NCBI GenBank assembly: GCA_902801365.1
Contig: CADCHY010000006.1
Span: 1-64,000 of the forward strand
DNA from: an uncultured Succiniclasticum sp.
Lineage (GTDB): Bacteria > Bacillota > Negativicutes > Acidaminococcales > Acidaminococcaceae
Direction of reading: 5' to 3'
Length of the DNA stretch: 64,000 nucleotides
How positions within the stretch are numbered: position 1 is the first letter of the stretch; every line of letters begins with the position of its first letter. Shown here piece after piece: positions 1 to 64,000 of the stretch. Position numbers and translations under genes: made by a program. The notes beneath the pieces are model-generated. The model saw nothing but the letters and a program-made list of their open reading frames with translations. It ran no database searches and was not told where the DNA came from.

Positions 1-1767
1 TCCCTTAACAGCGCGGAGTTCAAACTGCGGGAAGCAGATTTCGGAACCTATCCCAAAGGGCTGATCTACGGTCTGTCCGTACTGGATTCCTGGATCTACG
101 ACATCGATCCGGTCAGCAGTCTGCAATATGAACCGCTGCTGCAGGAACTGCGCGACGCCGTGCATACCAACTATTATGAAACCCTGATCGAAACCAACCT
201 GCTGGACAACACCCACCGGGTCATCCTGACCCTGACCCCGGAAGAGGGCAAAGAGGAAAAGGAACAGGCCGAACTGGCGGAAACGCTGGCCACTGTGAAA
301 GAGAAGATGGAACGCGGCGAGCTGGAACGGTACGCCGCGGAATGCGCGGAACTCCACGAACGGCAGGCCGCGCCGGATCCGGAAGAGGCCCTGGCATCCA
401 TTCCTCTGCTGGAACGGAAAGACATCCGGCGGGAGACGGAAAAGCTGACCGTAGAGAAAGAAACGGTGGAAGGGGGAACCCTGCTGTACCAGGCCCTGCC
501 GACCAACAAAGTTACCTACCTTAACTGGCATTTCGATATGACCGGCATTGACCCGGAACTGCTGCCGTACTGCAATCTCCTCAGCGATGTGCTGGGTAAG
601 CTGAACACGGACGAGTATTCCTACGCGGACCTGGCAAAATATACGGACATGTATACCGGCGGCATCTCCTTCCAGATGGAAGCGTTAAGCCGGAACAGCG
701 ACTGCAACGACTATACGGTGAAGTTTTCCCTGGCAGCGAAATGCCTGACGGCCAAACTGCCGGAACTGTTCAAAATCCTGAAGGCCATGACGCTGCACAC
801 CCGGTTTACCGACAAAGCACGGCTGAAAGAACTGATTGACCAGGTGAAAACCGACTGGGACAACACATTCTTTGCCAAAGGCCAGACCGTGGCGGCGGTG
901 CGGCTCGCTTCGTATTTTTCCGCCAAAGCCCGGGTGACGGAGCAGGATTATTACAGTTACTACCAGTTTGTGAAACGGCTGGCGGAAGATTTTGATAAAG
1001 AGGCAGATACTGTCATCGCCAATCTGCAGAAACTGCTGCCGGTATTCTTTAATAAAGGCCAGTACCTGTTAAGCTACAGCTGTGATGAAACGGACCGGAA
1101 TGAAGTGCGCCGGATGGCGCTGGATTTTGCATCGGCGCTGCCAGCGGACAGTGAGGCCGGCGGGAAAGATGTAAAAATTCTCCCGCAGCCGGAAAAGAAC
1201 GAAGCCATCATCACACCGGGTAAGGTGCAATATGTGCTGGCCGGCGGCGATTACCACAAACACGATTACCAATATAATGGAAGTATGCTGGTGCTGGCCA
1301 CCATGTTGCGGTATGAATACCTGTGGACGAAAATCCGGGTGCAGGGCGGGGCCTATGGGGCGAACGCTGTGTTCGACCGGAACGGCGTCATGTATTTTTC
1401 TACCTACCGCGACCCGCAGCTGAAAAACAGCCTGGAAGCTTTCCGCGCCTTGCCGGACTGGCTTGAGAAACTGGACCTGACCGACCGGGAGATGACCAAA
1501 TACGTCATCGGTACCATGAGCGGGGTAGACGTGCCCCTGACCAACTCCCTGAAAGTTTCCCGGGCAGCCCTGCAGGAACTGCTGGCTGTTTCCGATGCCG
1601 ACCGGCAGAAGACACGGAATGAAATCCTTGACGTTACGCTGGCAGATATCAAAGCCCTGGCGAAGATGATCCGGGACGTGCTGGCGGACAATTACATCTG
1701 CGTCGTCGGGGGACAGCAGGCCATTGAAGAAAACAAAGAAGAGTTCAACAGAACACTGAAACAATAA
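1..1767 (+). CDS. Zinc protease of the M16C (presequence protease/insulinase-like) family, 3' part
   Basis: The frame is open from the first base of the window, so the gene begins upstream and about 588 residues are visible, ending at the stop at 1765-1767. The visible part is the C-terminal half of a large PreP/insulinase-like peptidase: a long charged helical linker (frame residues about 70-150) followed by the two C-terminal M16-like halves, which are rich in LxxELF-type helices and the RVQGGAYGA segment typical of M16 C-terminal domains. The HxxEH zinc site lies in the missing N-terminal part. Such enzymes degrade short unstructured peptides. The gene ends at a strong bidirectional terminator shared with the convergent LysR gene. 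The family call is confident; substrate and location are not known. Confidence 0.85.
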   Translation, partial: SLNSAEFKLREADFGTYPKGLIYGLSVLDSWIYDIDPVSSLQYEPLLQELRDAVHTNYYETLIETNLLDNTHRVILTLTPEEGKEEKEQAELAETLATVKEKMERGELERYAAECAELHERQAAPDPEEALASIPLLERKDIRRETEKLTVEKETVEGGTLLYQALPTNKVTYLNWHFDMTGIDPELLPYCNLLSDVLGKLNTDEYSYADLAKYTDMYTGGISFQMEALSRNSDCNDYTVKFSLAAKCLTAKLPELFKILKAMTLHTRFTDKARLKELIDQVKTDWDNTFFAKGQTVAAVRLASYFSAKARVTEQDYYSYYQFVKRLAEDFDKEADTVIANLQKLLPVFFNKGQYLLSYSCDETDRNEVRRMALDFASALPADSEAGGKDVKILPQPEKNEAIITPGKVQYVLAGGDYHKHDYQYNGSMLVLATMLRYEYLWTKIRVQGGAYGANAVFDRNGVMYFSTYRDPQLKNSLEAFRALPDWLEKLDLTDREMTKYVIGTMSGVDVPLTNSLKVSRAALQELLAVSDADRQKTRNEILDVTLADIKALAKMIRDVLADNYICVVGGQQAIEENKEEFNRTLKQ

Positions 1768-1811
1768 AACCGGTCTGACTAAGGCGGTTAAATTATTTAA
1801 TAAACAAAAAG

Positions 1812-1872
1812 AAAACCTCCTGTGATAAACAGATGTGGTCTGATAACCACACAGAATCACAGGAGGTTTTTT
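1812..1872. terminator. Bidirectional rho-independent terminator
   Basis: Perfect 15-base arms (1812-1826 and 1856-1870) enclose a loop with its own small GTGGT/ACCAC hairpin. T-runs follow on both strands. It lies between the convergent M16C protease and LysR genes and can serve both. Confidence 0.9.
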
Positions 1873-1963
1873 ATTGTGTTTTTATTACATTACCTTGTCT
1901 GAGAAAAGAAAACATTACAGGTCATTCTCTTCAATCTCATGTTTAAGCAGGTCGATAAAGTCT

Positions 1964-2791
1964 TTAACTTCCGGGCGGCAGTCTTTCCGGTAAATAATGC
2001 CCCGTAACGTGCGTGAAGTTCGGAATATCAAAACAATACTGCCGGACACAAACCAATATGGCATTATCCACCTCGGTTTTTACTAAAAGCTCATGGCTGG
2101 AATAGGGATGGTCGATAATCGTAATTGACGGTTCGTGCGCTTCCAGGTAATCACGCAACCGGTCGTCAGCTTTGGAAAGGCCGCGGGCGTGCATCATCAA
2201 CCTGCTGCCCCGCAGATGTTTAATGGTCGCTTTTTTCATGCCGGCTAACGGGTGGCTTTTTGGAACGCAAATATTTAACTGACTGGGTTTTAAGGAAACG
2301 ATTTCTGTGGCAGAGGTATCAACAAAACCCTGCGCAAAGTTAAACATATAGTCAGAGGTGATATCAAAATTGCCGGTCAGGAACGCCGAAAAATAATACG
2401 GGCATGATTCTTGCTTTAATACAATGTCAACATCAGGATATTTTTTCTTGTATTTTCTGCAAATAGTGAACAGCAGGGGGGAATAAATTTCCGGGAGCGT
2501 CCCGATGACGACAGACTTCGGCATTTGATCCGTCATACCCCGGCATTTCCGGTAAAGCTGCTCGTAATTATTGATAATCGGTTCTCCTTCTTCCAGAAAC
2601 ACTTTTCCTACAGGGGTCAGAGTAACACCTTTTGAACTTCTTTCAAAAACGGCAAATCCCAGCTTCGCTTCTGCGGCTTTGACCTGCTGAACCAAAGCGG
2701 GTCTTGAGATAAAAAGGATATCAGCCGTTTTTGTCAGGCTGCCACATTGGGCAATTTGCAGCAATCTCCTGAACATCTGGGAACTAATCAT
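1964..2791 (-). CDS. LysR-family transcriptional regulator, C-terminus frameshifted
   Basis: The N-terminal 60 residues form a LysR-type winged helix-turn-helix (SLTKTADILFISRPALVQQVKA), followed by a periplasmic-binding-protein-like effector domain with the usual KSHPLA segment. As read, the frame ends at 1964 after an atypical tail (HYLPERLPPGS). The +1-shifted frame carries a natural LysR-like ending (GIIYRKDCRPEVKDFIDLL) that runs to a stop at 1915-1917. A single-base indel near the G-run at about 2001-2005 would join them, so the intended gene is probably 1915-2791. The start ATG (2791) is preceded by GGTGG. The gene diverges from the first adhesin gene, so it could control it, but LysR targets cannot be read from sequence. 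Confidence 0.85.
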   Translation of the reverse strand: MISSQMFRRLLQIAQCGSLTKTADILFISRPALVQQVKAAEAKLGFAVFERSSKGVTLTPVGKVFLEEGEPIINNYEQLYRKCRGMTDQMPKSVVIGTLPEIYSPLLFTICRKYKKKYPDVDIVLKQESCPYYFSAFLTGNFDITSDYMFNFAQGFVDTSATEIVSLKPSQLNICVPKSHPLAGMKKATIKHLRGSRLMMHARGLSKADDRLRDYLEAHEPSITIIDHPYSSHELLVKTEVDNAILVCVRQYCFDIPNFTHVTGHYLPERLPPGS

Positions 2792-3205
2792 AATATGACC
2801 ACCATTTCATTATTGATGTACTGTTTCGATAAAACAGAAAAATAAGATAAATATAATAATATTATATAAACTGTTCTATTCTATCATATTTTTTAATTTA
2901 AATAAATGTTTGTCTTCGATTACTATATGTTAAGCTTTTATTTACATGTAATACTCTCTTACAGCAATGTTAATGGTTTTCGTCATTCTCTCAATATGTA
3001 ATTATAGATTAAACTAATTATATACATTATGGATAAGTGTAGTTTTTTTCATAATTATATCCGGAGAGATGAACTTTTTTCCGTGGCTATTTAGCTACAG
3101 ACTGTATATACTTTGCTTTCCAAAAATAATTAAGAGCAAATGAATGGCAGCTGAGATTTACGGGGAGTAAATCTTAATTATATTATTTATGTAAGGAGGC
3201 TCCTT
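2792..3205. other. AT-rich divergent intergenic region
   Basis: These 414 bases separate the LysR gene (leftward) from the first trimeric adhesin (rightward). They are very AT-rich and must hold the promoters for both, but no -35/-10 pair stands out enough to name. A clear ribosome binding site (AAGGAGG, 3193-3199) precedes the adhesin ATG. No coding or RNA gene is seen. Confidence 0.5.
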
Positions 3206-6200
3206 ATGAACAGAATCTACAAATTGATTTGGTCCAAAGTTAAAAACTGTTATGTTGTTACGTCTGAACTGGCGAAGAATCATGGGAAAAATTGTGCCCG
3301 CAGTAAAAAGAGCAATGTTCTAAAAAGTTCAGCAGTTCTTTCGTTAAGCATTGCTTTGGCACTTGGAGTTACCGGGCAAGCATTTGCAGAAGACCTAAAT
3401 GTTGATGGGAACCTGGCAGTTACCGGTGGGGCCACTGTTGGTGAAACCCTGGCAGTTACCGGTGGGGCCACTGTTGGTGAAACCCTGGCAGTTGGTGAGA
3501 GCCTGACAGTTACCGGTGACGCAACTGTTGGTGGGAACCTGGCAGTTACAGGAAACACGACAATTGCAAATCTGCAAGTGAGCAATGGTATTATAAATAT
3601 GGGAACATCACAGGGCGGATATCCTCACCAAATCGTAATCGATACGAACTCTAATATCGCATTAGGAGAGAGTTATAGTAGTAGTTATTTTTTCCAGGGT
3701 AATACCTCTAATGCCGTAGCAATAGGTAGCTTTGCTGTTATAAATAATACTACTGGTGGTGTCGCTATAGGAGATAGAGCTTCTGTATATAATGGAGGAA
3801 AAGTCGCTATTGGCAGAGGCGCTACTGCGAGGGGCAACAATTCGATTAATATTGGTGGAAATATTGGTGGCTGGGGTAGTGCGTACGGAGATTTTAAAGC
3901 AGACGGAGAAGATGATACTGTTATAGGAGGATCTGCCAGCGGGTATAATAACACCGCAATAGGCAGCGGAAGTAATGCAGGATATTGGTCAAATCAATAT
4001 GGAAGACCAAGCCAGGACAATACTGCCATAGGGTACAATGCAATTGCAGAAGGTGAAAGAGAAACGGCAGTTGGGTCACAAAGTCATGCCGGTGGCTGGA
4101 ACAGCACGGCTGTCGGCTATAAGGCAGAGACCGTAAGATCTGATTCTGTAGCAGTAGGCGCAAACAGCAAAACTAATGGAGATGCAAATATTGCGATCGG
4201 TCCTTATGCATCAACGTATAGCTACTCCAGTATTGCTGTTGGGCATGGAGCACAGGCAAATACGGATGATTCCATTTCGATGGGCCGCTCAGCAAAGGTT
4301 GAATATATTGAATCGGCGCAAACAGACGATACTCGAAGATTTGCCCAAAATGCAATAGCTATTGGTCAGTCCAGCATTGCAAGGGGATTAGATGCTACCG
4401 CGGTGGGAAGAAATTCCGTGGCAAACAGAAGAAATTCTACAGCATATGGAAATAACAGCCACGCGAATGGCTGGAACTCAATCGCGATTGGTAATAAAAG
4501 TATAGCGGGGCTGGAAAGCAATATAGAAAAAATTACTTATAACGAAGAAGGTAAGGCTATTGTCACAATAAAAGATGCTGAGTCCGGTCAGTCTGCCGTA
4601 GCAGTCGGAAACCGGGCCCGCGCAATCGAGGAATATTCTACTGCTGTCGGCGCAAGTACAAATGCAGAAGGCTGGCACAGCGTGGCCGTAGGCGATTCCA
4701 ACAGTGCTGTCGGCCGGTTCAGCACGGCCATGGGCGCAGGCTGGTCAAGATATACAGTAGATGAAGACGACAACGATAACACGGAAGCGCCAAGAAAATA
4801 TGAATCTATTGGTGCTAACCAGGCGACCGGTGATTACAGCACGGCAGTCGGATATGGGAACGCCACTACAGGCGATAACAGCACAGCATTGGGCATGCAG
4901 AACGCGGTGTCCGGCAATAATTCCATCGGTATCGGCACTAAAAATATCATCGGTTCCGTAACCAAACCCGGCGATACCAAAGAATTAACGGCAGATACCG
5001 ACAAGGGAAACGTTACTGGTTTTGCCTTTGGTAATGAGAATGAAATAACCGGCAATAATTCCATCGCAATCGGTGTCGGGAACAAAGTATCCGGTGAGAA
5101 CTCCGGTGCCTTTGGTGATCCGAACATTGTAAACGGAAACAATTCTTACGTTGTCGGTAATAACAGCAGGGTTGAAAAAGATGCCAACGAAGGCTTTATC
5201 ATGGGTAACAAGAGCAAGGTTTCCGGACAGGGCGGTATTATTGCCGGCAGCAACTCCGAGGTAACCGCTAAAGATTCCGTTGCCATTGGTAACCGTGCAA
5301 AAGCTACCATAGCAAACTCTGTAGCACTGGGCAGCGGATCCGAAACTACGCATATGGGTGGTTTGAACGGCAAGAAGGAAATTGAGATTCCCGGTACCAA
5401 TACGAAATATACAAACGTGACCGGTGAAAGCCCGGTAGGCACTGTCAGCGTTGGTAAGCCGGGCGAAGAACGCACGATCACCAACGTGGCAGCCGGCCGC
5501 GTTGGCCCTGGCAGCACCGACGCTATCAACGGTTCTGAATTGTATGCCGTGGAACAGCAGGTCGTTGCCAACTCGGCAGATATCGTTAACTTGAGCAACC
5601 GCATCGATAAGGTAGGTGCCGGCGCTGCGGCTCTGGCAGGCTTGCACCCGCTGGACTTTGACCCGGATGAAAAGTGGGATTTCGCTGCTTCCGTCGGCAG
5701 CTACAAGAGCGAGCAGGCTGTCGCCATCGGCGCGTTCTACCGTCCTAACGAAGACACCATGTTCAGTATTGCCGGTACAATCGGTGACGGGCGTAACATG
5801 GTCAACGTGGGTGTAAGCTGGAAGTTCGGTCAGAAGAACCGTATTTCCGCCAACCGCATTTCTTCCGCAAAAGAAATCATCGAGCTGCGCAAGAATCAGG
5901 AAAATGTACACTCCTTCCTGGCTGATGCCGTAGCAGGCAACCAGCTTGACTTGTCCAAGATTCAGCTGTTCCCGGATGTGGAGGAAAACCACTGGGCCTA
6001 TGACTATGTAGCCACCATGGCCGGCAACGGCGTACTGGAAGGCTATCCGGACGGTTACTTCAAGGGCAACCGCAACATGACCCGTTACGAAATGGCAGCG
6101 GTGCTGTATCGTCTGATGCAGAACGGCGCGCGCCTGAGCGACAAGGCTCTGACCGAGTTCGCACCGGAACTGGATCGCATCCGCGTCGATACGATTACCC

Positions 6201-6430
6201 ACCATAAGGATGGCACACCGCATATCCAGCGTGTTCGTACGATTAAGGAACGGGTAGAGGAAAAACCGGACCCGGCCTATAAAGAAGAAAAATTAGCACA
6301 AGAAAAGGCTGCTAAAGAAAAAATCGCAAAAGAAAAAGCGGAAGCCAAGGCTGCCAAAGAACAGCTGGCAAAAGAAAAAGCGGCAGCTAAGGCAGCTAAA
6401 GCAAAGGCAGCAGAAAAACCGGCCGAATAA
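3206..6430 (+). CDS. Trimeric autotransporter adhesin with YadA head, YadA anchor and C-terminal SLH domain
   Basis: 1074 residues. Residues 1-25 form an extended type V signal region (ESPR: MNRIYKLIWSKVKNCYVV), with signal cleavage after about A61. Next come short LAVTGGATVGET repeats (about 70-115), then many YadA-head repeats of the SxAIG..AxAxG type (about 150-720), and a neck/stalk with TNVAAGR and a DAINGSELYAVEQ motif. The YadA anchor (about 808-876) encodes the four outer-membrane strands. Unusually, an SLH domain follows the anchor (about 918-975: FPDVEENHWAYDYV, GYPDGYFKG, MTRYEMAAVLYRL), and then a Lys/Ala-rich tail (about 1020-1074). The part after the barrel should face the periplasm, so the SLH domain could bind the cell wall. 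First gene of the adhesin island; likely role is adhesion or aggregation. Confidence 0.93.
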   Translation: MNRIYKLIWSKVKNCYVVTSELAKNHGKNCARSKKSNVLKSSAVLSLSIALALGVTGQAFAEDLNVDGNLAVTGGATVGETLAVTGGATVGETLAVGESLTVTGDATVGGNLAVTGNTTIANLQVSNGIINMGTSQGGYPHQIVIDTNSNIALGESYSSSYFFQGNTSNAVAIGSFAVINNTTGGVAIGDRASVYNGGKVAIGRGATARGNNSINIGGNIGGWGSAYGDFKADGEDDTVIGGSASGYNNTAIGSGSNAGYWSNQYGRPSQDNTAIGYNAIAEGERETAVGSQSHAGGWNSTAVGYKAETVRSDSVAVGANSKTNGDANIAIGPYASTYSYSSIAVGHGAQANTDDSISMGRSAKVEYIESAQTDDTRRFAQNAIAIGQSSIARGLDATAVGRNSVANRRNSTAYGNNSHANGWNSIAIGNKSIAGLESNIEKITYNEEGKAIVTIKDAESGQSAVAVGNRARAIEEYSTAVGASTNAEGWHSVAVGDSNSAVGRFSTAMGAGWSRYTVDEDDNDNTEAPRKYESIGANQATGDYSTAVGYGNATTGDNSTALGMQNAVSGNNSIGIGTKNIIGSVTKPGDTKELTADTDKGNVTGFAFGNENEITGNNSIAIGVGNKVSGENSGAFGDPNIVNGNNSYVVGNNSRVEKDANEGFIMGNKSKVSGQGGIIAGSNSEVTAKDSVAIGNRAKATIANSVALGSGSETTHMGGLNGKKEIEIPGTNTKYTNVTGESPVGTVSVGKPGEERTITNVAAGRVGPGSTDAINGSELYAVEQQVVANSADIVNLSNRIDKVGAGAAALAGLHPLDFDPDEKWDFAASVGSYKSEQAVAIGAFYRPNEDTMFSIAGTIGDGRNMVNVGVSWKFGQKNRISANRISSAKEIIELRKNQENVHSFLADAVAGNQLDLSKIQLFPDVEENHWAYDYVATMAGNGVLEGYPDGYFKGNRNMTRYEMAAVLYRLMQNGARLSDKALTEFAPELDRIRVDTITHHKDGTPHIQRVRTIKERVEEKPDPAYKEEKLAQEKAAKEKIAKEKAEAKAAKEQLAKEKAAAKAAKAKAAEKPAE
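3413..3555 (+). repeat. 36-bp coding tandem repeat in the adhesin N-terminus
   Basis: Two perfect 36-bp copies (3413-3448, 3449-3484) encode LAVTGGATVGET and are followed by degenerate copies to about 3555. The unit length is a multiple of three, so copy-number change would alter length without shifting frame. Confidence 0.85.
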
Positions 6431-6515
6431 TAAGGGCATGCATGAGGACGGTTACATACAGGCATAGCACATTTTGCGATATGGATGATACTTGATAACA
6501 GGAGGGAGATCCATT

Positions 6516-7385
6516 ATGTTGGTTAAAAAGTTATTGGCTGTGGCAGCGCTGGGTTGTGCGTTACTTGCGTCGCAGGCGTTTGCATACGAAACAGGCGAAT
6601 ATTCCAAAGAAGCGTTGCGCCGGGGCGATGACAAACCGGTGGTGGTGAAGGACTACCCGGTAGTAGCGATAGAAGACGTTGTGGCGTCTCCGCAGTTATA
6701 TACGGAAAAGCTCATTGCGGTACAGGGCCCGATCCGGTACTTTGTGACAGGCAATATATATGAGATGCAGGCTGAGAACGGAACACGGTTGCGCGCCAAT
6801 TTCGGCAGGTACAGCCGCCGGCTGCTGTTCCGGACACCGTTTACCGCTATCGGAGTAATGCGGAAGGATGCGCAGGGGGATTATTTAAAAGTTGAAAAAG
6901 TGATCTGGCGTGATGTGAACCCCTACAAGGAATACTTTGACGCACAGAACAGGACCGGCCACACCTTGCCTGGGGAAGGGAACAAAAAAGTGGTAAACGA
7001 CCGTGACCCGGCTTTCTTCCACGATCCCATCGTCAGTGATAACAAACGTTTCCTGCAGAACAATCCGAAAGGATTGAGCTATGCAGACCTTGCATCCTAC
7101 CAGGCGATAGAAGGGAAAGCGTTTGCCGGTGGGAATCTGGAAGTGGGGACGAAGGTAGCCCTTATGGGCCGCAACATCGCCACGATCAAGGGGGACTGGA
7201 TGAAGTTCTGGGATAAGAACATGACACCGGTCACGCTGAAGATGAACAACACGTACTGCCCATTGGGTCAGCGTGGAACATTCTTCGGAACGGTGCAGGA
7301 AGAAAACGGCGTGAAGTATGTCTCCGTGGACTGCTTCGAGAGTATTGAAAACTGGCCGCAGCCGCCGATTGCCGGAGCAAACTGA
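6516..7385 (+). CDS. Exported protein of unknown function, OB-fold-like N-terminal part
   Basis: 289 residues from the ATG at 6516, chosen because GGAGGG (6501-6506) lies at proper distance; a TTG at 6492 is less likely. A Sec signal peptide ends in ASQAFA (about residue 23). Residues about 50-130 (VVASPQLYTEKLIAVQGPI... NGTRLRANFG... FTAIGVMRKD...YLKVEKV) alternate strands and glycines like a small beta-barrel of the OB type. A second similar block (VGTKVALMGRNIATIKGDW... GTFFGTVQEENGVKYVSVDCF) follows, suggesting two related domains. It sits 85 bases after one adhesin and ends in its own terminator, probably in the same transcript. A periplasmic role, perhaps helping adhesin assembly, is inference from position only. 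No catalytic motif was recognised. Confidence 0.75.
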   Translation: MLVKKLLAVAALGCALLASQAFAYETGEYSKEALRRGDDKPVVVKDYPVVAIEDVVASPQLYTEKLIAVQGPIRYFVTGNIYEMQAENGTRLRANFGRYSRRLLFRTPFTAIGVMRKDAQGDYLKVEKVIWRDVNPYKEYFDAQNRTGHTLPGEGNKKVVNDRDPAFFHDPIVSDNKRFLQNNPKGLSYADLASYQAIEGKAFAGGNLEVGTKVALMGRNIATIKGDWMKFWDKNMTPVTLKMNNTYCPLGQRGTFFGTVQEENGVKYVSVDCFESIENWPQPPIAGAN

Positions 7386-7409
7386 ACCTATAAAGACTAG
7401 TATTATTTT

Positions 7410-7452
7410 AGCCATGACAGGTTTAACAAATCATGTCATGGCTATATTTTGT
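7410..7452 (+). terminator. Rho-independent terminator
   Basis: Perfect 10-base arms AGCCATGACA (7410-7419) and TGTCATGGCT (7434-7443), then ATATTTTGTT. Ends the adhesin plus exported-protein unit. Confidence 0.8.
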
Positions 7453-7467
7453 TATATTTAAAGAATA

Positions 7468-7496
7468 TTGACAAAACCGCATCGCGGAGTTAATAT
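7468..7496 (+). promoter_or_regulatory. Consensus sigma-70-type promoter for the autotransporter gene
   Basis: TTGACA (7468-7473), 17-base spacer, TAATAT (7491-7496). Transcription should begin near 7503. Confidence 0.8.
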
Positions 7497-7510
7497 CATA
7501 CTTGTTGTAA

Positions 7511-7538
7511 GGACACGGCTTTTCGGGCCGTGTCTTTA
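7511..7538 (+). promoter_or_regulatory. Terminator-like hairpin at the extreme 5' end of the leader
   Basis: GGACACGGC (7511-7519) pairs with GCCGTGTCT (7527-7535) and is followed by TT. It starts only about 8 bases after the predicted transcription start and so would be transcribed first. It could be an mRNA-stabilising 5' hairpin or a weak attenuator. Confidence 0.55.
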
Positions 7539-7577
7539 CAATGTTGAATTACACATTTTAAACCCGGGAGGGCCTTT

Positions 7578-10037
7578 ATGTCTAAGAAGAATTTGTCAAA
7601 AGCAGTTGTGTTAAGTTTGTTGTTAGGAAGTGCATGCGGAGTTGCACAGGCGGAGAACATAGTCACTGCCCCCTCTGCATATCAGGGAGCCGGACCAGAC
7701 GGTAAATGGGATGGCGTAAACGTAACGTTAAGTGAAAAGAATTACTATTCTTCTGCAACAGCGGCGGGAGTCAGAAGCAACCGTCAGTTTATCGTCGATA
7801 ATAAAGACGGTAATGTTTTTGTTCTGGTTGATAATACTGATACCACAGTTACAAATAATGCGCTTTTCGTCCAAAATGATAAAGATACCGATAAATCAAC
7901 TGCAGATATAACTGCAAAGACGGTATTTTTCGGCTCGATTTACGCTACAAAGGCTGATGCGATTTCAGCTAAAAACGGAGGAACAGCAATTATCAATCCG
8001 ACCCCGGAGTCTGGTGGTTATACCAGAGTAATTGGTGATATCGACTTTGTTGAAAATGATCTGCATCATGACTGGGTATATTATAATAACAAGAAGAACA
8101 AGCCTGAACTGACTGCAGACGGGAACATTGAACTAACGTTAAACAATGACAAATCCTTTTGGTACGGTGACGAAGAAAATACATATCCGGAATTCAAAGA
8201 TGAAGATAAAACATTTGCAAGTTGGGATGAATTTGCTGAACAGTATCCCCAATATGCTGACTACCTAATTGAAAAAACAGTTTACGGTGGAAAAACTACT
8301 GAAGAAAGAATGAAAAAACTGGAAGATATAAAAATTTCCGGTCACGGGGATTTAAAGCTGACGGTGTCAAACGGAGCGGAATGGATTTATAAAATGAATC
8401 CGACCATCAGCAAAATTACGCTGGAAAAGGGCGGCATTATTAATATCCAGGATGAGGACATCAAGAGTAAGCTGGAAAATCTGACTATTGTAAACGAGTT
8501 TGATAAAAAGACAATAAAAATCGGTGAAGCAGAAACGAATAAATTTTTCGGGCGTCATGATTGTGTAGATGTCAGGGAATTATCCGGTGATGGCGGTATT
8601 TTCAAAGTAGATTTAAAATTTAATGATGAAAGCAAAAAGCCCATTTACAAGATTGCGGATGCCAATGAAAAACGGGACAGCGACTACATCTTCATCGGCA
8701 AAGGATCAGGCACCCATGACGTCCAGTTTAATTCCAAAGCTGCGAATTTGGAAAAGATGCAGCCCAATGCGGATCCCTCAAAAGAGGACAGGCTGTATTT
8801 TGCCAATGTTGCCGATGCAAACAGCAGTATCGTTCTTGACAGTACTACGGTAAAAGCTTTGTCTCAGGAAAAGATAGAAGACGGAGATAAGATTTTTGTT
8901 CATAGGTATGAAGTAAAGAGCGAAAAAGCGGAGACCGCTCCGGCTGACAGTACGGCTGCGAAAAAGTCGATGAAAAAAGCGCCTTCGACAACAACTGCTG
9001 GCGGCAGCGGCACGAACTGGTATATTCATAAGACTGAAGATGTAGAGGAAAAAGAAAAAGAAAAGGAAAAAAACGAATCAACGCCTCAAGTTGCGCCTGC
9101 TCCCAAGCCGGAACCGAAAACCTCCGAAGCCTTTAAGGTCATTGAAGATTTCCAATACGCAAACTACGCGTTGGGAACGGAGCTGGACCGTCTGAATAAA
9201 CGTATGGGCGAAGCGCGTTATACGGACGGGATGGACCATGGCGTGTGGGCGCGTATTAAGCGGACGCGTCAGGGCATCGATAACGCGTTTGAGAACAATT
9301 ACACCATGTACCAGGTCGGAAACACTGCCAGGATCCACGATAAAAATGACAAAGGCAAACATTATCGCGGGGTAGCTTTGGATTATATCAATGGCTCAAG
9401 CAACCTGACACGGGTAAACGGAACCGGCAACCACGAACGGGTGGCGGGCTCTGCCTTTGATACCTGGCTGGGAGATAAAGGGCACTACCGTGATATTGTA
9501 GTCAAGGTTGGCCGCATCAGAAGCAGCTATGATATAAACAATTCCCAGAATAAAGGGATGTCGGCAGATTACCATAATGTCTTTGGCAGCATCAGTTTTG
9601 AGTACGGCCGTAAGAAAGACATGAAGAAGGGCTGGTATATCGAACCGCAGAGCCAGCTGCAGATTGCGCATATCGGCAGTACCAGCTATCATACCAAAGA
9701 GGGCATTTACAACCGGCAGAATGGGATCACCAGCGTGATCGGCCGTGTCGGCTTCCGTCTGGGTTATGAAAATGCTGCCAAAACAAGAAACTATTACTTT
9801 AAAGCCGATTTAATGCATGAATTTGACGGCGATCGCGCCATTACAGCCATGGATAACTATGGGTATTCCCTGCGCAAAGAATACGACGGACAGCGCACCT
9901 GGGGAGATGTTGGCATTGGCGCCGATATCAGGACCGGCAAAGATACCTATTTCTGGCTTGACCTGGAGCGCTCCTTTGGCCATGACATCAGCCGTACCTG
10001 GCAGATTAACGGCGGCTTCAGCTGGCAGTGGAAGTAA
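7578..10037 (+). CDS. Classical (type Va) autotransporter, beta-barrel at C-terminus
   Basis: 819 residues. Ordinary Sec signal peptide (cleavage about A25, ending GVAQA), with no ESPR. The passenger (about 26-490) is Asp/Lys/Asn-rich, with no protease motif visible. A Lys/Glu then Pro-rich linker (about 490-520: EKEKEKEK, APAPKPEPK) leads to the translocation barrel (about 528-819). This begins YANYALGTELDRLNKRMGEARY and ends in alternating aromatic strands with a terminal WQWK, the expected aromatic outer-membrane insertion end. The barrel is closely similar to that of the next gene, so the pair looks like a duplication with diverged passengers. RBS GGGAGG at 7565-7570. Function of the passenger is unknown; surface display is likely. 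Confidence 0.88.
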   Translation: MSKKNLSKAVVLSLLLGSACGVAQAENIVTAPSAYQGAGPDGKWDGVNVTLSEKNYYSSATAAGVRSNRQFIVDNKDGNVFVLVDNTDTTVTNNALFVQNDKDTDKSTADITAKTVFFGSIYATKADAISAKNGGTAIINPTPESGGYTRVIGDIDFVENDLHHDWVYYNNKKNKPELTADGNIELTLNNDKSFWYGDEENTYPEFKDEDKTFASWDEFAEQYPQYADYLIEKTVYGGKTTEERMKKLEDIKISGHGDLKLTVSNGAEWIYKMNPTISKITLEKGGIINIQDEDIKSKLENLTIVNEFDKKTIKIGEAETNKFFGRHDCVDVRELSGDGGIFKVDLKFNDESKKPIYKIADANEKRDSDYIFIGKGSGTHDVQFNSKAANLEKMQPNADPSKEDRLYFANVADANSSIVLDSTTVKALSQEKIEDGDKIFVHRYEVKSEKAETAPADSTAAKKSMKKAPSTTTAGGSGTNWYIHKTEDVEEKEKEKEKNESTPQVAPAPKPEPKTSEAFKVIEDFQYANYALGTELDRLNKRMGEARYTDGMDHGVWARIKRTRQGIDNAFENNYTMYQVGNTARIHDKNDKGKHYRGVALDYINGSSNLTRVNGTGNHERVAGSAFDTWLGDKGHYRDIVVKVGRIRSSYDINNSQNKGMSADYHNVFGSISFEYGRKKDMKKGWYIEPQSQLQIAHIGSTSYHTKEGIYNRQNGITSVIGRVGFRLGYENAAKTRNYYFKADLMHEFDGDRAITAMDNYGYSLRKEYDGQRTWGDVGIGADIRTGKDTYFWLDLERSFGHDISRTWQINGGFSWQWK

Positions 10038-10134
10038 GATGGCGATTTTTACTGAGTGTTATGCTGTACTTACATTCAAATGAATCTGTGACCATTCGTA
10101 GAAGAAGACACTTATTTTTCAGGAGGGGCAAAAG

Positions 10135-12825
10135 ATGAACAAAGTGTATCAAGTTGTATGGAGCAAGGCAAGAAACTGTTACGTAGTTGTATCTGAACTG
10201 GCAAAACGAAGCGGGAAGTGCAGTTCGGGCGGAAGTAAGAAGGTACTTGCGGCTGTTTTGGCTGCAGGGACAGTGCTGTCTGTGAGTGGAAACACATGGG
10301 CGGAAGAAGTGGATATGAGCAGTACATTTATTTCGGGTACGATTAATAATGCTGCTGCCGATTTAATATGTCATTGGACCAATATAGAGCAAGTAGGAAA
10401 AAAAACTCCAAATCCCGGAACCGCGCCTATAATGTATACTGCAAAACAGAAGAACACAAATATTTCAGTAAATAGCATTTCAGTTAAAAATCCTTTAAGG
10501 AATGCTAACAATGGAAAAGCAACATATGTAGAAAATAATGTGTCTATCAGGCTTCATGCTGGGACAATAACTATGGATTCATATGATGATGGATTATATA
10601 CTTCTGCAGGAAAATCACAAACAATTACTGTAGATGAAGTTAAAACGTTAACCATTGAATCGGAACATGGACATGCTATTACCAATAACGAAAACAGAGG
10701 TAAAACGGATGGCGCTGGAGATGCTGGGGAAGGTATTATAGTTACAGGCGTTAACGGGAGTAAGTTTAGTCTTATTAACAAAGATGGATACCGACCTGCT
10801 ATTGCTGGTAACAGTGTGACCAGTCCTATCAAAGTTTCTGCAGACAAAATCATAATAAAAGCGCCGGTAACAACGGATGATGATGAAAGTTCGAAAGATA
10901 AAGAAGCGAATGTTCTTCACAGTACGGTCATGACAGGAAGAAAAGGTTATGGCGGCACGGTGATTCTGGAAGGGAAGAATATCGAAATTACCAACGATAA
11001 ATTGGGAGATGGTATTGGCGGCGCTGTGGCTGCTGCCTCTGATAAAGGTGTCTTCGGTAAAAGTCTGATTGAGATCAATAAAGGCGGGACCGGTGTTGTT
11101 AATATCAAAGGCCATGTCGCTTCCTATTACGGTGGTACGGTAAACATTGATTTTGCCGGAGATAAATCTTCGCTGGAAGGGGACATTATTGCTACCAACG
11201 CATTCGTTAATACCAATTTTACCGGAAGCGGTTCAACATTTAAAGGCAAAGTCGTTACTACCTATGACAAAGGAACAGAGTTTGTTGAAGACAAGGCGTC
11301 GTCCAATTTAAAACTTGATCCCGGTACTACATGGACCATGACAGGTACTTCCAATGTAACCAATCTTGCGTTCAAAGATTCTGTCATCAAAATGGTCAGA
11401 AACAGTGAAACGCCCGAAAAAGGAATGAGCCTTACCATTGATAAGAGCTTCACTGGGAATAACGGTAAGTTCGTAATGAACCTGAAATACGGTGACGGAT
11501 CTAAAAAGCCGTTATATTCAGCCAGTGAGGTTACGGACAGCGATTACATCTTTGCCCTGAATTCCAGTGAAGGCACCTATGATATTGGTTATACCGACAT
11601 AACAAAAGCCAACCTGGATGCCATGAACAAAGGGGATAAACTGTATTTCTCCTATGTGGAGGGAAATAGTGCCCAATATACAAGTTCGGAAAGCGAGTCC
11701 TATGAGCGCGATAATCCCAGCGAAGTATATGTTTACAAGTATGTTGTTGAAAACGAAAAGTCAGATAACGGGAAAACCGGTAAAAACTGGTATATTACAC
11801 TGACCGAAGAAGAGAAGCCTGAACCGGAACCCGAGCCGGAGCCTAAACCTGAACCACAACCTGAGCCTAAACCACAACCAAAACCACAGCCTAAGCCCAG
11901 TTCCGCGGTGGAAATCATCAGCGATATGGGGTATTCCAATTACGCGTTAGGGGCAGATCTGGACCGGTTGAACAAACGGATGGGTGAAGCCCGCTATATT
12001 GACGAGACCCATGGCGCATGGGTGCGCTTGAAACGCGGCCGTCAGGGCATTGACAATGCGTTCAAGAACAATTACACCATGGTCCAGATCGGTATGGACG
12101 GCAAGGTGAAACCCCATCGGGATAAAGGAAAACATTACCGGGGCGTTGCGCTGGACTATACGGATGCCAACACGAGCCTGACCCGGTTCAGCGGGCATGG
12201 GGATGTACAACGGTATGCCGTGGAAGGGTACGACACCTGGCTGGGGCATAAAGGACATTACCGGGATATCGTGGCCCGGTTCGGCCGCATTGAAAGTGAT
12301 TACACTGCACTGGGCCGGACAGGTAAGGAAGTTTCTGCCGAGTACGGTAATAACTTTGGCAGCCTGAGTATTGAGTATGGCCGGAAGAAAGACATGGGGA
12401 ACGAATGGTATTTTGAACCCCAGGCCCAGCTGCAGGTAGCCCGTGTGGGCAGTGCCAGTTATACAACGAAGCAGGGACTGTGGAACCGGCAGGATGCCAT
12501 AACCAGTATTATTGCCAGAGGAGGTTTCCGGATTGGCCGGGATGTTCTGACAGATAAGGATAAACTGCGTCGCAGCTACTATTTTAAGGCTGATATCATG
12601 CACGAATTTGACGGAGACCGTTCTATGATCGCCCGTAGTGCGGATGGATTGGATACACTGCGTACAGACTATGATGGGAAACGGACTTGGGCCGATATCG
12701 GTATAGGCGCTGATATCGAAGTAAACAAACATTCTTACTTCTTCCTGGATCTGGAACGCGACTTCGGTCACGACATTAGCCGGACCTGGCAGATCAACGG
12801 TGGCTTCCGTTGGGAATGGAAATAA
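10135..12825 (+). CDS. Classical autotransporter with ESPR-type extended signal peptide
   Basis: 896 residues. It starts with the same ESPR as the trimeric adhesins (MNKVYQVVWSKARNCYVVVS), with cleavage near A56. The passenger (about 57-560) is Ser/Thr/Asn/Gly-rich with repetitive strands (NITNDKLGDG, KGHVASYYGGT) consistent with a beta-solenoid; no enzyme motif was seen. A striking Pro-Glu/Pro-Lys linker (about 563-590) leads to the barrel (about 600-896), starting YSNYALGADLDRLNKRMGEARY and ending FRWEWK. It lies 97 bases after the related 7578 gene with no terminator between, so they may be cotranscribed. RBS AGGAGGGG at 10121-10128. Probably a surface adhesin; ligand unknown. Confidence 0.88.
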   Translation: MNKVYQVVWSKARNCYVVVSELAKRSGKCSSGGSKKVLAAVLAAGTVLSVSGNTWAEEVDMSSTFISGTINNAAADLICHWTNIEQVGKKTPNPGTAPIMYTAKQKNTNISVNSISVKNPLRNANNGKATYVENNVSIRLHAGTITMDSYDDGLYTSAGKSQTITVDEVKTLTIESEHGHAITNNENRGKTDGAGDAGEGIIVTGVNGSKFSLINKDGYRPAIAGNSVTSPIKVSADKIIIKAPVTTDDDESSKDKEANVLHSTVMTGRKGYGGTVILEGKNIEITNDKLGDGIGGAVAAASDKGVFGKSLIEINKGGTGVVNIKGHVASYYGGTVNIDFAGDKSSLEGDIIATNAFVNTNFTGSGSTFKGKVVTTYDKGTEFVEDKASSNLKLDPGTTWTMTGTSNVTNLAFKDSVIKMVRNSETPEKGMSLTIDKSFTGNNGKFVMNLKYGDGSKKPLYSASEVTDSDYIFALNSSEGTYDIGYTDITKANLDAMNKGDKLYFSYVEGNSAQYTSSESESYERDNPSEVYVYKYVVENEKSDNGKTGKNWYITLTEEEKPEPEPEPEPKPEPQPEPKPQPKPQPKPSSAVEIISDMGYSNYALGADLDRLNKRMGEARYIDETHGAWVRLKRGRQGIDNAFKNNYTMVQIGMDGKVKPHRDKGKHYRGVALDYTDANTSLTRFSGHGDVQRYAVEGYDTWLGHKGHYRDIVARFGRIESDYTALGRTGKEVSAEYGNNFGSLSIEYGRKKDMGNEWYFEPQAQLQVARVGSASYTTKQGLWNRQDAITSIIARGGFRIGRDVLTDKDKLRRSYYFKADIMHEFDGDRSMIARSADGLDTLRTDYDGKRTWADIGIGADIEVNKHSYFFLDLERDFGHDISRTWQINGGFRWEWK

Positions 12826-12860
12826 ACAAAAATCAAATAAGCAGATAGGTATTGGAAAAA

Positions 12861-12894
12861 ATAGACCGGTGTATAAAACACTGGTCTATTTTTG
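12861..12894. terminator. Bidirectional rho-independent terminator
   Basis: ATAGACCGGTGT (12861-12872) and ACACTGGTCTAT (12878-12889) with A-run before and T-run after. It lies between the convergent autotransporter and recombinase genes. Confidence 0.9.
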
Positions 12895-12907
12895 TTTGCA
12901 ATTCGCG

Positions 12908-13504
12908 TTATTTTGTTTTCATAGCACAGTACAGCCAGGAAGGACTCACGTTCAGTTTTGCCACCGCTTCCCGGTAAGACAGTTTTCTTTCGCGGATCAG
13001 TTTCGCTATCTCCTCAAAATGTTCCGGAAGTGTTTTTCGCGGTCGTCCCAGCTTAACGCCCCGGGCTCGTGCCGCGGCAATCCCTTCTGCCTGCCGCTTG
13101 CGGATGTTGTGCCGTTCCGTTTCCGCCACGTAGCTTAAAATCTGCAGTATGATATCGGCGATAAACCATCCCGTCAGATTATCCCGTGATGTGCGTGTGT
13201 CCAGCAGCGGCATGTCGAGGACGATAATATCCGCCTTTTTGGTATGGGTAATCAGATTCCACTGTTCCAGTATTTCTTCATAATTTCGTCCCAGCCTGTC
13301 TAAAGAAGTGATGACAATGCAATCCTCCGGCTTCAGGGTCCGCAGCAGCTTTTTGTATTGCGGACGGTTAAAATCTTTGCCGCTCTGCCAGTCAGTAAAA
13401 ATACAATGCGACAGTATGCCGTATTCAAGCAGCGCAGTACGTTGCCTGTCGGTATGCTGGTCTTTACTTGATACCCGTATATAGCCGTATACAGTGCCCG
13501 ACAT
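12908..13504 (-). CDS. Serine recombinase (resolvase/DNA invertase family)
   Basis: 198 residues, the normal length for Hin/Pin/resolvase enzymes. The N-terminal catalytic domain has YGYIRVSS (nucleophile serine at about 12), the SLDRLGRNYEEI helix near 85, and the conserved RxNI-like AETERHNIRKRQAEGI at the start of the long E-helix. GVKLGRPRK then leads into a C-terminal helix-turn-helix (LSYREAVAKLNVSPSWLY). Such enzymes cut and rejoin DNA at short palindromic sites to invert or excise segments. It lies between surface-protein genes, where invertases often switch expression. No paired inverted sites were found around it, so it may instead be a resolvase left by a mobile element. RBS GGGGGC before ATG 13504. 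Confidence 0.9.
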   Translation of the reverse strand: MSGTVYGYIRVSSKDQHTDRQRTALLEYGILSHCIFTDWQSGKDFNRPQYKKLLRTLKPEDCIVITSLDRLGRNYEEILEQWNLITHTKKADIIVLDMPLLDTRTSRDNLTGWFIADIILQILSYVAETERHNIRKRQAEGIAAARARGVKLGRPRKTLPEHFEEIAKLIRERKLSYREAVAKLNVSPSWLYCAMKTK

Positions 13505-13668
13505 GGTTGCCCCCGTTTTGATGCGTCACTGTGACAGCGTAGTAAGTCAATTACAACAGATAAGTCTAAAGATGATTTTTAACAACTAATATCACACAAT
13601 TATGTTTCACAATATTAATTCTATAATAAAACACAGGAAAAAAAGCATACAAATATAAAAAAATTCTA

Positions 13669-13686
13669 TTAAAAGTATACTTTTAA
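13669..13686. repeat. Perfect 18-bp palindrome
   Basis: TTAAAAGTATACTTTTAA reads identically on both strands. It lies 14 bases upstream of the -35 of the promoter at 13700 and 165 bases from the recombinase start. It could be an operator or a recombinase crossover site. No second copy was noticed in the window. Confidence 0.6.
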
Positions 13687-13699
13687 ATACATTGGCTAC

Positions 13700-13728
13700 T
13701 TGACGAATCGTTTGATAATAGTTAATAT
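13700..13728 (+). promoter_or_regulatory. Probable promoter for the second trimeric adhesin
   Basis: TTGACG (13700-13705), 17-base spacer, TAATAT (13723-13728). The resulting leader of about 295 bases would run through the TnpB-like relic before reaching the adhesin ATG at 14030. Confidence 0.6.
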
Positions 13729-13831
13729 ATAATAAAGAAATATTATCTGAATAATTTATCAATCCTTTGTTAATCATGCGTTAAATATTGCTTAAACACG
13801 GATGATATATGGGATTTTATTCCGTTTATAA

Positions 13832-13963
13832 AAGTGTACCTTTGTCTGCAAAGACTGCGGTTACGGTAAAGCAGACAAGAACCGGCGCGGAGGATCCATC
13901 TCGGTGGATTACAATGCGGCACGGAATTTAGCTGTTTATAAATCGGAGGATACGAAACTCTGA
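13832..13963 (+). pseudogene. Relic of a TnpB/OrfB-type transposon nuclease C-terminus
   Basis: A 43-codon frame from just after a stop at 13829 to TGA at 13961 reads CTFVCKDCGYGKADKNRRGG then SVDYNAARNLAVYKSE. The CxxCG zinc-ribbon half followed by DYNAARNLA is the hallmark of the end of TnpB (IS200/IS605 and IS607 OrfB) and related Cas12-like proteins. The upstream zinc-ribbon half and the RuvC catalytic parts are absent and no start codon fits, so this is a 3' remnant. It shows that a transposon of this kind was once inserted at this point between the adhesin genes. Its DNA is GC-richer than the flanking AT-rich spacer. Confidence 0.7.
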
Positions 13964-14029
13964 TTTTATATAGATAATATTAATATGTTCATCTTTAACC
14001 AATTATTTTAATAAAGAAAGGGAGAAACC

Positions 14030-17000
14030 ATGAACAAAATTTTTAAGGTTGTCTGGAGCAAAACGAAAAACAGTTATGTCGTTGTGTCTGAGATTGCCAA
14101 ACGCAATGGCAAGTGCAGTTCGAGTTTAAATAAAAAACTGATCGCCGCGTTTCTGATTGCAGGGACTGTGTTGTCTGCAGGCGGCAGTGCGTGGGCGGCT
14201 TCCTATTCGGCAGGAGGGGCGACTGCAAACGGCAGAGAGTCTGTAGCAGTTGGAGCAGGTTCAGAAATCAACGGGAGTCTCTTACAAGGGGCGACAGCTT
14301 CTATTTATGGTCCATACAATATAATAGATTCAAAAACCGGTGTTATGTACGATGGGGTTGCAAACAGCGTTGTTGGCGTGGGAAATTTAACAAATAACGC
14401 AAATGGCGCTTTAATCTGGGGTGCAGGAAACACTATAGAGAATGCATATGGAGATGTTAGTAAGTCTACTGAATTACAAGCTGCAGTTAGAGCGTATATG
14501 CAAAGCCAAACAGAGGACAACTTAAAAAAAGCTATTGATGCCCTGTCGAGCGCTGTTGCTGGCAGTGGTGGCAATGTTATGGCGGTTGGTGGAGCGAATA
14601 CTGCGGGATCCGAAGGAAATGTTTCTTACTCGCAGCTTATGGGTGTATCTAATAAATTGCAATCGGGCAACTTCAATTTCTTGGATGGCTATAATAATAC
14701 TGTGAAGGGCGATAATAATATTGCAATTGGTTCCGATATTATTATAACAGCAAACGAAGCTGTAGTAATTGGCAAAGAAGGTAAAGTCGAGAGCAATAAT
14801 GGAGACGGTAGTTTTGTGCTTGGTAATAACGCTTCGGCAACGTCTGCAAAATCAGTAGCATTGGGCAGCGACTCTGTAGCGGATCGAGAGGCAGGAGGGG
14901 AAGTTGGTTACGATGTAATGGAAGAATCAGCTTATTCTGGCACTGATAAAACTTCTCCAACATGGACTTCCACGCTGGGAGCGGTATCGGTCGGCGTAGC
15001 AAAGGATGCTGCCGGAAAGCAGCAAACCCGTCAGATTATTAACGTTGCAGCAGGTTCTAAACCTACCGATGCTGTCAACGTAGCGCAATTGCAATTGGTT
15101 GCATCGGCTGTTGAAGACGCAAAAGTGCATTATTTCAGTGTAAATGACGGAGGAAGTCCTAAAAACAACTATGACAACGATGGTGCAAGCGAAACCTATG
15201 CTATTGCAATTGGTCCCGATGCCAGCGCAAGCGGTTCTTCCAGCATTGCTATTGGTTACGGCGCGCAGGCTACGGGCGATGGCGCGATTGCGATTGGCGA
15301 GGGCTCAACCGGACAGCTGATTGCCAGTGGAAGCAATTCCTATGTTCACGGTTTTTCCGCTCAGGCGGCGGGACCGGACGCGACAGCATGGGGCATTCTG
15401 ACAGTGGCGGGGCAGGACGAGGCCGACCGGAATGCTACCTGGGAGATGCTGAACCAAATGGATCACGCAGGGGAACCCGGTGAAAAAGATGAGTTCGGCA
15501 TAGGAGCCACGGCGTGGGGACAATATAATAAGGCATATGGTACAGATGCCACTGCCTTTGGCGAGGGAAATATTGCGTATGGCATTCATTCGACTGCCTT
15601 TGGTACTGAAAATACAACGTATGGACGTGCTTCGACTGCTTGGGGTGAATTCAATGAAGCAAGCGGATACGATTCAACAGTCTTTGGCCAAAGTAACGTA
15701 GCCTCTAATGCCCAGGCGACGGCATTTGGGGTCGGCACGACAGCCAGCGGTGAAGCATCGACTGCGTTTGGTGTTTCAACAACTGCCAGTGGATTTATGG
15801 CGGCAACTGCATTTGGTTACGGGACAACAGCCGAAGGTTCGGCATCAACTGCGTTTGGAATGATCTCAACCGCAAGCGGGATGGCATCTACGGCGTTTGG
15901 CGCGTATACAAATGCGACCAAAGATTATGCGACGGCATGGGGCTATGGTACAAATGCTACCAACAACTATGCAACAGCATGGGGTGCATCCAACACAGCC
16001 AGCGGCCAGGCGGCTACTGCTTTCGGTAATGGAACTAAAGCGTCAGGAAATATGGCGACTGCCTTTGGATCTGGCTCACAAGCAACCGCTTTGAACGCAA
16101 CGGCGTTTGGCGTAAAAAATACAGCCAACGCCCAGGCTGCAACAGCTTTCGGTAATTTGACAACCGCATCCGGGCTGATGTCCACTTCCTTCGGTCAGTA
16201 TACGGAAGCTAGTGGCAAAGGAGCGACCGCTTTTGGTCTCGGTACTGCCGACGAAAAAGTAACAGCTTCCGGTGAAGGCGCTACTGCTTTCGGTAGCAAG
16301 ACCGTAGCTGCCGGTAACTACGCTACTGCCTTCGGTGTGAATTCCAAAGCCTATGGAGAAAACTCGCTGGCAGCTTTAGGCGGTACTGTTGGCAAAACGG
16401 CGAATGGGGAAGGTAAAGGATCTGTGGCCATTGGCGATGGCGCAGAGGTCCTTGTAGACTATGCGTATGCTATTGGTCAGAACGCGAAAGCTTTGGAAGA
16501 GAATACGATTGCCATTGGCAACAATACAGAAGCAACTGGTGCCGGTGCCGTCGTATTTGGTAATGAATCCAAAGTGTCCGGTGAGAACAGCATTGCCATC
16601 GGTAAAGGCCATACGGTAAGCGGGAATAATTCCGGTGCCTTCGGTGATCCGGACACTGTTGACGGAGATTATTCTTACGTTGTAGGTAATAACAGCACTG
16701 TTGACAGCGATGCAAACGAAAGCTTTATCATGGGTAACCAGAGTACAACTTCTGCTAAGAGAGGCCTAATTTTTGGTAATGAAAGCAAGGTCTCCGGCGA
16801 GGGCGGTATTGTTGCCGGCAGTAAATCTGAGGTGTCAGCCAAAGATTCTGTTGCCATCGGCAACAATGCCAAGGCTACCATGGAAAATTCGGTAGCGCTG
16901 GGTAGCGGTTCTGAAACCACACATATGGGCGGCCTTGACGGAAAGAAGGAAATAGAGATTCCGGGCACCAACACAAAATATACGAACATTAAAGGTGAGA

Positions 17001-17899
17001 GCCCCGTGGGAACTGTCAGTGTGGGTAAGCCTGGCGAAGAACGTACAATTACCAACGTGGCAGCCGGCCGCATCGGTCCTGACAGTACAGATGCTGTCAA
17101 TGGTTCCGAACTGTACGCGGTTGAACAGAAAGTAGCTGCAAATTCGGCAGATATTATCAATTTAAGCAACCGTGTTGATAAAGTCGGTGCAGGCGCAGCA
17201 GCGTTGGCAGCCTTGCACCCCATGGACTTTAACCCGGACGACAAGCTGCAGTTCTCGGCCGGCGTAGGTAACTACCGCGGTGAAACGGCGGCAGCCGTCG
17301 GTGCGTTCTATCGGCCAGACGAAAGTGTCATGTTTAGTATCAGTGGAACATTCGGCAACAGCGATAACATGGTAAACGCAGGCATCACCTTCGGTCTGGA
17401 CGGCACCCGGAACCGGATAACCCGGAGCCGCACGGCCATGGCCCGCGAGATCCAGGATCTGCGCAGCCTGGTGACCCAGATGGCGGCCCGGATGGACCGT
17501 CTGGAAGGTGCTAATACGGAGACGGCCATGTTCCCGGATGTACCGGAAAATCACTGGGCTTACGAGTATGTGGAAGACCTGCAGAAACGCGGCGCGCTGA
17601 AGGGATATCCGGATGGTCTGTTCAAGGGTGACCGTTCTATGACACGTTATGAATTTGCGGCGATGTTGGACCGCCTGGTCCGCAGCGGCGTAACGCTGGA
17701 TTCCAAGATTGCCAAAGAGTTCGAGCCGGAACTGGGTCGTATTTATGTAGAACGGATCTCCGGTCAAGACAATGACCGCAAGAAAGTGGAACGGGTACGT
17801 GTCAACAATTCGGATTCGAAGTATCCGGAAGGGAAGACCCGTGACGTCTACGGCAGCAAGATTGTGACGGAGATTCCGAAGGCAGCGGAAGTGAAGTAA
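14030..17899 (+). CDS. Trimeric autotransporter adhesin with aromatic YadA-type head repeats and C-terminal SLH domain
   Basis: 1289 residues. ESPR (MNKIFKVVWSKTKNSYVVVS), cleavage near A56. Regular YadA-head repeats (about 60-440) are followed by a long block (about 445-780) of 14-15-residue repeats in which the usual AIG core is replaced by TAFG or TAWG. Standard repeats then return, with SGAFGDPDTV and VVGNNS segments. The neck/stalk has GKPGEERTITNVAAGR and STDAVNGSELYAVEQ. The YadA anchor (about 1055-1125) is followed by a short coiled coil (about 1135-1165) and an SLH domain (about 1166-1220: FPDVPENHWAYEYVEDL, GYPDGLFKG, MTRYEFAAMLDRL). The stalk-to-anchor part is nearly the same protein as in the 3206 adhesin but with many synonymous differences. 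RBS AAGGGAG. An adhesion role is expected; ligand unknown. Confidence 0.92.
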   Translation: MNKIFKVVWSKTKNSYVVVSEIAKRNGKCSSSLNKKLIAAFLIAGTVLSAGGSAWAASYSAGGATANGRESVAVGAGSEINGSLLQGATASIYGPYNIIDSKTGVMYDGVANSVVGVGNLTNNANGALIWGAGNTIENAYGDVSKSTELQAAVRAYMQSQTEDNLKKAIDALSSAVAGSGGNVMAVGGANTAGSEGNVSYSQLMGVSNKLQSGNFNFLDGYNNTVKGDNNIAIGSDIIITANEAVVIGKEGKVESNNGDGSFVLGNNASATSAKSVALGSDSVADREAGGEVGYDVMEESAYSGTDKTSPTWTSTLGAVSVGVAKDAAGKQQTRQIINVAAGSKPTDAVNVAQLQLVASAVEDAKVHYFSVNDGGSPKNNYDNDGASETYAIAIGPDASASGSSSIAIGYGAQATGDGAIAIGEGSTGQLIASGSNSYVHGFSAQAAGPDATAWGILTVAGQDEADRNATWEMLNQMDHAGEPGEKDEFGIGATAWGQYNKAYGTDATAFGEGNIAYGIHSTAFGTENTTYGRASTAWGEFNEASGYDSTVFGQSNVASNAQATAFGVGTTASGEASTAFGVSTTASGFMAATAFGYGTTAEGSASTAFGMISTASGMASTAFGAYTNATKDYATAWGYGTNATNNYATAWGASNTASGQAATAFGNGTKASGNMATAFGSGSQATALNATAFGVKNTANAQAATAFGNLTTASGLMSTSFGQYTEASGKGATAFGLGTADEKVTASGEGATAFGSKTVAAGNYATAFGVNSKAYGENSLAALGGTVGKTANGEGKGSVAIGDGAEVLVDYAYAIGQNAKALEENTIAIGNNTEATGAGAVVFGNESKVSGENSIAIGKGHTVSGNNSGAFGDPDTVDGDYSYVVGNNSTVDSDANESFIMGNQSTTSAKRGLIFGNESKVSGEGGIVAGSKSEVSAKDSVAIGNNAKATMENSVALGSGSETTHMGGLDGKKEIEIPGTNTKYTNIKGESPVGTVSVGKPGEERTITNVAAGRIGPDSTDAVNGSELYAVEQKVAANSADIINLSNRVDKVGAGAAALAALHPMDFNPDDKLQFSAGVGNYRGETAAAVGAFYRPDESVMFSISGTFGNSDNMVNAGITFGLDGTRNRITRSRTAMAREIQDLRSLVTQMAARMDRLEGANTETAMFPDVPENHWAYEYVEDLQKRGALKGYPDGLFKGDRSMTRYEFAAMLDRLVRSGVTLDSKIAKEFEPELGRIYVERISGQDNDRKKVERVRVNNSDSKYPEGKTRDVYGSKIVTEIPKAAEVK

Positions 17900-17953
17900 G
17901 AACAAAATAGAAAAACACTAAAGAGACAAAAAGCAAAAAATACTTTTAGCGAC

Positions 17954-17982
17954 ACCCGGGCATAATGCCCGGGTTTTCTTTT
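17954..17982 (+). terminator. Rho-independent terminator
   Basis: ACCCGGGCA (17954-17962) and TGCCCGGGT (17966-17974), followed by TTTCTTTT. Confidence 0.9.
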
Positions 17983-18130
17983 GTATGGAATCATTAGTGT
18001 CTAATTATACGGGTAGAAAGATAAATCATACTACTCAAAAATTCAGAAAAATGATAAAATTCATGCGGTGAAAATTCATTGCAATGCAGTTAAAATATGA
18101 ATCTCAACCTTTTGGGAAGGGGGTACGAGA

Positions 18131-18934
18131 ATGAATAAAATTTATTGCGTGATCTGGAGCAAAGTCAGAAACTGCTATGTAGTTGTCTCGGAAATTGCCA
18201 AAGCACACAGTAAAGGCAGTTCAGCTGTCCGCCGTGTTCCCTGTATGGGTGCAGTCCTTACTACAATGTTGTTGGCTTCTGTTTTGAGTTTTGGGATAAG
18301 TGCGCCTGTTTGGGCAGATGGAACGGCGACGATAACCGGCGCATCAGGCAGTAATACATTAGCTACTATTAAAGCTGGAAAAGGGATTTCTGTTACTGAG
18401 GAAGACGGTGTGGTTGTTACTGTTTCTGCAGACGGTTCATTGGCTCTTCTGAACGATTACATGGTGTTTAGTTCGGTGTATGCAGATGATAAGCCCGTTG
18501 TAACAAATACAAAAAGTTCTTTTGCTTTAGGTCGTAGAAGTGTTATCAAAGGGTCCGATGCATCGTCTTTGAGTGAGAATAACATCGCAATTGGCTCAAT
18601 GGCGCAAGTTTATGCGTCGTCAACAAAGGGTTGGAATACTGCATTAGGATATAATGCAAGAACTGGTGCTGATAAGAATATTTTTACTAATTATTCAACT
18701 GCAATTGGCAGTGAGGCCAGAGTTTTTGGGGATTGGGGTATTTCTATCGGAAATACTTCTCAGGTAGGTTCAACGCAGTCTTATAAGAATGATCAGAACA
18801 AAACTGTCTATGCAACTGCTAATAAGGCGGTTGCCATGCGGTTGCCATTGGGAATAATTCAGCTGCATATTCTGATAACAGTACAGCAATTGGTAATGGT
18901 GCTAAAGCAGGTAAAATTACTACAAAAACAGTAA
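18131..18934 (+). CDS. Trimeric autotransporter adhesin, 5' fragment of a frameshifted gene
   Basis: This is the N-terminal part of one gene spanning 18131-24108. As read it gives 267 residues: ESPR (MNKIYCVIWSKVRNCYVVVS), signal cleavage near A62, an N-terminal beta-rich stretch (TITGASGSNTLATIKAGKG), then YadA-type head repeats (NIAIGSMAQV, TAIGSEARVFG). The sensible sequence stops at KAVA, after which the frame goes out of register and ends at 18934. The cause is an exact 11-bp tandem duplication at 18827-18848. With one copy the frame reads KAVAIGNNSAAYSDNSTAIG and continues into the downstream part. Product as written: a short secreted head fragment with no anchor, so non-functional as an adhesin. 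RBS GGAAGGGGG at 18115-18123. Confidence 0.88.
   Translation: MNKIYCVIWSKVRNCYVVVSEIAKAHSKGSSAVRRVPCMGAVLTTMLLASVLSFGISAPVWADGTATITGASGSNTLATIKAGKGISVTEEDGVVVTVSADGSLALLNDYMVFSSVYADDKPVVTNTKSSFALGRRSVIKGSDASSLSENNIAIGSMAQVYASSTKGWNTALGYNARTGADKNIFTNYSTAIGSEARVFGDWGISIGNTSQVGSTQSYKNDQNKTVYATANKAVAMRLPLGIIQLHILITVQQLVMVLKQVKLLQKQ
18827..18848 (+). repeat. 11-bp tandem duplication that breaks the adhesin reading frame
   Basis: GCGGTTGCCAT occurs twice back to back (18827-18837, 18838-18848). With both copies the gene is out of frame. With one copy the length from 18131 to 24108 is 5967 bases, exactly 1989 codons including the stop. Confidence 0.95.
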
Positions 18935-19116
18935 AAGTTTCAAAAGCCACCGCAATTGGTGATTCGTCTCAAGCTACTAACAATGATACTACTGCGATAG
19001 GTTCAGGCTCAAAAGCTTTTGGTTCGAGCAGTTCGGCAATCGGTGCATATACTGTTGCTACCGGAATTCAAAATGTTGCGGTAGGCACGGGATCAGAAGC
19101 CCGGAAATATGAGACT

Positions 19117-22100
19117 ATGGCTCTGGGTTTCCATTCGGTCGCTGCTCATTCGGAAAGTATTGCTGTAGGGCATGATTCAGTGACTTTTGGTGATAGTTCG
19201 CTGGCGATAGGTCATTTAGCTTTAACTGGCATGCCAGTCATAGAAGGGTATAGTGATAAAGCTGGTATCAAATACGTTGAGGTCCCAAACGGAAGCAAAA
19301 TCAGTTCTCAGCCAAAAAGTACATCAAAGCTATATATTCAGACATCTGATGGAACCGTACTATTATACGAATGTACGATTGACGCTGAAGAGAAAGGTAA
19401 ATATTATAAGGTAAAAGCTAAAGAAACTTATGATGCACAAGGAAAAGTTAATGGATGGAAATTTGTAAAAGTTGATAAATTTGGGGACGATGCTGAAAGT
19501 GATGACGATGCTGTCCAGTATAGAGCGGTAGAGAATACAAATAAAGATATCAGACCGTCAGGCGATGCGGTAAGTCATATTGACTATTTTGTACAGATTG
19601 AAAAAGACAATAATGGTACGTTTAAAGATGTCGCAGGTACAAAAACAAATACACTTGACGGTGGTATTGCTATCGGTTCCTATACGATTGCTCAGGGAGA
19701 ACATTCCATGGCATTGGGTCTTACCTCTGCCGCGTATGGGAAGAACAGCGTTGCCCAGGGTCTGTACGCTAATGCATATGGCGAAGGAGCCATTTCTTTC
19801 GGACATGAAGCGTTATCAGGCGCGCATGTTAAGATTGAACCTGGCAGAAAAAAGATAGAGGATGTCTATACAATCAATTTTTCAGTATCAAAAGGGGGAG
19901 AATCAGAACGGACTCTGTTAGACGGCAGCATAGCTAAAGTTAACAAGAACAGTATCTATCTCATTGAAGACGGAAACATAGAAGTAAACGCTAACGGAAA
20001 AATTCTCAAAGTTGGTGACGCAGATTTTGGTTACGATGCGGACAAAATAAAATTAAAAAAATCCGGTGATTCAGTAAAAAGAGATGCTGATACAGGATAT
20101 TATTATTATCAAAAGAATGGAAAAAATGTAATGGTCAGCCCGGATGAGATACTGACTTTTACTGGCACTGATGGTCAGACGGTTGATATTGCGGCTGGTA
20201 AGATGACCTTGTCATCCGGTGGCATCTCCTTCGGTTCCTATTCTCATGCTGAAGGAGACAAGGCGATGGCAATCGGCCGTGTGGCAGGCGCCTACGGAAG
20301 AAACAGCACGGCCGTTGGCCAGTTCGCTAATTCCTTAGGCGAAGATTCCATGGCAATAGGTCATAATGCTTCGGCAGGTGCGAAAGTGGATATGAGCACA
20401 TTGGACGAAGAGCATCATTCTGCCACCATAAAATTGACAGACGGGATGCCTGAAACCAGCGGCGGTAAAGCCGGCATTGCGATAGGTTCTTATTCCCATG
20501 CGGCCGGCGACAAAGCTGTAGCTATTGGCAGGGGAAACATCGTAACCGGGGATAACAGTATCGCGATTGGTACCGGTCATAAGGTGAGAGGTAATAATTC
20601 CGGTGCATTTGGTGATCCGAACGTTGTAAATGCGCACAATTCTTATATTGTTGGTAATGAGAGTACGATTGACGGGTCAAATACGGCTGAAGAGATTACT
20701 GTCACGGACGCTTTTGTTATGGGTAACAGCAGTAGTGTTGATAAAACCGGAGGGATTGTTTTTGGTTCCGGTTCTTCTGTGACAGCAGAGAATGGCCTTG
20801 CGCTGGGAAATAATGCTGCTGTATCCGTTGCAGGCGGTGTGGCGCTGGGAAATGAAAGTGTGGCAACCAGGGAGCTGAGCGAAGGTGGATATAACCCGGC
20901 AACGAGAGAAGAAAAGTATACAGATGGGACGGGAGTATGGGAATCTTCAGCGGCAGCGGTATCCGTTGGCGGAACGGTTACAACGGTAGACGATGAAGGG
21001 AATGCAACAACGAAAACAGTTACCCGTCAGATTACCAACGTAGCTGCAGGATCAGAACTTTCTGACGCGGTGAACGTTGCCCAGCTGAAAGCAGCGAGCG
21101 TGGAACTGGAGAAAGGCGCGAATATAACACTGGGAACGAAACACGACCCGGATGACGGTCATATGATTTATACGATCAATGCAGCGGGTAGCGGGGATGC
21201 AATTCATTTCTACTCTGTCAATTCTTCAGACGAGACAGCAGGAAACTATGACAATAAAGGGGCAAAGGGTAGCAATGCTCTGGCAGCAGGCGTAAATGCG
21301 AAGGCTAGTGGTGATAATTCTGTTGCTGTCGGCAACGATGCAAACGCAAAAGCAGATAATTCTATTGCCATTGGCAATGGGGCAAAAGCGAAAGAAGATG
21401 ACGCAATAGCCATCGGTAGCGGTGCGACGGCAAAGGGTGTCGGATCTATTGCCCTGGGACGTCACGGTGCTAAAGCTATCGGTTGGGACGCCATGGCCTG
21501 GGGTGTAGACACAAAAGCCAAAGGCGACGAATCAACTGCCTGGGGTTCATTAACGAAGGCCAAAGGAGACGGAAGCACCGCCTTCGGTTTTGAAACCGTA
21601 GCAAAGGGAGATTATTCCACCGCCTGGGGTGAACAGACAAAAGCAACAGGAGAAGTTGCCACTGCCTGGGGCAGCAATGCGACGGCGAAAGGGGATTCTT
21701 CTACCGCGTGGGGTGATGAAACAATAGCTGCTGGGACAAATGCCACCGCCTGGGGCGTACAGACAAAGGCAAAAGGCTTCTCATCCACGGCGTTCGGTTA
21801 TTATACAAAAGCCAAAGGAGAAATGGCGACGGCCTGGGGGAGTTATACGAATGCGGCAGGAAACTCTTCGACGGCGTTCGGCGAAAGAAGCACGGCTTAT
21901 GGTGGTAATTCTCTGGCGGCGCTCGGAGGCACAACCGGGTCGGATGCTGAAGACGGAAATGCGGTAAGCTCCGTTGCTTTGGGCAAAAACGCAGTTGCGT
22001 TTAAAGACCATACCTATGCCATCGGTCAGGATGCAGAAGCAAGGGGAGATAATACGATTGCGCTGGGAAACAGCGTAGTTGCTGAAGGGAAGAATGCGGT

Positions 22101-24108
22101 TGCCATCGGTTCGGGGAAAATCACCCGGCAGATCGGAACTCTGATAGAAACCGATTCTCACGGAGAGACAACGTATTCCTTTACGGATGGCTCCGGTAAT
22201 TCAAGGACAATTGAAGAAGATGAAGACGGACGTCATTATTATGTAAATGACAGTGGAACAAAGATTTATCTGGAAAGAAATGATGTCCTGAGTATGACTG
22301 ATAACAGGGATGATGACGAGGCGGAAGATCTGATTACCACGACTAAATACCTCATAACGGAAGCTGAAAATCCTGCGCAGGCAAGCGGCGATAATTCTAT
22401 TGCGGTGGGAATGTCCGCAAATGCGTCCGGGAATGACGGTATTGCTATCGGAACCGGATCTGGTGCCGGGGAAGATGGCGCAATCGCCTTTGGCAACAAC
22501 GCCTCTGCAACTAAGGCAAACAGCGTGGCGTTGGGCTCCGGTTCCTCTATGACAGAAATTGGCGGTATGAAGGAGCTGGCAATCAACGGGAAAACATATA
22601 AATTTGCAGGGACACCCAGTGAAGATAACGGGACAGTGAGCATTGGTTCTGCAGGCAAAGAACGTACGATTCTCAATGTGGCTCCGGGCCGGATTTCTGA
22701 CGCCAGCACTGACGCCATCAACGGCAGCCAGTTGTATGCAGCTATTGATGCAATGCAGTTCGATATTGTGGCCGGAGACAACGTTGAGGTGATTAAAGAA
22801 ACTAGCAACGGACATACCAAGTATACGATTCATTCGCTAAATGCGATTGTTCAGGCTGTTCCGGACAATACTGTTACGGTTGATGATGAGGTCGGAACAG
22901 GAGCGACAAATGGTAAAACGACTGACTTGACTCCAGATAGTACCGGCTCGGCTGCAGGCAACGGAACGGGTGCAGGAACAACCGGCGGCAGTACAACTGC
23001 AACAACGCCGGAACCGACACCTTCCCAGGAATCGATTGGGCCGTTGGCTCCGAATGAAACGAAACCCAATAACCATACGACAACGTACACTGTGGATGCA
23101 GCTGATTCCAAGGTGTCCGGTGTCGAGGTAAAATCAGGCGAATCAAAAACAACAGCCAATAAAACGGAAACCGAGTATACCGTCACTGTAACGTCCAATG
23201 AACAGAGTGTTGAGGATAACGTAATCAAAACAACAGTAGTTCCCAAAACTGCAAAATTCACTGTTACGGATACCCGCAACAGGGTTGTCGCCGGAGACAA
23301 TATTACAGTCACAGCAAGCGGTGACGATGAAAAGGGTCCTGTTACTTATACCATCAGCGCCAAAGCTGCCACTAATGTTAAAGTAATTGACGGGGATAAC
23401 ACCACGGTGACCGAAGGCAAAGACGGTGACTTCACAACGTATGCGGTTAATGTAGTAACCGACGGCAAAGTAGCTTCCGGCGACAGCGGCATTGTAACCG
23501 GCGGCACCGTTTACAAGGAAACCCGTGTGGAGAAAGACGGCAACTACATTAAGAAAGACAACACGGCCGCGGAAAACATTACAGCGCTGGATGAAAAGGT
23601 TAAAGATAATGCGACGAGTATCGAAAATCTGAATAACGAGTTCAACAACACGTTCAATCAGATGAACCGTCTGGACGACCGTATGCGGAAAGGCCTGGCA
23701 GGCGCGGCCGCGTTGGCAGCCCTGCACCCCATGGACTTTGATCCGGATGATAAGCTGCAGTTCTCGGCCGGCGTGGGTAATTACCGCAGTGAAACGGCAG
23801 CGGCTATCGGTGCCTTCTACCGTCCGAATGAAAAAGTGATGTTCAGTATCGGCGGAACTTTTGGCAACAGTGATAACCTGATTAATGCCGGTATTACCTT
23901 CGGGCTGGACGGCAACCGGAACCGGATTCCCCGGAGCCGCAACGCTATGGCTCATGAAATTGTGGAGCTGAAACAACAGGTTGCAAAACAAGACGAACAG
24001 ATTGCTAAACAAAATGAACAAATCGCCAAACAGGATGAACAGATTGCCAAACTGACTGAACTGGTGAACAAACTGGCCGGGACAGAACAAAAGGCTGAAA
24101 CCCGGTGA
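19117..24108 (+). CDS. Trimeric autotransporter adhesin, main 3' part of the frameshifted gene
   Basis: 1663 residues from the first ATG of this frame, but the frame is meaningful back to 18849 and belongs to the gene starting at 18131 (restored length 1988). It contains many YadA-head repeats interrupted by non-repeat insertions. A block of TAWG/TAFG aromatic repeats lies at about residues 788-945 of this frame. Further repeats, a Thr/Pro/Gly-rich region (about 1250-1320), stalk domains with VVAGDNITVTASG-type motifs and a coiled coil (about 1490-1525) follow. The YadA anchor spans about 1528-1600. After the anchor it has a heptad coiled coil made of AKQDEQI/AKQNEQI repeats instead of an SLH domain. 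Without the upstream signal peptide this part would not be exported, so the gene is off unless the duplication is resolved. Followed by two terminators. Confidence 0.88.
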   Translation: MALGFHSVAAHSESIAVGHDSVTFGDSSLAIGHLALTGMPVIEGYSDKAGIKYVEVPNGSKISSQPKSTSKLYIQTSDGTVLLYECTIDAEEKGKYYKVKAKETYDAQGKVNGWKFVKVDKFGDDAESDDDAVQYRAVENTNKDIRPSGDAVSHIDYFVQIEKDNNGTFKDVAGTKTNTLDGGIAIGSYTIAQGEHSMALGLTSAAYGKNSVAQGLYANAYGEGAISFGHEALSGAHVKIEPGRKKIEDVYTINFSVSKGGESERTLLDGSIAKVNKNSIYLIEDGNIEVNANGKILKVGDADFGYDADKIKLKKSGDSVKRDADTGYYYYQKNGKNVMVSPDEILTFTGTDGQTVDIAAGKMTLSSGGISFGSYSHAEGDKAMAIGRVAGAYGRNSTAVGQFANSLGEDSMAIGHNASAGAKVDMSTLDEEHHSATIKLTDGMPETSGGKAGIAIGSYSHAAGDKAVAIGRGNIVTGDNSIAIGTGHKVRGNNSGAFGDPNVVNAHNSYIVGNESTIDGSNTAEEITVTDAFVMGNSSSVDKTGGIVFGSGSSVTAENGLALGNNAAVSVAGGVALGNESVATRELSEGGYNPATREEKYTDGTGVWESSAAAVSVGGTVTTVDDEGNATTKTVTRQITNVAAGSELSDAVNVAQLKAASVELEKGANITLGTKHDPDDGHMIYTINAAGSGDAIHFYSVNSSDETAGNYDNKGAKGSNALAAGVNAKASGDNSVAVGNDANAKADNSIAIGNGAKAKEDDAIAIGSGATAKGVGSIALGRHGAKAIGWDAMAWGVDTKAKGDESTAWGSLTKAKGDGSTAFGFETVAKGDYSTAWGEQTKATGEVATAWGSNATAKGDSSTAWGDETIAAGTNATAWGVQTKAKGFSSTAFGYYTKAKGEMATAWGSYTNAAGNSSTAFGERSTAYGGNSLAALGGTTGSDAEDGNAVSSVALGKNAVAFKDHTYAIGQDAEARGDNTIALGNSVVAEGKNAVAIGSGKITRQIGTLIETDSHGETTYSFTDGSGNSRTIEEDEDGRHYYVNDSGTKIYLERNDVLSMTDNRDDDEAEDLITTTKYLITEAENPAQASGDNSIAVGMSANASGNDGIAIGTGSGAGEDGAIAFGNNASATKANSVALGSGSSMTEIGGMKELAINGKTYKFAGTPSEDNGTVSIGSAGKERTILNVAPGRISDASTDAINGSQLYAAIDAMQFDIVAGDNVEVIKETSNGHTKYTIHSLNAIVQAVPDNTVTVDDEVGTGATNGKTTDLTPDSTGSAAGNGTGAGTTGGSTTATTPEPTPSQESIGPLAPNETKPNNHTTTYTVDAADSKVSGVEVKSGESKTTANKTETEYTVTVTSNEQSVEDNVIKTTVVPKTAKFTVTDTRNRVVAGDNITVTASGDDEKGPVTYTISAKAATNVKVIDGDNTTVTEGKDGDFTTYAVNVVTDGKVASGDSGIVTGGTVYKETRVEKDGNYIKKDNTAAENITALDEKVKDNATSIENLNNEFNNTFNQMNRLDDRMRKGLAGAAALAALHPMDFDPDDKLQFSAGVGNYRSETAAAIGAFYRPNEKVMFSIGGTFGNSDNLINAGITFGLDGNRNRIPRSRNAMAHEIVELKQQVAKQDEQIAKQNEQIAKQDEQIAKLTELVNKLAGTEQKAETR

Positions 24109-24181
24109 TGTTCCCATGCAGCTGGCAGTAAAGGCAGAAACACAACAATATAAAACTCAAGAGACAGAATACATTTTTACC

Positions 24182-24213
24182 AACCCCCGGGTGCAATATC
24201 TGGGGGTTTTTTA
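24182..24213 (+). terminator. Rho-independent terminator
   Basis: AACCCCC (24182-24188) pairs with GGGGGTT (24202-24208), followed by a T-run. Confidence 0.8.
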
Positions 24214-24228
24214 GATACCGTAACATAC

Positions 24229-24258
24229 AATCCGGGGAAAAAACACCCGGATTTTTTT
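24229..24258 (+). terminator. Second, tandem terminator
   Basis: AATCCGGG (24229-24236) and CCCGGATT (24246-24253) with a seven-T run overlapping the right arm. Tandem termination closes the adhesin island before pnp. Confidence 0.8.
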
Positions 24259-24463
24259 CGAGAAGCCGCATGGTTAGCGGGGTTACGCCCTACGCACTCT
24301 TTAATATATGATAGACAGGCGCTATGCATCAGTAACGCATAACCGCCAGACAGATAATTCAAACTGCATGAAAGTGGGGTCATGGGGGCTTGCGCAAAAA
24401 ACAGTTAGTTCCCACGTTGTATTGCAATCTGTGAAGAAACAGGAAAATCTCTTCATTTTTATA
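24259..24463. other. Intergenic spacer between adhesin island and pnp
   Basis: No coding frame or recognised RNA. A bulged hairpin (GGCG...TATGC / GCATA...CGCC, about 24317-24345) is visible but has no T-run. Confidence 0.4.
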
Positions 24464-24492
24464 TTGACCAAAAGTGTAACAAACTTTATAAT
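24464..24492 (+). promoter_or_regulatory. Promoter of pnp
   Basis: TTGACC (24464-24469), 17-base spacer, TATAAT (24487-24492), about 95 bases before the pnp start. Confidence 0.8.
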
Positions 24493-24587
24493 ATATATGT
24501 TTATGCTTGTTTTCAGTAACCCATTTTTATAGTTGCGGTTAATCTAACTGCAAAGGTAAGAGAAAGTGTAAGAGTATAGGAGGAAAA

Positions 24588-26582
24588 ATGATGAAGAGTT
24601 ACACAATGGACCTGGGCGGCAGACCTCTGACGCTGGAATTCGGCGAAGTCTGCAAACAGGCCAACGGCGGTCTGCTGGTGCGTTACGGCGATACGGTTGT
24701 AGTGGTTGCCGCTACCGGTACCAAGACCCCCCGTGAAGGCGTGGATTTCTTCCCGCTGACTGTTGATTTCGAAGAAAAAATGTACGCGGTAGGCAAGATC
24801 CCGGGAGGCTTTATCAAACGGGAAGGTCGTCCCAGCACCCATGCGGTACTGACCAGCCGTCTGATCGACCGTCCCATCCGTCCCATGTTCCCGGACGGGT
24901 ACCGGAATGATGTGCAGATTGTTGCTACTGCGGTTTCCGTAGATCCGGACAATGCGCCGGATATCCCGGGCATGATCGGCGCTTCTGCTGCGCTGTGCGT
25001 ATCCGATATTCCCTTTGAAGGACCCATCGCCGGTGTGCGCGTAGGTCTGATCGACGGACAGTATATCGTCAACCCGACTGTGGAACAGTTCAAGGTGAGC
25101 CGCCTGAACCTGGCGGTAGCCGGAACCACGGACGCCATCCTGATGGTAGAAGCCGGCTGCAAGGAAATCTCCGAACAGGAAATGCTGGACGCGATTTTCT
25201 TTGCCCATGAGAACATCAAAAAGATCTGCGAATTTATCAGCGGCATCCAGGCAGAAATCGGCAAACCGAAAATGGAAGTGCCCAAGTACAATCCGCCGGA
25301 AGAACTGGTAAAAGAAATCGAAGAGTTCGGCGCTGAAAAACTGAAAGCGGCCCTCATGGACGCCAACAAACTGCAGCGCGAAGAAAACGTGGACCGCGTG
25401 AAGAAAGAAATTGCGGAAGCGTTTATCGAAAAATATCCGGACAACGGTACCGACGTTGCCTATATTACCCAGAAGCTGGTTAAGAAAATCGTACGCCGCA
25501 CCATCGCGGTGGACAAGATCCGTCCGGACGGACGGGCGCTGGATGAAGTGCGTCCGGTTACCTGCCGCGTGGGCCTGCTGCCCCGGGTACATGGTTCCTC
25601 GCTCTTCACCCGCGGCCAGACCCAGATCATGAACGCCTGCACCCTGGCCCCGCTGCGTGAAGCACAGGTCATTGAAGGCCTGGGACCGGAAGAGATGCAG
25701 CGTTACATTCACCATTACAATTTCCCGCCGTACTCCGTTGGCGAGACCAAACCCCTGCGCAGCCCGGGCCGTCGCGAGATTGGTCACGGTGCGCTGGCGG
25801 AACGCGCATTGCTGCCGGTTATTCCTTCCGAGGAAGATTTCCCGTACACCCTGCGTCTGGTTTCCGAAGTGCTGGAATCCAACGGTTCTTCTTCCATGGG
25901 TTCCGTATGCGCCAGCACCCTGTCCCTGATGGATGCGGGCGTGCCTATTAAAGCTCCGGTGGCCGGTGTGGCCATGGGCCTGGTAAAAGACGGCGATTTC
26001 TTCACCATCCTGACGGATATCCAGGGCCTGGAAGACGCGCTGGGCGATATGGACTTCAAGGTTGCCGGCACAGAACACGGCATCACCGCCATGCAGATGG
26101 ATATGAAGATCGACGGCATCAACCGCGAGATCTTCGAGCAGGCGCTGGCCCAGGCCAAACGCGGCCGCGAATTCATCATGGGCAAGATGATGGAATGCAT
26201 CAGCGAGCCCCGCAAGTCCCTGTCCAGATGGGCTCCCAAGATTACTTCCATCACCGTGGATCCGGAAAAGATCGCCAAGATCATCGGGCCCGGCGGCAAG
26301 ACCATTAAGAAGATCGTGGAAGACACCGGCGCCAAGATCGATATCGAAGACACCGGCAAGGTTTATATCGCTTCCCCGGACTCCGATGCCATTGAAAAGG
26401 CCATCAAGGCCATTGACGGCATTACGGCGGAAGCGGAAGTGGGCAAGGTCTATACCGGCAAAGTAACCCGCATCATGAACTTCGGCGCCTTTGTGGAAAT
26501 CCTGCCGGGCAAGGAAGGCATGGTTCACATTTCCCAGCTCTCCACCGAACGGGTAGAGAAAGTGGAAGACCATCGGCGATGA
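24588..26582 (+). CDS. pnp: Polynucleotide phosphorylase, 3' end frameshifted
   Basis: PNPase degrades RNA phosphorolytically and joins RNA decay complexes. Two RNase PH-like halves (about 1-215 and 305-540) are joined by a helical domain. The second half has the usual [15 protein letters not shown] segment. They are followed by a KH domain ([27 protein letters not shown]) and the start of an S1 domain ([28 protein letters not shown]). The frame ends early at 26582 after VEDHRR. Removing one C at 26570/26571 restores [20 protein letters not shown] and an ending QGSKK with stop at 26665-26667, giving 692 residues, the normal length. RBS AGGAGG (24578-24583) fits the second ATG (24591, [10 protein letters not shown]) slightly better than the first. 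Sequencing error or real truncation of the last S1 strands cannot be told apart here. Confidence 0.95.
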
Positions 26583-26712
26583 AATCATGGTGAAGTGCGT
26601 GGAGATCGACAGCAAGGGCCGCATCAACCTGTCCCGCAAGGCGATCCTCCAGGGAAGCAAAAAATAATTCAACAGTATTTCATTAATGTGTAATTAATTA
26701 AATACAAAATTT

Positions 26713-26754
26713 AAAACGCAGCTTGTCAGAATAAAATGACGGGCTGCGTTTTTT
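26713..26754 (+). terminator. Terminator of pnp
   Basis: AAAACGCAGC (26713-26722) and GCTGCGTTTT (26743-26752) with a T-run. Confidence 0.85.
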
Positions 26755-26835
26755 AGCAGAAGTTTATGTGAGTTGCAAATAAGCTCCAGGGGAAAGTTTT
26801 CCTTTGCAACTTTACTGTTAACAAAGCGTTTTTAA

Positions 26836-26865
26836 TTGGACGTAGCCATGAGTTAATGGTATAAT
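26836..26865 (+). promoter_or_regulatory. Promoter of the aldolase gene
   Basis: TTGGAC (26836-26841), 18-base spacer, TATAAT (26860-26865). Confidence 0.65.
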
Positions 26866-26964
26866 ATTAATAACGAGTATAGCCTGATTAAATCATCGCG
26901 ACGGTTATCCGGGATCCAAACAGGAAACGATAGAGAATCAGCAAAAAAGGATGGAGGTAAAAAC

Positions 26965-27855
26965 ATGAATCAAAAGCAGTTGGAAAAAATGAAAAACGGC
27001 AAAGGATTTATTGCTGCGCTGGACCAGAGCGGCGGAAGCACACCGAAAGCTTTGCGGCTTTACGGCGTGGAGGAAAGTGCCTATTCCAATGATGAAGAAA
27101 TGTTCACCCTGGTTCACGAGATGAGAACCCGAATCATCAAGAGCCCTTCTTTCACAAGCGACCGTGTTCTGGCTGCCATTTTGTTTGAAAATACCATGGA
27201 CCGCAAGATCGACGACAAGTTTACGGCAGATTATCTGTGGGATGTAAAAGGCATCATCCCGATTCTGAAAGTCGACAAGGGCCTTATGGATCTGGAAGGC
27301 GGCGTGCAGCTGATGAAACCCATTCCCGGTCTGGACAAGCTGCTGGCCCGTGCCCGTGACGAGCGGCATATCTTCGGCACCAAGATGCGTAGCGTAATTA
27401 AAGAAGCGGCGGAAGAGGGCATTAAGAAAATCGTAGACCAGCAGTTTGAAATCGGCCTGCAGATTGCGGCGGCCGGTCTGGTTCCCATCCTCGAACCGGA
27501 AGTGGATATCCACTGCCCGGACAAGGCAAAAGCCGAAGAAATTTTGAAGAAGAACATTATGGAACATTTGGCGAAACTGCCGGAAGACACCAAGCTGATG
27601 TTCAAGGTGACCATTCCCACGATTCCCGATACCTATGCGGAACTGATCGCCGATCCGCGGGTAGTACGTGTGGTAGCGCTGTCCGGCGGCTATACCCGGG
27701 AAGATTCCAACAAGAAACTGGCAGAAAACCACGGTCTGATCGCCAGCTTCTCCCGCGCGTTGTCCGAAGGGCTGAACGCGAAGCAGACGGCTGCGGAATT
27801 TGACGCAATGCTGAAAGCATCGGTTGATTCCATTTACGAGGCTTCTATTACCTGA
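26965..27855 (+). CDS. fda: Fructose-bisphosphate aldolase, class I (bacterial type)
   Basis: 296 residues, the usual size for the bacterial class I (Schiff-base) enzyme that splits fructose-1,6-bisphosphate into glyceraldehyde-3-phosphate and dihydroxyacetone phosphate. Recognisable features are the N-terminal [17 protein letters not shown], the PILKVDKGL strand, [10 protein letters not shown] and LMFKVTIPT, where the lysine is the likely Schiff-base residue, and [10 protein letters not shown] for phosphate binding. It stands alone with its own promoter and a terminator shared with the convergent hydrogenase gene. RBS GGAGG just before ATG 26965. A cytosolic glycolysis/gluconeogenesis role is expected. 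Confidence 0.95.
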
Positions 27856-27866
27856 TTCCATACGAT

Positions 27867-27904
27867 AAAAAAACCTGGTGCGCATTCACGCATCAGGTTT
27901 TTTC
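27867..27904. terminator. Bidirectional terminator
   Basis: AAAAAACCTGGTGCG pairs with CGCATCAGGTTTTTT across ATTCA. U-runs form on both strands, between the convergent aldolase and [FeFe] hydrogenase genes. Confidence 0.9.
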
Positions 27905-27930
27905 TTTGGGGCTTTATGTTGGAAACGTTA

Positions 27931-29418
27931 TTACACTTCAAAACTGATTTTCCCGACAGCGTCCACGGCTTCCTGTAACTGGTCGCTGGTCTTTTTTTCT
28001 GCCGCTTTCTGGAATTTGGAAACCATGACCCGTGTCAGCCCCTGCTGCGCCAGAGAGCCGGGACCGTTTACACAGCCGTTGCAGCAGGCCATTCCTTCAA
28101 AGTAGTCGGCGGAAAGCTTTCCGTTTTTAATCAGTGTCAGTTTGTCGTTGCAGTTTTCCAGACCGTCGGCGTATTCGGCTGTAAGCTCTGCCTGCCGCTC
28201 GATGGGCAGCACTTCTCTCATGGAGGCCTGCACGCCACGGGTCAGGGGGAAGCCGATGCCGCCGGCGGTTGCCTGCGTTACGTATTCTTCTTCCACGGGT
28301 TCTGTCAGATCAATGCCGATGCCTTCAAAGATGCACTGTAGTTCTTCATAGGTAAGTACGAAATCGATTGTATCCGCATGTTCCACTGCTTCCCGTTTCT
28401 TTGCGATACAGGGACCGATGAAGCAGGTCATGGCTTCCGGGGATTTGTCTTTTACGTACAGGCCGCAGGATACCATGGGGGACGTAGTTTTGGAAATATT
28501 TTCTTCATATTCGGGGAAACGGCTTTTTACTAATTTTACGAAAGCAGGGCAGCAGGAACTGGTCATGAAGGAAAGTTTCTTCGGCACTTTTTCCATAAAT
28601 TCTTCTGCCTCATGCAACGTGGTTATATCAGCGCCTATGGCCACTTCGACCACGTCGGAGAAACCGATTTTCTTCAACGCTGCGATAATCTGCGCCGGCG
28701 TTATTTTCATACCGAACTGTCCCACAAACGAGGGAGCCAGCATGGCGACCACCGGTTTGCGCTGTTTTAAGGCCAGAAGCAGGGGAACGATCATGCTGCG
28801 TTCGTCCAGGGCGCCGAAGGGGCAGGCTGCCCGGCAGTTGCCGCAGTTCGTGCATTTTTCATAATCGATTTTCGTTCTCCTGTCCTCCCCGGCGGAGAGG
28901 GCATCCAGCGCGCAGGCGCGGATACAGGGGCGGCTGATTTCGATAATGGCGCCGTAGGGGCAGGATTTGGCGCAGCGCCCGCATTCGATACAGACGTCGC
29001 GGTTGATGAATGCCCTGTTATTTACAATGGAAATGGCTTTCTTCGGGCAGTTGTTCATGCAGTTATGCTGGATACAGTGCCGGCAGATATCCGTTACATA
29101 GTATTTATCAATAGGGCACGCGTCGCAGGCATCCGGAAGCACGTCAATAATAGGGAGGCTTTTGTCGAATTCGCCGTTCAGCGCGGCTTTTGCGGCGTTG
29201 ATGATATTACGTCCCAGCGGCTGCCAGAGCGCCATCTGGACGCGGTTCTTCAAAACGGCCCGTTCTTTATGCACACAGCACCGGACCCGCGGGGTATCGT
29301 CCCTGACCGTTTTATAGAGAATATCGTAAATATGTTCCGGAAGACAGTCGTTCCATGTATATTCCGCAATCCTCCGTAATACTTCCCGCCTGAAATTGAC
29401 TACCTGTGTGATTTCCAT
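27931..29418 (-). CDS. Monomeric [FeFe] hydrogenase, group B-like
   Basis: 495 residues from the ATG at 29418, chosen because AAGGAGG lies just upstream; an in-frame ATG at 29457 lacks a good site. Cys-rich ferredoxin-like region: CRHCIQHNCMNNCP (about 112-125), CIECGRCAKSCP (143-153), CTNCGNCRAACP (189-200). The H-cluster domain has L1 TSSCCPAF (286-293), L2 GPCIAKKRE (335-343) and L3 EGMACCNGCVNGPG (441-454), giving all four H-cluster cysteines. The L2 GPC (not MPC) and the L3 form suggest the group B lineage rather than the classical group A. Expected reaction: reversible proton reduction with ferredoxin electrons. No HydEFG maturases are in the window. Alternative: a sensory [FeFe] protein, less likely without a PAS domain. 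Confidence 0.88.
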   Translation of the reverse strand: MEITQVVNFRREVLRRIAEYTWNDCLPEHIYDILYKTVRDDTPRVRCCVHKERAVLKNRVQMALWQPLGRNIINAAKAALNGEFDKSLPIIDVLPDACDACPIDKYYVTDICRHCIQHNCMNNCPKKAISIVNNRAFINRDVCIECGRCAKSCPYGAIIEISRPCIRACALDALSAGEDRRTKIDYEKCTNCGNCRAACPFGALDERSMIVPLLLALKQRKPVVAMLAPSFVGQFGMKITPAQIIAALKKIGFSDVVEVAIGADITTLHEAEEFMEKVPKKLSFMTSSCCPAFVKLVKSRFPEYEENISKTTSPMVSCGLYVKDKSPEAMTCFIGPCIAKKREAVEHADTIDFVLTYEELQCIFEGIGIDLTEPVEEEYVTQATAGGIGFPLTRGVQASMREVLPIERQAELTAEYADGLENCNDKLTLIKNGKLSADYFEGMACCNGCVNGPGSLAQQGLTRVMVSKFQKAAEKKTSDQLQEAVDAVGKISFEV

Positions 29419-29639
29419 GCGCAGCCTCCTTTTTCTGATGATGTCCTTTAAAACCATGAGAAGAACTCTAATTATATCTTTATCAGTATTATATATGAAT
29501 TATTGCGTTTTTGAAAGTTTAATTGCGGAACGATGATTATTTTTCGATAAAGTGCGAAGAATATGGTATAATTATTTATAATAATAGGTATTTTATTTCC
29601 GGCGTTCCTGACCGGGTAAACAGAAATGGGGGATGTTAA

Positions 29640-30098
29640 ATGAGAATCCGCGGATTTGAAAAAATCAGTAAGTATAAAGACGTTGATTTCCCTATGCCGA
29701 CACGCAAGACAAAAACGTCTGCCGGATATGATATCTGCGTACCGGAAGACGTGGCCCTGCGTCCCGGCCGTCTTGTTATGGTGCCCACCGGTGTGAAGGC
29801 TTATATGCAGGAGGATGAGTTCCTGGGTGTGCATATCCGTTCCGGCATGGCAGTTAAGAAAAGCATCCGCCTGGTCAATAACGTGGGTATCATTGACGCG
29901 GATTATTACAATAATCCGGATAACGAAGGACATATTATACTGGCACTGGTGAACACCGGTCTGCAGCCGCTGGTTTTAAAGAAGGGCGAACGGATTGCCC
30001 AGGGTATTTTTTATAAATATCTGACAACAGACGACGACAGTGCTGCGGAAAAGGAAGAACGCAGCGGCGGTTTTGGCAGTACCGGAACAATAAAATAG
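29640..30098 (+). CDS. dut: dUTP diphosphatase (trimeric dUTPase)
   Basis: 152 residues, normal for the trimeric dUTPase that hydrolyses dUTP to dUMP and keeps uracil out of DNA. All five family motifs are visible: AGYDI (28-32), RSGMA (about 68-72), GIIDADYYNNPDNEG (about 82-96), KGERIAQGIF (about 118-127) and the C-terminal RSGGFGSTG (140-148), which closes over the active site. A -10 like TATAAT lies at 29567-29572 with a poor -35. RBS GGGGG precedes ATG 29640. It stands alone between the hydrogenase gene and the ech operon. Confidence 0.95.
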   Translation: MRIRGFEKISKYKDVDFPMPTRKTKTSAGYDICVPEDVALRPGRLVMVPTGVKAYMQEDEFLGVHIRSGMAVKKSIRLVNNVGIIDADYYNNPDNEGHIILALVNTGLQPLVLKKGERIAQGIFYKYLTTDDDSAAEKEERSGGFGSTGTIK

Positions 30099-30158
30099 TT
30101 GCAATTGTTACAATTGCCGTAATTCTAACACGATTTCTTATAAAAATGGAAAAAATGG

Positions 30159-30187
30159 TTGTCATTACCGGGGAATTATGATATAGT
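30159..30187 (+). promoter_or_regulatory. Promoter of the ech-hyp hydrogenase operon
   Basis: TTGTCA (30159-30164), 17-base spacer, TATAGT (30182-30187), 62 bases before echA. Confidence 0.7.
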
Positions 30188-30249
30188 GCATACTATATTT
30201 ATCTTTTGCAGGGTTAAATGTACACTAATTAAGAAAGAAGGAATGCTTT

Positions 30250-32154
30250 ATGTCTTTGTTTGCTTTGTTGATCGGTGTTCCTCTGATCGCTGCGTTCCTG
30301 GTCTTCTGTCTGCGCGGCAACGGGGCGCGTAATGCAATCGTTCCGCTGGCGTCAGCGGTTACCATGGGATTATCTGTGGCAGCGGCCGTGAAGTTTTTCG
30401 GGCATCCGGAGTTTTTTAAACTTGCCGCGCCGGAACTTCCGATGGTTATCATGGCGTTGGATATCATCGCGGCCGTTGTGATTCTGTACTACACGCTGGT
30501 CCGGTTTAAAAGGCCCTGGATCGCGCTTCTGGAACTGGTACAGCTGGCGGCCGTTTTCTGGTTTGAAAAGACCGTGGGGCACAGCATCGACATAGCGGCC
30601 AATATTGCAATTGACAATTTTGCCATGATCATGGTACTGATCGTAGGTATTATTGGCAGCCTTATTGCTGTTTTCTCCCTTGGCTATATGGAAGAGTTCC
30701 AGAAAGAGCATCGCGACGTGGAAGACCGCCGTCCGTTCTTTTTCTTTGTCATCTTCCTGTTCCTTTCGGCCATGTTCGGCCTTGTCATTTCCAACAACCT
30801 GCTGCTTATGTACACCTGCTGGGAGATTACCAGCTTATGTTCGTTCCTGCTGATTGGCTATACCCAGACGGAGGAAGCCATCAACAATTCGTTTAAAGCG
30901 TTATGGATGAACCTGCTGGGCGGTCTGGCGTTTGCCATTGCCATTGTCTGGCTGGGACTGGAATACAGCACGGTGGAACTTTCCATGCTGGTGAACCTGG
31001 GCCGCAGCTCGGAGCCTGTGGATCTGGCGGTTGCGCTGCTGGTGTTCTGCGGTTTTACCAAAGCTGCCATGATGCCGTTTTCCGGCTGGCTGCTGGGCGC
31101 TATGGTGGCCCCCACGCCCACATCCGCGCTGCTTCATTCTTCCACAATGGTTAAAGCAGGCGTGTTCCTGATTATTAAACTTTGTCCCATTCTGGGAGCC
31201 AATCATGCCGGCCTGATGACCATGTTCGTCGGGGGGGCAACCTTCCTGTTCGCTTCCTGTGCGGCGATTTCACAGTCCGACGGCAAAAAGGTCCTGGCCT
31301 ATTCTACGATTTCCAACCTGGGCCTGATTGTCTGCTGCGCAGGCATCGGTTCCTATGAAGCTGCGTGGACGGCGATCATGATCATTGTGTTCCATGCGGT
31401 AGCCAAAAGCCTCATGTTCCTGTCGGTCGGTACGGCCGAGCAGCAGCTGGAAAGCCGTAATATTGAGAAATTTGACGGGATGTTCTGTTCCATGCCCAGG
31501 TTATCCCTGTGCATGATCATCGGTATCTGCGGCATGTTCCTGGCGCCTTTTGGCATGCTGATTTCCAAGTGGGCTGCAATGAAGGCATTTGTGGACGCAG
31601 GTCATCCGTTACTGCTGCTGGTCCTGGTGTTCGGTTCTTCCACGACGCTGTTCTACTGGACCAAATGGCTGGGTAAGATTACAGCGTTTATTCCGGCAAA
31701 GGAAAACCTGGAAGAAGGGATCCACGGCGTGCAATGGATCGCGTTGCGGGTTTTAAGCGCGCTGACGATCATTACCTGTATCCTGTTCCCTGTGATTTCC
31801 CAGTACGGAGTAATCCCGTATCTGGAAGTTACCTACCAGACAAATATGGATGTCATCGCGCGCAGCAACCTGCTGATCATGTCCATGATGGTCATCCTGC
31901 TTGTGGTGCTGCCGCTGCGTTTCGGCAAGGGCCGCAAACAGAAGCAGGTCGTTACCAACCTGGCTGGGGAAAATTCCGGAGACAACCTGTCTTACCGGGG
32001 CGCGGCCGGACAGACGATCCCGGTTACGCTGCGTAACTGGTATATGGAAAAATGGTTCGGAGAGGCCAAAATGAAACTGTGCGGGTTTATTCTTTGCGGC
32101 TCCTGTCTCCTGATTGAATTTGCGATTATTCTGGGAGGTGCTTTCCATGTCTGA
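30250..32154 (+). CDS. echA: Ech-type hydrogenase membrane subunit A (NuoL/Mrp-like ion pump)
   Basis: 634 residues with about 16 hydrophobic segments. It is the antiporter-like subunit of energy-converting hydrogenases, related to NuoL/MrpA and thought to move H+ or Na+. Visible family features are YMEEFQKEHRDVEDRRPFFFF, the LLLMYTCWEITSLCSFLLIGY helix with the conserved Glu, the KAAMMPFSGWLLGAMVAPTPTSALLHSSTMVKAG segment (lysine and histidine of the proton path) and a later lysine (LISKWAAMK). It is the first gene of the operon and overlaps echB by 8 bases. The following gene order A-F matches Ech hydrogenases, and the large subunit keeps Ni ligands, so this is not complex I. Confidence 0.93.
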   Translation: MSLFALLIGVPLIAAFLVFCLRGNGARNAIVPLASAVTMGLSVAAAVKFFGHPEFFKLAAPELPMVIMALDIIAAVVILYYTLVRFKRPWIALLELVQLAAVFWFEKTVGHSIDIAANIAIDNFAMIMVLIVGIIGSLIAVFSLGYMEEFQKEHRDVEDRRPFFFFVIFLFLSAMFGLVISNNLLLMYTCWEITSLCSFLLIGYTQTEEAINNSFKALWMNLLGGLAFAIAIVWLGLEYSTVELSMLVNLGRSSEPVDLAVALLVFCGFTKAAMMPFSGWLLGAMVAPTPTSALLHSSTMVKAGVFLIIKLCPILGANHAGLMTMFVGGATFLFASCAAISQSDGKKVLAYSTISNLGLIVCCAGIGSYEAAWTAIMIIVFHAVAKSLMFLSVGTAEQQLESRNIEKFDGMFCSMPRLSLCMIIGICGMFLAPFGMLISKWAAMKAFVDAGHPLLLLVLVFGSSTTLFYWTKWLGKITAFIPAKENLEEGIHGVQWIALRVLSALTIITCILFPVISQYGVIPYLEVTYQTNMDVIARSNLLIMSMMVILLVVLPLRFGKGRKQKQVVTNLAGENSGDNLSYRGAAGQTIPVTLRNWYMEKWFGEAKMKLCGFILCGSCLLIEFAIILGGAFHV

Positions 32155-33022
32155 GATGGTTTTAAACATTATTTCGGGGATAGCATACCTGATTCTGGCG
32201 CCGGTCATCGGCGGGCTGCTGGCCGGGCTCGACCGGAAAATTTCCGCTCGGATGCAGCGCCGTGTCGGTCCTCCTGTTCTGCAGCCGTTCTACGATTTCT
32301 TTAAACTGTGGGACAAACAGCCCATCGCGGTCAATGAAGCCCAGCGCTTTTACGTGTTCGGTTTTCTGCTGTTCGTGATCATCAGCGGCCTGTTCTTCTT
32401 TACCCACGGGGATATCCTGCTGGTTGTGTTCACCCTGACGATGGCCAGCGTATGTTTCATCGTGGCTGCTTATTCTTCGAACTCTCCTTACAGCCAGGTC
32501 GGGGCGGAAAGGGAACTGGTCCAGACGATGGCGTACGAGCCCATGCTGTTATTAATGGCCTTAGGTTTTTACCTGAAGTGCGGCAGCTTCAGTATCGATA
32601 CCATTCTGAAGGCGCCTTCCATGAACTTTATTTATATGCCGGGCATCTTCGTCGGCCTGAGCTTTATCCTGCTGATAAAATTCAGGAAGTCTCCCTTCGA
32701 TTTATCCATGTCCCATGAAGTGCATCAGGAACTGATCCGTGGCGTGATTACGGAAATTTCCGGACGCACGCTGGCCATGATCGAACTGGCCCACTGGTAT
32801 GAGAACGTATTCCTGCTGGGCTTCGTGTATCTGTTCTTTGCCTGGTCTGCGCCCTGGAGCCCCGCGCTGGCCGTACTGATGTGTCTGTTCACCTATTTCA
32901 GTGATGTGCTGGTCGATAACTGCTGTTCCCGTGTAAAGTGGGAACAGATGCTGTCTTCCACCTGGCTGGTAACGTTAGTGGCCGGATTTGTGAATATCAT
33001 GTTTTTAATGTATATGCGTTGA
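32147..33022 (+). CDS. echB: Ech-type hydrogenase membrane subunit B (NuoH-like)
   Basis: 291 residues from ATG 32147, selected because GGGAGG (32133-32138) lies upstream and it overlaps the echA stop by 8 bases. Eight or so membrane helices. Family motifs: GGLLAGLDRKISARMQRRVGPP after helix 1, YSQVGAERELVQTMAYEP and KFRKSPFDLSMSHEVHQEL. These cytosolic loops form the coupling interface with the peripheral arm in NuoH/HycD/EchB proteins. It anchors the hydrogenase arm to the membrane and carries part of the ion path. Confidence 0.93.
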   Translation: MSEMVLNIISGIAYLILAPVIGGLLAGLDRKISARMQRRVGPPVLQPFYDFFKLWDKQPIAVNEAQRFYVFGFLLFVIISGLFFFTHGDILLVVFTLTMASVCFIVAAYSSNSPYSQVGAERELVQTMAYEPMLLLMALGFYLKCGSFSIDTILKAPSMNFIYMPGIFVGLSFILLIKFRKSPFDLSMSHEVHQELIRGVITEISGRTLAMIELAHWYENVFLLGFVYLFFAWSAPWSPALAVLMCLFTYFSDVLVDNCCSRVKWEQMLSSTWLVTLVAGFVNIMFLMYMR

Positions 33023-33040
33023 TGAAAGGATGCGGCTTAT

Positions 33041-33550
33041 ATGAGTTATATAAAGAAGTCACCCTGGCTTGTCCATTATGACGGCTCCAGCTGCAACGGC
33101 TGTGACATTGAAGTGCTGGCCTGCCTGACACCGCTGTACGATGTGGAACGGTTCGGCATTGTAAATACCGGCAACCCCAAACACGCGGATATTTTTCTGG
33201 TGACGGGCGGCGTGAATACCCAGAACCTGCCTGTCGTGAAACAGATTTACGAACAGATGGCGGAACCGAAGGTAGTCATCGCGGTAGGCACCTGCGCCTG
33301 CAGCGGCGGCGTGTTCCATGACTGCTACAATATGCTGGGCGGCATGGACAAGGCCATCCCGGTAGATGTATATGTGCCGGGCTGCGCCGCAAGACCGGAA
33401 GCTATCATCGACGGCGTGGTGAAAGGCCTGGCAGTATTGGAAGAAAAACAGAAGGCGCTGGCAGTTCCTGTGAGAGAAAAACAGGCCCTGCGGGAAAAAG
33501 AATTGGAACCGGAAATGGCTATCAGTAAAAGTCAGGAGGCCGGGAAATGA
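33041..33550 (+). CDS. echC: Ech-type hydrogenase small subunit C (NuoB-like [4Fe-4S] protein)
   Basis: 169 residues. The proximal [4Fe-4S] cluster ligands are visible: the CNGCDIE pair (about 19-22), the cysteine of VGTCACSGG (about 87) and the one in VPGCAARPE (about 119). This is the small subunit that passes electrons from the ferredoxin-type subunit to the Ni-Fe site. The C-terminal 35 residues are charged and extend past the usual core. The last 4 bases overlap echD (ATGA). Confidence 0.93.
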   Translation: MSYIKKSPWLVHYDGSSCNGCDIEVLACLTPLYDVERFGIVNTGNPKHADIFLVTGGVNTQNLPVVKQIYEQMAEPKVVIAVGTCACSGGVFHDCYNMLGGMDKAIPVDVYVPGCAARPEAIIDGVVKGLAVLEEKQKALAVPVREKQALREKELEPEMAISKSQEAGK

Positions 33551-34053
33551 AACAGATTTTTATTCAGACAGAAGCTGCTGATTTGCTGGGCAAAGCAGCG
33601 CAGTATAAAAAAGACGGGTACCGTATGGTGCAGATTCTGTGTACCCGGGTTCCGGAAGGCTATGAACTGACGTACAGTTTTGATAAGGATTATGTGATGG
33701 AGAACCTGCGGGTCATCGTGCCGCTGGAAGGTTCCGTCATGAGCGTCACCAGCCAGTACTGGTACGCTTTTGTATGGGAAAACGAGATCCACGACCTGTT
33801 CGGCCTGAATGTGGAATTCATTGCGCCGGAAGTGGATTACGGCGGAAAGTTCTTCCAGCTTGCCAAGCCCATGCCCTGGCATGAACTGTCCAAGGCGCAG
33901 CAGCCGGCAGCAGCCGTTAAAGTGAACCTGCGGCCCGGGCTGGGGGTAGACGCCTCAGTGAAACCGGCAGCAAATCCAGCTGCGCAGAAACCTGCCGCAC
34001 CGGCGGCGAAACCTGCTGCAACGGCGGTAAAACCAGCGGAAGGAGGAAACTGA
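33547..34053 (+). CDS. echD: Ech-type hydrogenase subunit D (NuoC-like)
   Basis: 168 residues. The first about 120 resemble NuoC/EchD (SQYWYAFVWENEIHDLFGLNVEF and a final FFQLAKPMPW). The last 40 residues are a Pro/Ala-rich tail with repeated PAAKPAA elements. A structural subunit that contacts the large subunit. Start ATG overlaps the echC stop; GTCAGGAGG lies within the end of echC. Confidence 0.88.
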   Translation: MKQIFIQTEAADLLGKAAQYKKDGYRMVQILCTRVPEGYELTYSFDKDYVMENLRVIVPLEGSVMSVTSQYWYAFVWENEIHDLFGLNVEFIAPEVDYGGKFFQLAKPMPWHELSKAQQPAAAVKVNLRPGLGVDASVKPAANPAAQKPAAPAAKPAATAVKPAEGGN

Positions 34054-34054
34054 T

Positions 34055-35140
34055 ATGGGCAAAAGTACAGTTGTACCGTTTGGTCCCCAGCATCCGGTAT
34101 TGCCGGAGCCGATCCATCTGGACCTGGAACTGAAAGATGAAAAAGTTGTAAAAGCCATTCCTTCCATCGGATATATCCACCGCGGTCTGGAAAAGCTGGT
34201 GGAAAAACGCGGCTTCCAGGAATATGTGTATATTGCGGAACGGGTCTGCGGAATCTGTTCCTTCGGCCACGGCTGGGGCTACAGTAAGGCTATCGAAGGA
34301 CTGATGGAAATTGAGATCCCGAAGCGGGCGGAGTACCTGCGCACCATCTGGCACGAGATTTCCCGTCTCCACAGCCATCTGCTGTGGGCCGGGCTGGGCG
34401 CCGACGCCCTGGGGTTTGAGAGCCTGTTCATGCAGTGCTGGCGTATCCGTGAAACGATTTTGGATATCATTGAGCAGACTACCGGTGGGCGGGTCATTTT
34501 CTCCGTCTGCAAGGTGGGCGGTGTGCGCCGTGATATTTCCGATAACGAGTTAAAAGAGATTGTAAAGCGCCTGGATGTGCTGAAAAAGGAGATAGACGGA
34601 ATCGCGGCGATCTTCCTGAATGATGAAACAATCCACGCCCGGCTGAAGGGCGTCGGCACGGTGACTTATGACGAAGCGGTAGCCCTTGGCTGCGTCGGAC
34701 CGACGGCCCGGGCCAGCGGCGTGCCGCAGGATTACCGGATTGGCGATGAAGGGGGAGCCTATAAAGAATTGGGTTTTACCCCGGTCCTTGCCACGGAAGG
34801 CGACTGCTTCGCCCGCGTCAAAGTCCGTCTGCTGGAACTGTACCAGTCCCTGGATATCATTAAGGGCTGCGTGGAAAACATGCCTGCCGGTGACATTGCG
34901 GTACCGGTGAAAGGATTCCCGCCTGCGGCGGAATATTTTACCCGTGTGGAACAGCCCCGGGGCGAAGCGGTGTATTACGTAAAAGGCAATAAGACAAAGA
35001 ATCTGGAACGGTTCCGTCTGCGCACGCCGACCAACGCGAACATCCCGGTGCTGGTAAAAATGCTGCAGGGCTGCGACCTGGCGGATGTGCCGAACATCAT
35101 TCTGACCATCGATCCGTGTATCAGCTGCTGTGAAAGATAA
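34055..35140 (+). CDS. echE: Ech-type [NiFe] hydrogenase large subunit E (catalytic)
   Basis: 361 residues, NuoD/HycE superfamily. Both nickel-binding pairs are present: RVCGICSFGHG (C65, C68) and the final DPCISCCER (C355, C358). This marks a true hydrogenase rather than complex I, whose NuoD lacks them. The protein ends three residues after the second pair, so there is no C-terminal peptide to be cleaved. That fits the absence of a hydrogenase maturation endopeptidase in the operon. Expected reaction: reduced ferredoxin plus protons to H2, coupled to ion pumping, or the reverse. Confidence 0.95.
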   Translation: MGKSTVVPFGPQHPVLPEPIHLDLELKDEKVVKAIPSIGYIHRGLEKLVEKRGFQEYVYIAERVCGICSFGHGWGYSKAIEGLMEIEIPKRAEYLRTIWHEISRLHSHLLWAGLGADALGFESLFMQCWRIRETILDIIEQTTGGRVIFSVCKVGGVRRDISDNELKEIVKRLDVLKKEIDGIAAIFLNDETIHARLKGVGTVTYDEAVALGCVGPTARASGVPQDYRIGDEGGAYKELGFTPVLATEGDCFARVKVRLLELYQSLDIIKGCVENMPAGDIAVPVKGFPPAAEYFTRVEQPRGEAVYYVKGNKTKNLERFRLRTPTNANIPVLVKMLQGCDLADVPNIILTIDPCISCCER

Positions 35141-35152
35141 GGAGGTCTGGCG

Positions 35153-35611
35153 ATGAGTTTTATGTCCTTTGCCAGCGAGATGCTGGGCAATCTGTTTAAA
35201 CCGCCGGCAACCAGTCAGTATCCTTTTAAACCGAGAAAAGTTTACGAAGCCGACCGGGGCAAGGTAATCAACAATATCGACAACTGTATCTTCTGCGGCA
35301 TGTGCATGCGGAACTGTCCGTCCGATGCCATTACGGTGGACCGGAATGCCCGCACCTGGAAGATCAACCGCTTTGCCTGTGTCCAGTGCAAGGAGTGCGT
35401 GACCAACTGCCCGAAGAAGTGCCTGTCCATGGATACGGAATATACGGCGCCTGCCACCGAGAAAACGGAAGAAGTGCTGCAGGGACCGCCGCCCCCGCCC
35501 AAGCCTCAGGTGGTTTTGACGGAAGCACAGAAAGCGGCCATTGCCGCAGCCCAGGCGAAAAAAGCGGCGGCGCAGAAGGCGGCTGCCGAAGCGGGGCAGG
35601 CCAAAGCCTGA
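35153..35611 (+). CDS. echF: Ech-type hydrogenase ferredoxin-like subunit F
   Basis: 152 residues. Two [4Fe-4S] motifs, CIFCGMCMRNCP (about 44-55) and CVQCKECVTNCP (about 75-86), make it the electron-entry subunit that takes electrons from soluble ferredoxin. After about 105 it has a Pro then Ala/Lys/Gln-rich tail similar in style to the echD tail. RBS AAGGAGG 6-7 bases before ATG 35153. The last structural gene before the hyp genes. Confidence 0.93.
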   Translation: MSFMSFASEMLGNLFKPPATSQYPFKPRKVYEADRGKVINNIDNCIFCGMCMRNCPSDAITVDRNARTWKINRFACVQCKECVTNCPKKCLSMDTEYTAPATEKTEEVLQGPPPPPKPQVVLTEAQKAAIAAAQAKKAAAQKAAAEAGQAKA

Positions 35612-35693
35612 TAATGGAAGCAAAACGCGCAGGCTGCAGCAGGTAAAAGCCTGAGCGCCGGATGATTGTATTCGGGCTGCAGCAGGCCAAAGC
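35596..35693 (+). repeat. Short imperfect repeats after echF
   Basis: GGCTGCAGCAGGTAAAAGC (35632-35650) and GGCTGCAGCAGGCCAAAGC (35675-35693) repeat each other, and both resemble the end of echF (GCAGGCCAAAGCCTGA, 35596-35611). They look like remnants of duplication of the 3' end of echF in the echF-hypA gap. Confidence 0.5.
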
Positions 35694-35707
35694 ATAAGGA
35701 GCAACGC

Positions 35708-36058
35708 ATGCATGAGTATCCCGTTACCGTACAAATCGTGGATATCGCTTCCGAAACTGCCAGAAAGAACAACGGCCGTGTGCGCCGCATCGATTTGGTG
35801 GTAGGGGAAGATTCCGGTTTTATCGGCGAGTCCATCCAGATGTATTTTGATGTGATTGCGGAAGGCACCCTCTGTGAAGGCGCGCAGCTTTTCATCGAGG
35901 GCGTGAAACCGCAGCTGCGCTGTGAAAAATGCGGGAAACATTTTGAGCGGAAACGGTTTTCCTTTCAATGTCCTTATTGCGGCGGGGATGGGGAACCTAC
36001 GCCCATCGGCAAAGAGTTCTACGTGAAAAGCGTGGAACTGGAAGTGGAGGATCAGTAA
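35708..36058 (+). CDS. hypA: Hydrogenase nickel-incorporation protein HypA
   Basis: 116 residues from ATG 35708, with AAGGAG at 35696-35701. It begins MHE, where His2 is the HypA nickel ligand, and has the zinc site CEKCGKHF...CPYCGG (about 77-97). HypA with HypB delivers Ni to the large subunit. It is followed two bases later by hypB. Confidence 0.93.
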   Translation: MHEYPVTVQIVDIASETARKNNGRVRRIDLVVGEDSGFIGESIQMYFDVIAEGTLCEGAQLFIEGVKPQLRCEKCGKHFERKRFSFQCPYCGGDGEPTPIGKEFYVKSVELEVEDQ

Positions 36059-36060
36059 CA

Positions 36061-36711
36061 ATGCATATGATGAAAGCGGATGTGATGGTGGACATCCACG
36101 CACGGAACAACCATATTGCGGAGCATGTTCACGAACATCTGGCGGAACATAAAATTTTCGCTGTGAATATCATGGGCGCGCCGGGAGCGGGGAAAACCAC
36201 CACCCTGGAAAACCTGCTGAAGCATCTGGATGTGCCCGGGTATGTCATCGAAGGCGATATTGAATCAAATATCGATACAGAACGCTTGCGGAAACAAAAC
36301 ATCGCAGCCACCCAGATTAACACCTTTGGCGCCTGCCATCTGGACGCGCCGCTGGTGCACAATGCCATCCATGCGCTGCCGTTTGACAAGCCCGGCATCC
36401 TGTTTATCGAAAACGTGGGCAACCTGGTCTGCCCGGCGGAATTTTCCATCGGGGAAGATATCAAGCTGCTGCAGGTCAGCGTGACGGACGGCAGCGACAA
36501 ACCTTACAAGTATCCGCTGGCTTTTGAAAAAGCGGATATTATTGTGCTGAACAAGATCGACCTGCTGCCCTATGTTGATTTTGATGAAGAGTTCTTCATG
36601 AAGGGCATCCGGCATCTCAATAAAACGGCGCCGGTGTTCAAGGTCAGCGGCAAGACCGGGGAAGGATATGCGGAAGCGGCTGCCTGGCTGAAACAGCGGG
36701 CAGGGTTCTGA
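36061..36711 (+). CDS. hypB: Hydrogenase nickel-incorporation GTPase HypB
   Basis: 216 residues. Residues 1-30 hold scattered histidines (HARNNHIAEHVHEHLAEH) that may bind metal but are not a long His-tract. SIMIBI GTPase motifs: Walker A GAPGAGKTTT (about 40-49), GDIESNIDTERL, ENVGNLVCPAEF and NKIDLLPY for guanine recognition. The start at 36061 is set by GGAGG at 36045-36049. It drives Ni transfer together with HypA. Confidence 0.95.
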   Translation: MHMMKADVMVDIHARNNHIAEHVHEHLAEHKIFAVNIMGAPGAGKTTTLENLLKHLDVPGYVIEGDIESNIDTERLRKQNIAATQINTFGACHLDAPLVHNAIHALPFDKPGILFIENVGNLVCPAEFSIGEDIKLLQVSVTDGSDKPYKYPLAFEKADIIVLNKIDLLPYVDFDEEFFMKGIRHLNKTAPVFKVSGKTGEGYAEAAAWLKQRAGF

Positions 36712-36733
36712 ATAAGAATTTGTTATACAAAAA

Positions 36734-39145
36734 ATGAAACAAAACGTAACTGTTGTAATAACTGTATACGGAAAAGTGCAGGGGGTCGGTTTCCGTCCCC
36801 TTGTTTGTCGTTTGGCAAAAGGTAATAAACTGACGGGCTATGTTCGCAATGCGGGAACCCATGTGGAAATTATGGCGACAGGTGTTGTGGAACATATTGA
36901 AAAGCTGTGCGATAGCTTGCGCAATGCTGTGTTACCTGTTAAGGTGGAACGTATTGTGTGCAGGCAAGTTCCGCTTCAGGAGTTTGCAACTTTTACCTCC
37001 GTGCTAAGTACGGAATCGAAAGAAGTTAAACTTGTTTCTGCGGACATCGGTATCTGTGAAAACTGTTTGCGCGAATTAAAAGAAAACGGTAACCGCCGGG
37101 AGGGATACTCTTATATTTCCTGCGCCCAATGCGGACCGCGCTACACAATTATCCGCAAGCTGCCCTATGACCGTGTCAACACGACCATGGACCGGTTTAT
37201 GTTATGTGATGAATGCGCTAACGAATATGCTGACATGCAGAACCGCCGCGGGCATGGGGAAACGATTTCCTGTTATCACTGCGGACCGCAGTTGCAGTGT
37301 ATTGTAAAAGAAGAATACAAAAACGGTTTAACATCTGACTGTATGGAAAGTGCTTTATCTGCAAATTCTTTTTCCGGTTCTCCGGACAGACAGGCGCAAG
37401 ATAAAAACATAATTGCCTTAGCCCGCAAATTGTTGACACAGGGCCGGATCATCATGGTCAAGGCAGTGGGGGGATTTAATCTTCTCTGCCGTGCAGACAA
37501 GGCGGAAGTTGTAACGCGCCTGCGGGATTTGAAAAAGAGAATGTCAAAACCGTTTGCCGTGATGGTTACGGATATAGCGCTGGCAGAAAAGTTTTGTTAT
37601 GTCTCTGCAGAAGAAAAAGCACTGCTGCAGTCGGCAGCCCGTCCCATTGTATTGTGTCAGAAAAAACAAGACGCGGCAGCCTGGCTTGCGGAAAATGTGA
37701 CGGATGTTTCCGATCAGGTCGGCGTGTTCCTGCCGTCCATGGGATTTTACAGCGAACTCGATACAGAGTTTTCTTTTGTCGTTACCAGCTGCAACTATAC
37801 GGGGCAGACGATTATTTATAAAGACGAAGAAGCGCAGCGTTTTTTTGATGAGCACAAAAATATTGCCGCGCTGTTTACTTATGAACGGGAAATCCTGCGC
37901 CCGGCTGACGATTCGGTGACCCGGGTTGTGAATGGCAAAGTGCAGATTTTGCGCCGCACGAAGGGTTATATGCCGGAACCGGCGGCTAAGGCGGATCCGG
38001 AGATAAACGGTGATGCCGCGCATAACAATAACCATATTTTAGCCCTGGGCGCCCAGATGGAGCCGGGCTTTTGTCTGACGGCAGAGGGAAGCTTTTTCCC
38101 GGCTGAAATCCCGGGGGATGTATCACTGGAAAAGACGGAGCGGTTCTTTGCCGATTCCGTGCAGGATTGGACAGAGCTTCTTTTCATTAAACCGCAGGTG
38201 GTTGCAGGAGATTTGCATCCCGGTTATGCAACGGCGCAATGGGGAAAAATGTTTGCGGAGAAAAACGGATTGCCGTTTTATCAGGTGCAGCACCATCACG
38301 CCCATGCGTTAGCGGTGATGGCGGAGCATCACCTGAAAGGAAACGTGCTGGCGGTGTGTTTTGACGGGACCGGGCTGGGTGCGGACGGTACCGTCTGGGG
38401 CGGGGAGTTCCTGCTTTGCGAAGGCAGTCGTTTTACACGGGTTGGGCATCTGAAAACAATCTCCATGCTAGGCGGAGATGTTTCCATGCAGCAGGCGTGG
38501 AAAACCGCGTTATGTCATCTGGCTGCGGCCGGTTTGCATAGTTGCGATCCACGCTTTGCAATTGTAAAGAAAGCGTTGCAGCAAAACGTGAACGCAATTC
38601 AGACTTCCAGCATGGGGCGTCTGTTTGACGCGGCGGCAAGTCTGCTGGGACTGGCGGATTTTAACTCCCACCAGGGGCGCTGCGCCATGGCGCTGGAATC
38701 GGCGGCGCGGATTGCGTTACGGGAAAAGATACAACCGTTGCCGCTTGCGTTTGCGATAGAAGAAGAGCGGGATGAAAACAGTAATACCAGGCGAAATGAC
38801 GCTGTTAATGCAGGCGGTAATGGCAAAAACAATTTGGGAAAAGTAATTTTCAATCCTGCGCCGTTATGGAATCCTTTGTGTAAGGCCCGTGGCAACGAAG
38901 CATCGGTGCGCGCCGCTGCGCTGGGTTTTCATTATGCTGTTGTCAGCATGGTAACCGATATGGCGGAGCGCATGGGAGTAAAGCAAGTTGTTCTGGCGGG
39001 GGGCTGTTTCGCAAACAGAATTCTGTTGGAAACCTGTACAAAGGAACTGCAGGAAAGAGGTTTTCTGGTTTATTATAATGAAGCTGTGTCCCCCGGTGAC
39101 GGAGGCATCAGCCTGGGGCAGGCGTATTATGGGTATCTAATTTAG
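36734..39145 (+). CDS. hypF: Carbamoyltransferase HypF
   Basis: 803 residues. HypF uses carbamoyl phosphate to make the thiocarbamate on HypE that becomes the CN ligands of the active-site iron. Domain order: acylphosphatase-like (VQGVGFRPLVCRLA, about 15-95), two zinc fingers (CENCLRE...CAQCGP and CDECANEY...CYHCGP, about 108-190), a YrdC-like domain (about 220-410), then a Kae1-like domain with HHHAHALAVMAEH, FDGTGLGADGTVWGGEF and GGCFANRIL. The ribosome binding site is weak. It is the last hyp gene before the abiE insertion; its substrates' partners hypC, hypD and hypE lie beyond it. Confidence 0.95.
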   Translation: MKQNVTVVITVYGKVQGVGFRPLVCRLAKGNKLTGYVRNAGTHVEIMATGVVEHIEKLCDSLRNAVLPVKVERIVCRQVPLQEFATFTSVLSTESKEVKLVSADIGICENCLRELKENGNRREGYSYISCAQCGPRYTIIRKLPYDRVNTTMDRFMLCDECANEYADMQNRRGHGETISCYHCGPQLQCIVKEEYKNGLTSDCMESALSANSFSGSPDRQAQDKNIIALARKLLTQGRIIMVKAVGGFNLLCRADKAEVVTRLRDLKKRMSKPFAVMVTDIALAEKFCYVSAEEKALLQSAARPIVLCQKKQDAAAWLAENVTDVSDQVGVFLPSMGFYSELDTEFSFVVTSCNYTGQTIIYKDEEAQRFFDEHKNIAALFTYEREILRPADDSVTRVVNGKVQILRRTKGYMPEPAAKADPEINGDAAHNNNHILALGAQMEPGFCLTAEGSFFPAEIPGDVSLEKTERFFADSVQDWTELLFIKPQVVAGDLHPGYATAQWGKMFAEKNGLPFYQVQHHHAHALAVMAEHHLKGNVLAVCFDGTGLGADGTVWGGEFLLCEGSRFTRVGHLKTISMLGGDVSMQQAWKTALCHLAAAGLHSCDPRFAIVKKALQQNVNAIQTSSMGRLFDAAASLLGLADFNSHQGRCAMALESAARIALREKIQPLPLAFAIEEERDENSNTRRNDAVNAGGNGKNNLGKVIFNPAPLWNPLCKARGNEASVRAAALGFHYAVVSMVTDMAERMGVKQVVLAGGCFANRILLETCTKELQERGFLVYYNEAVSPGDGGISLGQAYYGYLI

Positions 39146-39207
39146 CTTATACGCAGGCTGAGTTGTTAAGCTTGAATTTGACTGGGGAATCTTGACTTCA
39201 GGGAAGT

Positions 39208-39238
39208 TTGACAACTGTTTTATTAGCAAGACTATAAT
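39208..39238 (+). promoter_or_regulatory. Possible upstream promoter of the abiE pair
   Basis: TTGACA (39208-39213) with TATAAT at 39233-39238; the spacer is long at 19. It lies just upstream of the inverted repeat at 39255, which would then act as a downstream operator. Confidence 0.5.
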
Positions 39239-39254
39239 ATAATACACAAATTTT

Positions 39255-39289
39255 AAATCTCGGTAAAAATGAAAAATTTACCGAGATTT
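39255..39289. promoter_or_regulatory. Inverted-repeat operator upstream of abiE
   Basis: Perfect 13-base arms AAATCTCGGTAAA (39255-39267) and TTTACCGAGATTT (39277-39289), 9-base spacer, no T-run. A third half-site, ATTACCGAGGTTT, occurs at 39346-39358 next to the start codon. AbiEi-family antitoxins are known to bind inverted repeats in their own promoter, so autorepression is likely. Confidence 0.75.
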
Positions 39290-39292
39290 ACA

Positions 39293-39321
39293 TTGACAAA
39301 TAAAAATAATTGCTATAACAT
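39293..39321 (+). promoter_or_regulatory. Promoter of the abiE pair, abutting the operator
   Basis: TTGACA (39293-39298) begins three bases after the inverted repeat. The -10 is TATAAC (39314, 15-base spacer) or TAACAT (39316-39321, 17-base spacer). Transcription would start between the inverted repeat and the third half-site. Confidence 0.6.
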
Positions 39322-39363
39322 TAATGTAACAGAAGGTGAAAAAAGATTACCGAGGTTTGCAAA

Positions 39364-39906
39364 ATGTTATTGTCATTTAATGAAGCTGTAAAAGAATATG
39401 GAAATCAGTATCAGCTTTCTCAGGCCCTGGCACAGCAAAAGGTTTATAAAATAGAAGAGGGTATTTATTCCACAGACAAGTATGTATCAGAAGTTGTCAC
39501 TGTCATGAAAAAATATCCCAAAGCGGTGCTGACAGGGGAATACGCATTTTATTTTCATGGACTGACCGATATAGTCCCGGAAAAATATGATATTGCAACA
39601 CCTTCCAAATCTGCCAGGCTGAAAGATGACAGAATCAGGCAAATTTATGTGAGAGATGACATCTTTTCTCTGGGTATAGAAGAAAAGGAAGTTACTGGTG
39701 GTATAATCCGAATTTATGATAAAGAACGTATGCTGATAGAGTTATTACGCAATAAGAATTCCATGCCATATGATTTGTATAAAGAGATTCTTTTACATTA
39801 CCGGAAAATCATTACGGAATTACAGTTGTGGCGTATACAGGAATACGCAGCAGTGTTTCCTAAAAGCAAAATGATTTCCAAAGCGTTGGATGAGGAGGTA
39901 ATGTAG
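39364..39906 (+). CDS. AbiEi-family antitoxin/transcription regulator
   Basis: 180 residues. The N-terminal winged-helix-like part (LSFNEAVKEYGNQYQLSQALAQQKVYKIEEGIYSTD) and the following region (AVLTGEYAFYFHGLTDIVPEKYDIATP, YDKERMLIELLRNKNSMP) match the AbiEi type IV antitoxin pattern. It lies one base before the toxin gene with strong inverted repeats upstream, as expected for an autoregulating antitoxin. Base use is more AT-rich than the neighbouring hyp genes, which suggests it arrived by transfer. Confidence 0.85.
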   Translation: MLLSFNEAVKEYGNQYQLSQALAQQKVYKIEEGIYSTDKYVSEVVTVMKKYPKAVLTGEYAFYFHGLTDIVPEKYDIATPSKSARLKDDRIRQIYVRDDIFSLGIEEKEVTGGIIRIYDKERMLIELLRNKNSMPYDLYKEILLHYRKIITELQLWRIQEYAAVFPKSKMISKALDEEVM

Positions 39907-39907
39907 T

Positions 39908-40714
39908 TTGAATCTTCGGGACATGATGGAGTCATACCGCAAAGAAGGTTTGACGCAGGAACTGGCGTCGGCGAGAGTTTGTCAGGATATTGTGCTGAAA
40001 GCTATCGCGCAAGGATCTTTGCGGCGTAATGTAACCATTAAGGGCGGTGTTGTGATGAACAGTATCACACATAATAATCGGCGTGCTACGAGAGACATTG
40101 ATTTGGATTTTATCCAATATTCTTTAGGTGATGATGCGATTCGAAGCTTTATTGAAAAGCTGAATTGTATTCCGGATATTACGTTACGTATTGATGGCGG
40201 GATAGAAGAACTGAAACATCAGGATTATCATGGAAAACGGATTGATGTTGCGATAAGTGATCAATATGGAACCGTGATAAAGAGTAAAATAGATATTGGC
40301 GTTCATAAACATTTAGAGATTGAACAGGAAGAATACTGTTTTGATGTTTGTATGGATGAAGAGGGCGCATGCCTGTTGAAAAACACTGCAGAGCAATCAT
40401 TTGTCGAGAAACTTCGGTCTTTACTTATTTTTGGGGTTAACAGTCGAAGATATAAAGACATCTATGATATGTTCTATCTCAAAGAAATGGTTCTTGATGA
40501 AAAATTACGGAAAGTTGTAGATGTTTTAGTATTTAAAGACAGTGGTATGCGTGAAAATTCCATGGACGATATTTGCAGAAGAATTTCTGCTGTTTTTAAG
40601 GATAAACAGTATCTTAGCAGGGTATCATCGTCCAGACAAAGATGGTTAGATGGTGATATTCATGATATTACTGATGGAATTCTAAATTATTTGGAGCGAT
40701 TAAAGAAGAATTAA
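39908..40714 (+). CDS. AbiEii-family nucleotidyltransferase toxin
   Basis: 268 residues starting at TTG 39908 (AGGAGG at 39893-39898). The nucleotidyltransferase fold is signalled by IKGGVVMNSI (GG at 46-47) and TRDIDLDF (61-68), with a further acidic residue in the KRIDVAISD strand. FVEKLRSLLIFGVNSRRYKDIYDMFYL is the usual AbiEii helical part. In type IV abiE systems the toxin is a GTP-binding nucleotidyltransferase that causes reversible growth arrest and phage abortive infection. It forms a pair with 39364 and precedes hypC by 19 bases, so it may share a transcript with hypCDE. Confidence 0.87.
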   Translation: MNLRDMMESYRKEGLTQELASARVCQDIVLKAIAQGSLRRNVTIKGGVVMNSITHNNRRATRDIDLDFIQYSLGDDAIRSFIEKLNCIPDITLRIDGGIEELKHQDYHGKRIDVAISDQYGTVIKSKIDIGVHKHLEIEQEEYCFDVCMDEEGACLLKNTAEQSFVEKLRSLLIFGVNSRRYKDIYDMFYLKEMVLDEKLRKVVDVLVFKDSGMRENSMDDICRRISAVFKDKQYLSRVSSSRQRWLDGDIHDITDGILNYLERLKKN

Positions 40715-40733
40715 ACTATGTTAAGGAGTTCTT

Positions 40734-41042
40734 ATGTGTGTAGCATATCCGGGAAAAGTTTTATCAATTGAAAACAATCATGCCCGCGTGGATTTTACCG
40801 GCTCGGTTGTGCCGGTGAACATTTCCATGGTAGATGTGGTGCCCGGCGACTATGTGCTGGTGCACGCCGGTATGGCGATCCAGAAGGTGGAAACGGAAGA
40901 AGCGAAAGAGTGGATCGCGCTGTTCCGGGATTTGGAAGAAACAACAGCGGATGCAGCGGATGAAATTAAGGATGCCGCGCAGGAAGAGTCCGAAACGGCT
41001 GCATCATCTGTATCAGAAACAGAGGATACCCATCATGCGTGA
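40734..41042 (+). CDS. hypC: Hydrogenase assembly chaperone HypC
   Basis: 102 residues. It starts MCVAYPGKV, where Cys2 is the essential iron-complex ligand, and has the OB-like core ending DYVLVHAGMAIQKVE. After residue about 75 it carries an extra acidic Asp/Glu/Ala tail, longer than the usual 75-95-residue HypC. RBS AAGGAG (40722-40727). It shuttles the Fe(CN)2CO precursor with HypD and overlaps hypD by 8 bases. Confidence 0.93.
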   Translation: MCVAYPGKVLSIENNHARVDFTGSVVPVNISMVDVVPGDYVLVHAGMAIQKVETEEAKEWIALFRDLEETTADAADEIKDAAQEESETAASSVSETEDTHHA

Positions 41043-42078
41043 AAAAGAACTGGCTGCTTTTTTACAACAGTATAAGGGTCGTCCCCTGAAGCTGATGGAA
41101 GTGTGCGGCACCCATACGTCGGCGCTGTACCGTACCGGATTGCGGCAGCTGTTGTCGGAAACCATAACACTGGTGTCCGGACCAGGCTGTCCCGTCTGTG
41201 TGACGCCCTCGTCCTACATCGACAAGCTGGTGGAGTACGCGTTCACTCCAGGGTGTCAGGTGATGACCTTCGGGGACATGCTGGCGGTACCGGGCAGCAA
41301 AATGTCATTGGCGGAAGCCCGGGACCAGGGCGGCGCTGCGGATTTTTTCTATTCACCGGAAGAGATGCTGGAAAAAGCCAAAGCGCAACCGGAAACAACG
41401 TTTATTTTAGCTGCTGTTGGCTTTGAGACCACCGCGCCGGTGTGGGCTACGGTAATCAAAATGGCAGCAGACAATAATATAAAAAACTTAAAATTTCTGA
41501 CGGCCTTAAAGACTATGCCCCAGGCCTTATCGTTTTTATGCAGCAAAGGAAGGATAGACGGCTTTTTGTGTCCGGGACACGTGGCGGTTATTACCGGCAG
41601 CGAGCCGTTTGAGGAATTGGCCGAAGCCTATGGGGAGACCATGGTCATCGGCGGTTTTTCGCAGCCACAGCTGTTGCGGGCGATGGTCCGTCTGGTATTG
41701 GAAAGCAGCAAAGGGCACGCCGGACTGTGGAATGAATATCCCTCCGTTGTGAAACGGGAAGGAAATGCGGCGGCGCAAAAGATGGTTGATGAAATCTTCG
41801 AAGCCGGCGATGCGGTCTGGCGGGGAGTCGGATTGCTGCCGGGTTCTGGTTTGTACCTAAAAGAAAAATACAAAGAATTTGACGCAGGAAGCCGCGGTTT
41901 AAACGAAGACCGGATTCCACCGGGATGCCTGTGCAGCCGGATTGTATTGGGGGATGCGCTGCCAACACAATGTCCTCACTTTGGCAAACGCTGCACACCG
42001 GAGCATCCGGTGGGGGCGTGCATGGTCAGCAGCGAAGGAACCTGCTGCATAACATACAGAGAAGGCGGAACAACATGA
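41035..42078 (+). CDS. hypD: Hydrogenase Fe-ligand assembly protein HypD
   Basis: 347 residues from ATG 41035 (MREKELAAFLQQY), overlapping hypC. Conserved motifs: MEVCGTHTSAL, SGPGCPVCVTP, FGDMLAVPGSKMSL, the ETTAP element and CPGHVAVITG. The C-terminal [4Fe-4S] cysteines lie in GCLCSRIVLG, CPHFGKRCTPEHPVGACMVS. HypD with HypC is the scaffold on which CN and CO are attached to iron. It overlaps hypE by 4 bases. Confidence 0.95.
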   Translation: MREKELAAFLQQYKGRPLKLMEVCGTHTSALYRTGLRQLLSETITLVSGPGCPVCVTPSSYIDKLVEYAFTPGCQVMTFGDMLAVPGSKMSLAEARDQGGAADFFYSPEEMLEKAKAQPETTFILAAVGFETTAPVWATVIKMAADNNIKNLKFLTALKTMPQALSFLCSKGRIDGFLCPGHVAVITGSEPFEELAEAYGETMVIGGFSQPQLLRAMVRLVLESSKGHAGLWNEYPSVVKREGNAAAQKMVDEIFEAGDAVWRGVGLLPGSGLYLKEKYKEFDAGSRGLNEDRIPPGCLCSRIVLGDALPTQCPHFGKRCTPEHPVGACMVSSEGTCCITYREGGTT

Positions 42079-43058
42079 AAATCGCATTACGGCACGGAGC
42101 GGGCGGCGAAGAAACGTCACAACTGATTCACGACATTTTCGCTTCCCATTTTCAAAACGAAATTTTAAATAAAATGGAAGACGCGGCTGTGCTGCCAAAA
42201 ATAGATGGCGCTCCCGTCTTTACTTCCGACAGCTTTGTGGTAGAGCCTCTGTTCTTTCCCGGCGGGGATATCGGAAAATTGTCTGTCTGCGGCACGGTCA
42301 ACGACCTGGCCTGCATGGGAGCCAAACCGTTATATCTGACGGCCTCCTTTATTTTGGAAACAGGGCTGGAAACCGAAACGCTGGAAAAGATTGTTGCCTC
42401 CATGGCTGCCACGGCAAAGGAAGCCGGCGTCAAAATCGTGGCCGGCGATACAAAAGTGGTGGAAGGGAACGGCGGGGTTTATATCAACACGGCCGGCATC
42501 GGCATGCGTCCGCCAGCCTGCAACATCTCTGCCGCGAACCTGAAAGCCGGTGACACTGTCATCCTGACAGGTACCCTGGGAGATCATCATGCTACGATTT
42601 TAACCCAGCGTCTGCAGATGGAAACCTCCCTGCAGAGCGACTGTGCACCGCTGAATCACATAGTGCAGACTGTTCTGGACGCGGGGATTGACGTACACGC
42701 CATCCGCGATATTACCCGGGGTGGTCTGGCAACGGTTGCCACCGAACTGGCGGAAGCGTCCGGCTGCCGCATCAATCTGGAAGAGGAGAAACTTCCTGTC
42801 AGCGAAGCAGTGAAAGGGCTCAGCGGCATTTTGGGACTGGACCCGCTGACCATGGGTAACGAAGGCAAGATGCTGGTAGCAGTTCCTTGCAACGAAGCGG
42901 AAAAAGCATTGGCGGTACTGCAAAGTACAAAATACGGCAAAGACGCCGTAGTTGCCGGCGAGGTTACTGAAGGGGCCGGCGTGTTCCTGCTGACCGCGCT
43001 GGGCAGTTACCGCAAAGTGCTGCCGTTGCGGGGAGAAGGCCTGCCGAGGATTTGCTGA
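42075..43058 (+). CDS. hypE: Hydrogenase maturation protein HypE
   Basis: 327 residues from ATG 42075. PurM-like ATP-binding fold: LRHGAGGEETSQLI, VFTSDSFVVEPLFFPGGDIGKLSVCGTVNDLA, DITRGGLATVATELA. The C-terminal PRIC carries the cysteine that HypF carbamoylates and HypE dehydrates to thiocyanate. It completes the set HypA-F in this window and is followed by a terminator that ends the operon. Confidence 0.95.
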   Translation: MKIALRHGAGGEETSQLIHDIFASHFQNEILNKMEDAAVLPKIDGAPVFTSDSFVVEPLFFPGGDIGKLSVCGTVNDLACMGAKPLYLTASFILETGLETETLEKIVASMAATAKEAGVKIVAGDTKVVEGNGGVYINTAGIGMRPPACNISAANLKAGDTVILTGTLGDHHATILTQRLQMETSLQSDCAPLNHIVQTVLDAGIDVHAIRDITRGGLATVATELAEASGCRINLEEEKLPVSEAVKGLSGILGLDPLTMGNEGKMLVAVPCNEAEKALAVLQSTKYGKDAVVAGEVTEGAGVFLLTALGSYRKVLPLRGEGLPRIC

Positions 43059-43081
43059 AAAGGGGAACAGGCATAATAATT

Positions 43082-43115
43082 AACCTGGCTTCTGAAAACG
43101 AAGCCAGGTTTTTAT
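43082..43115 (+). terminator. Terminator of the hydrogenase operon
   Basis: AACCTGGCTT (43082-43091) and AAGCCAGGTT (43101-43110), followed by TTTTATT. Confidence 0.88.
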
Positions 43116-43308
43116 TATGGTATGGAGTTCCCTGACAGGGATAATATGAAAGTTTTACCCCCATTTTTCCCGCTCGGCTCAGTGGCAGCTTTCCCGGACA
43201 AAGCAATAAAATGAACGAAAGATATGTCATCTGGAGACAGATAAATAAGACTGTCTATATATATTAACAGAAAGCAGGCTGGAAAACCGCGCCACGACTG
43301 GAGTTGCG

Positions 43309-43337
43309 AAAAAAATCCGGTCACTGAAGTGACCGGA
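43309..43337 (-). terminator. Terminator of the minus-strand helicase-like gene
   Basis: On the minus strand TCCGGTCAC-TTCA-GTGACCGGA is followed by seven T residues. Confidence 0.88.
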
Positions 43338-43353
43338 AACGCAATTTGGTGTC

Positions 43354-44859
43354 TTATAAAAACCGTTTGGCTTTCAGTTTTTCGAATGCGTAGCGCAGAT
43401 CCGCTTTGTCCAGATTCTTCCGTGCAAGCCTGCACTTCAGGTCAGGAGATACCGGGCGGATTTTCCAGGTTCCATGTAGCGTGGACCGGTTTTTCCTTGT
43501 CCAAATCGCCTGCTTTTGGAAGTCCTGCAGCAGGGTTCGCATCCGCCGGTCCGGTACCCACACGTAAACAGGCCGGCGGGATTTCCTTACCCGTACGTTG
43601 GAACGCCAGACAAACTGTACCAGTTCAGACAGCGCGTAATTATCATTGTTGAATTGCAGTTCCGGATTGTTTTCTGTTTTGGCCCGCTGCTCCAGGAATT
43701 TTGTGCAGGTCACATCAAAGAAACGGTTGCACAGATAGGCTACGCCTGTGCAGTCTTTGTAGGAGTTGGTGGCTTTGGTATTGCAGGGCAGGAAACGGCG
43801 CAGGGAAGGGTAATGCCTTCCGTTGCTGCGCAGCAGGTCTTTATAGGCGTTAAAAACGGTGAACATAAAGGAATCACTGCGCACGCCCCGGGCCTTCATG
43901 AATTCATACGCATTGCGGAATTTCTGCTTCAGTTCTTTCAGCCCGGCCCGGGAGGCATCCCTGCTGGCGCGGCTGTACCAGGTTTTGGACATGCTGGCGT
44001 CCATGTTAAACTGTTTGCCGTCCAGAATGACCAGGTTTTCAATTCCTTCCGGGTAGGTCTCTATATATTTGCCGCCCGGGTTCCGCAGTATGTGACAGTC
44101 ATAGATATGGTAATATTCCATACCGATCCGGTTCATCGCGCAATATTTGTGCAACATGCTGTCATACGTCATATATGAAAAGAACCAGCACTCCCGGAAG
44201 CAGGTGAAGAGTTCCCGCCTGGCAAAGGCGATGATGGAAGTGAACATGCCGTCCTTTTCGCCGAAGGGATACAGCGTACAGCTGTAGCTCAGGTTTTTTA
44301 CCGCGTTGAACACTTTAAATTCTTTATCGGACTTTACGTATTCGCATTCGGGATTGAAACGGATCGTGCCGGCATTGACGCTGACCATGCCGGTCTGCTG
44401 CATCAGTTTTACATCGGCCGGGCCGAAACGTATGCTGCCCGCCGGTTCGTCCGGTTTGTAGCCTATGCCCACCACGTCCCGGAACAGCGGCGGCACTTCG
44501 TCAAAGAGCGCTATATACTTGTATTTGCTTTCTTTAAACGCGCGCAGCGTTTCATCGTTGAAAATACTCCAGAGGGCGTGGGTCGTGACAATATTTTCGC
44601 CGTTGCGGATCAGTTCCAGGATGCTTTTGTTGTAGGGCGGTGTTGCCGGACTTTTTAAATCCAGTTTCGGCCCGTAGCGTCCGTCCCGTTCCCGGATGGT
44701 GGGAACGAAGACAATGAAGCGCCGGGGCTCCGGATCGAAGCCTCTGTTATGAAAGCGGACCAGGTCTATCAGGGTGGCGCTTTTCCCTATCCCCATAGGT
44801 GAATCGATGATGCGGAAGGTGAGCGGTTGCTGTTTATGAAATGTTTTGCTGTCGGTCAC
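43354..44859 (-). CDS. P-loop NTPase resembling a superfamily 2 helicase, function unknown
   Basis: 501 residues; I do not recognise the exact family. Walker A is DSPMGIGKSATLIDL (about 19-33) and a Walker B-like strand is YIALFDEVPP (about 114-123). A late segment, LVQFVWRSNVRVRKSRR (about 425-440), resembles a motif VI arginine finger. The spacing suits a DEAD-like or origin-binding helicase of phage or plasmid type. It has no signal peptide or membrane helix and ends in a basic C-terminus (LKCRLARKNLDKADLRYAFEK). It has its own promoter (44897-44925) and terminator and diverges from a SOS-type polymerase gene. It may be a remnant of a mobile element or a DNA-repair helper; both are inference. 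Confidence 0.7.
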   Translation of the reverse strand: MTDSKTFHKQQPLTFRIIDSPMGIGKSATLIDLVRFHNRGFDPEPRRFIVFVPTIRERDGRYGPKLDLKSPATPPYNKSILELIRNGENIVTTHALWSIFNDETLRAFKESKYKYIALFDEVPPLFRDVVGIGYKPDEPAGSIRFGPADVKLMQQTGMVSVNAGTIRFNPECEYVKSDKEFKVFNAVKNLSYSCTLYPFGEKDGMFTSIIAFARRELFTCFRECWFFSYMTYDSMLHKYCAMNRIGMEYYHIYDCHILRNPGGKYIETYPEGIENLVILDGKQFNMDASMSKTWYSRASRDASRAGLKELKQKFRNAYEFMKARGVRSDSFMFTVFNAYKDLLRSNGRHYPSLRRFLPCNTKATNSYKDCTGVAYLCNRFFDVTCTKFLEQRAKTENNPELQFNNDNYALSELVQFVWRSNVRVRKSRRPVYVWVPDRRMRTLLQDFQKQAIWTRKNRSTLHGTWKIRPVSPDLKCRLARKNLDKADLRYAFEKLKAKRFL

Positions 44860-44896
44860 AACGGGATCTCCTTTTCATTTTTCCGTACAAAAATGT

Positions 44897-44925
44897 ATTA
44901 TACGCTTGTGTTACGGTAAATACAA
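44897..44925 (-). promoter_or_regulatory. Promoter of the helicase-like gene
   Basis: Read on the minus strand: TTGTAT (44920-44925), 17-base spacer, TATAAT (44897-44902). CTTGT/ACAAG form a short inverted repeat around the spacer. Confidence 0.65.
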
Positions 44926-45052
44926 GTATGCCGGATAAAATGCTGGCCGCGTTTTCCAAATAAAAATACCGAATCGTGTTTTCAGACCTGAAGCGTTTAA
45001 CGTGCGTCAGTTTTTTTCGTAGCGTTCGCTTTTCTTTTTGGAATAATTGTGT

Positions 45053-45078
45053 TACAATACAAAACGAACAAAAGTTTT
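45053..45078 (+). promoter_or_regulatory. SOS promoter element: -10 plus LexA box before dinB
   Basis: TACAAT (45053-45058) is followed by CGAACAAAAGTTTT (45065-45078), which matches the Gram-positive LexA box CGAAC-N4-GTTYG at all but the last base. The box covers the expected transcription start. It lies about 150 bases before the polymerase ATG. Confidence 0.6.
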
Positions 45079-45227
45079 ATATAGATTAAAATTAAAATTC
45101 GTTTTGCAATAAAAATAAAAAGATTATCTGACGTTTCTCACATGAACAAATTTTTGAAATTGTGATTGATGTTATTGCTGTCGTCATAATTGTTATTATT
45201 GTTGTGCTCCCCTGAAAGTGTGCTGCC

Positions 45228-46475
45228 ATGCGATCCATCCTGCATGTAGATATGAACAATTTCTACGCGTCCGTAGAGTGTCTGTACCATCCGGAAATAC
45301 GGAATTTTCCTGTGGCGGTGACGGGGGATCCCCTGAACCGGCACGGTATCATACTGGCCAAAAACATGCTCGCGAAGAGGCTGGGCGTCACCACGGGGGA
45401 AGCCATCTGGGAAGCGAAGCTGAAAGCGCCGGGTCTGGTGCTGGTGCCGCCGGACTACAAAAAGTACATCCGTTTTTCCCGCATGGCCCGGGAGATTTAT
45501 TATGAATACTCCGATCAGGTGGAGGCCTTCGGGCTGGACGAGAACTGGATCGACCTGACCGGTTCCCTGTCCTGCCTGCACAGTGATCCGGTGAGTATCG
45601 CAAATACCATACGCCGGCGGGTAAAAAAGGAACTGGGGGTGACGGTGAGCGTGGGCGTGTCCTTCAACAAAATTTTTGCCAAACTGGGCAGCGATTTGAA
45701 AAAACCGGACGCCACCACGGTGATTCCTTTCGAACATTTTAAGGAGATCGTGTGGCCGCTGCCGGTGGGGGATCTGCTGTACGTCGGGAGATCCACGGCG
45801 CGGCAGCTGGAACTGATCGCGGTCAACACCATCGGCGATCTGGCGCGGACGGACGTTTCCGTTTTGAAACGCAGGCTGGGGAAGTGGGGGGAAGTCCTGT
45901 GGTGTTTCGCCAACGGGATGGACACGTCCCCGGTGCGGAAGATTACCGAAAGCGAGCAGATCAAAAGCATCGGCAACGGCACCACCTGCCCCCGGGACCT
46001 GCAGACGGAACAGGATGTCAGGCTGGTGTTCACGGTGCTGGCGGAATCGGTGGCGGCGCGGCTGCGGGACTGTTGCGTGAAATGCCGGGGCGTACAGATT
46101 TTTTTACGGGATAATTCGCTGTTCACCATTTCGCGGCAGAAACAAATGGAAGTTCCCTGCTGCACATCCGCGCCGATTCTGGAAACGGCCATGGAGCTGT
46201 TCCGGCAGCATTACCGGTGGCCTAAACCGTTACGAAGCGTAAGCCTTTCCGCCATTTACCTTGTGACTGCCAGCCGGCATACGCAGCTTTCGTTATTCGA
46301 CGATACGGCGGAACGGCTGCTGGTACAGGAGCAACTCGAGAAGACCATTGACAAACTGCGGGACCGTTTCGGGCATGACGCGATCACCCGGGCCTCGGCC
46401 TTGCTGGACCCGAAGCTGACCGGTTTCAACCCGAAAGAGGACCACACCATACATCCATACAGTTATTTCAGGTGA
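45228..46475 (+). CDS. Y-family DNA polymerase (DinB/UmuC-like)
   Basis: 415 residues. Error-prone lesion-bypass polymerase. The N-terminal HVDMNNFYASVECLYHPEI carries the first catalytic Asp and the steric-gate region. FGLDENWIDLTG carries the second acidic pair, in place of the commoner SIDE/SVDE. SVGVSFNKIFAKLGSDLKKPD is the conserved palm/thumb segment. A beta-clamp motif QLSLF lies at about 351-355 before a C-terminal extension. A LexA box lies upstream. A 75-residue protein gene follows and is translationally linked. The paralogue (dinB versus the UmuC-like Gram-positive type) is not settled. Confidence 0.92.
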   Translation: MRSILHVDMNNFYASVECLYHPEIRNFPVAVTGDPLNRHGIILAKNMLAKRLGVTTGEAIWEAKLKAPGLVLVPPDYKKYIRFSRMAREIYYEYSDQVEAFGLDENWIDLTGSLSCLHSDPVSIANTIRRRVKKELGVTVSVGVSFNKIFAKLGSDLKKPDATTVIPFEHFKEIVWPLPVGDLLYVGRSTARQLELIAVNTIGDLARTDVSVLKRRLGKWGEVLWCFANGMDTSPVRKITESEQIKSIGNGTTCPRDLQTEQDVRLVFTVLAESVAARLRDCCVKCRGVQIFLRDNSLFTISRQKQMEVPCCTSAPILETAMELFRQHYRWPKPLRSVSLSAIYLVTASRHTQLSLFDDTAERLLVQEQLEKTIDKLRDRFGHDAITRASALLDPKLTGFNPKEDHTIHPYSYFR

Positions 46476-46480
46476 ATACA

Positions 46481-46708
46481 ATGAAGATTCCTTTGAAAGT
46501 GAATGCAGATTTTGATTTGAGCGGAAAAATTATGCCGCGGTCCATTGAATGGGAAGACGGGCGCGTGTTTGCCGTGGACCGGGTGATTGATGTGCGCCGC
46601 GCCGCTTCACTGAAAGCCGGGGGCACGGGGCTGCGTTACATCTGCCGCATCTGCGGCAGGACGGTGGCGCTGTTTAACGATGAAAACAAATGGTTTATGG
46701 AAAAGTGA
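46481..46708 (+). CDS. Small protein encoded after the Y-family polymerase
   Basis: 75 residues from ATG 46481, chosen because AGGTGA sits at 46470-46475; a GTG at 46472 overlapping the polymerase stop would add three residues. One CRICGR pair suggests half of a zinc knuckle or a disulphide. The sequence is strand-rich (IEWEDGRVFAVDRVIDVRRAA, GTGLRYICRICG, ALFNDENKWFME), like a small beta-barrel. Its position six bases after the polymerase implies a shared transcript and perhaps a shared SOS role. Family not recognised. Confidence 0.75.
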   Translation: MKIPLKVNADFDLSGKIMPRSIEWEDGRVFAVDRVIDVRRAASLKAGGTGLRYICRICGRTVALFNDENKWFMEK

Positions 46709-46795
46709 AAGATTATCAATATCTGTAACAAACGTTCCAAAAACAGCAAAAACAGAATCAATTCTTGCAAATAAGGAAAAAATCAGTCTTTTTGT

Positions 46796-46824
46796 TTGAC
46801 AAGAAAAACAAGCTAACATATAAT
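46796..46824 (+). promoter_or_regulatory. Promoter of the lysine riboswitch transcript
   Basis: TTGACA (46796-46801), 17-base spacer, TATAAT (46819-46824): full consensus. Transcription should begin just before the aptamer. Confidence 0.88.
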
Positions 46825-46839
46825 ATTTCCAATAACAAT

Positions 46840-47012
46840 GATAGAGGCGCGGCAAGTAAGAGTACCTTACGGAGAGGCATCGTGGAAGTAAGGGAAAGGG
46901 ATTGCTGCCGAAGGGCCGGTTCCGGCGGGAAACGGCTGCTGGGCCTGGGGTGAATAATTTCAGGACTGTCGTTGCGGTGCGGCGTATGCCGGTGCAGCGG
47001 AGAGCTATCTCA
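46840..47012 (+). ncRNA. Lysine riboswitch (L box) aptamer
   Basis: The conserved lysine aptamer elements occur in order: GATAGAGGCGCGG (46840 on), AAGAGTA, GGAG, GGAAAGGG, GCTGCCGAAG, CTGCTGGGCCT, GACTGTC and the closing AGAGCTATCTC (47001-47011), which pairs with the opening GATAGAGG. It is placed before dapB, asd and dapA of lysine/diaminopimelate synthesis, as expected. High lysine should favour the terminator at 47049. Confidence 0.93.
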
Positions 47013-47048
47013 ACTAAAGTGTTTTATTATGCAAAATAATTCATGCTG

Positions 47049-47077
47049 GCCGTTGGGATAATTCTCAACGGCTTTTC
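47049..47077 (+). terminator. Terminator of the lysine riboswitch
   Basis: GCCGTTG (from 47049) pairs with CAACGGC (47066-47072), then TTTTCTT. This is the expression platform of the L box. Confidence 0.85.
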
Positions 47078-47137
47078 TTATTTGCACAACATATAGAAAT
47101 ATTTTGTGGGAAAATATCAATTTGTTGGGCTGAAAGG

Positions 47138-47166
47138 CTGACAACGTTGCAAAAACAGTATATAAT
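47138..47166 (+). promoter_or_regulatory. Second promoter between riboswitch terminator and dapB
   Basis: CTGACA (47138-47143), 17-base spacer, TATAAT (47161-47166), 62 bases before dapB. Transcripts from here would escape the riboswitch. Confidence 0.65.
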
Positions 47167-47227
47167 ATAATAATAAGACGACGATGCAAAACCTTTTTAA
47201 ATTTATGGAGAAACGGGAGGGTTTATT

Positions 47228-48001
47228 ATGATCAAAGTATTAGTGAACGGAGCCTTCGGGCGCATGGGCAGCGAGGTGGTCCGCATGGTTACTGCCAACC
47301 CCGAACTGGAACTGGCCGGCGGTGTTGACATCAATGCGGCAGGGAAAACGTTGCCGGACGGTAAACCGGTATTTACCAATATCGGCGAGGCGCTGGAAGC
47401 GGTCAAACCGGACGTAGTGGTTGACTTCACCCGTCCCGACGTGGTCATGGATTCCCTGCGTATCATCCTGAAGAAAGGCATCCGCGCGGTAGTCGGTACC
47501 ACCGGCTTCACCCCGGAGCGCCTGGCGGAAGTCAAAGAGCTGGCGGAAGCAAACAATACCGCGGCCCTGATCGTTCCCAATTTCGCATTGGGCGCAGTGG
47601 TCATGATCAAACTGGCCACGGAAGCGGCAAAGTATTTTAAAGATGTGGAAATCATCGAGAAGCACCATGATCAGAAACTGGACGCTCCCAGCGGCACGGC
47701 AATCCTGACTGCCCAGAAGATCGGGGAAGTGCGGGAAGCCCATAAGCAGGGCCATCCCAATGAAAGAGAGACCCTGGCCGGTTCCCGGGGCGGCGATATC
47801 GACGGCATCCGCATCCACAGCATGCGCCTGCAGGGGTATGTAGCTTCCCAGGAAGTTGTGTTCGGCAGCCAGGGCGAGACCCTGAAGATCATCAACGATA
47901 CCATCAACCGCGAATGCTATATGCCGGGCGTGGCTATGGCCTGCAAGAAGATCGGTTCCCGCCAGGGACTGGTGTACGGTCTGGATCAGATTCTGGATTA
48001 A
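47228..48001 (+). CDS. dapB: 4-hydroxy-tetrahydrodipicolinate reductase
   Basis: 257 residues. NAD(P)H-dependent reduction of hydroxytetrahydrodipicolinate to tetrahydrodipicolinate, the second committed step toward diaminopimelate and lysine. Rossmann motif VLVNGAFGRMGSEVV (about 4-18), VGTTGF in the cofactor site, and the catalytic EIIEKHHDQKLDAPSGTA with its His-His and Lys. RBS GGGAGG before ATG 47228. First gene of a dapB-asd-dapA cluster under the lysine riboswitch and the 47138 promoter. Confidence 0.96.
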   Translation: MIKVLVNGAFGRMGSEVVRMVTANPELELAGGVDINAAGKTLPDGKPVFTNIGEALEAVKPDVVVDFTRPDVVMDSLRIILKKGIRAVVGTTGFTPERLAEVKELAEANNTAALIVPNFALGAVVMIKLATEAAKYFKDVEIIEKHHDQKLDAPSGTAILTAQKIGEVREAHKQGHPNERETLAGSRGGDIDGIRIHSMRLQGYVASQEVVFGSQGETLKIINDTINRECYMPGVAMACKKIGSRQGLVYGLDQILD

Positions 48002-48035
48002 AATTATTAAATTTAATAAAAAAGGAGCAGTTTTT

Positions 48036-49067
48036 ATGAAAAAGTACAACGTAGCCATTTTAGGCGCTACCGGCGCGGTAGGAACGGAGTTTTTAAAACT
48101 GATTGAGGAACGGGATTTCCCCTTTGCGGAATTACGGTTACTGGCCTCGGCCCGCAGCGCGGGAACCCAGCTTACGGTAAAAGGCAAAACCTACACGGTG
48201 CAGGAAGCGAAAGAAGATTCCTTTAACGGCATCGACATCGCCCTGTTTGCCGGCGGCAGTATCTCCAAAGAGTTTGCCCCCATCGCTGTGAAGGCAGGCG
48301 CGGTTGTCATTGACAACTCCAGCACCTTCCGTATGGACCCGGAAGTGCCCCTGATCATTCCGGAAATCAATCCCGAGGCGATCCTGAAACATAAAGGCAT
48401 TATCGCCAACCCCAATTGTTCCACTATCATCATGTGCATGGCGCTGAAACCGCTGTACGATCTGGCCCGCATCAAACGCATCGTTGTTTCCACCTATCAG
48501 GCAGTCAGCGGCGCCGGCAAGGAAGGCATCGATGAACTGACGGATGAAACGAAAGCTTACGCGGAAGGCCGGGAAATGATTCCCCACATTCTGCCGTCCG
48601 CCAGCCTGAAAAAACATTATCCCATCGCTTTCAACCTGATCCCGCAGATTGACGTGTTCCTGGACAATCTGTATTCCAAGGAAGAAATGAAGATGGTCAA
48701 CGAGACCCAGAAGATTTTTGACGATTATGATATGCGGATCACGGCGACGACCGTGCGCGTACCCGTTTACCGCAGCCATTCCGAATCCGTCAATGTAGAG
48801 TTTGAACATGACCTGGACCTGGCGGATATGCGCAAGGCGCTGGAAAACTTCCCGGGCGTACAGGTGCAGGACAATCTGGAAGAACAGATCTACCCGATGC
48901 CGCTGTATACATCCGATAAGGATGACTGCTATGTAGGCCGTCTGCGCCGCGACTTCTCCAACCCCAACACCTTCAACTTCTGGGTAGTGGGCGACCAGAT
49001 CCGCAAGGGCGCTGCCCTGAACACCCTGCAGATCGCGGAATGCATGATCAAAAACGGCTGGGTATAA
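48036..49067 (+). CDS. asd: Aspartate-semialdehyde dehydrogenase
   Basis: 343 residues. NADPH-dependent reduction of aspartyl phosphate to aspartate semialdehyde. N-terminal AILGATGAVGTEFLKLIEERDFP binds the cofactor; the catalytic cysteine is in NPNCSTI (about 128-134). SGAGKEGIDEL and the VPVYRSHSESVNVEF segment (active-site Arg/His region) are standard. RBS AAAGGAG (48022-48028). It lies 34 bases after dapB. Confidence 0.96.
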   Translation: MKKYNVAILGATGAVGTEFLKLIEERDFPFAELRLLASARSAGTQLTVKGKTYTVQEAKEDSFNGIDIALFAGGSISKEFAPIAVKAGAVVIDNSSTFRMDPEVPLIIPEINPEAILKHKGIIANPNCSTIIMCMALKPLYDLARIKRIVVSTYQAVSGAGKEGIDELTDETKAYAEGREMIPHILPSASLKKHYPIAFNLIPQIDVFLDNLYSKEEMKMVNETQKIFDDYDMRITATTVRVPVYRSHSESVNVEFEHDLDLADMRKALENFPGVQVQDNLEEQIYPMPLYTSDKDDCYVGRLRRDFSNPNTFNFWVVGDQIRKGAALNTLQIAECMIKNGWV

Positions 49068-49193
49068 AGGATGATCCGGAAAACAGCACAGGTTTTTCCC
49101 GTTACATTCCGGCAAAACAAAACCCGTATAGATTAATTTATGAGCGCGATGTTGTTCAGTCTGATGAGTTTATGAGAAAAGGAGAGGAACATT

Positions 49194-50087
49194 ATGAAGA
49201 ATCCGTATTTTGGCAGAATATTGACCGCTATGATAACCCCCTTTGCTGCGGATGGCAGCTTAAATCTGGAAGCTACGAAACAATTGGTGGAGTGGTGGAT
49301 CGCCCACGGCACCGACGCCCTGGTGGTAACCGGCTCTACCGGCGAAGCGGCTACCATGACCATGGAAGAAAAGAAAGCAATCTGGGCAACCGTTGTAAAA
49401 CAGGTTAACGGACGTATCCCCGTTATTGCGGGTACCGGTTCCAATAACACCGCCAACAGCGTAGAGACCACAAAGATTGCCGACGAAATCGGCGTAGACG
49501 GCTTCCTGATCGTTGGCCCGTACTACAACAAACCGACCCAGGAAGGTTATTACCAGCATTTCAAGGCTATTTCCGAATGCACCGCAAAACCGATTATTTT
49601 ATACAATGTTCCCGGACGTACTGCGGCAAACATCCCGCCGACGACGGTAGCCCGTATCGCCAAAGATTTCAAAAATGTTGTGGCGATTAAGGAAGCGGCC
49701 GGCAACGTAGCCCAGGTTGCGGAACTGTTCCGTCTGCTGCCTGCCGATTTCACTATTTACAGCGGCGACGACGGACTGCTGCTGCCTTTCGCATCGGTAG
49801 GCGCTACCGGCGTTGTTTCCGTGCTGTCCAATATCGGCGGCGAGATCCTGCAGGATCTGATGACCGCTTATGAGAGCGGCGACGTTAAAAAAGCAGCGGA
49901 AATCAATAAGAGAATGGTTCCACTGGCAAATTCCCTGTTCATCGAAACCAACCCGATCCCGGTCAAAGCGGCCGTTACCTTGGTTACCGGCATTGACGCA
50001 GGGGCTCCGCGTCTGCCGCTGACCCCCATGACGGAAGGCGCGCTGGCCAAGATGAAAGCGATCCTGGCAGAGAACGGGCTGATCTGA
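49194..50087 (+). CDS. dapA: 4-hydroxy-tetrahydrodipicolinate synthase
   Basis: 297 residues. Condenses aspartate semialdehyde with pyruvate. GSTGEAATM near 48, the Tyr of ILYNVPGRT (about 134-142) and the Schiff-base Lys of VAIKEAAGN (about 162-170) are visible. RBS AAAGGAGAGG before ATG 49194. A 126-base gap from asd holds no other gene or clear promoter, so it is probably cotranscribed with dapB and asd. Confidence 0.96.
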   Translation: MKNPYFGRILTAMITPFAADGSLNLEATKQLVEWWIAHGTDALVVTGSTGEAATMTMEEKKAIWATVVKQVNGRIPVIAGTGSNNTANSVETTKIADEIGVDGFLIVGPYYNKPTQEGYYQHFKAISECTAKPIILYNVPGRTAANIPPTTVARIAKDFKNVVAIKEAAGNVAQVAELFRLLPADFTIYSGDDGLLLPFASVGATGVVSVLSNIGGEILQDLMTAYESGDVKKAAEINKRMVPLANSLFIETNPIPVKAAVTLVTGIDAGAPRLPLTPMTEGALAKMKAILAENGLI

Positions 50088-50163
50088 CACGCGCTTCGAA
50101 ATGCTGCGGGATAAGACTCCGGCTTAATGCTTTTGGACGATTATTGCAGTATTCTGTTTAAAA

Positions 50164-50185
50164 AATTACTGTTTTATCAGTAATT
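50164..50185 (+). terminator. Weak hairpin after dapA, possible terminator
   Basis: AATTACTG (50164-50171) and CAGTAATT (50178-50185) form a perfect but AT-rich stem with a poor T-run. Confidence 0.4.
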
Positions 50186-50218
50186 GGTTTCATGTACGCG
50201 TCAAATTTTGAAAAAAGT

Positions 50219-50247
50219 TTGCATTTCAAACCGTTTTAGTTTATAAT
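50219..50247 (+). promoter_or_regulatory. Promoter of a small RNA-like unit
   Basis: TTGCAT (50219-50224), 17-base spacer, TATAAT (50242-50247). Expected start near 50254. Confidence 0.7.
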
Positions 50248-50253
50248 CTTATC

Positions 50254-50372
50254 ACAAACTGATACAGACATCTGCCTGACCTGTTTTGGGAGAACTCGGG
50301 AAAGGCAGGTGCCGGGATCAGATTAAATTAAGCGTATTCTTTAACCGCAAGGTTATTGAATACGTTTTTTTT
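50254..50372 (+). ncRNA. Candidate small RNA of unknown family
   Basis: About 119 nt between a good promoter and a strong terminator (CGTATTC 50333-50339 / GAATACG 50358-50364, inner TTAACC-GCAA-GGTTA, eight T). The body can close with CTGAT/ATCAG and an internal CTGCCT/AGGCAG stem around GGGAGAACTCGGG. No start codon with a ribosome site is seen inside. It lacks the conserved core of SRP RNA and does not match any riboswitch I know. The next gene has its own promoter overlapping the terminator, so this looks like an independent sRNA rather than a leader. Confidence 0.6.
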
Positions 50373-50384
50373 ATGGGTTATAAT
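50356..50384 (+). promoter_or_regulatory. Promoter of the NlpC/P60 gene, overlapping the sRNA terminator
   Basis: TTGAAT (50356-50361) lies in the right arm of the sRNA terminator; 17-base spacer; TATAAT (50379-50384). Confidence 0.65.
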
Positions 50385-50481
50385 TAGGTAAATAAGATAG
50401 CGGGCTTACGTACGACAGAGAGTTTAGGCAAATAAGGCAGAGCGTTGTATGTTGAACAGGGCGTGTTTTCCGGAGAAGGAA

Positions 50482-51825
50482 ATGGGGAAAGATTTTTTAA
50501 ACAGATTCAACATAATGAAATCAGTGTTAAACATAATCAGGGCATCAGTGTTGGCATGCATGACCGCATTCCTTTTCTCTTCGCAGGCTCTGGCGGGCAT
50601 CGTGGAGTCCGGGGAACTGACAGAGGCGTCTTACTGGATTTTAAATAACAATGCAGGGGACCAGGTGATTCTGGACGAAGAACAGATCGAAGCGTTCAAT
50701 CAGAAAATCCGCACGACGGATCTGGATGTGACCGATATGAAACGGTTACCGTCTTCCGTTCCCGTGAAGGAGTTCCTTCCCTGGATCACAAACACGTGGG
50801 CCATGCGGGGAACCGTGTACCGGAACGGCAGGGAAGTAACGGAAGCGGAAAAGGAAGCGATACAAAACAATCTGAACCTGGCGGCGCTGCCTTCCGGAAA
50901 CGAAGCAGCGGATGTGCGTTACGGGGTTACGGTACGCCACGCGCTGATCCGGAACCTGCCTCTGGCAGACGGCCTGTTTGAGTCGCCGGACGATGTGTAT
51001 TACGATAATGTGCAGGATTCCGTTCTGGAAGCGGGAGAACCGGTAGCGATCCTGCATGAGTCCCTGGACAAAAAGTATTACTATGTGAGGCTGTACAATC
51101 TGTTCGGGTGGATCGCGCAGGAGGATGTGGCGCCCTGTACCCGGGAGCAGTGGATGAAATACGCTGACCCGCAGGACTTTCTTGTGGTTACCGGACGGGA
51201 TTTTTACACCCGCGTCAATGGGGAAGACGTGTTCCATCTGATGGGCGCGAGGCTGCAGCTTCTGCAGGAAAAGAAAAAACGCTGGCAGGTACTGCTGCCG
51301 TATAAGGACAGCAAGACGGGCCGGCTGGACGAAAAGCAGACATGGATCGGCAAGGATGAGAACCTGCATCGCGGCTATCTTCCGTACACGTCCGACCAGG
51401 TGATCCGGCAGGCGTTTAAGTTTTACGGTTCCGTATACGGCTGGGGCGGCGCCATGCGTAGCGTGGACTGTTCCTCCCTGGTGGGGTCGGTTTACCGTAC
51501 CATGGGACTGGATCTGCCCCGTAATACGTCACAGCTTGTCAAAATGCCGGGCAGCGTGACAGACCTTACCGGCCGGAACCGGGAAGAAAGGCTGCAGGCG
51601 CTGGAAACGGTGAGGCCGGGTTCGCCGCTTTCCATGAAAGGGCATATTATGATCTTCCTTGGCATGGAAAAAGGTACGCCTTATGTGATACATTCTTCCA
51701 GCAGTTACTTTAAAGACGGACGGAAGATCTATGTGCGCCGGGTACTGGTCAGCGATCTGGCCATGGACCGGAGCAACGGGAAAAGCTTTTTGGAAAACCT
51801 GGTGAATGCAGTAACGTATCAGTGA
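50482..51825 (+). CDS. Exported NlpC/P60 cell-wall peptidase with SH3-like domains
   Basis: 447 residues from ATG 50482 (GGAG at 50472-50475). ATG 50449 or ATG 50515 are alternatives; all keep the signal peptide ending SSQALA. The middle (about 125-300) contains SH3b-like binding domains (TVRHALIRNLP...YVRLYNLFGWIAQEDV). The C-terminal papain-like domain has YGWGGAMRSVDCSSLVGSVYRTMG with the catalytic Cys, KGHIMIFLGM with the His, and a later YVIHSS. These enzymes cut peptide cross-links or stems of peptidoglycan. It heads a run of four same-strand genes. Confidence 0.88.
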   Translation: MGKDFLNRFNIMKSVLNIIRASVLACMTAFLFSSQALAGIVESGELTEASYWILNNNAGDQVILDEEQIEAFNQKIRTTDLDVTDMKRLPSSVPVKEFLPWITNTWAMRGTVYRNGREVTEAEKEAIQNNLNLAALPSGNEAADVRYGVTVRHALIRNLPLADGLFESPDDVYYDNVQDSVLEAGEPVAILHESLDKKYYYVRLYNLFGWIAQEDVAPCTREQWMKYADPQDFLVVTGRDFYTRVNGEDVFHLMGARLQLLQEKKKRWQVLLPYKDSKTGRLDEKQTWIGKDENLHRGYLPYTSDQVIRQAFKFYGSVYGWGGAMRSVDCSSLVGSVYRTMGLDLPRNTSQLVKMPGSVTDLTGRNREERLQALETVRPGSPLSMKGHIMIFLGMEKGTPYVIHSSSSYFKDGRKIYVRRVLVSDLAMDRSNGKSFLENLVNAVTYQ

Positions 51826-51903
51826 CTGTTGCAGCCGGCGCTGTACGGATGTGGTAACGCAGACGCGCCGCCGGTGTTGTGAAAAGGATATGGGGAAGGG
51901 TTT

Positions 51904-53460
51904 ATGGCACAGTTAATTACCGTAAAGAGCGCGAAAAAAAATATTGAATGTTACGAAAAGGCGGAAGCGGTGGTTCTGTTCCTGTGCAGGGAATGCGCGG
52001 ATCACATTCACATGCTTTCCCTGCCGGAAGAATTATATGATGCCGTTGCCTGGCAGATTAAAACGCAGGGTTACGGTTTCACCGATACAGGAAATATCAC
52101 ATCAGTGCTGCTGAAAACAAAAGCCGGTTTTACCCGCATCCTCTTCGCGGGGATCGGCGCCGGTAAAGCCTGTACCCCGAACCATCTGCGCGTTGCGGCG
52201 GGCAACGCAGTCCGGGAACTGAAGAAAAATAAGATCCGGGAGGCAGTTGCCGCGGCCCCGTTGCTGACAAATCCCAAACGGGGACATTACCTGAAGGCGC
52301 TGGCGGAAGGGTTGCTGCTGGGCAGCTATGCGTTTGATAAGTACAAGAGCAAAAAGGAAAACGGTGAGGCAGCCGGTCCGGAAAGAAATAAAGCTGTAAA
52401 TGACGGGATCCCCGGTGAAACTCCTTACAGCAATGAAAATACTTCTGTAACCGTTTTCAGCGCGATTGAAAACGCCGGCGCGGTCATCAGCGAAGCGGAA
52501 ATTGTCTGTAACGCGATCTGCCGCGCCCGGGACCTTGCCAATGAACCGGGCAATATGATTTACCCGGAGACATTGGCGGCGGAAGCGATGCAGGTTGCGA
52601 AAGAATATGGTCTGGAAGCGGACGTGTTACGCGTTAAGGAAATGCAGGCGCTGGGTATGGGCGCGATTCTTGCGGTAGGAGCAGGCAGTGTCCGGGAGCC
52701 CCGGATGATTACGCTGCAATATGCCAACGGCGGTGACAAACCGTTTATTGCCTTTGTGGGCAAGGGCATTACCTTTGACAGCGGAGGGATCTCCATCAAA
52801 CCTTCTGACGGCATGGGCGAAATGAAGGACGACATGACCGGCGCGGCCGCCGTGCTGGGCGCCATGCAGGCCGTTGCGGCCCTGAAGCTGCCGGTGAATA
52901 TCCTCGGCGTCATGGCCTGCGCGGAAAATATGCCTTCCGGTTCGGCCCAGCGGCCCGGCGATATCATACGGGCGGCCAGCGGCAAAACCATTGAGGTGGA
53001 CAATACCGATGCGGAAGGGCGGCTGGTTCTGGCCGACGCCGTGTGGTATGCCTGCCGCAAAGGCGCGGCGAAAGTGGTTGACATTGCGACACTGACCGGC
53101 GCAGTGATCATTGCGCTGGGTGAACATACTTCGGGTATCGTGAGCAATAACGACGGCCTGGCAGAGGAAATCAAAAAGGCCGGGCACCGCGTGGGCGAGG
53201 GCTGGTGGCAGCTGCCCGTCGTGGAAGAAGCGGAAGAAATGCTCAGGAGCAGCTGCGCGGACATCAAAAACAGCGCAGGGCGTCCGGCGGGTACGATTAC
53301 GGGCGGCGTGTTTATCGGGCAGTTTGTGGATCAGGGAATACCCTGGGCACATCTGGACATCGGCGGAACGTCTACCGCAAAAAAAGCGGAAGGACATCTG
53401 CCGGAAGGCTGCACCGCGTTCGGTACGGCCACGCTGATAGAATACGCGCGTACGCTTTAA
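51904..53460 (+). CDS. pepA: Leucyl aminopeptidase (M17)
   Basis: 518 residues, normal for PepA. Cytosolic di-metal aminopeptidase. Metal and active-site motifs: FVGKGITFDSGGISIKP, MKDDMTGAAAV, and the signature NTDAEGRLVLADA, plus SGSAQRPGDI. An unusually charged, repeat-poor insert lies at about 145-180 between the N-terminal domain and the catalytic domain. RBS GGGGAAGGG just before ATG 51904. Likely cotranscribed with the peptidase upstream, together suggesting peptide recycling. Confidence 0.94.
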   Translation: MAQLITVKSAKKNIECYEKAEAVVLFLCRECADHIHMLSLPEELYDAVAWQIKTQGYGFTDTGNITSVLLKTKAGFTRILFAGIGAGKACTPNHLRVAAGNAVRELKKNKIREAVAAAPLLTNPKRGHYLKALAEGLLLGSYAFDKYKSKKENGEAAGPERNKAVNDGIPGETPYSNENTSVTVFSAIENAGAVISEAEIVCNAICRARDLANEPGNMIYPETLAAEAMQVAKEYGLEADVLRVKEMQALGMGAILAVGAGSVREPRMITLQYANGGDKPFIAFVGKGITFDSGGISIKPSDGMGEMKDDMTGAAAVLGAMQAVAALKLPVNILGVMACAENMPSGSAQRPGDIIRAASGKTIEVDNTDAEGRLVLADAVWYACRKGAAKVVDIATLTGAVIIALGEHTSGIVSNNDGLAEEIKKAGHRVGEGWWQLPVVEEAEEMLRSSCADIKNSAGRPAGTITGGVFIGQFVDQGIPWAHLDIGGTSTAKKAEGHLPEGCTAFGTATLIEYARTL

Positions 53461-53479
53461 ACTGCTGAAGGTAATGATT

Positions 53480-54304
53480 ATGAGGGGATTCGCAGATTTA
53501 CATATCCACAGCTCCAATTCTGACGGCGTGTATCCGCCGCGGGAACTGGCGGCAATGGCAAAGGCGGCCGGCATTACGGCGCTGGCCCTGACGGACCATG
53601 ATACGTTGAAAGGCCTGCCGGAAATGAAAGAAGCGGCCGCTTCTGCCGGCATAGATTTTATTCCCGGTGTAGAATTCAGCGCCCGGTGGGAAAACCGCCA
53701 GGTACATATTCTGGGTTACGGCATCGACGAGCATAATGCCTTGCTGCTGGAACGGCTGGCGGACGTACGTGACGCCCGCAGGAGCCGTCTGGAGAAAATC
53801 ATAAAGCGGCTGCATGAGATGGGAATGGATGTAGATGTTCCGGTTCCGGAAGAAGGGCAGCGCGCCGTGGGGCGTCCCCATATTGCCCGCGCGCTGGTGG
53901 CGCAGGGGTATGTGCGGACGGTGCAGGAAGCATTTGATCTGTACATCGGGGAAGGCAAACCTGCCTACCAGCCCCAGACCAAGATGACGCCCCCGGAGGC
54001 GGTAAAACTGATCCATCAGGCCGGCGGGCTTGCGGTGCAGGCGCACCCCGAAGAGATCGGGGACCGTGAAATGGCATTGCGGCTCCTTGAGGAACTGCCT
54101 TACGACGGGCTGGAAGTGTATCATCCGTCGGCGAAAGAGAAAGACATTGAAGCGTTCTGGCTGCAGATTGCACAGGAGCGCGGTCTTTTGATTGCGGGCG
54201 GGAGCGATTACCACGGAAACGCGGGCCGCTTTCCGGAAAAACTGACGGAATGGCGGGTTCACAGGGAAAATGTACGGGATTTTATAAAAAGGTTTGGTTT
54301 TTAA
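53480..54304 (+). CDS. PHP-domain phosphoesterase (RNase AM / nucleoside bisphosphate phosphatase-like)
   Basis: 274 residues from ATG 53480, where AAGG spacing is better than for ATG 53474. The metal-binding pattern is complete: DLHIHSSNSDG (about 6-16), TDHDTL (about 38-43), GVEFSA, GRPHIARAL, QAHP and GGSDYHG. Homologues include YciV/RNase AM, a 5'-3' exonuclease for short RNAs, and 3',5'-nucleoside bisphosphate phosphatases. The exact substrate cannot be told. It follows pepA by 19 bases and is probably in the same operon. Confidence 0.9.
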   Translation: MRGFADLHIHSSNSDGVYPPRELAAMAKAAGITALALTDHDTLKGLPEMKEAAASAGIDFIPGVEFSARWENRQVHILGYGIDEHNALLLERLADVRDARRSRLEKIIKRLHEMGMDVDVPVPEEGQRAVGRPHIARALVAQGYVRTVQEAFDLYIGEGKPAYQPQTKMTPPEAVKLIHQAGGLAVQAHPEEIGDREMALRLLEELPYDGLEVYHPSAKEKDIEAFWLQIAQERGLLIAGGSDYHGNAGRFPEKLTEWRVHRENVRDFIKRFGF

Positions 54305-54326
54305 TATCAGGTAGCGGAGATTTGCG

Positions 54327-55169
54327 ATGGAAGTTATTGCGTTTGTCGGTCCCAGCGGTTCGGGAAAAAGTCACCGCGCCATCGGGGTGGCGCACCAGCA
54401 TCATTGCGATGCGATTATTGACGACGGTCTGCTGATACAGGGGTCAAAAATTTTAGGCGGGACTTCGGCAAAAAGTGAACAGAACCGGGTGCAGGCGGTA
54501 AAACGCGCCATCTTTTATGAAGACAGCCATGCGTCGGAAGTGCGCGAAGCGCTGGCACGTTCCAGCATACGCCGCATCCTGATTATTGCCACATCGGACC
54601 GCATGATCAGTAAGATCACGGCGCGTCTGGTCCTGCCCGACCCGTTAAAGACAATTTATATTACAGACATTGCTTCCAAACAGGAAATCAAAAAGGCGCA
54701 TGAGTCCAGGCTGCGTTACGGCAAGCACATCGTGCCCGTACCGACGGTGGAATTGAAGCAGCACTTCAGCGGATTTTTTGCCAATCTTCCCTATAATATT
54801 TTTTCCAAAAACAAAAATGAGCGCCGGGAAAGCCGTTCCATCGTGCGGCCGGCTTTCAGCTATTACGGGACGATCTTGATATCCGACTATGTGATTGAGG
54901 ATATCGTCAACCTGATCGTGCAGCGCATGGTGGGCGTGGCGAAGATACATTACATCCATGTGCGCCGCCGCACCGATAATAAAGGCCTGGCCGTCCATGT
55001 GGAAGTTAACCTGTATTACGGTGTGAAGGTGTTCGAAGTGGCCCGTCTGTTACAGCGTAAAATTAAAACAAGGGTAGAATCCATGACGGGGATGCAGGTC
55101 CAGCGCGTAAACATTTCCGTCCGCAGTCTGGAGCTGCAGTCCAAGGCTGTCCGGATGCAGGCGCAATGA
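54327..55169 (+). CDS. P-loop NTPase fused to an Asp23/Gls24-like domain
   Basis: 280 residues. Walker A GPSGSGKSH (8-16) opens a nucleotide-binding domain; IIDDGLLI and RRILIIATSDRM may supply Walker B and switch regions. From about 185 to 270 the sequence (VIEDIVNLIVQRMVGVAKIHYIHVRRR, GLAVHVEVNLYYGVKVFEVARLLQRKI, MTGMQVQRVNISV) matches the Asp23/Gls24 fold seen in alkaline-shock envelope proteins. No signal peptide or membrane helix, so it is cytosolic. Last gene of the run starting at 50482. Function unknown; an ATP-dependent envelope-stress role is inference. Confidence 0.8.
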   Translation: MEVIAFVGPSGSGKSHRAIGVAHQHHCDAIIDDGLLIQGSKILGGTSAKSEQNRVQAVKRAIFYEDSHASEVREALARSSIRRILIIATSDRMISKITARLVLPDPLKTIYITDIASKQEIKKAHESRLRYGKHIVPVPTVELKQHFSGFFANLPYNIFSKNKNERRESRSIVRPAFSYYGTILISDYVIEDIVNLIVQRMVGVAKIHYIHVRRRTDNKGLAVHVEVNLYYGVKVFEVARLLQRKIKTRVESMTGMQVQRVNISVRSLELQSKAVRMQAQ

Positions 55170-55171
55170 GA

Positions 55172-55210
55172 GAAAGTTATATGAAAGCACGGCGTGTTCA
55201 TATAACTTTC
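55172..55210. terminator. Long perfect hairpin after the operon
   Basis: GAAAGTTATATGAA (55172-55185) and TTCATATAACTTTC (55197-55210). There is no real T-run, so it may be a processing or stabilising hairpin rather than a terminator. Confidence 0.5.
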
Positions 55211-55280
55211 AAACTAAATAAAAACGGAGACTGCATTTTGGGAAGGCCTTAAATAGCGCAGGCCGGAGTTTTAAAAAAAA

Positions 55281-55309
55281 TTGACATTTTATGTAAAAAA
55301 TACGATAAT
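55281..55309 (+). promoter_or_regulatory. Promoter of sucCD
   Basis: TTGACA (55281-55286), 17-base spacer, GATAAT (55304-55309). Transcription should start near 55316, about 160 bases before sucC. Confidence 0.8.
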
Positions 55310-55326
55310 AATTATGTAACAAAGCT

Positions 55327-55363
55327 GTCGTACGTAATTGTTCTCGCGTACGGCAATTTTTTT
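55327..55363 (+). promoter_or_regulatory. Terminator-like hairpin in the sucCD leader
   Basis: GTCGTACG (55327-55334) pairs with CGTACGGC (55347-55354, one G-U) and is followed by AA and seven T. It comes about 11 bases after the predicted start, so most transcripts could end here unless attenuation is relieved. Confidence 0.6.
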
Positions 55364-55476
55364 AAAATGTTATATTCTTCCGGCCGTTTCCGAAATTATA
55401 AATTGCTTCCGGGAATGCCGGAGAGGCAGCGAAACGTAACGGAAATGAATACCAAATCTAAAGGAGGGACATCATT

Positions 55477-56676
55477 TTGAAAATTCATGAGTATCAGGCA
55501 AAACAGATCATGAAGATGTACGGCATCAGCGTGCCCAACGGCAGCCCTGCTTTCAGTCCGGAAGAAGCGGCCCGCATCGCCAAAGATTTTGACGCGCCGA
55601 TTGCCGTCGTTAAAGCGCAGATCCACGCAGGCGGCCGCGGAAAGGCGGGCGGCGTGAAGCTGGCTCACAACATTGATGAAGTAAAATATTATGCTTCCCA
55701 GATTCTGGGCAAGGTGCTGGTTACCCACCAGACCGGTCCGGAAGGAAAGATGGTCAACCGCCTTTTAGTGGAAGAAGGCAGTAACATTGAAAAAGAATAT
55801 TATCTGGGCTTTGTTATTGACCGGGAAACTGCGAACGTGGTCATGATGGGCAGCGCAGAAGGCGGCATGGAGATTGAGCAGGTGGCGGCGGAAATGCCGG
55901 ACCGTATCTTCAAGGAATACATCGATCCCACTATCGGGCTGATGCCGTTCCAGACGAAACGGATGGCCTACAATATGAAATTCAAGGATAAGGTCATCGC
56001 CAAAGCGCAGAAATGCATGATGGATCTCTACAACCTGTTTGTGGAAAAAGACTGCACCCTGGCGGAATGCAACCCGCTGGTGGTGACGGTAGACAATAAA
56101 GTGATGGCGCTGGATGCCAAGCTGCAGTTTGACGATGCTGCCATCTACCGTCATCCGGAAATTGAGGCGCTGCGCGACGAAGCGGAAGAAGACCCGAAGG
56201 AAAGAGCGGCGGCCAAGGCATCCCTGTCCTATGTAAATCTGGGCGGCGACGTAGCCTGCATGGTAAACGGCGCGGGCCTGGCTATGGCCACGGTGGACAT
56301 CATCAAATTCTACGGCGGCGAGCCGGCCAACTTCCTGGACGTAGGCGGCGACAGCACGGTAGAAAAGATTGCGGAAGCCTTCCGCATCATGCAGTCTGAT
56401 GATCAGGTCTGCAGCGTGTTTGTAAACATCTTCGGCGGCATCAACAAATGCGATGTGATTGCCGGCGGTATCGTGGAAGCGGCCAAGGTAGTGGGCCTCA
56501 AAGTTCCGGTTATCGCCCGTCTGGACGGCACCAATCATGAAGAGGGCCGCCGCATTTTGAAAGAAGCCAACCTGCCCATGGTTCACGCAGTTCCCAAGAT
56601 GGAAGAGGGAGCAGAGCTGGCAGTGAAGCTGGCAGCGGAACTGAAAGCGAAGAGAGCGGAAGGGAAGGAGGCGTAA
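55477..56676 (+). CDS. sucC: Succinate-CoA ligase (ADP-forming), beta subunit
   Basis: 399 residues with a TTG start at 55477, set by AAAGGAGGG (55460-55468). ATP-grasp N-terminal domain: [45 protein letters not shown] (metal and ATP site). The C-terminal CoA-ligase part has FLDVGG and [15 protein letters not shown]. It forms the ligase with sucD, four bases downstream. In an anaerobe it can make ATP from succinyl-CoA or run in reverse. Confidence 0.95.
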
Positions 56677-56680
56677 AGAG

Positions 56681-57586
56681 ATGGCAGTATTTGTAGGAAA
56701 AGACACGAAACTCATCGTGCAGGGCATCACGGGCCGTCAGGCTACGTTCCATACGAAGATCGCGCTGGAATACGGCACTAACGTGGTAGCCGGCGTAGCT
56801 CCGGGCAAGGCCGGGGAAAAAGTGCTGGGCAAGATTCCCGTATTCAATACCGTAAGTGAAGCCAAGGAAGCTACCGGCGGTAACGCCTCTGTAATTTATG
56901 TTCCGGCCCGTTTCGCGGCGGACGCCATTTGCGAAGCGATTGACGCAGGCCTGGATTTTGTCTGCTGCATCACCGAACATATCCCGGTACAGGATATGGT
57001 AAAAGTCCGCGCATACATGAAAGGGAAGAAGACCCGTGTGCTGGGTCCCAACTGCCCCGGCATTTTAACGGTAGATGAATGCCGTCTGGGTTTGCTGCCG
57101 ACATATATCCATAAGAAAGGTCACGTGGGCGTTATCAGCCGTTCCGGCACCCTGACCTATGAAGCAACTTATCAGCTGACCATGGCAGGCATCGGCCAGA
57201 CTACCGCGGTCGGTCTGGGCGGCGACCCGGTTAAGGGCATGGACTATATTGAAGCGCTGGAAGCTTTTAATAACGATGACGACACGTTAGCCGTAATCAT
57301 GATCGGCGAAATCGGCGGCACGGCGGAAGAAGAAGCTGCAGAGTGGATCAAAGCCAACATGAAGAAACCGGTTATCGGGTTCATCAGCGGCCGTCAGGCG
57401 CCTCCCGGCAAACGCATGGGTCATGCGGGCGCCATCATCAGCGGCGGCAAGGGAACTGCTGACGATAAGATTAAAGCGTTGAACGCGGCAGGCATCGAAG
57501 TGGCGGATACGGTTGCCCATATCGGCGAGACCGCAGTGCGGGTACTGAAGAAAGCAGGCCTGTACGACAAATGCCATACCTGCTAA
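56681..57586 (+). CDS. sucD: Succinate-CoA ligase (ADP-forming), alpha subunit
   Basis: 301 residues. CoA-binding Rossmann domain ([16 protein letters not shown]), [38 protein letters not shown], and the catalytic phospho-histidine in [17 protein letters not shown]. It ends [10 protein letters not shown], an unusual Cys-containing end. AGGAGG within the end of sucC serves as its ribosome site. Confidence 0.96.
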
Positions 57587-57597
57587 AATAAAAAAAG

Positions 57598-57635
57598 AAG
57601 GCAGAACTTTCTTTACAGAGGGTTCTGCCTTTTTG
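57598..57635. terminator. Bidirectional terminator
   Basis: AAGGCAGAAC (57598-57607) and GTTCTGCCTT (57622-57631) flanked by an A-rich and a T-rich run. It lies between convergent sucD and the 57703 gene. Confidence 0.88.
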
Positions 57636-57702
57636 TCAGGTAATACGCAATGAATTTTCCGCTGTTACTTAGCGAAGTTGTTTTTTCCGTGTTATCCGGT
57701 TT

Positions 57703-58047
57703 TTATTCCTCTTCCTGCGCAAAGTAGAAAGCGGGAGAGGGATAGTAAAACTCACAGTGGTTGAACGAGGTGGTTTCCGTCGTAAATTTTGACAATACGG
57801 CACGGGAAACGCCTTCTTCAAAATCGATGACGTTGTTTTTGTTGATGTTGGCATCTTCTACGATTACCAGCAGATACGGATCTGCAACCGGAGCGCTTTC
57901 CGGGAGCTGGCTGCGGTCCAGAGGGAGGCCGGGGACGATCAGCAGCTGACCGGCGTCTTCCCCGTTGGCGTCCTGCAGGCGGGCGCGGAAAAAGTTGTTG
58001 TAGAGGGTACGGGCTAACCGCAATTTGTAAACAGGTGCATTGTTCAT
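57703..58047 (-). CDS. Small protein of unknown function
   Basis: 114 residues, no signal peptide or membrane segment. The centre (VADPYLLVIVEDANINKNNVIDFEEGVSRAVLSKF) is acidic and could be an alpha/beta core; the end is Tyr/Phe/Glu-rich (FYYPSPAFYFAQEEE). A good ribosome site (AAAGGAAG) precedes ATG 58047 on the minus strand, and a terminator follows. It diverges from the TAXI transporter gene. Family not recognised; I suggest no function. Confidence 0.7.
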   Translation of the reverse strand: MNNAPVYKLRLARTLYNNFFRARLQDANGEDAGQLLIVPGLPLDRSQLPESAPVADPYLLVIVEDANINKNNVIDFEEGVSRAVLSKFTTETTSFNHCEFYYPSPAFYFAQEEE

Positions 58048-58196
58048 AATGTTACACTTCCTTTAATTGATTTTGTCGTCACATATTTTAACACAAACTT
58101 TTTTAATGGGAAAGAGTGAATTAAAAGATTTTGTATACAATATTCTTTAAAAAAATAATTTTGTATAAGCAGGAATTTTAAAAGAAACAGAGAACT

Positions 58197-58202
58197 TATA
58201 AT
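58197..58202 (+). promoter_or_regulatory. Likely -10 of the TAXI-TRAP operon
   Basis: TATAAT with only an AT-rich, poor -35 upstream. RBS AAAGGGAGGG follows at 58249-58258. Confidence 0.4.
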
Positions 58203-58267
58203 CAAATGCGAATTTAATTAGCATTAGTATGTATTTTTTGCTGTAAGCGAAAGGGAGGGATTTTTCT

Positions 58268-59251
58268 ATGAAAAAGTTTTTGGCGTTCCTGATGGCCTTT
58301 GCGGTTATTGGTTCCGTACTGGCTGGCTGCGGTGGCGGAGACAAGAAAAAAGAAGCTCCGAAACCGGCTGCTGACGGTGGCAAAAAATTCATTAACATTG
58401 CTACCGGCGGTACTGCGGGTACCTATTATCCGTTAGGCGGCGCGCTGGCTGACATCCTGAACAAAAATCTGAAAGGCGCGAATGCTTCCGCTCAGTCCAC
58501 CGGCGCTTCTGTTGCCAACGTAAACCTGTTGAAGGAAGGCAAAGTTGACATTGCGTTCATCCAGAACGATATTGCTTACTATGCCGCAACCGGAACAGAA
58601 ATGTTCAAAGACAAAAAAGTTGAATCTCTGAAAGGCCTGGCTACCCTGTATCCGGAAACCGTTCAGATCGTTACCACCAAAAAGACCGGCATCAAAACCG
58701 TTGCTGACCTGAAAGGCAAGAGAGTTGCCGTAGGCGCTGCTGGCTCCGGTACCGAAGCAAATGCCCGTCAGATCCTGAATATTGCAGGTATCACCTATAA
58801 AGACATCAAACCCCAGTACCTGTCCTTCGGCGAAGCTGCTTCCGCTCTGAAAGACGGCAACGTTGACGCAGGTTTCGTAGTAGCCGGTTTCCCGACTGCT
58901 GCTATCCAGGACCTGGCAACCCAGCATGAAGTTGTAATGGTAAGCGTAGGCGCTGACATTGCTGACAAGCTGATTGCCAAATATCCGTACTACACCAAAG
59001 TTACCATTCCGGCCAAGACCTACAACAAGGTTGAAACCGATACTGCTGCAGTTGCTGTAAAATGCATGCTGGCTGTTACCGATAAGATGGATGCCGATAC
59101 CGGTTACGCTGTAGTAAAAGCATTGTATGGCAACCTGGACCGTATGAAAGCTGCTCATAACGTATCCAAGAACATCACCAAAGAAACCGGTAAAGATGGT
59201 ATGTCCATTAAACTGAATGCCGGCGCTGAAAAATTCTTCAACGAGAAGTAA
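58268..59251 (+). CDS. TAXI-family TRAP transporter substrate-binding lipoprotein
   Basis: 327 residues. Lipoprotein signal with lipobox LAGC (Cys21), then a Lys/Pro linker and the TAXI core: INIATGGTAGTYYPLGGALADILN, QSTGASVANVNLL, DIAFIQNDIAYYA, KRVAVGAAGSGTEANARQIL. TAXI proteins bind dicarboxylates, glutamate or related acids outside the inner membrane and feed a TRAP permease. Strong RBS (AAAGGGAGGG). First gene of a three-gene unit; the substrate is unknown, though glutamate or succinate-type acids would suit this organism. Confidence 0.93.
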   Translation: MKKFLAFLMAFAVIGSVLAGCGGGDKKKEAPKPAADGGKKFINIATGGTAGTYYPLGGALADILNKNLKGANASAQSTGASVANVNLLKEGKVDIAFIQNDIAYYAATGTEMFKDKKVESLKGLATLYPETVQIVTTKKTGIKTVADLKGKRVAVGAAGSGTEANARQILNIAGITYKDIKPQYLSFGEAASALKDGNVDAGFVVAGFPTAAIQDLATQHEVVMVSVGADIADKLIAKYPYYTKVTIPAKTYNKVETDTAAVAVKCMLAVTDKMDADTGYAVVKALYGNLDRMKAAHNVSKNITKETGKDGMSIKLNAGAEKFFNEK

Positions 59252-59257
59252 TTTTTG

Positions 59258-59803
59258 ATGGATCACACAAGTACAGACCGGACTCCGGCGTCCACCGGGG
59301 CCCGGTCTTTTTTCAAACATCCTGCGTTTGTATTACTGCTGGCGGTTGGAGCAGCGCTGGCTGCCTGGTATGGAAACCGGCTGCTGGTGGTGCTGCTGCC
59401 TGAAAATAATCTCCCGGTTCACTGTTTTGCTGTGGATAAGGGTGGGGAATGGAGTTATCATTATAAGCATTCCGTCCAGCAGACTCCCGTGGATGAATAT
59501 TTCCGGGTTAACGGCGCGGATGATATGACCATGACCCATACGACCTATGAGTCATTAGGCGTGGGGCTTCCTTATGATCCTTCGGAAGGAACGTTTACCA
59601 GCCTGAAGAAAGACGGTAAGTTCGATCTGGAAATGAACCGGCCTTATAAATCTTTAAAGTTCCGGACTGCCGTACAGGCGATGCCCAAGATCATCCATAA
59701 GGACGTAATCTATGACTTATGTCCGCTGTACGGGCAGGGAACCCTGGTAGAAGTTAAAGTTATGAAGCGGTATCAGTATTGGCTGCTGTCGCTGACGAAA
59801 TAA
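59258..59803 (+). CDS. DUF1850 protein of the TAXI-TRAP operon
   Basis: 181 residues from ATG 59258. One N-terminal membrane helix (about 26-45: FVLLLAVGAALAAWYGNRLL) with the rest outside the cytoplasm. The core (VHCFAVDKGGEWSYHYKHSVQQTPVDEYFRV...LKFRTAV) is the DUF1850 pattern, whose genes typically sit between a TAXI binding protein and its permease, exactly as here. Its function is not known. No clear ribosome site, so translation is probably coupled to the upstream gene. Confidence 0.85.
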   Translation: MDHTSTDRTPASTGARSFFKHPAFVLLLAVGAALAAWYGNRLLVVLLPENNLPVHCFAVDKGGEWSYHYKHSVQQTPVDEYFRVNGADDMTMTHTTYESLGVGLPYDPSEGTFTSLKKDGKFDLEMNRPYKSLKFRTAVQAMPKIIHKDVIYDLCPLYGQGTLVEVKVMKRYQYWLLSLTK

Positions 59804-59900
59804 CGTAAAATATGCAGTGAACTGATTCTGAAATTTCTTTTGGAAAAGTTGTAAATCCTGTTTTGATTCCCAATAATTTTTAGAGAAGGCGGTGAGGCCT

Positions 59901-61862
59901 GTGGACGATTTAAAAAAGAAAACAACTGACGCTCCGGCGGAAATGTCTGCCGAAGAGGTGATGCAGAAATTTGATAAAGAGTCGAACAAGCGGGAGCCGG
60001 ACGGATTCTGGGGATATGTGATCTCCGCCATCTGCATCCTGTTTGCCTGCTTCCAGCTGTATACCGGCATCTTCGGTGTACTGGACGCGCACCTGCAGCG
60101 TACGATCCATCTGTGTTTCGGTATGGCGCTGATCTACCTGCTGTACCCGGCGCGGGCCAGCTGGTCTAAAAAATCCATGCACCCGGTGGATCTGGTATTT
60201 GCGTTACTCAGCGTGTTCGCGACGATGTACATTTTCTTCCAATACGATGAGCTGGTGCTCCGTGCCGGCATGAACACCGAAACGGATATCATGGTAGGTA
60301 TCCTGGGTATCGTGCTGGTATTTGAGGCGGCCCGCCGCACGGTCGGCTGGCCTATGATCACCGTGGCGCTGGTCTTCCTGGCATATGCTTTTGCCGGTCC
60401 CTATATGCCCGGCATCATGGCGCACCGCGGTGTAGGTTTTGACGAACTGGTAAGCCATCTGTACTTCACGACGGAAGGTATCTTCGGCGTGCCGATGGGC
60501 GTATCGTCTACGTTCATTTATCTGTTCATCCTGTTCGGCGCCTATCTGGAAGCTACCGGCCTTGGCAAGTTCTTCATTGATACGGCTAACGCTCTGGCAG
60601 GCTGGGCAGTGGGCGGTCCCGCCAAGGTTGCGGTCCTGTCTTCCGGTCTGATGGGCACGGTATCCGGTTCCTCCGTCGCCAACGTGGCAGGTACCGGTTC
60701 TTTTACCATCCCCATGATGAAAAAGTTAGGCTACCGTCCCGCTTTCGCCGGCGCGGTTGAAGCAGCGGCTTCCACCGGCGGTCAGCTGATGCCCCCCGTT
60801 ATGGGCGCAGCGGCGTTCCTGATGGCGGAATTCGTAGGCGTTCCTTATATCGATGTAGTCAAGGCGGCTGTGATTCCGGCAGTGCTGTATTACACCGGTA
60901 TCTGGATCGGCGTTCATTTTGAAGCGAAAAAATACGGCTTAAAGGGTACCCCCCGTGAAGAGTTGCCGAAGTTTGGCGAACTGCTGCGGGAAAAAGGTCA
61001 TCTGGCTATTCCCCTGATCATCATCGTGTACCTGCTGGTTACCGGTTATACTCCCATGCGGGCGGCTCTGTACGCCATCGCGCTGACCATCATCTGCGCC
61101 TGCCTGCGTAAGAGCACACGCATTACCCCCACGGATTTTGTCAATGGTCTGATCAACGGTTCCAAAGGTGTGCTGGGCGTACTGATCGCCTGCGCTACCG
61201 CCGGCATCATCATCGGCGTCGTAACCAAGACCGGCGTCGGTCTGAAGCTGGCTACCGCGCTGCTGGATCTGGCAGGCGGCCAGTTGCTGCCGGCCATGTT
61301 CTTCACCATGATCACGTCCCTGATTCTGGGTATGGGCGTTCCCACCACGGCAAACTACGTAATCACCTCGACCATTGCGGCTCCTGCTCTGGTACAGATG
61401 AATGTCCCGGTTCTGGCGGCGCACATGTTCGCGTTCTACTTCGGTATCGTGGCTGACGTTACGCCTCCGGTTGCCCTGGCGGCTTACGCAGGTTCCGGCA
61501 TCGCCGGCGCCAACCCCATGAAGACCGGCGTCAACGCGGCGAAGCTGGCAATCGCGGCTTTTATCGTGCCGTACATTTTCGTACTGGCGCCTGAGCTGCT
61601 GATGATCAACGCAACTGCCTTTACGGTACTGTTGTCCATGGTCACCGCCATACTCGGCATGTGGGGCCTGTCCCTGGCCATGATCGGTTTCTGCCAGCAT
61701 CCGCTGAACGTGTTGCAGCGTATCGTGTTCTTCCTGGGCGGTCTGTGCCTGATCATCCCGGGAACCATGACCGATATTGCAGGCGTAGCTGTACTGGCGC
61801 TTGGCTTCCTGTGGCAGAAACGTAACAAGGGCGGCGCCCTGAAAGCGGGTTCTGATGATTAA
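59901..61862 (+). CDS. TRAP transporter fused permease (TAXI type)
   Basis: 653 residues from GTG 59901, placed by GGTGAGG just upstream; an in-frame GTG at 59892 is possible. It starts with a charged cytosolic segment, then about four helices of the small DctQ-like unit (up to about 170) fused to the large DctM-like unit. The TRAP signatures GLMGTVSGSSVANVAGTGSFTIPMMKKLGYRP, AAASTGGQLMPPVMGAAAFLMAE and ILGMGVPTTANYVITSTIAAPAL are clear. It is a secondary, ion-driven importer and works with the 58268 lipoprotein. It is followed by a terminator. Confidence 0.94.
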   Translation: MDDLKKKTTDAPAEMSAEEVMQKFDKESNKREPDGFWGYVISAICILFACFQLYTGIFGVLDAHLQRTIHLCFGMALIYLLYPARASWSKKSMHPVDLVFALLSVFATMYIFFQYDELVLRAGMNTETDIMVGILGIVLVFEAARRTVGWPMITVALVFLAYAFAGPYMPGIMAHRGVGFDELVSHLYFTTEGIFGVPMGVSSTFIYLFILFGAYLEATGLGKFFIDTANALAGWAVGGPAKVAVLSSGLMGTVSGSSVANVAGTGSFTIPMMKKLGYRPAFAGAVEAAASTGGQLMPPVMGAAAFLMAEFVGVPYIDVVKAAVIPAVLYYTGIWIGVHFEAKKYGLKGTPREELPKFGELLREKGHLAIPLIIIVYLLVTGYTPMRAALYAIALTIICACLRKSTRITPTDFVNGLINGSKGVLGVLIACATAGIIIGVVTKTGVGLKLATALLDLAGGQLLPAMFFTMITSLILGMGVPTTANYVITSTIAAPALVQMNVPVLAAHMFAFYFGIVADVTPPVALAAYAGSGIAGANPMKTGVNAAKLAIAAFIVPYIFVLAPELLMINATAFTVLLSMVTAILGMWGLSLAMIGFCQHPLNVLQRIVFFLGGLCLIIPGTMTDIAGVAVLALGFLWQKRNKGGALKAGSDD

Positions 61863-61922
61863 CAGGCAGAAACCTGTGTAATCATTCTGTATTTGTTTTG
61901 ACAACTTAATACGTTTTTACTT

Positions 61923-61996
61923 CGCACCGGCTGTTCTTCCTTTTCCCTCCTTTCCATGATAAGGTTCGCATGAATAAGCCGGTGCGTTTATTTTTT
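61923..61996 (+). terminator. Terminator of the TRAP operon
   Basis: CGCACCGGCT (61923-61932) and AGCCGGTGCG (61977-61986) form a perfect stem around a 44-base loop, then TTTATTTTTT. Confidence 0.7.
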
Positions 61997-62180
61997 AAGA
62001 ACCGTTTTCATGAATATAAGGGCTGTTTTTTCATGAAATAATTATAAATATGTAGATTAAAATTGCGGGAATGCAGTTTGCCAACCATTCAAAGTTGGGA
62101 GTATTTATATATTTTTTACCTGATTACGACTAAACTTCACATTTTTCTCACATTTAAACGGTGTTAATGAAGTAGAAACG
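61997..62180. other. AT-rich spacer before the RNase J promoter
   Basis: No coding frame or recognised RNA is seen in this stretch. Confidence 0.4.
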
Positions 62181-62209
62181 TTGTTTTTCCGTTTTAATTG
62201 CAGTATAAT
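62181..62209 (+). promoter_or_regulatory. Promoter of the RNase J gene
   Basis: TTGTTT (62181-62186), 17-base spacer, TATAAT (62204-62209). Confidence 0.7.
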
Positions 62210-62256
62210 ATCAACAGAGTTGAAATGAGCGGAAATTTTATATATGGAGGTAAATT

Positions 62257-63921
62257 TTGGATAAGGTCTCAAATAAACTTAATATCATACCGCTTGGCGG
62301 TCTCGGCGAAATCGGGAAGAACATGACGGCGTTCCGTTACGGAAACGATATCATCCTGATTGACGCCGGTTTAATGTTTCCTGAAGACGATATGCTGGGA
62401 ATCGATCTGGTGATTCCCGATATTACTTATTTAGTTGAAAATCAGGACAAACTGAAAGGCATCTTTCTGACCCACGGTCATGAAGATCATATCGGGGCGC
62501 TGCCTTTTATTCTGAAACAGCTGGATGTGCCTGTTTACGGTACTGCTTTAACTCTCGGCATTCTGGAAGGGCGCCTGGAGGAGGCGGGGGTTTCTACCGC
62601 CAATTTAAACGTAATAAAGTCCGGCGACCGTGTGCGGGCCGGCGTTTTTAAACTGGAATTCATGCGTGTCAACCACAGTATCCCGGACGCGATTGGCATG
62701 GCGATCCATACACCGGTGGGCCTGATTGTCCACACCGGCGACTTTAAGATTGACCAGACGCCGGTAGACGGTCAGGTAATGGAACTGAACCGTTTCGCGG
62801 AATACGGTGACCGCGGCGTTCTTTTGATGATGGCGGACAGCACGAATGCGGAGCGTCCCGGTTATACCCAGAGCGAAAAGTTTGTGGGAGAAACGTTTGA
62901 TAACGAATTCCGCCACGCCAGACACCGTATCATTGTCGCCACATTCTCTTCCAATGTGCACCGTATCCAGCAGATCTGCGATACGGCTGTCAAGTTCAGA
63001 CGCAAGGTTGCGGTTATGGGCCGCAGCATGGTCAATGTTGTCAATATTTCCCTGAAGCTGGATTACCTGAAAGTGCCGGAGGGGCTGTTAATCGACATTG
63101 ACGACATCCGTAATTATTCCAATGACCAGATTGTTGTAATCTGTACAGGCAGCCAGGGCGAGCCTATGTCCGCCCTGACCCGTATGTCCATGGGTGAAAA
63201 CCGCAAAGTGCAGATCGTTCCCGGCGATACGGTGATTATTTCCGCTGCGCCGATTCCGGGTAACGAGAAGATGGTATCCAACACCATCAACCATTTATAT
63301 ATGCTGGGCGCGGAAGTGGTATATGAAAAGGCGAACGGTGTGCATGTTTCCGGCCATGCCAGCCAGGAAGAACTGAAACTCATGCACCATCTGGTCCGCC
63401 CGAAGTTTTTTATGCCCGTCCATGGTGAATACAGGCACCTTGTCAAACATGCCAGACTGGCAGAGAGCCTTGGCATGGATCCGAAAAACATCATGATTGC
63501 GCAAAACGGTTCTGTTGTGGAACTTTCCCGGGATAAGATCTGCATAAACGGTAAGGTTATGGCAGGCAAGGTGCTGATTGACGGCTTAGGCGTAGGCGAT
63601 GTGGGCAACATTGTGCTGCGCGACCGCCGGCAGTTGTCCCAGGATGGCATCATGATCGTTGTGGTCGGCGTGGACAGCGCGACAAACCAGATTGTGTCCG
63701 GTCCCGATATTGTTTCCCGCGGTTTTGTGTATGTGCGGGAAGCGGAAGACCTGATGGTCGAAGCAAAGGGCAGGGTCCAGGATGCGCTGGATAAATGTGA
63801 GGAGAGAAATCATACGGAATGGTCAACCCTTAAAGTTGCGATCCGTGATTCCCTGGGACGGTTTTTATTTGAAAAGACAAGGCGCCGTCCGATGATCATT
63901 CCGATCATTATGGAAGTGTAA
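62257..63921 (+). CDS. rnj: Ribonuclease J
   Basis: 554 residues with a TTG start (62257) set by GGAGGT (62245-62250). Beta-lactamase-fold RNase with both exo- and endonuclease activity in Firmicutes. N-terminal PLGGLGEIGKNMTAFRY; metal-binding THGHEDHIGALPF (about 74-86); HTGDFKIDQTP and the beta-CASP part with MADSTNAERPGYTQSE, CTGSQGEPMSALTRM and HVSGHASQEE; C-terminal FMPVHGEYRHLVKHARLA. Length matches RNase J1/J2. It complements PNPase encoded at 24588 in RNA decay. Only one copy is seen here, so J1 versus J2 is not assigned. Confidence 0.95.
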   Translation: MDKVSNKLNIIPLGGLGEIGKNMTAFRYGNDIILIDAGLMFPEDDMLGIDLVIPDITYLVENQDKLKGIFLTHGHEDHIGALPFILKQLDVPVYGTALTLGILEGRLEEAGVSTANLNVIKSGDRVRAGVFKLEFMRVNHSIPDAIGMAIHTPVGLIVHTGDFKIDQTPVDGQVMELNRFAEYGDRGVLLMMADSTNAERPGYTQSEKFVGETFDNEFRHARHRIIVATFSSNVHRIQQICDTAVKFRRKVAVMGRSMVNVVNISLKLDYLKVPEGLLIDIDDIRNYSNDQIVVICTGSQGEPMSALTRMSMGENRKVQIVPGDTVIISAAPIPGNEKMVSNTINHLYMLGAEVVYEKANGVHVSGHASQEELKLMHHLVRPKFFMPVHGEYRHLVKHARLAESLGMDPKNIMIAQNGSVVELSRDKICINGKVMAGKVLIDGLGVGDVGNIVLRDRRQLSQDGIMIVVVGVDSATNQIVSGPDIVSRGFVYVREAEDLMVEAKGRVQDALDKCEERNHTEWSTLKVAIRDSLGRFLFEKTRRRPMIIPIIMEV

Positions 63922-63928
63922 ACTAATT

Positions 63929-64000
63929 ATGGGGAAAACCTGTTTAACAAGAGAAATCTCTGAAGCCCGTCTTTCCTTACACCTGACAAATGAGGTAATA
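63929..64000 (+). CDS. Possible start of a further gene (cut by the window end)
   Basis: A frame from ATG 63929 is open to the last base (24 codons: MGKTCLTREISEARLSLH...). The ribosome site is weak and the visible part is too short to identify. Confidence 0.35.
   Translation, partial: MGKTCLTREISEARLSLHLTNEVI

Follow-up and report, generated by a model that had tools for sequence, protein, structure and literature searches.

Two trimeric autotransporter adhesins encoded in the window (the whole stretch of DNA analysed here, 64,000 nucleotides) continue past their YadA anchor into a coil and a single SLH domain that, by its sequence, is of the OmpM type. The best explanation, to which we give a probability of roughly 70%, is that each adhesin is tied to the cell wall through this tail, which would lie in the periplasm. 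The layout of the two proteins, P0001 and P0002, belongs to the known anchor-SLH adhesins of the Negativicutes. To this we add a conserved end piece behind the SLH, predicted to form a hairpin, and a gene pair consisting of P0001 and its downstream neighbor. It is a mechanical puzzle how a long surface fiber keeps its hold when the membrane carrying it has no attachment to the wall of its own. With an OmpM-type wall head fused to the fiber, a single deletion in the tractable Veillonella parvula would be enough to address it.

Domain layout of the adhesins

The window is contig C6 of a 53-contig genome (2.05 Mb, completeness 93%), and its left end is an adhesin island. In order, the island encodes P0001, the gene at 6516-7385, two type Va autotransporters, P0002, and a third trimeric adhesin that is broken into two frames (18131-18934 and 19117-24108). 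The features are as follows.

3206..6430, + strand: P0001, a trimeric autotransporter adhesin of 1074 aa whose tail carries an SLH (Pfam, translation)
5660..5827, + strand: YadA anchor of P0001, four predicted strands, residues 819-874 (Pfam E 9.9e-10, structure model)
5849..5935, + strand: helix joining anchor to SLH in P0001, probable trimeric coiled coil (helix 77-105 of the model)
5969..6097, + strand: SLH domain of P0001, OmpM-type by sequence, residues 922-964 (Pfam E 1.6e-12)
6143..6244, + strand: conserved post-SLH end piece of P0001, EFxPEL helix and predicted beta-hairpin (alignment, model, profile)
about 6257..6427, + strand: Lys/Ala/Glu-rich C-terminal extension of P0001, long predicted helix (H218-264)
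6516..7385, + strand: exported partner protein, 289 aa, possibly OB-fold (ribosome-binding-like AGGAGGGAG upstream)
7578-10037 and 10135-12825: two classical type Va autotransporters
14030..17899, + strand: P0002, the second such adhesin, 1289 aa, likewise with an SLH in its tail (Pfam, translation)
17231..17392, + strand: YadA anchor of P0002, residues 1068-1121 (Pfam)
17444..17506, + strand: helix joining anchor to SLH in P0002 (model, H2-22)
17531..17659, + strand: SLH domain of P0002, residues 1168-1210 (Pfam E 1.4e-10)
17705..17806, + strand: conserved post-SLH end piece of P0002 (alignment, model, profile)
19117..24108, + strand: P0003, third trimeric adhesin, anchor then coil, without SLH; comparison case (Pfam, translation)

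P0001 carries the marks of a type Vc protein in Pfam, namely an extended signal peptide (ESPR, residues 1-49, E 2.9e-16), YadA head repeats (YadA_head), a stalk (YadA_stalk, 757-799), and the YadA anchor. A sequence-only reading of this DNA had claimed that the genes at 3206 and 14030 continue past the anchor into a coil and an SLH domain, and the Pfam order bears this out in both: a single SLH lies straight behind the YadA anchor in the same chain. The Pfam matches of both adhesins exceed the curated cut-offs, so the anchor-then-SLH layout is not due to chance, and the anchor and SLH positions were reproduced by whole-genome profile searches. The nearest named relatives over the anchor-SLH query are a goat duodenum Acidaminococcaceae MAG (100%) and Succiniclasticum ruminis DSM 9236, which makes a rumen Succiniclasticum the probable source. 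Among the relatives fetched, only the nearest ones carry the Lys/Ala/Glu-rich extension of P0001, as judged by eye.

Structure prediction had been proposed for the trimeric anchor with its C-terminal domain. It recovered the strands, the coil helix, the SLH, and the hairpin, as monomers and with modest confidence (P0001 pLDDT 68.5, pTM 0.33; P0002 pLDDT 65.6, pTM 0.52). In the P0001 model, four strands (19-28, 31-43, 46-55, and 60-67) are followed by a helix (77-105), the SLH helices, and a hairpin (187-194/200-207); Foldseek matches of the anchor are Hia (2gr8) and YadA (2lme). The tail model of P0002, from a further run that used the same relatives, contains the helix, the SLH, and a hairpin (101-107/116-121). 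If the topology of the YadA/Hia anchor holds, the four predicted strands per chain, an even number, would leave the C-terminal part in the periplasm, in agreement with the earlier reading. Across 80 anchor-SLH tails, the linker from barrel to SLH spans 42-54 residues (most commonly 46). Coil periodicity is weak, with a peak at 3.4 that is the edge of the tested range and was reached by 71 of 2000 shuffles.

The own genome contains six YadA anchors and six SLH matches in profile searches. All six SLHs are single-copy; two are those of P0001 and P0002, and the other four lie in proteins with an OmpM-like barrel region, as read from their translations. No SLH was found at the three other adhesin ends read (window 19117, C13, and C28), all of which end in coil, and the sixth YadA anchor (C20) sits in a 116-residue frame close to a contig end.

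This layout has been described before. Three V. parvula adhesins (Vpar_0041, Vpar_0100, Vpar_1664 / VtaG, VtaH, VtaI) have a YadA anchor and then an SLH (PMC5491611, PMC7549365); the SLH was proposed to be periplasmic and to bind peptidoglycan as in OmpM, and the layout was called restricted to Negativicutes (Poppleton et al. 2017, PMC5491611). Every V. parvula trimeric autotransporter is described as having a coil or an SLH past the anchor, with wall attachment suggested and the functional effect given as unknown (Bechon et al. 2020, PMC7549365). Given the descriptions in these two papers, neither the combination, as the sequence-only reading had suspected, nor its main reading is new. Unlike the Veillonella set, P0001 and P0002 come from a Succiniclasticum-like rumen genome, and P0001 has a downstream partner that is absent at locus L025, which overlaps the VtaH position of V. 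parvula SKV38.

Type and distribution of the SLH

In OmpM, Y36 (in HWAY) and Y65 (in TRYE) have been proposed as possible polyamine contacts, and other SLHs are reported to conserve them less well than the OmpM of Negativicutes does (PMC10628300). Among adhesin tails, HWxY, TRYE, and the post-SLH motif EFxxEL are present in 79/80, 80/80, and 80/80. The 79 adhesin loci were retrieved with two seed peptides, as the top 80 of 225, less locus L044, whose frame stops soon past the match; because one seed was ENHWAY[DE], the HWxY count is biased, and the counts for TRYE and the tail are affected to a smaller degree. The corresponding counts are 34/35, 34/35, and 35/35 in OmpM, for a set made up of the best SLH matches chosen by a custom pattern (loci L106 and L133 left out), and 0/5 each in tandem SLHs.

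Profile comparisons point the same way. A profile of the 80 anchor-SLH tails (A3) matches the V. parvula OmpM structure 8bz2 (E 1.9e-22, positions 108-185), and this match runs past the SLH and takes in RLADEFSNELNNLGVRV. By contrast, the top two Sap matches go no further than the SLH and end at position 166. Against OmpM the adhesin profile scores a median of 94.6 bits with a median end position of 73/78, compared with 37.9 bits and an end at 55 against tandem SLHs. The P0002 tail model has 8bz2 at the top of its Foldseek list as the sole good match (Z 7.0, rmsd 2.7, 76 residues). When only the post-SLH part of OmpM was used as a profile, on windows selected by the EFxxEL pattern, adhesin tails gave a median of 5.55 bits against 5.4 for the best shuffle, and about half fell at or below that shuffle. 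Both tyrosines and the post-SLH helix are common to the adhesins and OmpM and absent in tandem SLHs, and on these sequence features the SLH of P0001 and P0002 is of the OmpM type; the sequence-only reading had likened its role to that of the OmpM SLH.

OmpM and the adhesins share the SLH type, the signature tyrosines, the post-SLH helix, and one SLH per chain. They differ in domain order, which from N to C terminus is SLH-coil-porin in OmpM and passenger-anchor-coil-SLH-hairpin, with no porin, in the adhesins. The OmpM layout of an N-terminal SLH and a C-terminal porin was not found in P0001 or P0002, whose SLH is C-terminal and whose barrel is a YadA anchor; nor do they have the three tandem SLH repeats of a classical S-layer SLH protein, with one SLH per chain. 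In a tree of SLH units (120 rows, 82 columns), OmpM forms one side of a branch (SH-aLRT 94) and a common origin for the SLHs of the adhesins passes the AU test (p 0.734), although 82 columns are too few for the tree to establish descent of the adhesin module from OmpM.

A survey across Negativicutes, which had been suggested as a check, revealed a clear anchor-SLH protein in 81/300 genomes, counted by eye at a best E of 1e-60 or lower, a threshold set after viewing the table. By family, these are f1 (27/59), f7 (17/17), f28 (20/28), f31 (4/4), f35 (10/12), and f15 (3 genomes); in a further 8 genomes the best E falls in the range from 1e-34 to 1e-60. The A3 profile itself matches 299/300 genomes, mostly via OmpM or the anchor alone, as read from E-values. 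Across 12 near-complete genomes, 43/102 anchors have an SLH behind them, at a spacing of 130-185 nt in 43/43 cases. The remaining 59/102 have no SLH match, and adhesins in general can therefore do without the link.

SLH tails were expected on the longest fibers. This was not observed: for frames of 300 aa or more (8/102 shorter frames left out), median lengths are 1616 with an SLH (41 frames) and 1669 without (53 frames; p 0.87), and in the two Veillonella genomes examined (G060 and G092, genus g54) adhesins with an SLH tend towards the short end. Load on long fibers is therefore not favored as the reason for the SLH, and a purely mechanical purpose is unsupported.

Proposed wall attachment and its alternatives

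In the favored explanation, the chain of the type Vc adhesins P0001 and P0002 would pass the outer membrane into the periplasm. A linker of ~45 residues, mostly coil, would extend from the barrel towards the wall and lead to one SLH unit per chain. Trimerization would bring three SLH units together in a single three-part head resembling the one of OmpM. This head would bind modified peptidoglycan and thereby tie the adhesin to the cell wall. The EFxPEL helix and the beta-hairpin are predicted to close the chain. Adhesins of the P0001 subtype probably have a helper for the periplasmic tail, namely the dedicated exported product of the adjoining downstream gene.

Several published observations bear on this proposal. 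The SLHs of tandem proteins build a pseudo-three-fold unit (PMC4786415), and in OmpM the single SLHs of three chains are reported to join up (PMC10628300). A trimeric adhesin with one SLH in each chain fits this three-SLH design. Full-length trimeric OmpM binds the polyaminated wall via its SLH stalk (V. parvula sacculi), but an isolated OmpM SLH construct failed to bind sacculi (PMC10628300), so an SLH sequence alone is no proof of binding. Since CsaB is matched in this genome as well (311.6 bits), the wall ligand could be a pyruvylated polymer instead of a polyamine. By our own reading of the OmpM numbering (PMC10628300), TRYE extends to residue 66 and the junction with the barrel lies at R113, and the reach from SLH to barrel appears similar to the adhesin linker. 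Successive motifs of tandem SLHs run into one another, end to start, so both ends of an SLH should be close to each other and either coil order would be allowed.

Other adhesins are linked to the wall by different means. AtaA-TpgA of Acinetobacter likewise links a trimeric adhesin to the wall from the periplasm, and in simulation partner binding doubles the extraction force (PMC13082670). In that pair, wall binding resides in a protein of its own, whereas in P0001 and P0002 the putative wall-binding part is fused to the adhesin. The earlier statement that the mechanical role appears little studied needs correcting, since that of such a periplasmic partner has been simulated (PMC13082670). YeeJ/intimin-type inverse autotransporters with LysM also combine an adhesin and a wall-binding domain (PMC5595812), but they differ in their inverse autotransporter secretion and in the LysM domain. 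Streptobacillus trimeric autotransporters have a putative wall-binding domain past the YadA anchor, which belongs to the OmpA family and is not an SLH (PMC7549365).

Two real rivals to wall attachment of the adhesin have to be weighed, and they may be partly true together. The coil and SLH could mainly be an assembly aid that trimerizes in the periplasm and helps barrel folding and passenger secretion, wall binding being secondary. We regard this as unlikely, although it draws support from the coil-only extensions at the equal place in sister adhesins (P0003 and the C13 and C28 proteins), from the majority of anchors that lack an SLH (59/102), and from a preprint by Dorison et al. (2026), whose title names phylogenetically restricted secretion mechanism adaptations. 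An assembly aid would not need the OmpM-type tyrosines, yet these are kept in 79/80 and 80/80 tails. Alternatively, the tail could serve the envelope instead of the adhesin, with many adhesin trimers acting as extra outer-membrane tethers beside OmpM. The SLH type equal to that of OmpM is consistent with this, as is the similar length of frames with and without SLH, which is expected if fiber load is not the reason. But most Negativicutes envelopes manage without an anchor-SLH protein, and V. parvula with three OmpM genes deleted loses outer-membrane attachment (PMC10628300) despite its SLH adhesins (PMC7549365); we consider a general tether somewhat less probable again than an assembly aid.

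That the SLH is a functionless relic of domain fusion would agree with its presence in only some paralogues, but is made very improbable by the retained key residues, the constant spacing, the occurrence of anchor-SLH proteins across six GTDB-type families, and the end-piece arginines kept in 80/80 tails. Least probable of all is a surface-exposed SLH docking on an S-layer or on neighboring cells, which found no support in this analysis and is opposed by the even number of anchor strands per chain, placing the C terminus in the periplasm, and by the OmpM-type sequence.

The end piece and the partner gene

The end piece and the partner gene go beyond the earlier reading, are two defined parts worth testing, and were not found described in the main texts of the literature searched. 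The end piece has the consensus EFxPELxRxRVDxIxxxxxGxPxIERVR. In the alignment, F180, E183, R204, and R206 are invariant in 80/80 tails, and the span from E179 to R206 is exactly 28 residues in 65/80. It is present behind 13/14 adhesin SLHs (all listed SLH matches in frames of at least 629 aa), the exception lying in G043, where a 629-aa adhesin stops at EFKPEMEQVAANERA. A profile of the end piece only (A6) matches 12/60 genomes. In frames of OmpM size it gave one weak match (G006:C230, E 0.007); it also hit a contig-end fragment (G006:C110), matched a 1018-aa frame in part (G055:C8), and covered just 12 residues at G055:C3. For its role, capping of the SLH trimer and docking of another protein are the favored options. 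P0002-like adhesins bear a second motif close to their end (RDVYGSxI and variants).

An exported partner gene next to the adhesin, as in the AtaA-TpgA / SadA-SadB type, is found for P0001 only. Its product has a signal peptide and no lipobox by eye, and no Pfam or NCBIfam match of its own. By tblastn over the adhesin loci, the partner is present in 14 loci, always 21-143 bp past the adhesin stop. All 14 belong to the 15 loci with the tail G[TS]PxIQRxR[VT]I, and 0/63 other loci have it, although these loci are not independent. The only locus of this tail subtype without a partner is L025 of V. parvula.

A partner profile search of the 300 genomes gave 24 matches in 16 genomes. All 15 full-length matches (E 1e-60 or lower) follow an anchor-SLH match at a distance of 27-263 bp and come from families f1, f7, f28, f31, and f35, and a weaker match at a contig end (G177:C248) also adjoins an adhesin. 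No adhesin was found among the frames listed for the locus of G223:C20 (E 1.6e-38), and none was seen alongside the two weak matches each of G232 and G244; G177:C151 and both G292 matches are short fragments. Identity within the partner family drops to 24-26%, and the pairing with the adhesin is nevertheless kept, which argues for a shared function.

The fold of the partner may be an OB-fold. The YgiW-type OB-fold stress protein model NF033674 is matched by 3/13 members (best 6.2e-4) and BOF (PF04076) by 2/13 (best 0.021), all below threshold; PF04076 has no match in the own genome, and a PDB profile search with the partner gave nothing below E 0.3. Tentatively, P0001-like adhesins could be one half of a two-gene wall-anchoring machine in which the post-SLH hairpin docks the exported, OB-fold-like partner, and the partner controls or reinforces the link between trimer and peptidoglycan. 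Between P0001 and the partner gene, a consensus scan showed no terminator-like site and one promoter-like match (6492-6520). When the two halves of the partner were aligned to each other, hhalign returned Prob 21 and P 0.001, a result at most suggestive of a repeat.

Genes neighbouring the SLH adhesins

The two trimeric autotransporter adhesins with an SLH domain behind the YadA anchor, P0001 and P0002, lie among the following features of the window:

6516-7385: exported protein without a Pfam match, directly behind P0001
7578-12825: two classical type Va autotransporters, between P0001 and P0002
about 17807-17896: second C-terminal motif, RDVYGSxI and variants, in the tails of P0002 and its relatives
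18131-24108: third trimeric adhesin, in two overlapping frames

The exported protein is also encoded behind 14 of the 79 fetched anchor-SLH loci (from the best 80 of 225 seed-peptide matches), and it is possibly an OB-fold partner of P0001. A short direct repeat adjoins the frame break of the third adhesin, near 18830; the break itself may reflect a pseudogene, phase variation or an assembly error.

Adhesin tails and loci in other genomes

The 629-aa anchor-SLH adhesin of L133 (G043:C1:2493500-2497500) stops after EFKPEM, without the predicted beta-hairpin. Another anchor-SLH locus, L050, was found in a MAG labelled Phoenicibacter congonensis; its contig is probably of Negativicutes origin and misbinned.

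CsaB-type match in the source genome

In the genome of the window, a Negativicutes genome with OmpM-type SLH domains, a CsaB-type pyruvyl transferase match is observed:

contig C5, 17343-18284: TIGR03609, 311.6 bits

Follow-up and report, generated by a model that had tools for sequence, protein, structure and literature searches.

An exact 11-bp tandem duplication splits the reading frame of a giant trimeric autotransporter adhesin gene in an uncultured Succiniclasticum

The window analysed here, a stretch of 64,000 nucleotides from the draft genome of an uncultured Succiniclasticum sp., a rumen member of the Acidaminococcaceae, carries at 18131-24108 a gene for a YadA-type trimeric autotransporter adhesin (TAA) whose frame is split by an 11-bp duplication. 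The gene follows a second, intact TAA, and the features of the pair are listed below.

14030..17899, + strand: neighbouring intact TAA of 1289 aa, its anchor followed by an SLH domain (Pfam)
17955..17982, + strand: hairpin with T run resembling an intrinsic terminator, 3' of the neighbouring TAA, CCCGGGCATAATGCCCGGG then TTTTCTTTT (read from the sequence; putative function)
18114..18123, + strand: Shine-Dalgarno-like GGGAAGGGGG, 7 bases 5' of the start codon (read from the sequence; putative function)
18131..18934, + strand: upstream open frame of 267 aa with the ESPR signal peptide and the first part of the head (ORF list; Pfam ESPR E=2.4e-15)
18826..24108, + strand: downstream open frame of 1760 codons, YadA head repeats, stalk, membrane anchor and C-terminal coil (frame analysis; Pfam matches 19117-24105)
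18827..18837, + strand: GCGGTTGCCAT, copy 1 (sequence)
18838..18848, + strand: GCGGTTGCCAT, copy 2 (sequence; the borders share no base, i.e. 0-bp microhomology)

A promoter of its own is probable for the broken gene, given the terminator-like hairpin that follows the neighbouring TAA at 17955..17982. Upstream of the pair lie a serine-recombinase gene resembling an IS607 transposase (12908-13504, - strand) and, just before the first TAA, a remnant of a TnpB C-terminus (about 13840-13964); TnpB fragments also occupy the equivalent place in Succiniclasticum ruminis (locus L035) and precede another TAA (locus L029). Promoter inversion by this recombinase was considered and rejected: the promoters of the adhesins lack convincing flanking inverted repeats, and the gene, with a TnpB remnant next to it, has the appearance of an IS607-type transposase.

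In the frame whose positions leave a remainder of 2 on division by 3, no stop occurs from the ATG at 18131 to 18931; stops interrupt the frame with remainder 1 at 18820 and 18823, after which it stays open over 18826-24105 (5.28 kb), up to the stop at 24106. Both frames are open solely in 18826-18931, and the duplication lies inside this interval. Pfam places ESPR in the upstream piece and YadA_head, YadA_stalk and YadA_anchor in the downstream piece, where a coiled tail follows C-terminal of the anchor; the domain set of a type Vc TAA is complete and in order, but it extends over two frames, whereas the S. ruminis orthologue holds it in one. These domains bear out the initial annotation of the window, which had described a giant trimeric adhesin with a shifted frame, and its arithmetic holds: 18131-24108 spans 5978 bases with the domains split, and removal of one copy leaves 5967 bases (5978 - 11), or 3 x 1989, stop codon included. 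An internal restart at ATG 19117 was discarded as a candidate, since it falls within a head repeat and, lacking a signal peptide, would give no secreted protein.

The duplication was likewise recovered where it had first been described, with two exact head-to-tail copies forming a 22-base array at 18827-18848, a frame-changing exact tandem repeat (11 bp x 2) in coding sequence. No further instance of the array is present in the draft assembly (2.05 Mb in 53 contigs). A pattern admitting one or two copies matched the two-copy form alone in this one assembly, the sole genome found for the species, and a search of the organism's own genome and of viral contigs returned no one-copy allele. Among perfect tandem pairs with a unit of at least 7 bp in the 64-kb window, a single one has a unit longer than 11 bp, at 36 bp, which is divisible by 3. 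By Markov shuffling, a window of this size is expected to hold 0.05 perfect pairs with a period of at least 11. The 36-bp perfect repeat runs in frame for 2.3 copies at 3412-3493, near the start of an intact TAA at 3206-6430, and a change in its copy number would alter length and keep the frame. The broken gene holds no multi-unit simple-repeat tract, with just A7 at 20055 and TAT x4 at 20098, both away from the break.

The anchor domain, used as query, matched sequences of Succiniclasticum and other Negativicutes, and the locus on NZ_FONL01000002.1 of S. ruminis DSM 9236 was used for comparison. There, in the same order, a fragment of TnpB is followed by orthologues of both TAAs, each intact: 1416 codons for the neighbouring gene, then 2435 codons for the broken one. 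On the S. ruminis protein, residues 11-243 match the upstream piece at 49% identity and residues 387-2362 the downstream piece at 41%; neither alignment contains a frame break, and the second covers the downstream piece over its whole length. At the homologous site of this relative, RGVAIGSNAKAWSDSSTAIG, a single frame reads through, and no expanded repeat tract is present in the S. ruminis gene. A comparison with related genomes, proposed at the outset as a check for the one-copy form, thus found an intact orthologue with the site in one frame. The 11-bp duplication is, judging from this comparison, the derived state, because the syntenic gene is intact and read through at the homologous site. 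Gene relatives among plasmids were limited to one 70-bp chance match, and the N-terminal piece found no relative among the genome contigs.

No second lesion was detected in 18826-24105, where the frame is open and the alignment to the intact relative continuous; further decay downstream, which had been named as the mark of a dead pseudogene, is therefore absent. Because the downstream frame is unbroken and the syntenic relative intact, the lesion is apparently young, or else the sequence is in error. In a neutral decay model (3.3% of point mutations nonsense; 0.1 indel per substitution assumed), the chance of no second lesion in the 1756 downstream codons is 0.07 at 0.4% divergence and 0.02 at 0.6%, and under the same assumption a neutral gene is expected to show another lesion once divergence reaches about 0.5%.

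The state of TAA genes across the genus was surveyed in 14 genomes, in which Pfam located 66 ESPR and 66 YadA_anchor domains. The tally was counted from the tables of the Pfam searches and frame lists, because a regular-expression survey of signal peptides had missed many variants. Thirty TAA genes had ESPR and anchor on one contig; 23/30 were in one frame and 7/30 were broken, as follows.

Window gene, 18827-18848: exact 11-bp duplication
G009:C17, MAG RUG113, L030 rc ~4905-4993: exact 44-bp tandem duplication
G001:C13, MAG RUG097: 17-bp imperfect tandem repeat, 15/17 identical
G010:C10: 38-bp imperfect tandem repeat, 36/38 identical
G004:C45: TAG stop and a deletion of about 0.3 kb
G009:C7: TAG stop
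G006:C166, MAG RGIG4304: TAG stop

In the three other repeat cases (G001:C13, G009:C17 and G010:C10), ESPR and anchor stand on separate pieces as in the window gene, and the imperfect 17-bp and 38-bp repeats may be native gene repeats with an indel and not fresh duplications. In S. ruminis, an isolate, none of the six complete TAAs is broken (6/6 intact), and at least 4/7 of the broken genus TAAs are in MAGs. In the genomes of two isolates, Acidaminococcus massiliensis and Dialister succinatiphilus, the frame is broken at G runs close to the anchor, and split TAA genes are reported in V. parvula SKV38, also an isolate (PMC7549365); breakage is therefore not only a MAG effect.

The survey also brought out features of individual genes. 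The premature TAG stops are in frame (L026 rc 496-498, L027 rc 953-955 and L028 2012-2014), each followed by a long open frame, and only about 8-13% of the genus's long frames end with TAG. Two of the three stops fall in different codons of one orthologue, ~99% identical between two species. The deletion in the G004 TAA (~0.3 kb, L026 rc ~3470-3498 versus L027) has a 29-bp repeat at its ends and also shifts the frame. The passenger of the TAA on L031 (G010:C10) matches the C-terminal trimerisation repeats of T4 gp5 (Gp5_trimer_C, Gp5_C), an unusual stalk or passenger, and an ESPR at G000:C1:21010-21147 (- strand) opens a frame of ~7050 codons, among the longest surface proteins of that genome.

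Tandem-repeat breaks look commoner in TAAs than in control DNA. A scan for frame-swapping tandem repeats gave four TAA cases, against a denominator of about 157 kb of complete TAA genes (summed frame lengths), versus three weak matches, none resembling a broken gene, in 1.59 Mb of control sequence taken from six Succiniclasticum genomes. The chance of at least four tandem-repeat breaks among the seven lying in TAAs is about 0.002, and 0.07 for exact duplications alone, values to be read with the caveat that the TAA genes were picked for inspection as already broken. Such an enrichment is expected without any switch, because TAAs are long, repetitive and probably dispensable, and most other genes cannot survive lesions of this kind.

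From the duplication, the frameshift, the open downstream frame and the intact relative observed here, the reading we favour, at a probability of roughly 0.6, is a spontaneous, recent and physically reversible knock-out duplication in an otherwise intact TAA, one of a group of often-broken dispensable genes. The 11-bp tandem duplication would have arisen recently in the head-coding part of an intact gene, shifting the reading frame after about 236 codons and leaving as product a signal peptide and short head fragment, without stalk or membrane anchor. As type Vc secretion requires the C-terminal anchor, surface display would presumably be lost and this adhesin be absent from the surface. Slippage could drop one copy and so restore the frame, a loss that is physically possible because the copies are exact and adjacent. 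The lesion would then be one instance in a family of dispensable surface genes, rich in repeats and often broken in the genus; the several kinds of lesion among the 7/30 broken TAAs speak for this reading. Against it stand the border without microhomology, which slippage duplications often have, and the expectation that mere decay would bring a second lesion more often than not.

The initial annotation went further and saw a captured OFF state of a phase-variable adhesin, with the duplication gained and lost often enough to serve as a working on/off switch. Its account of an exact duplication that breaks a giant adhesin gene stands; nothing else is broken downstream, the syntenic relative is intact, and the lesion appears recent. 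The term 'phase-variable' lacks support, given that the assembly holds no second allele and the gene no long simple-repeat tract. The adjacent exact copies, open downstream frame and intact relative would suit a switch, as would the exact 44-bp duplication in another Succiniclasticum TAA, the breaks at imperfect 17-bp and 38-bp repeats in two more, and the pneumococcal capsule genes that phase-vary by reversible duplications (Waite 2001 and 2003, cited in PMC4243769). The one-copy allele was nevertheless not found in the organism's own assembly, a multi-unit tract is absent from both the window gene and its relative, and other broken TAAs carry nonsense mutations; a switch at this locus is rather unlikely. 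A two-copy 11-bp unit is the look of any spontaneous small duplication, and with about a quarter of the complete genus TAAs broken, three by nonsense mutations that slippage cannot undo, turnover of dispensable genes fits as well as switching. That frame-shifting tandem duplications both recur in Succiniclasticum TAAs (11 bp; 44 bp in RUG113; imperfect 17 and 38 bp) and act as a population-level on/off mechanism is likewise unlikely.

An assembly or consensus artefact, in which pieces with an 11-base overlap were joined and the overlap left unmerged, would give an identical pattern, and the source is a 53-contig draft, 93% complete. The contrast between the intact TAAs of the S. ruminis isolate and the broken ones in MAGs points the same way, although the isolate V. 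parvula SKV38 also has split TAA genes (PMC7549365). The 22-bp array with its unique flanks fits inside one read, which makes ordinary k-mer assembly an unlikely source; moreover, no other gene is broken likewise in 464 kb of the assembly, and assemblers tend towards repeat collapse and not expansion. An artefact is accordingly judged unlikely. Ribosomes that shift by -1 within the 105-bp overlap, whether by leakiness or in a programmed way, could still yield some full-length adhesin; this would suit the downstream frame, which is -1 relative to the upstream one, both being open from 18826 to 18931. An X XXY YYZ heptamer is nonetheless absent from 18820-18934 and the S. ruminis relative reads without a frameshift, making this highly improbable.

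The favoured knock-out duplication resembles known variable surface loci in part. The adhesins UspA, NadA and HMW undergo phase variation through simple-sequence repeats, in tracts of many short units; there, likewise, slippage alters the frame or promoter of surface proteins, whereas the window TAA has two 11-bp copies and its relative is tract-free. If the duplication does toggle, duplication-based phase variation, known for pneumococcal capsule genes, would extend to the giant adhesins of a rumen commensal and would account for many broken-looking Succiniclasticum adhesin genes; if it does not, the locus is a warning that single-genome frameshifts in repeat-rich surface genes are not readable as switches without reads or strains.

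In Streptococcus pneumoniae, duplications within the capsule genes cap3A, cap8E and tts lead to reversible phase variation (Waite 2001, 2003, cited in PMC4243769). Common to these and to the window TAA are a tandem duplication in the open reading frame of a surface structure, the abolition of the product and the possibility of precise loss; reversion was observed in the capsule genes, whereas for the window TAA the two-copy allele alone is known and the target is the adhesin of a rumen commensal. With the TAAs of Veillonella and other Negativicutes, the TAA pair of the window shares the order of ESPR, YadA head, stalk and anchor followed by a C-terminal SLH domain or coil, the latter described after the anchor in Veillonella (PMC7549365), as well as clustered genes, some of which are split between strains (PMC5491611; PMC7549365). 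The window TAA is split by an exact 11-bp duplication, whereas the passages describing the Veillonella splits give no cause for them (PMC5491611; PMC7549365).
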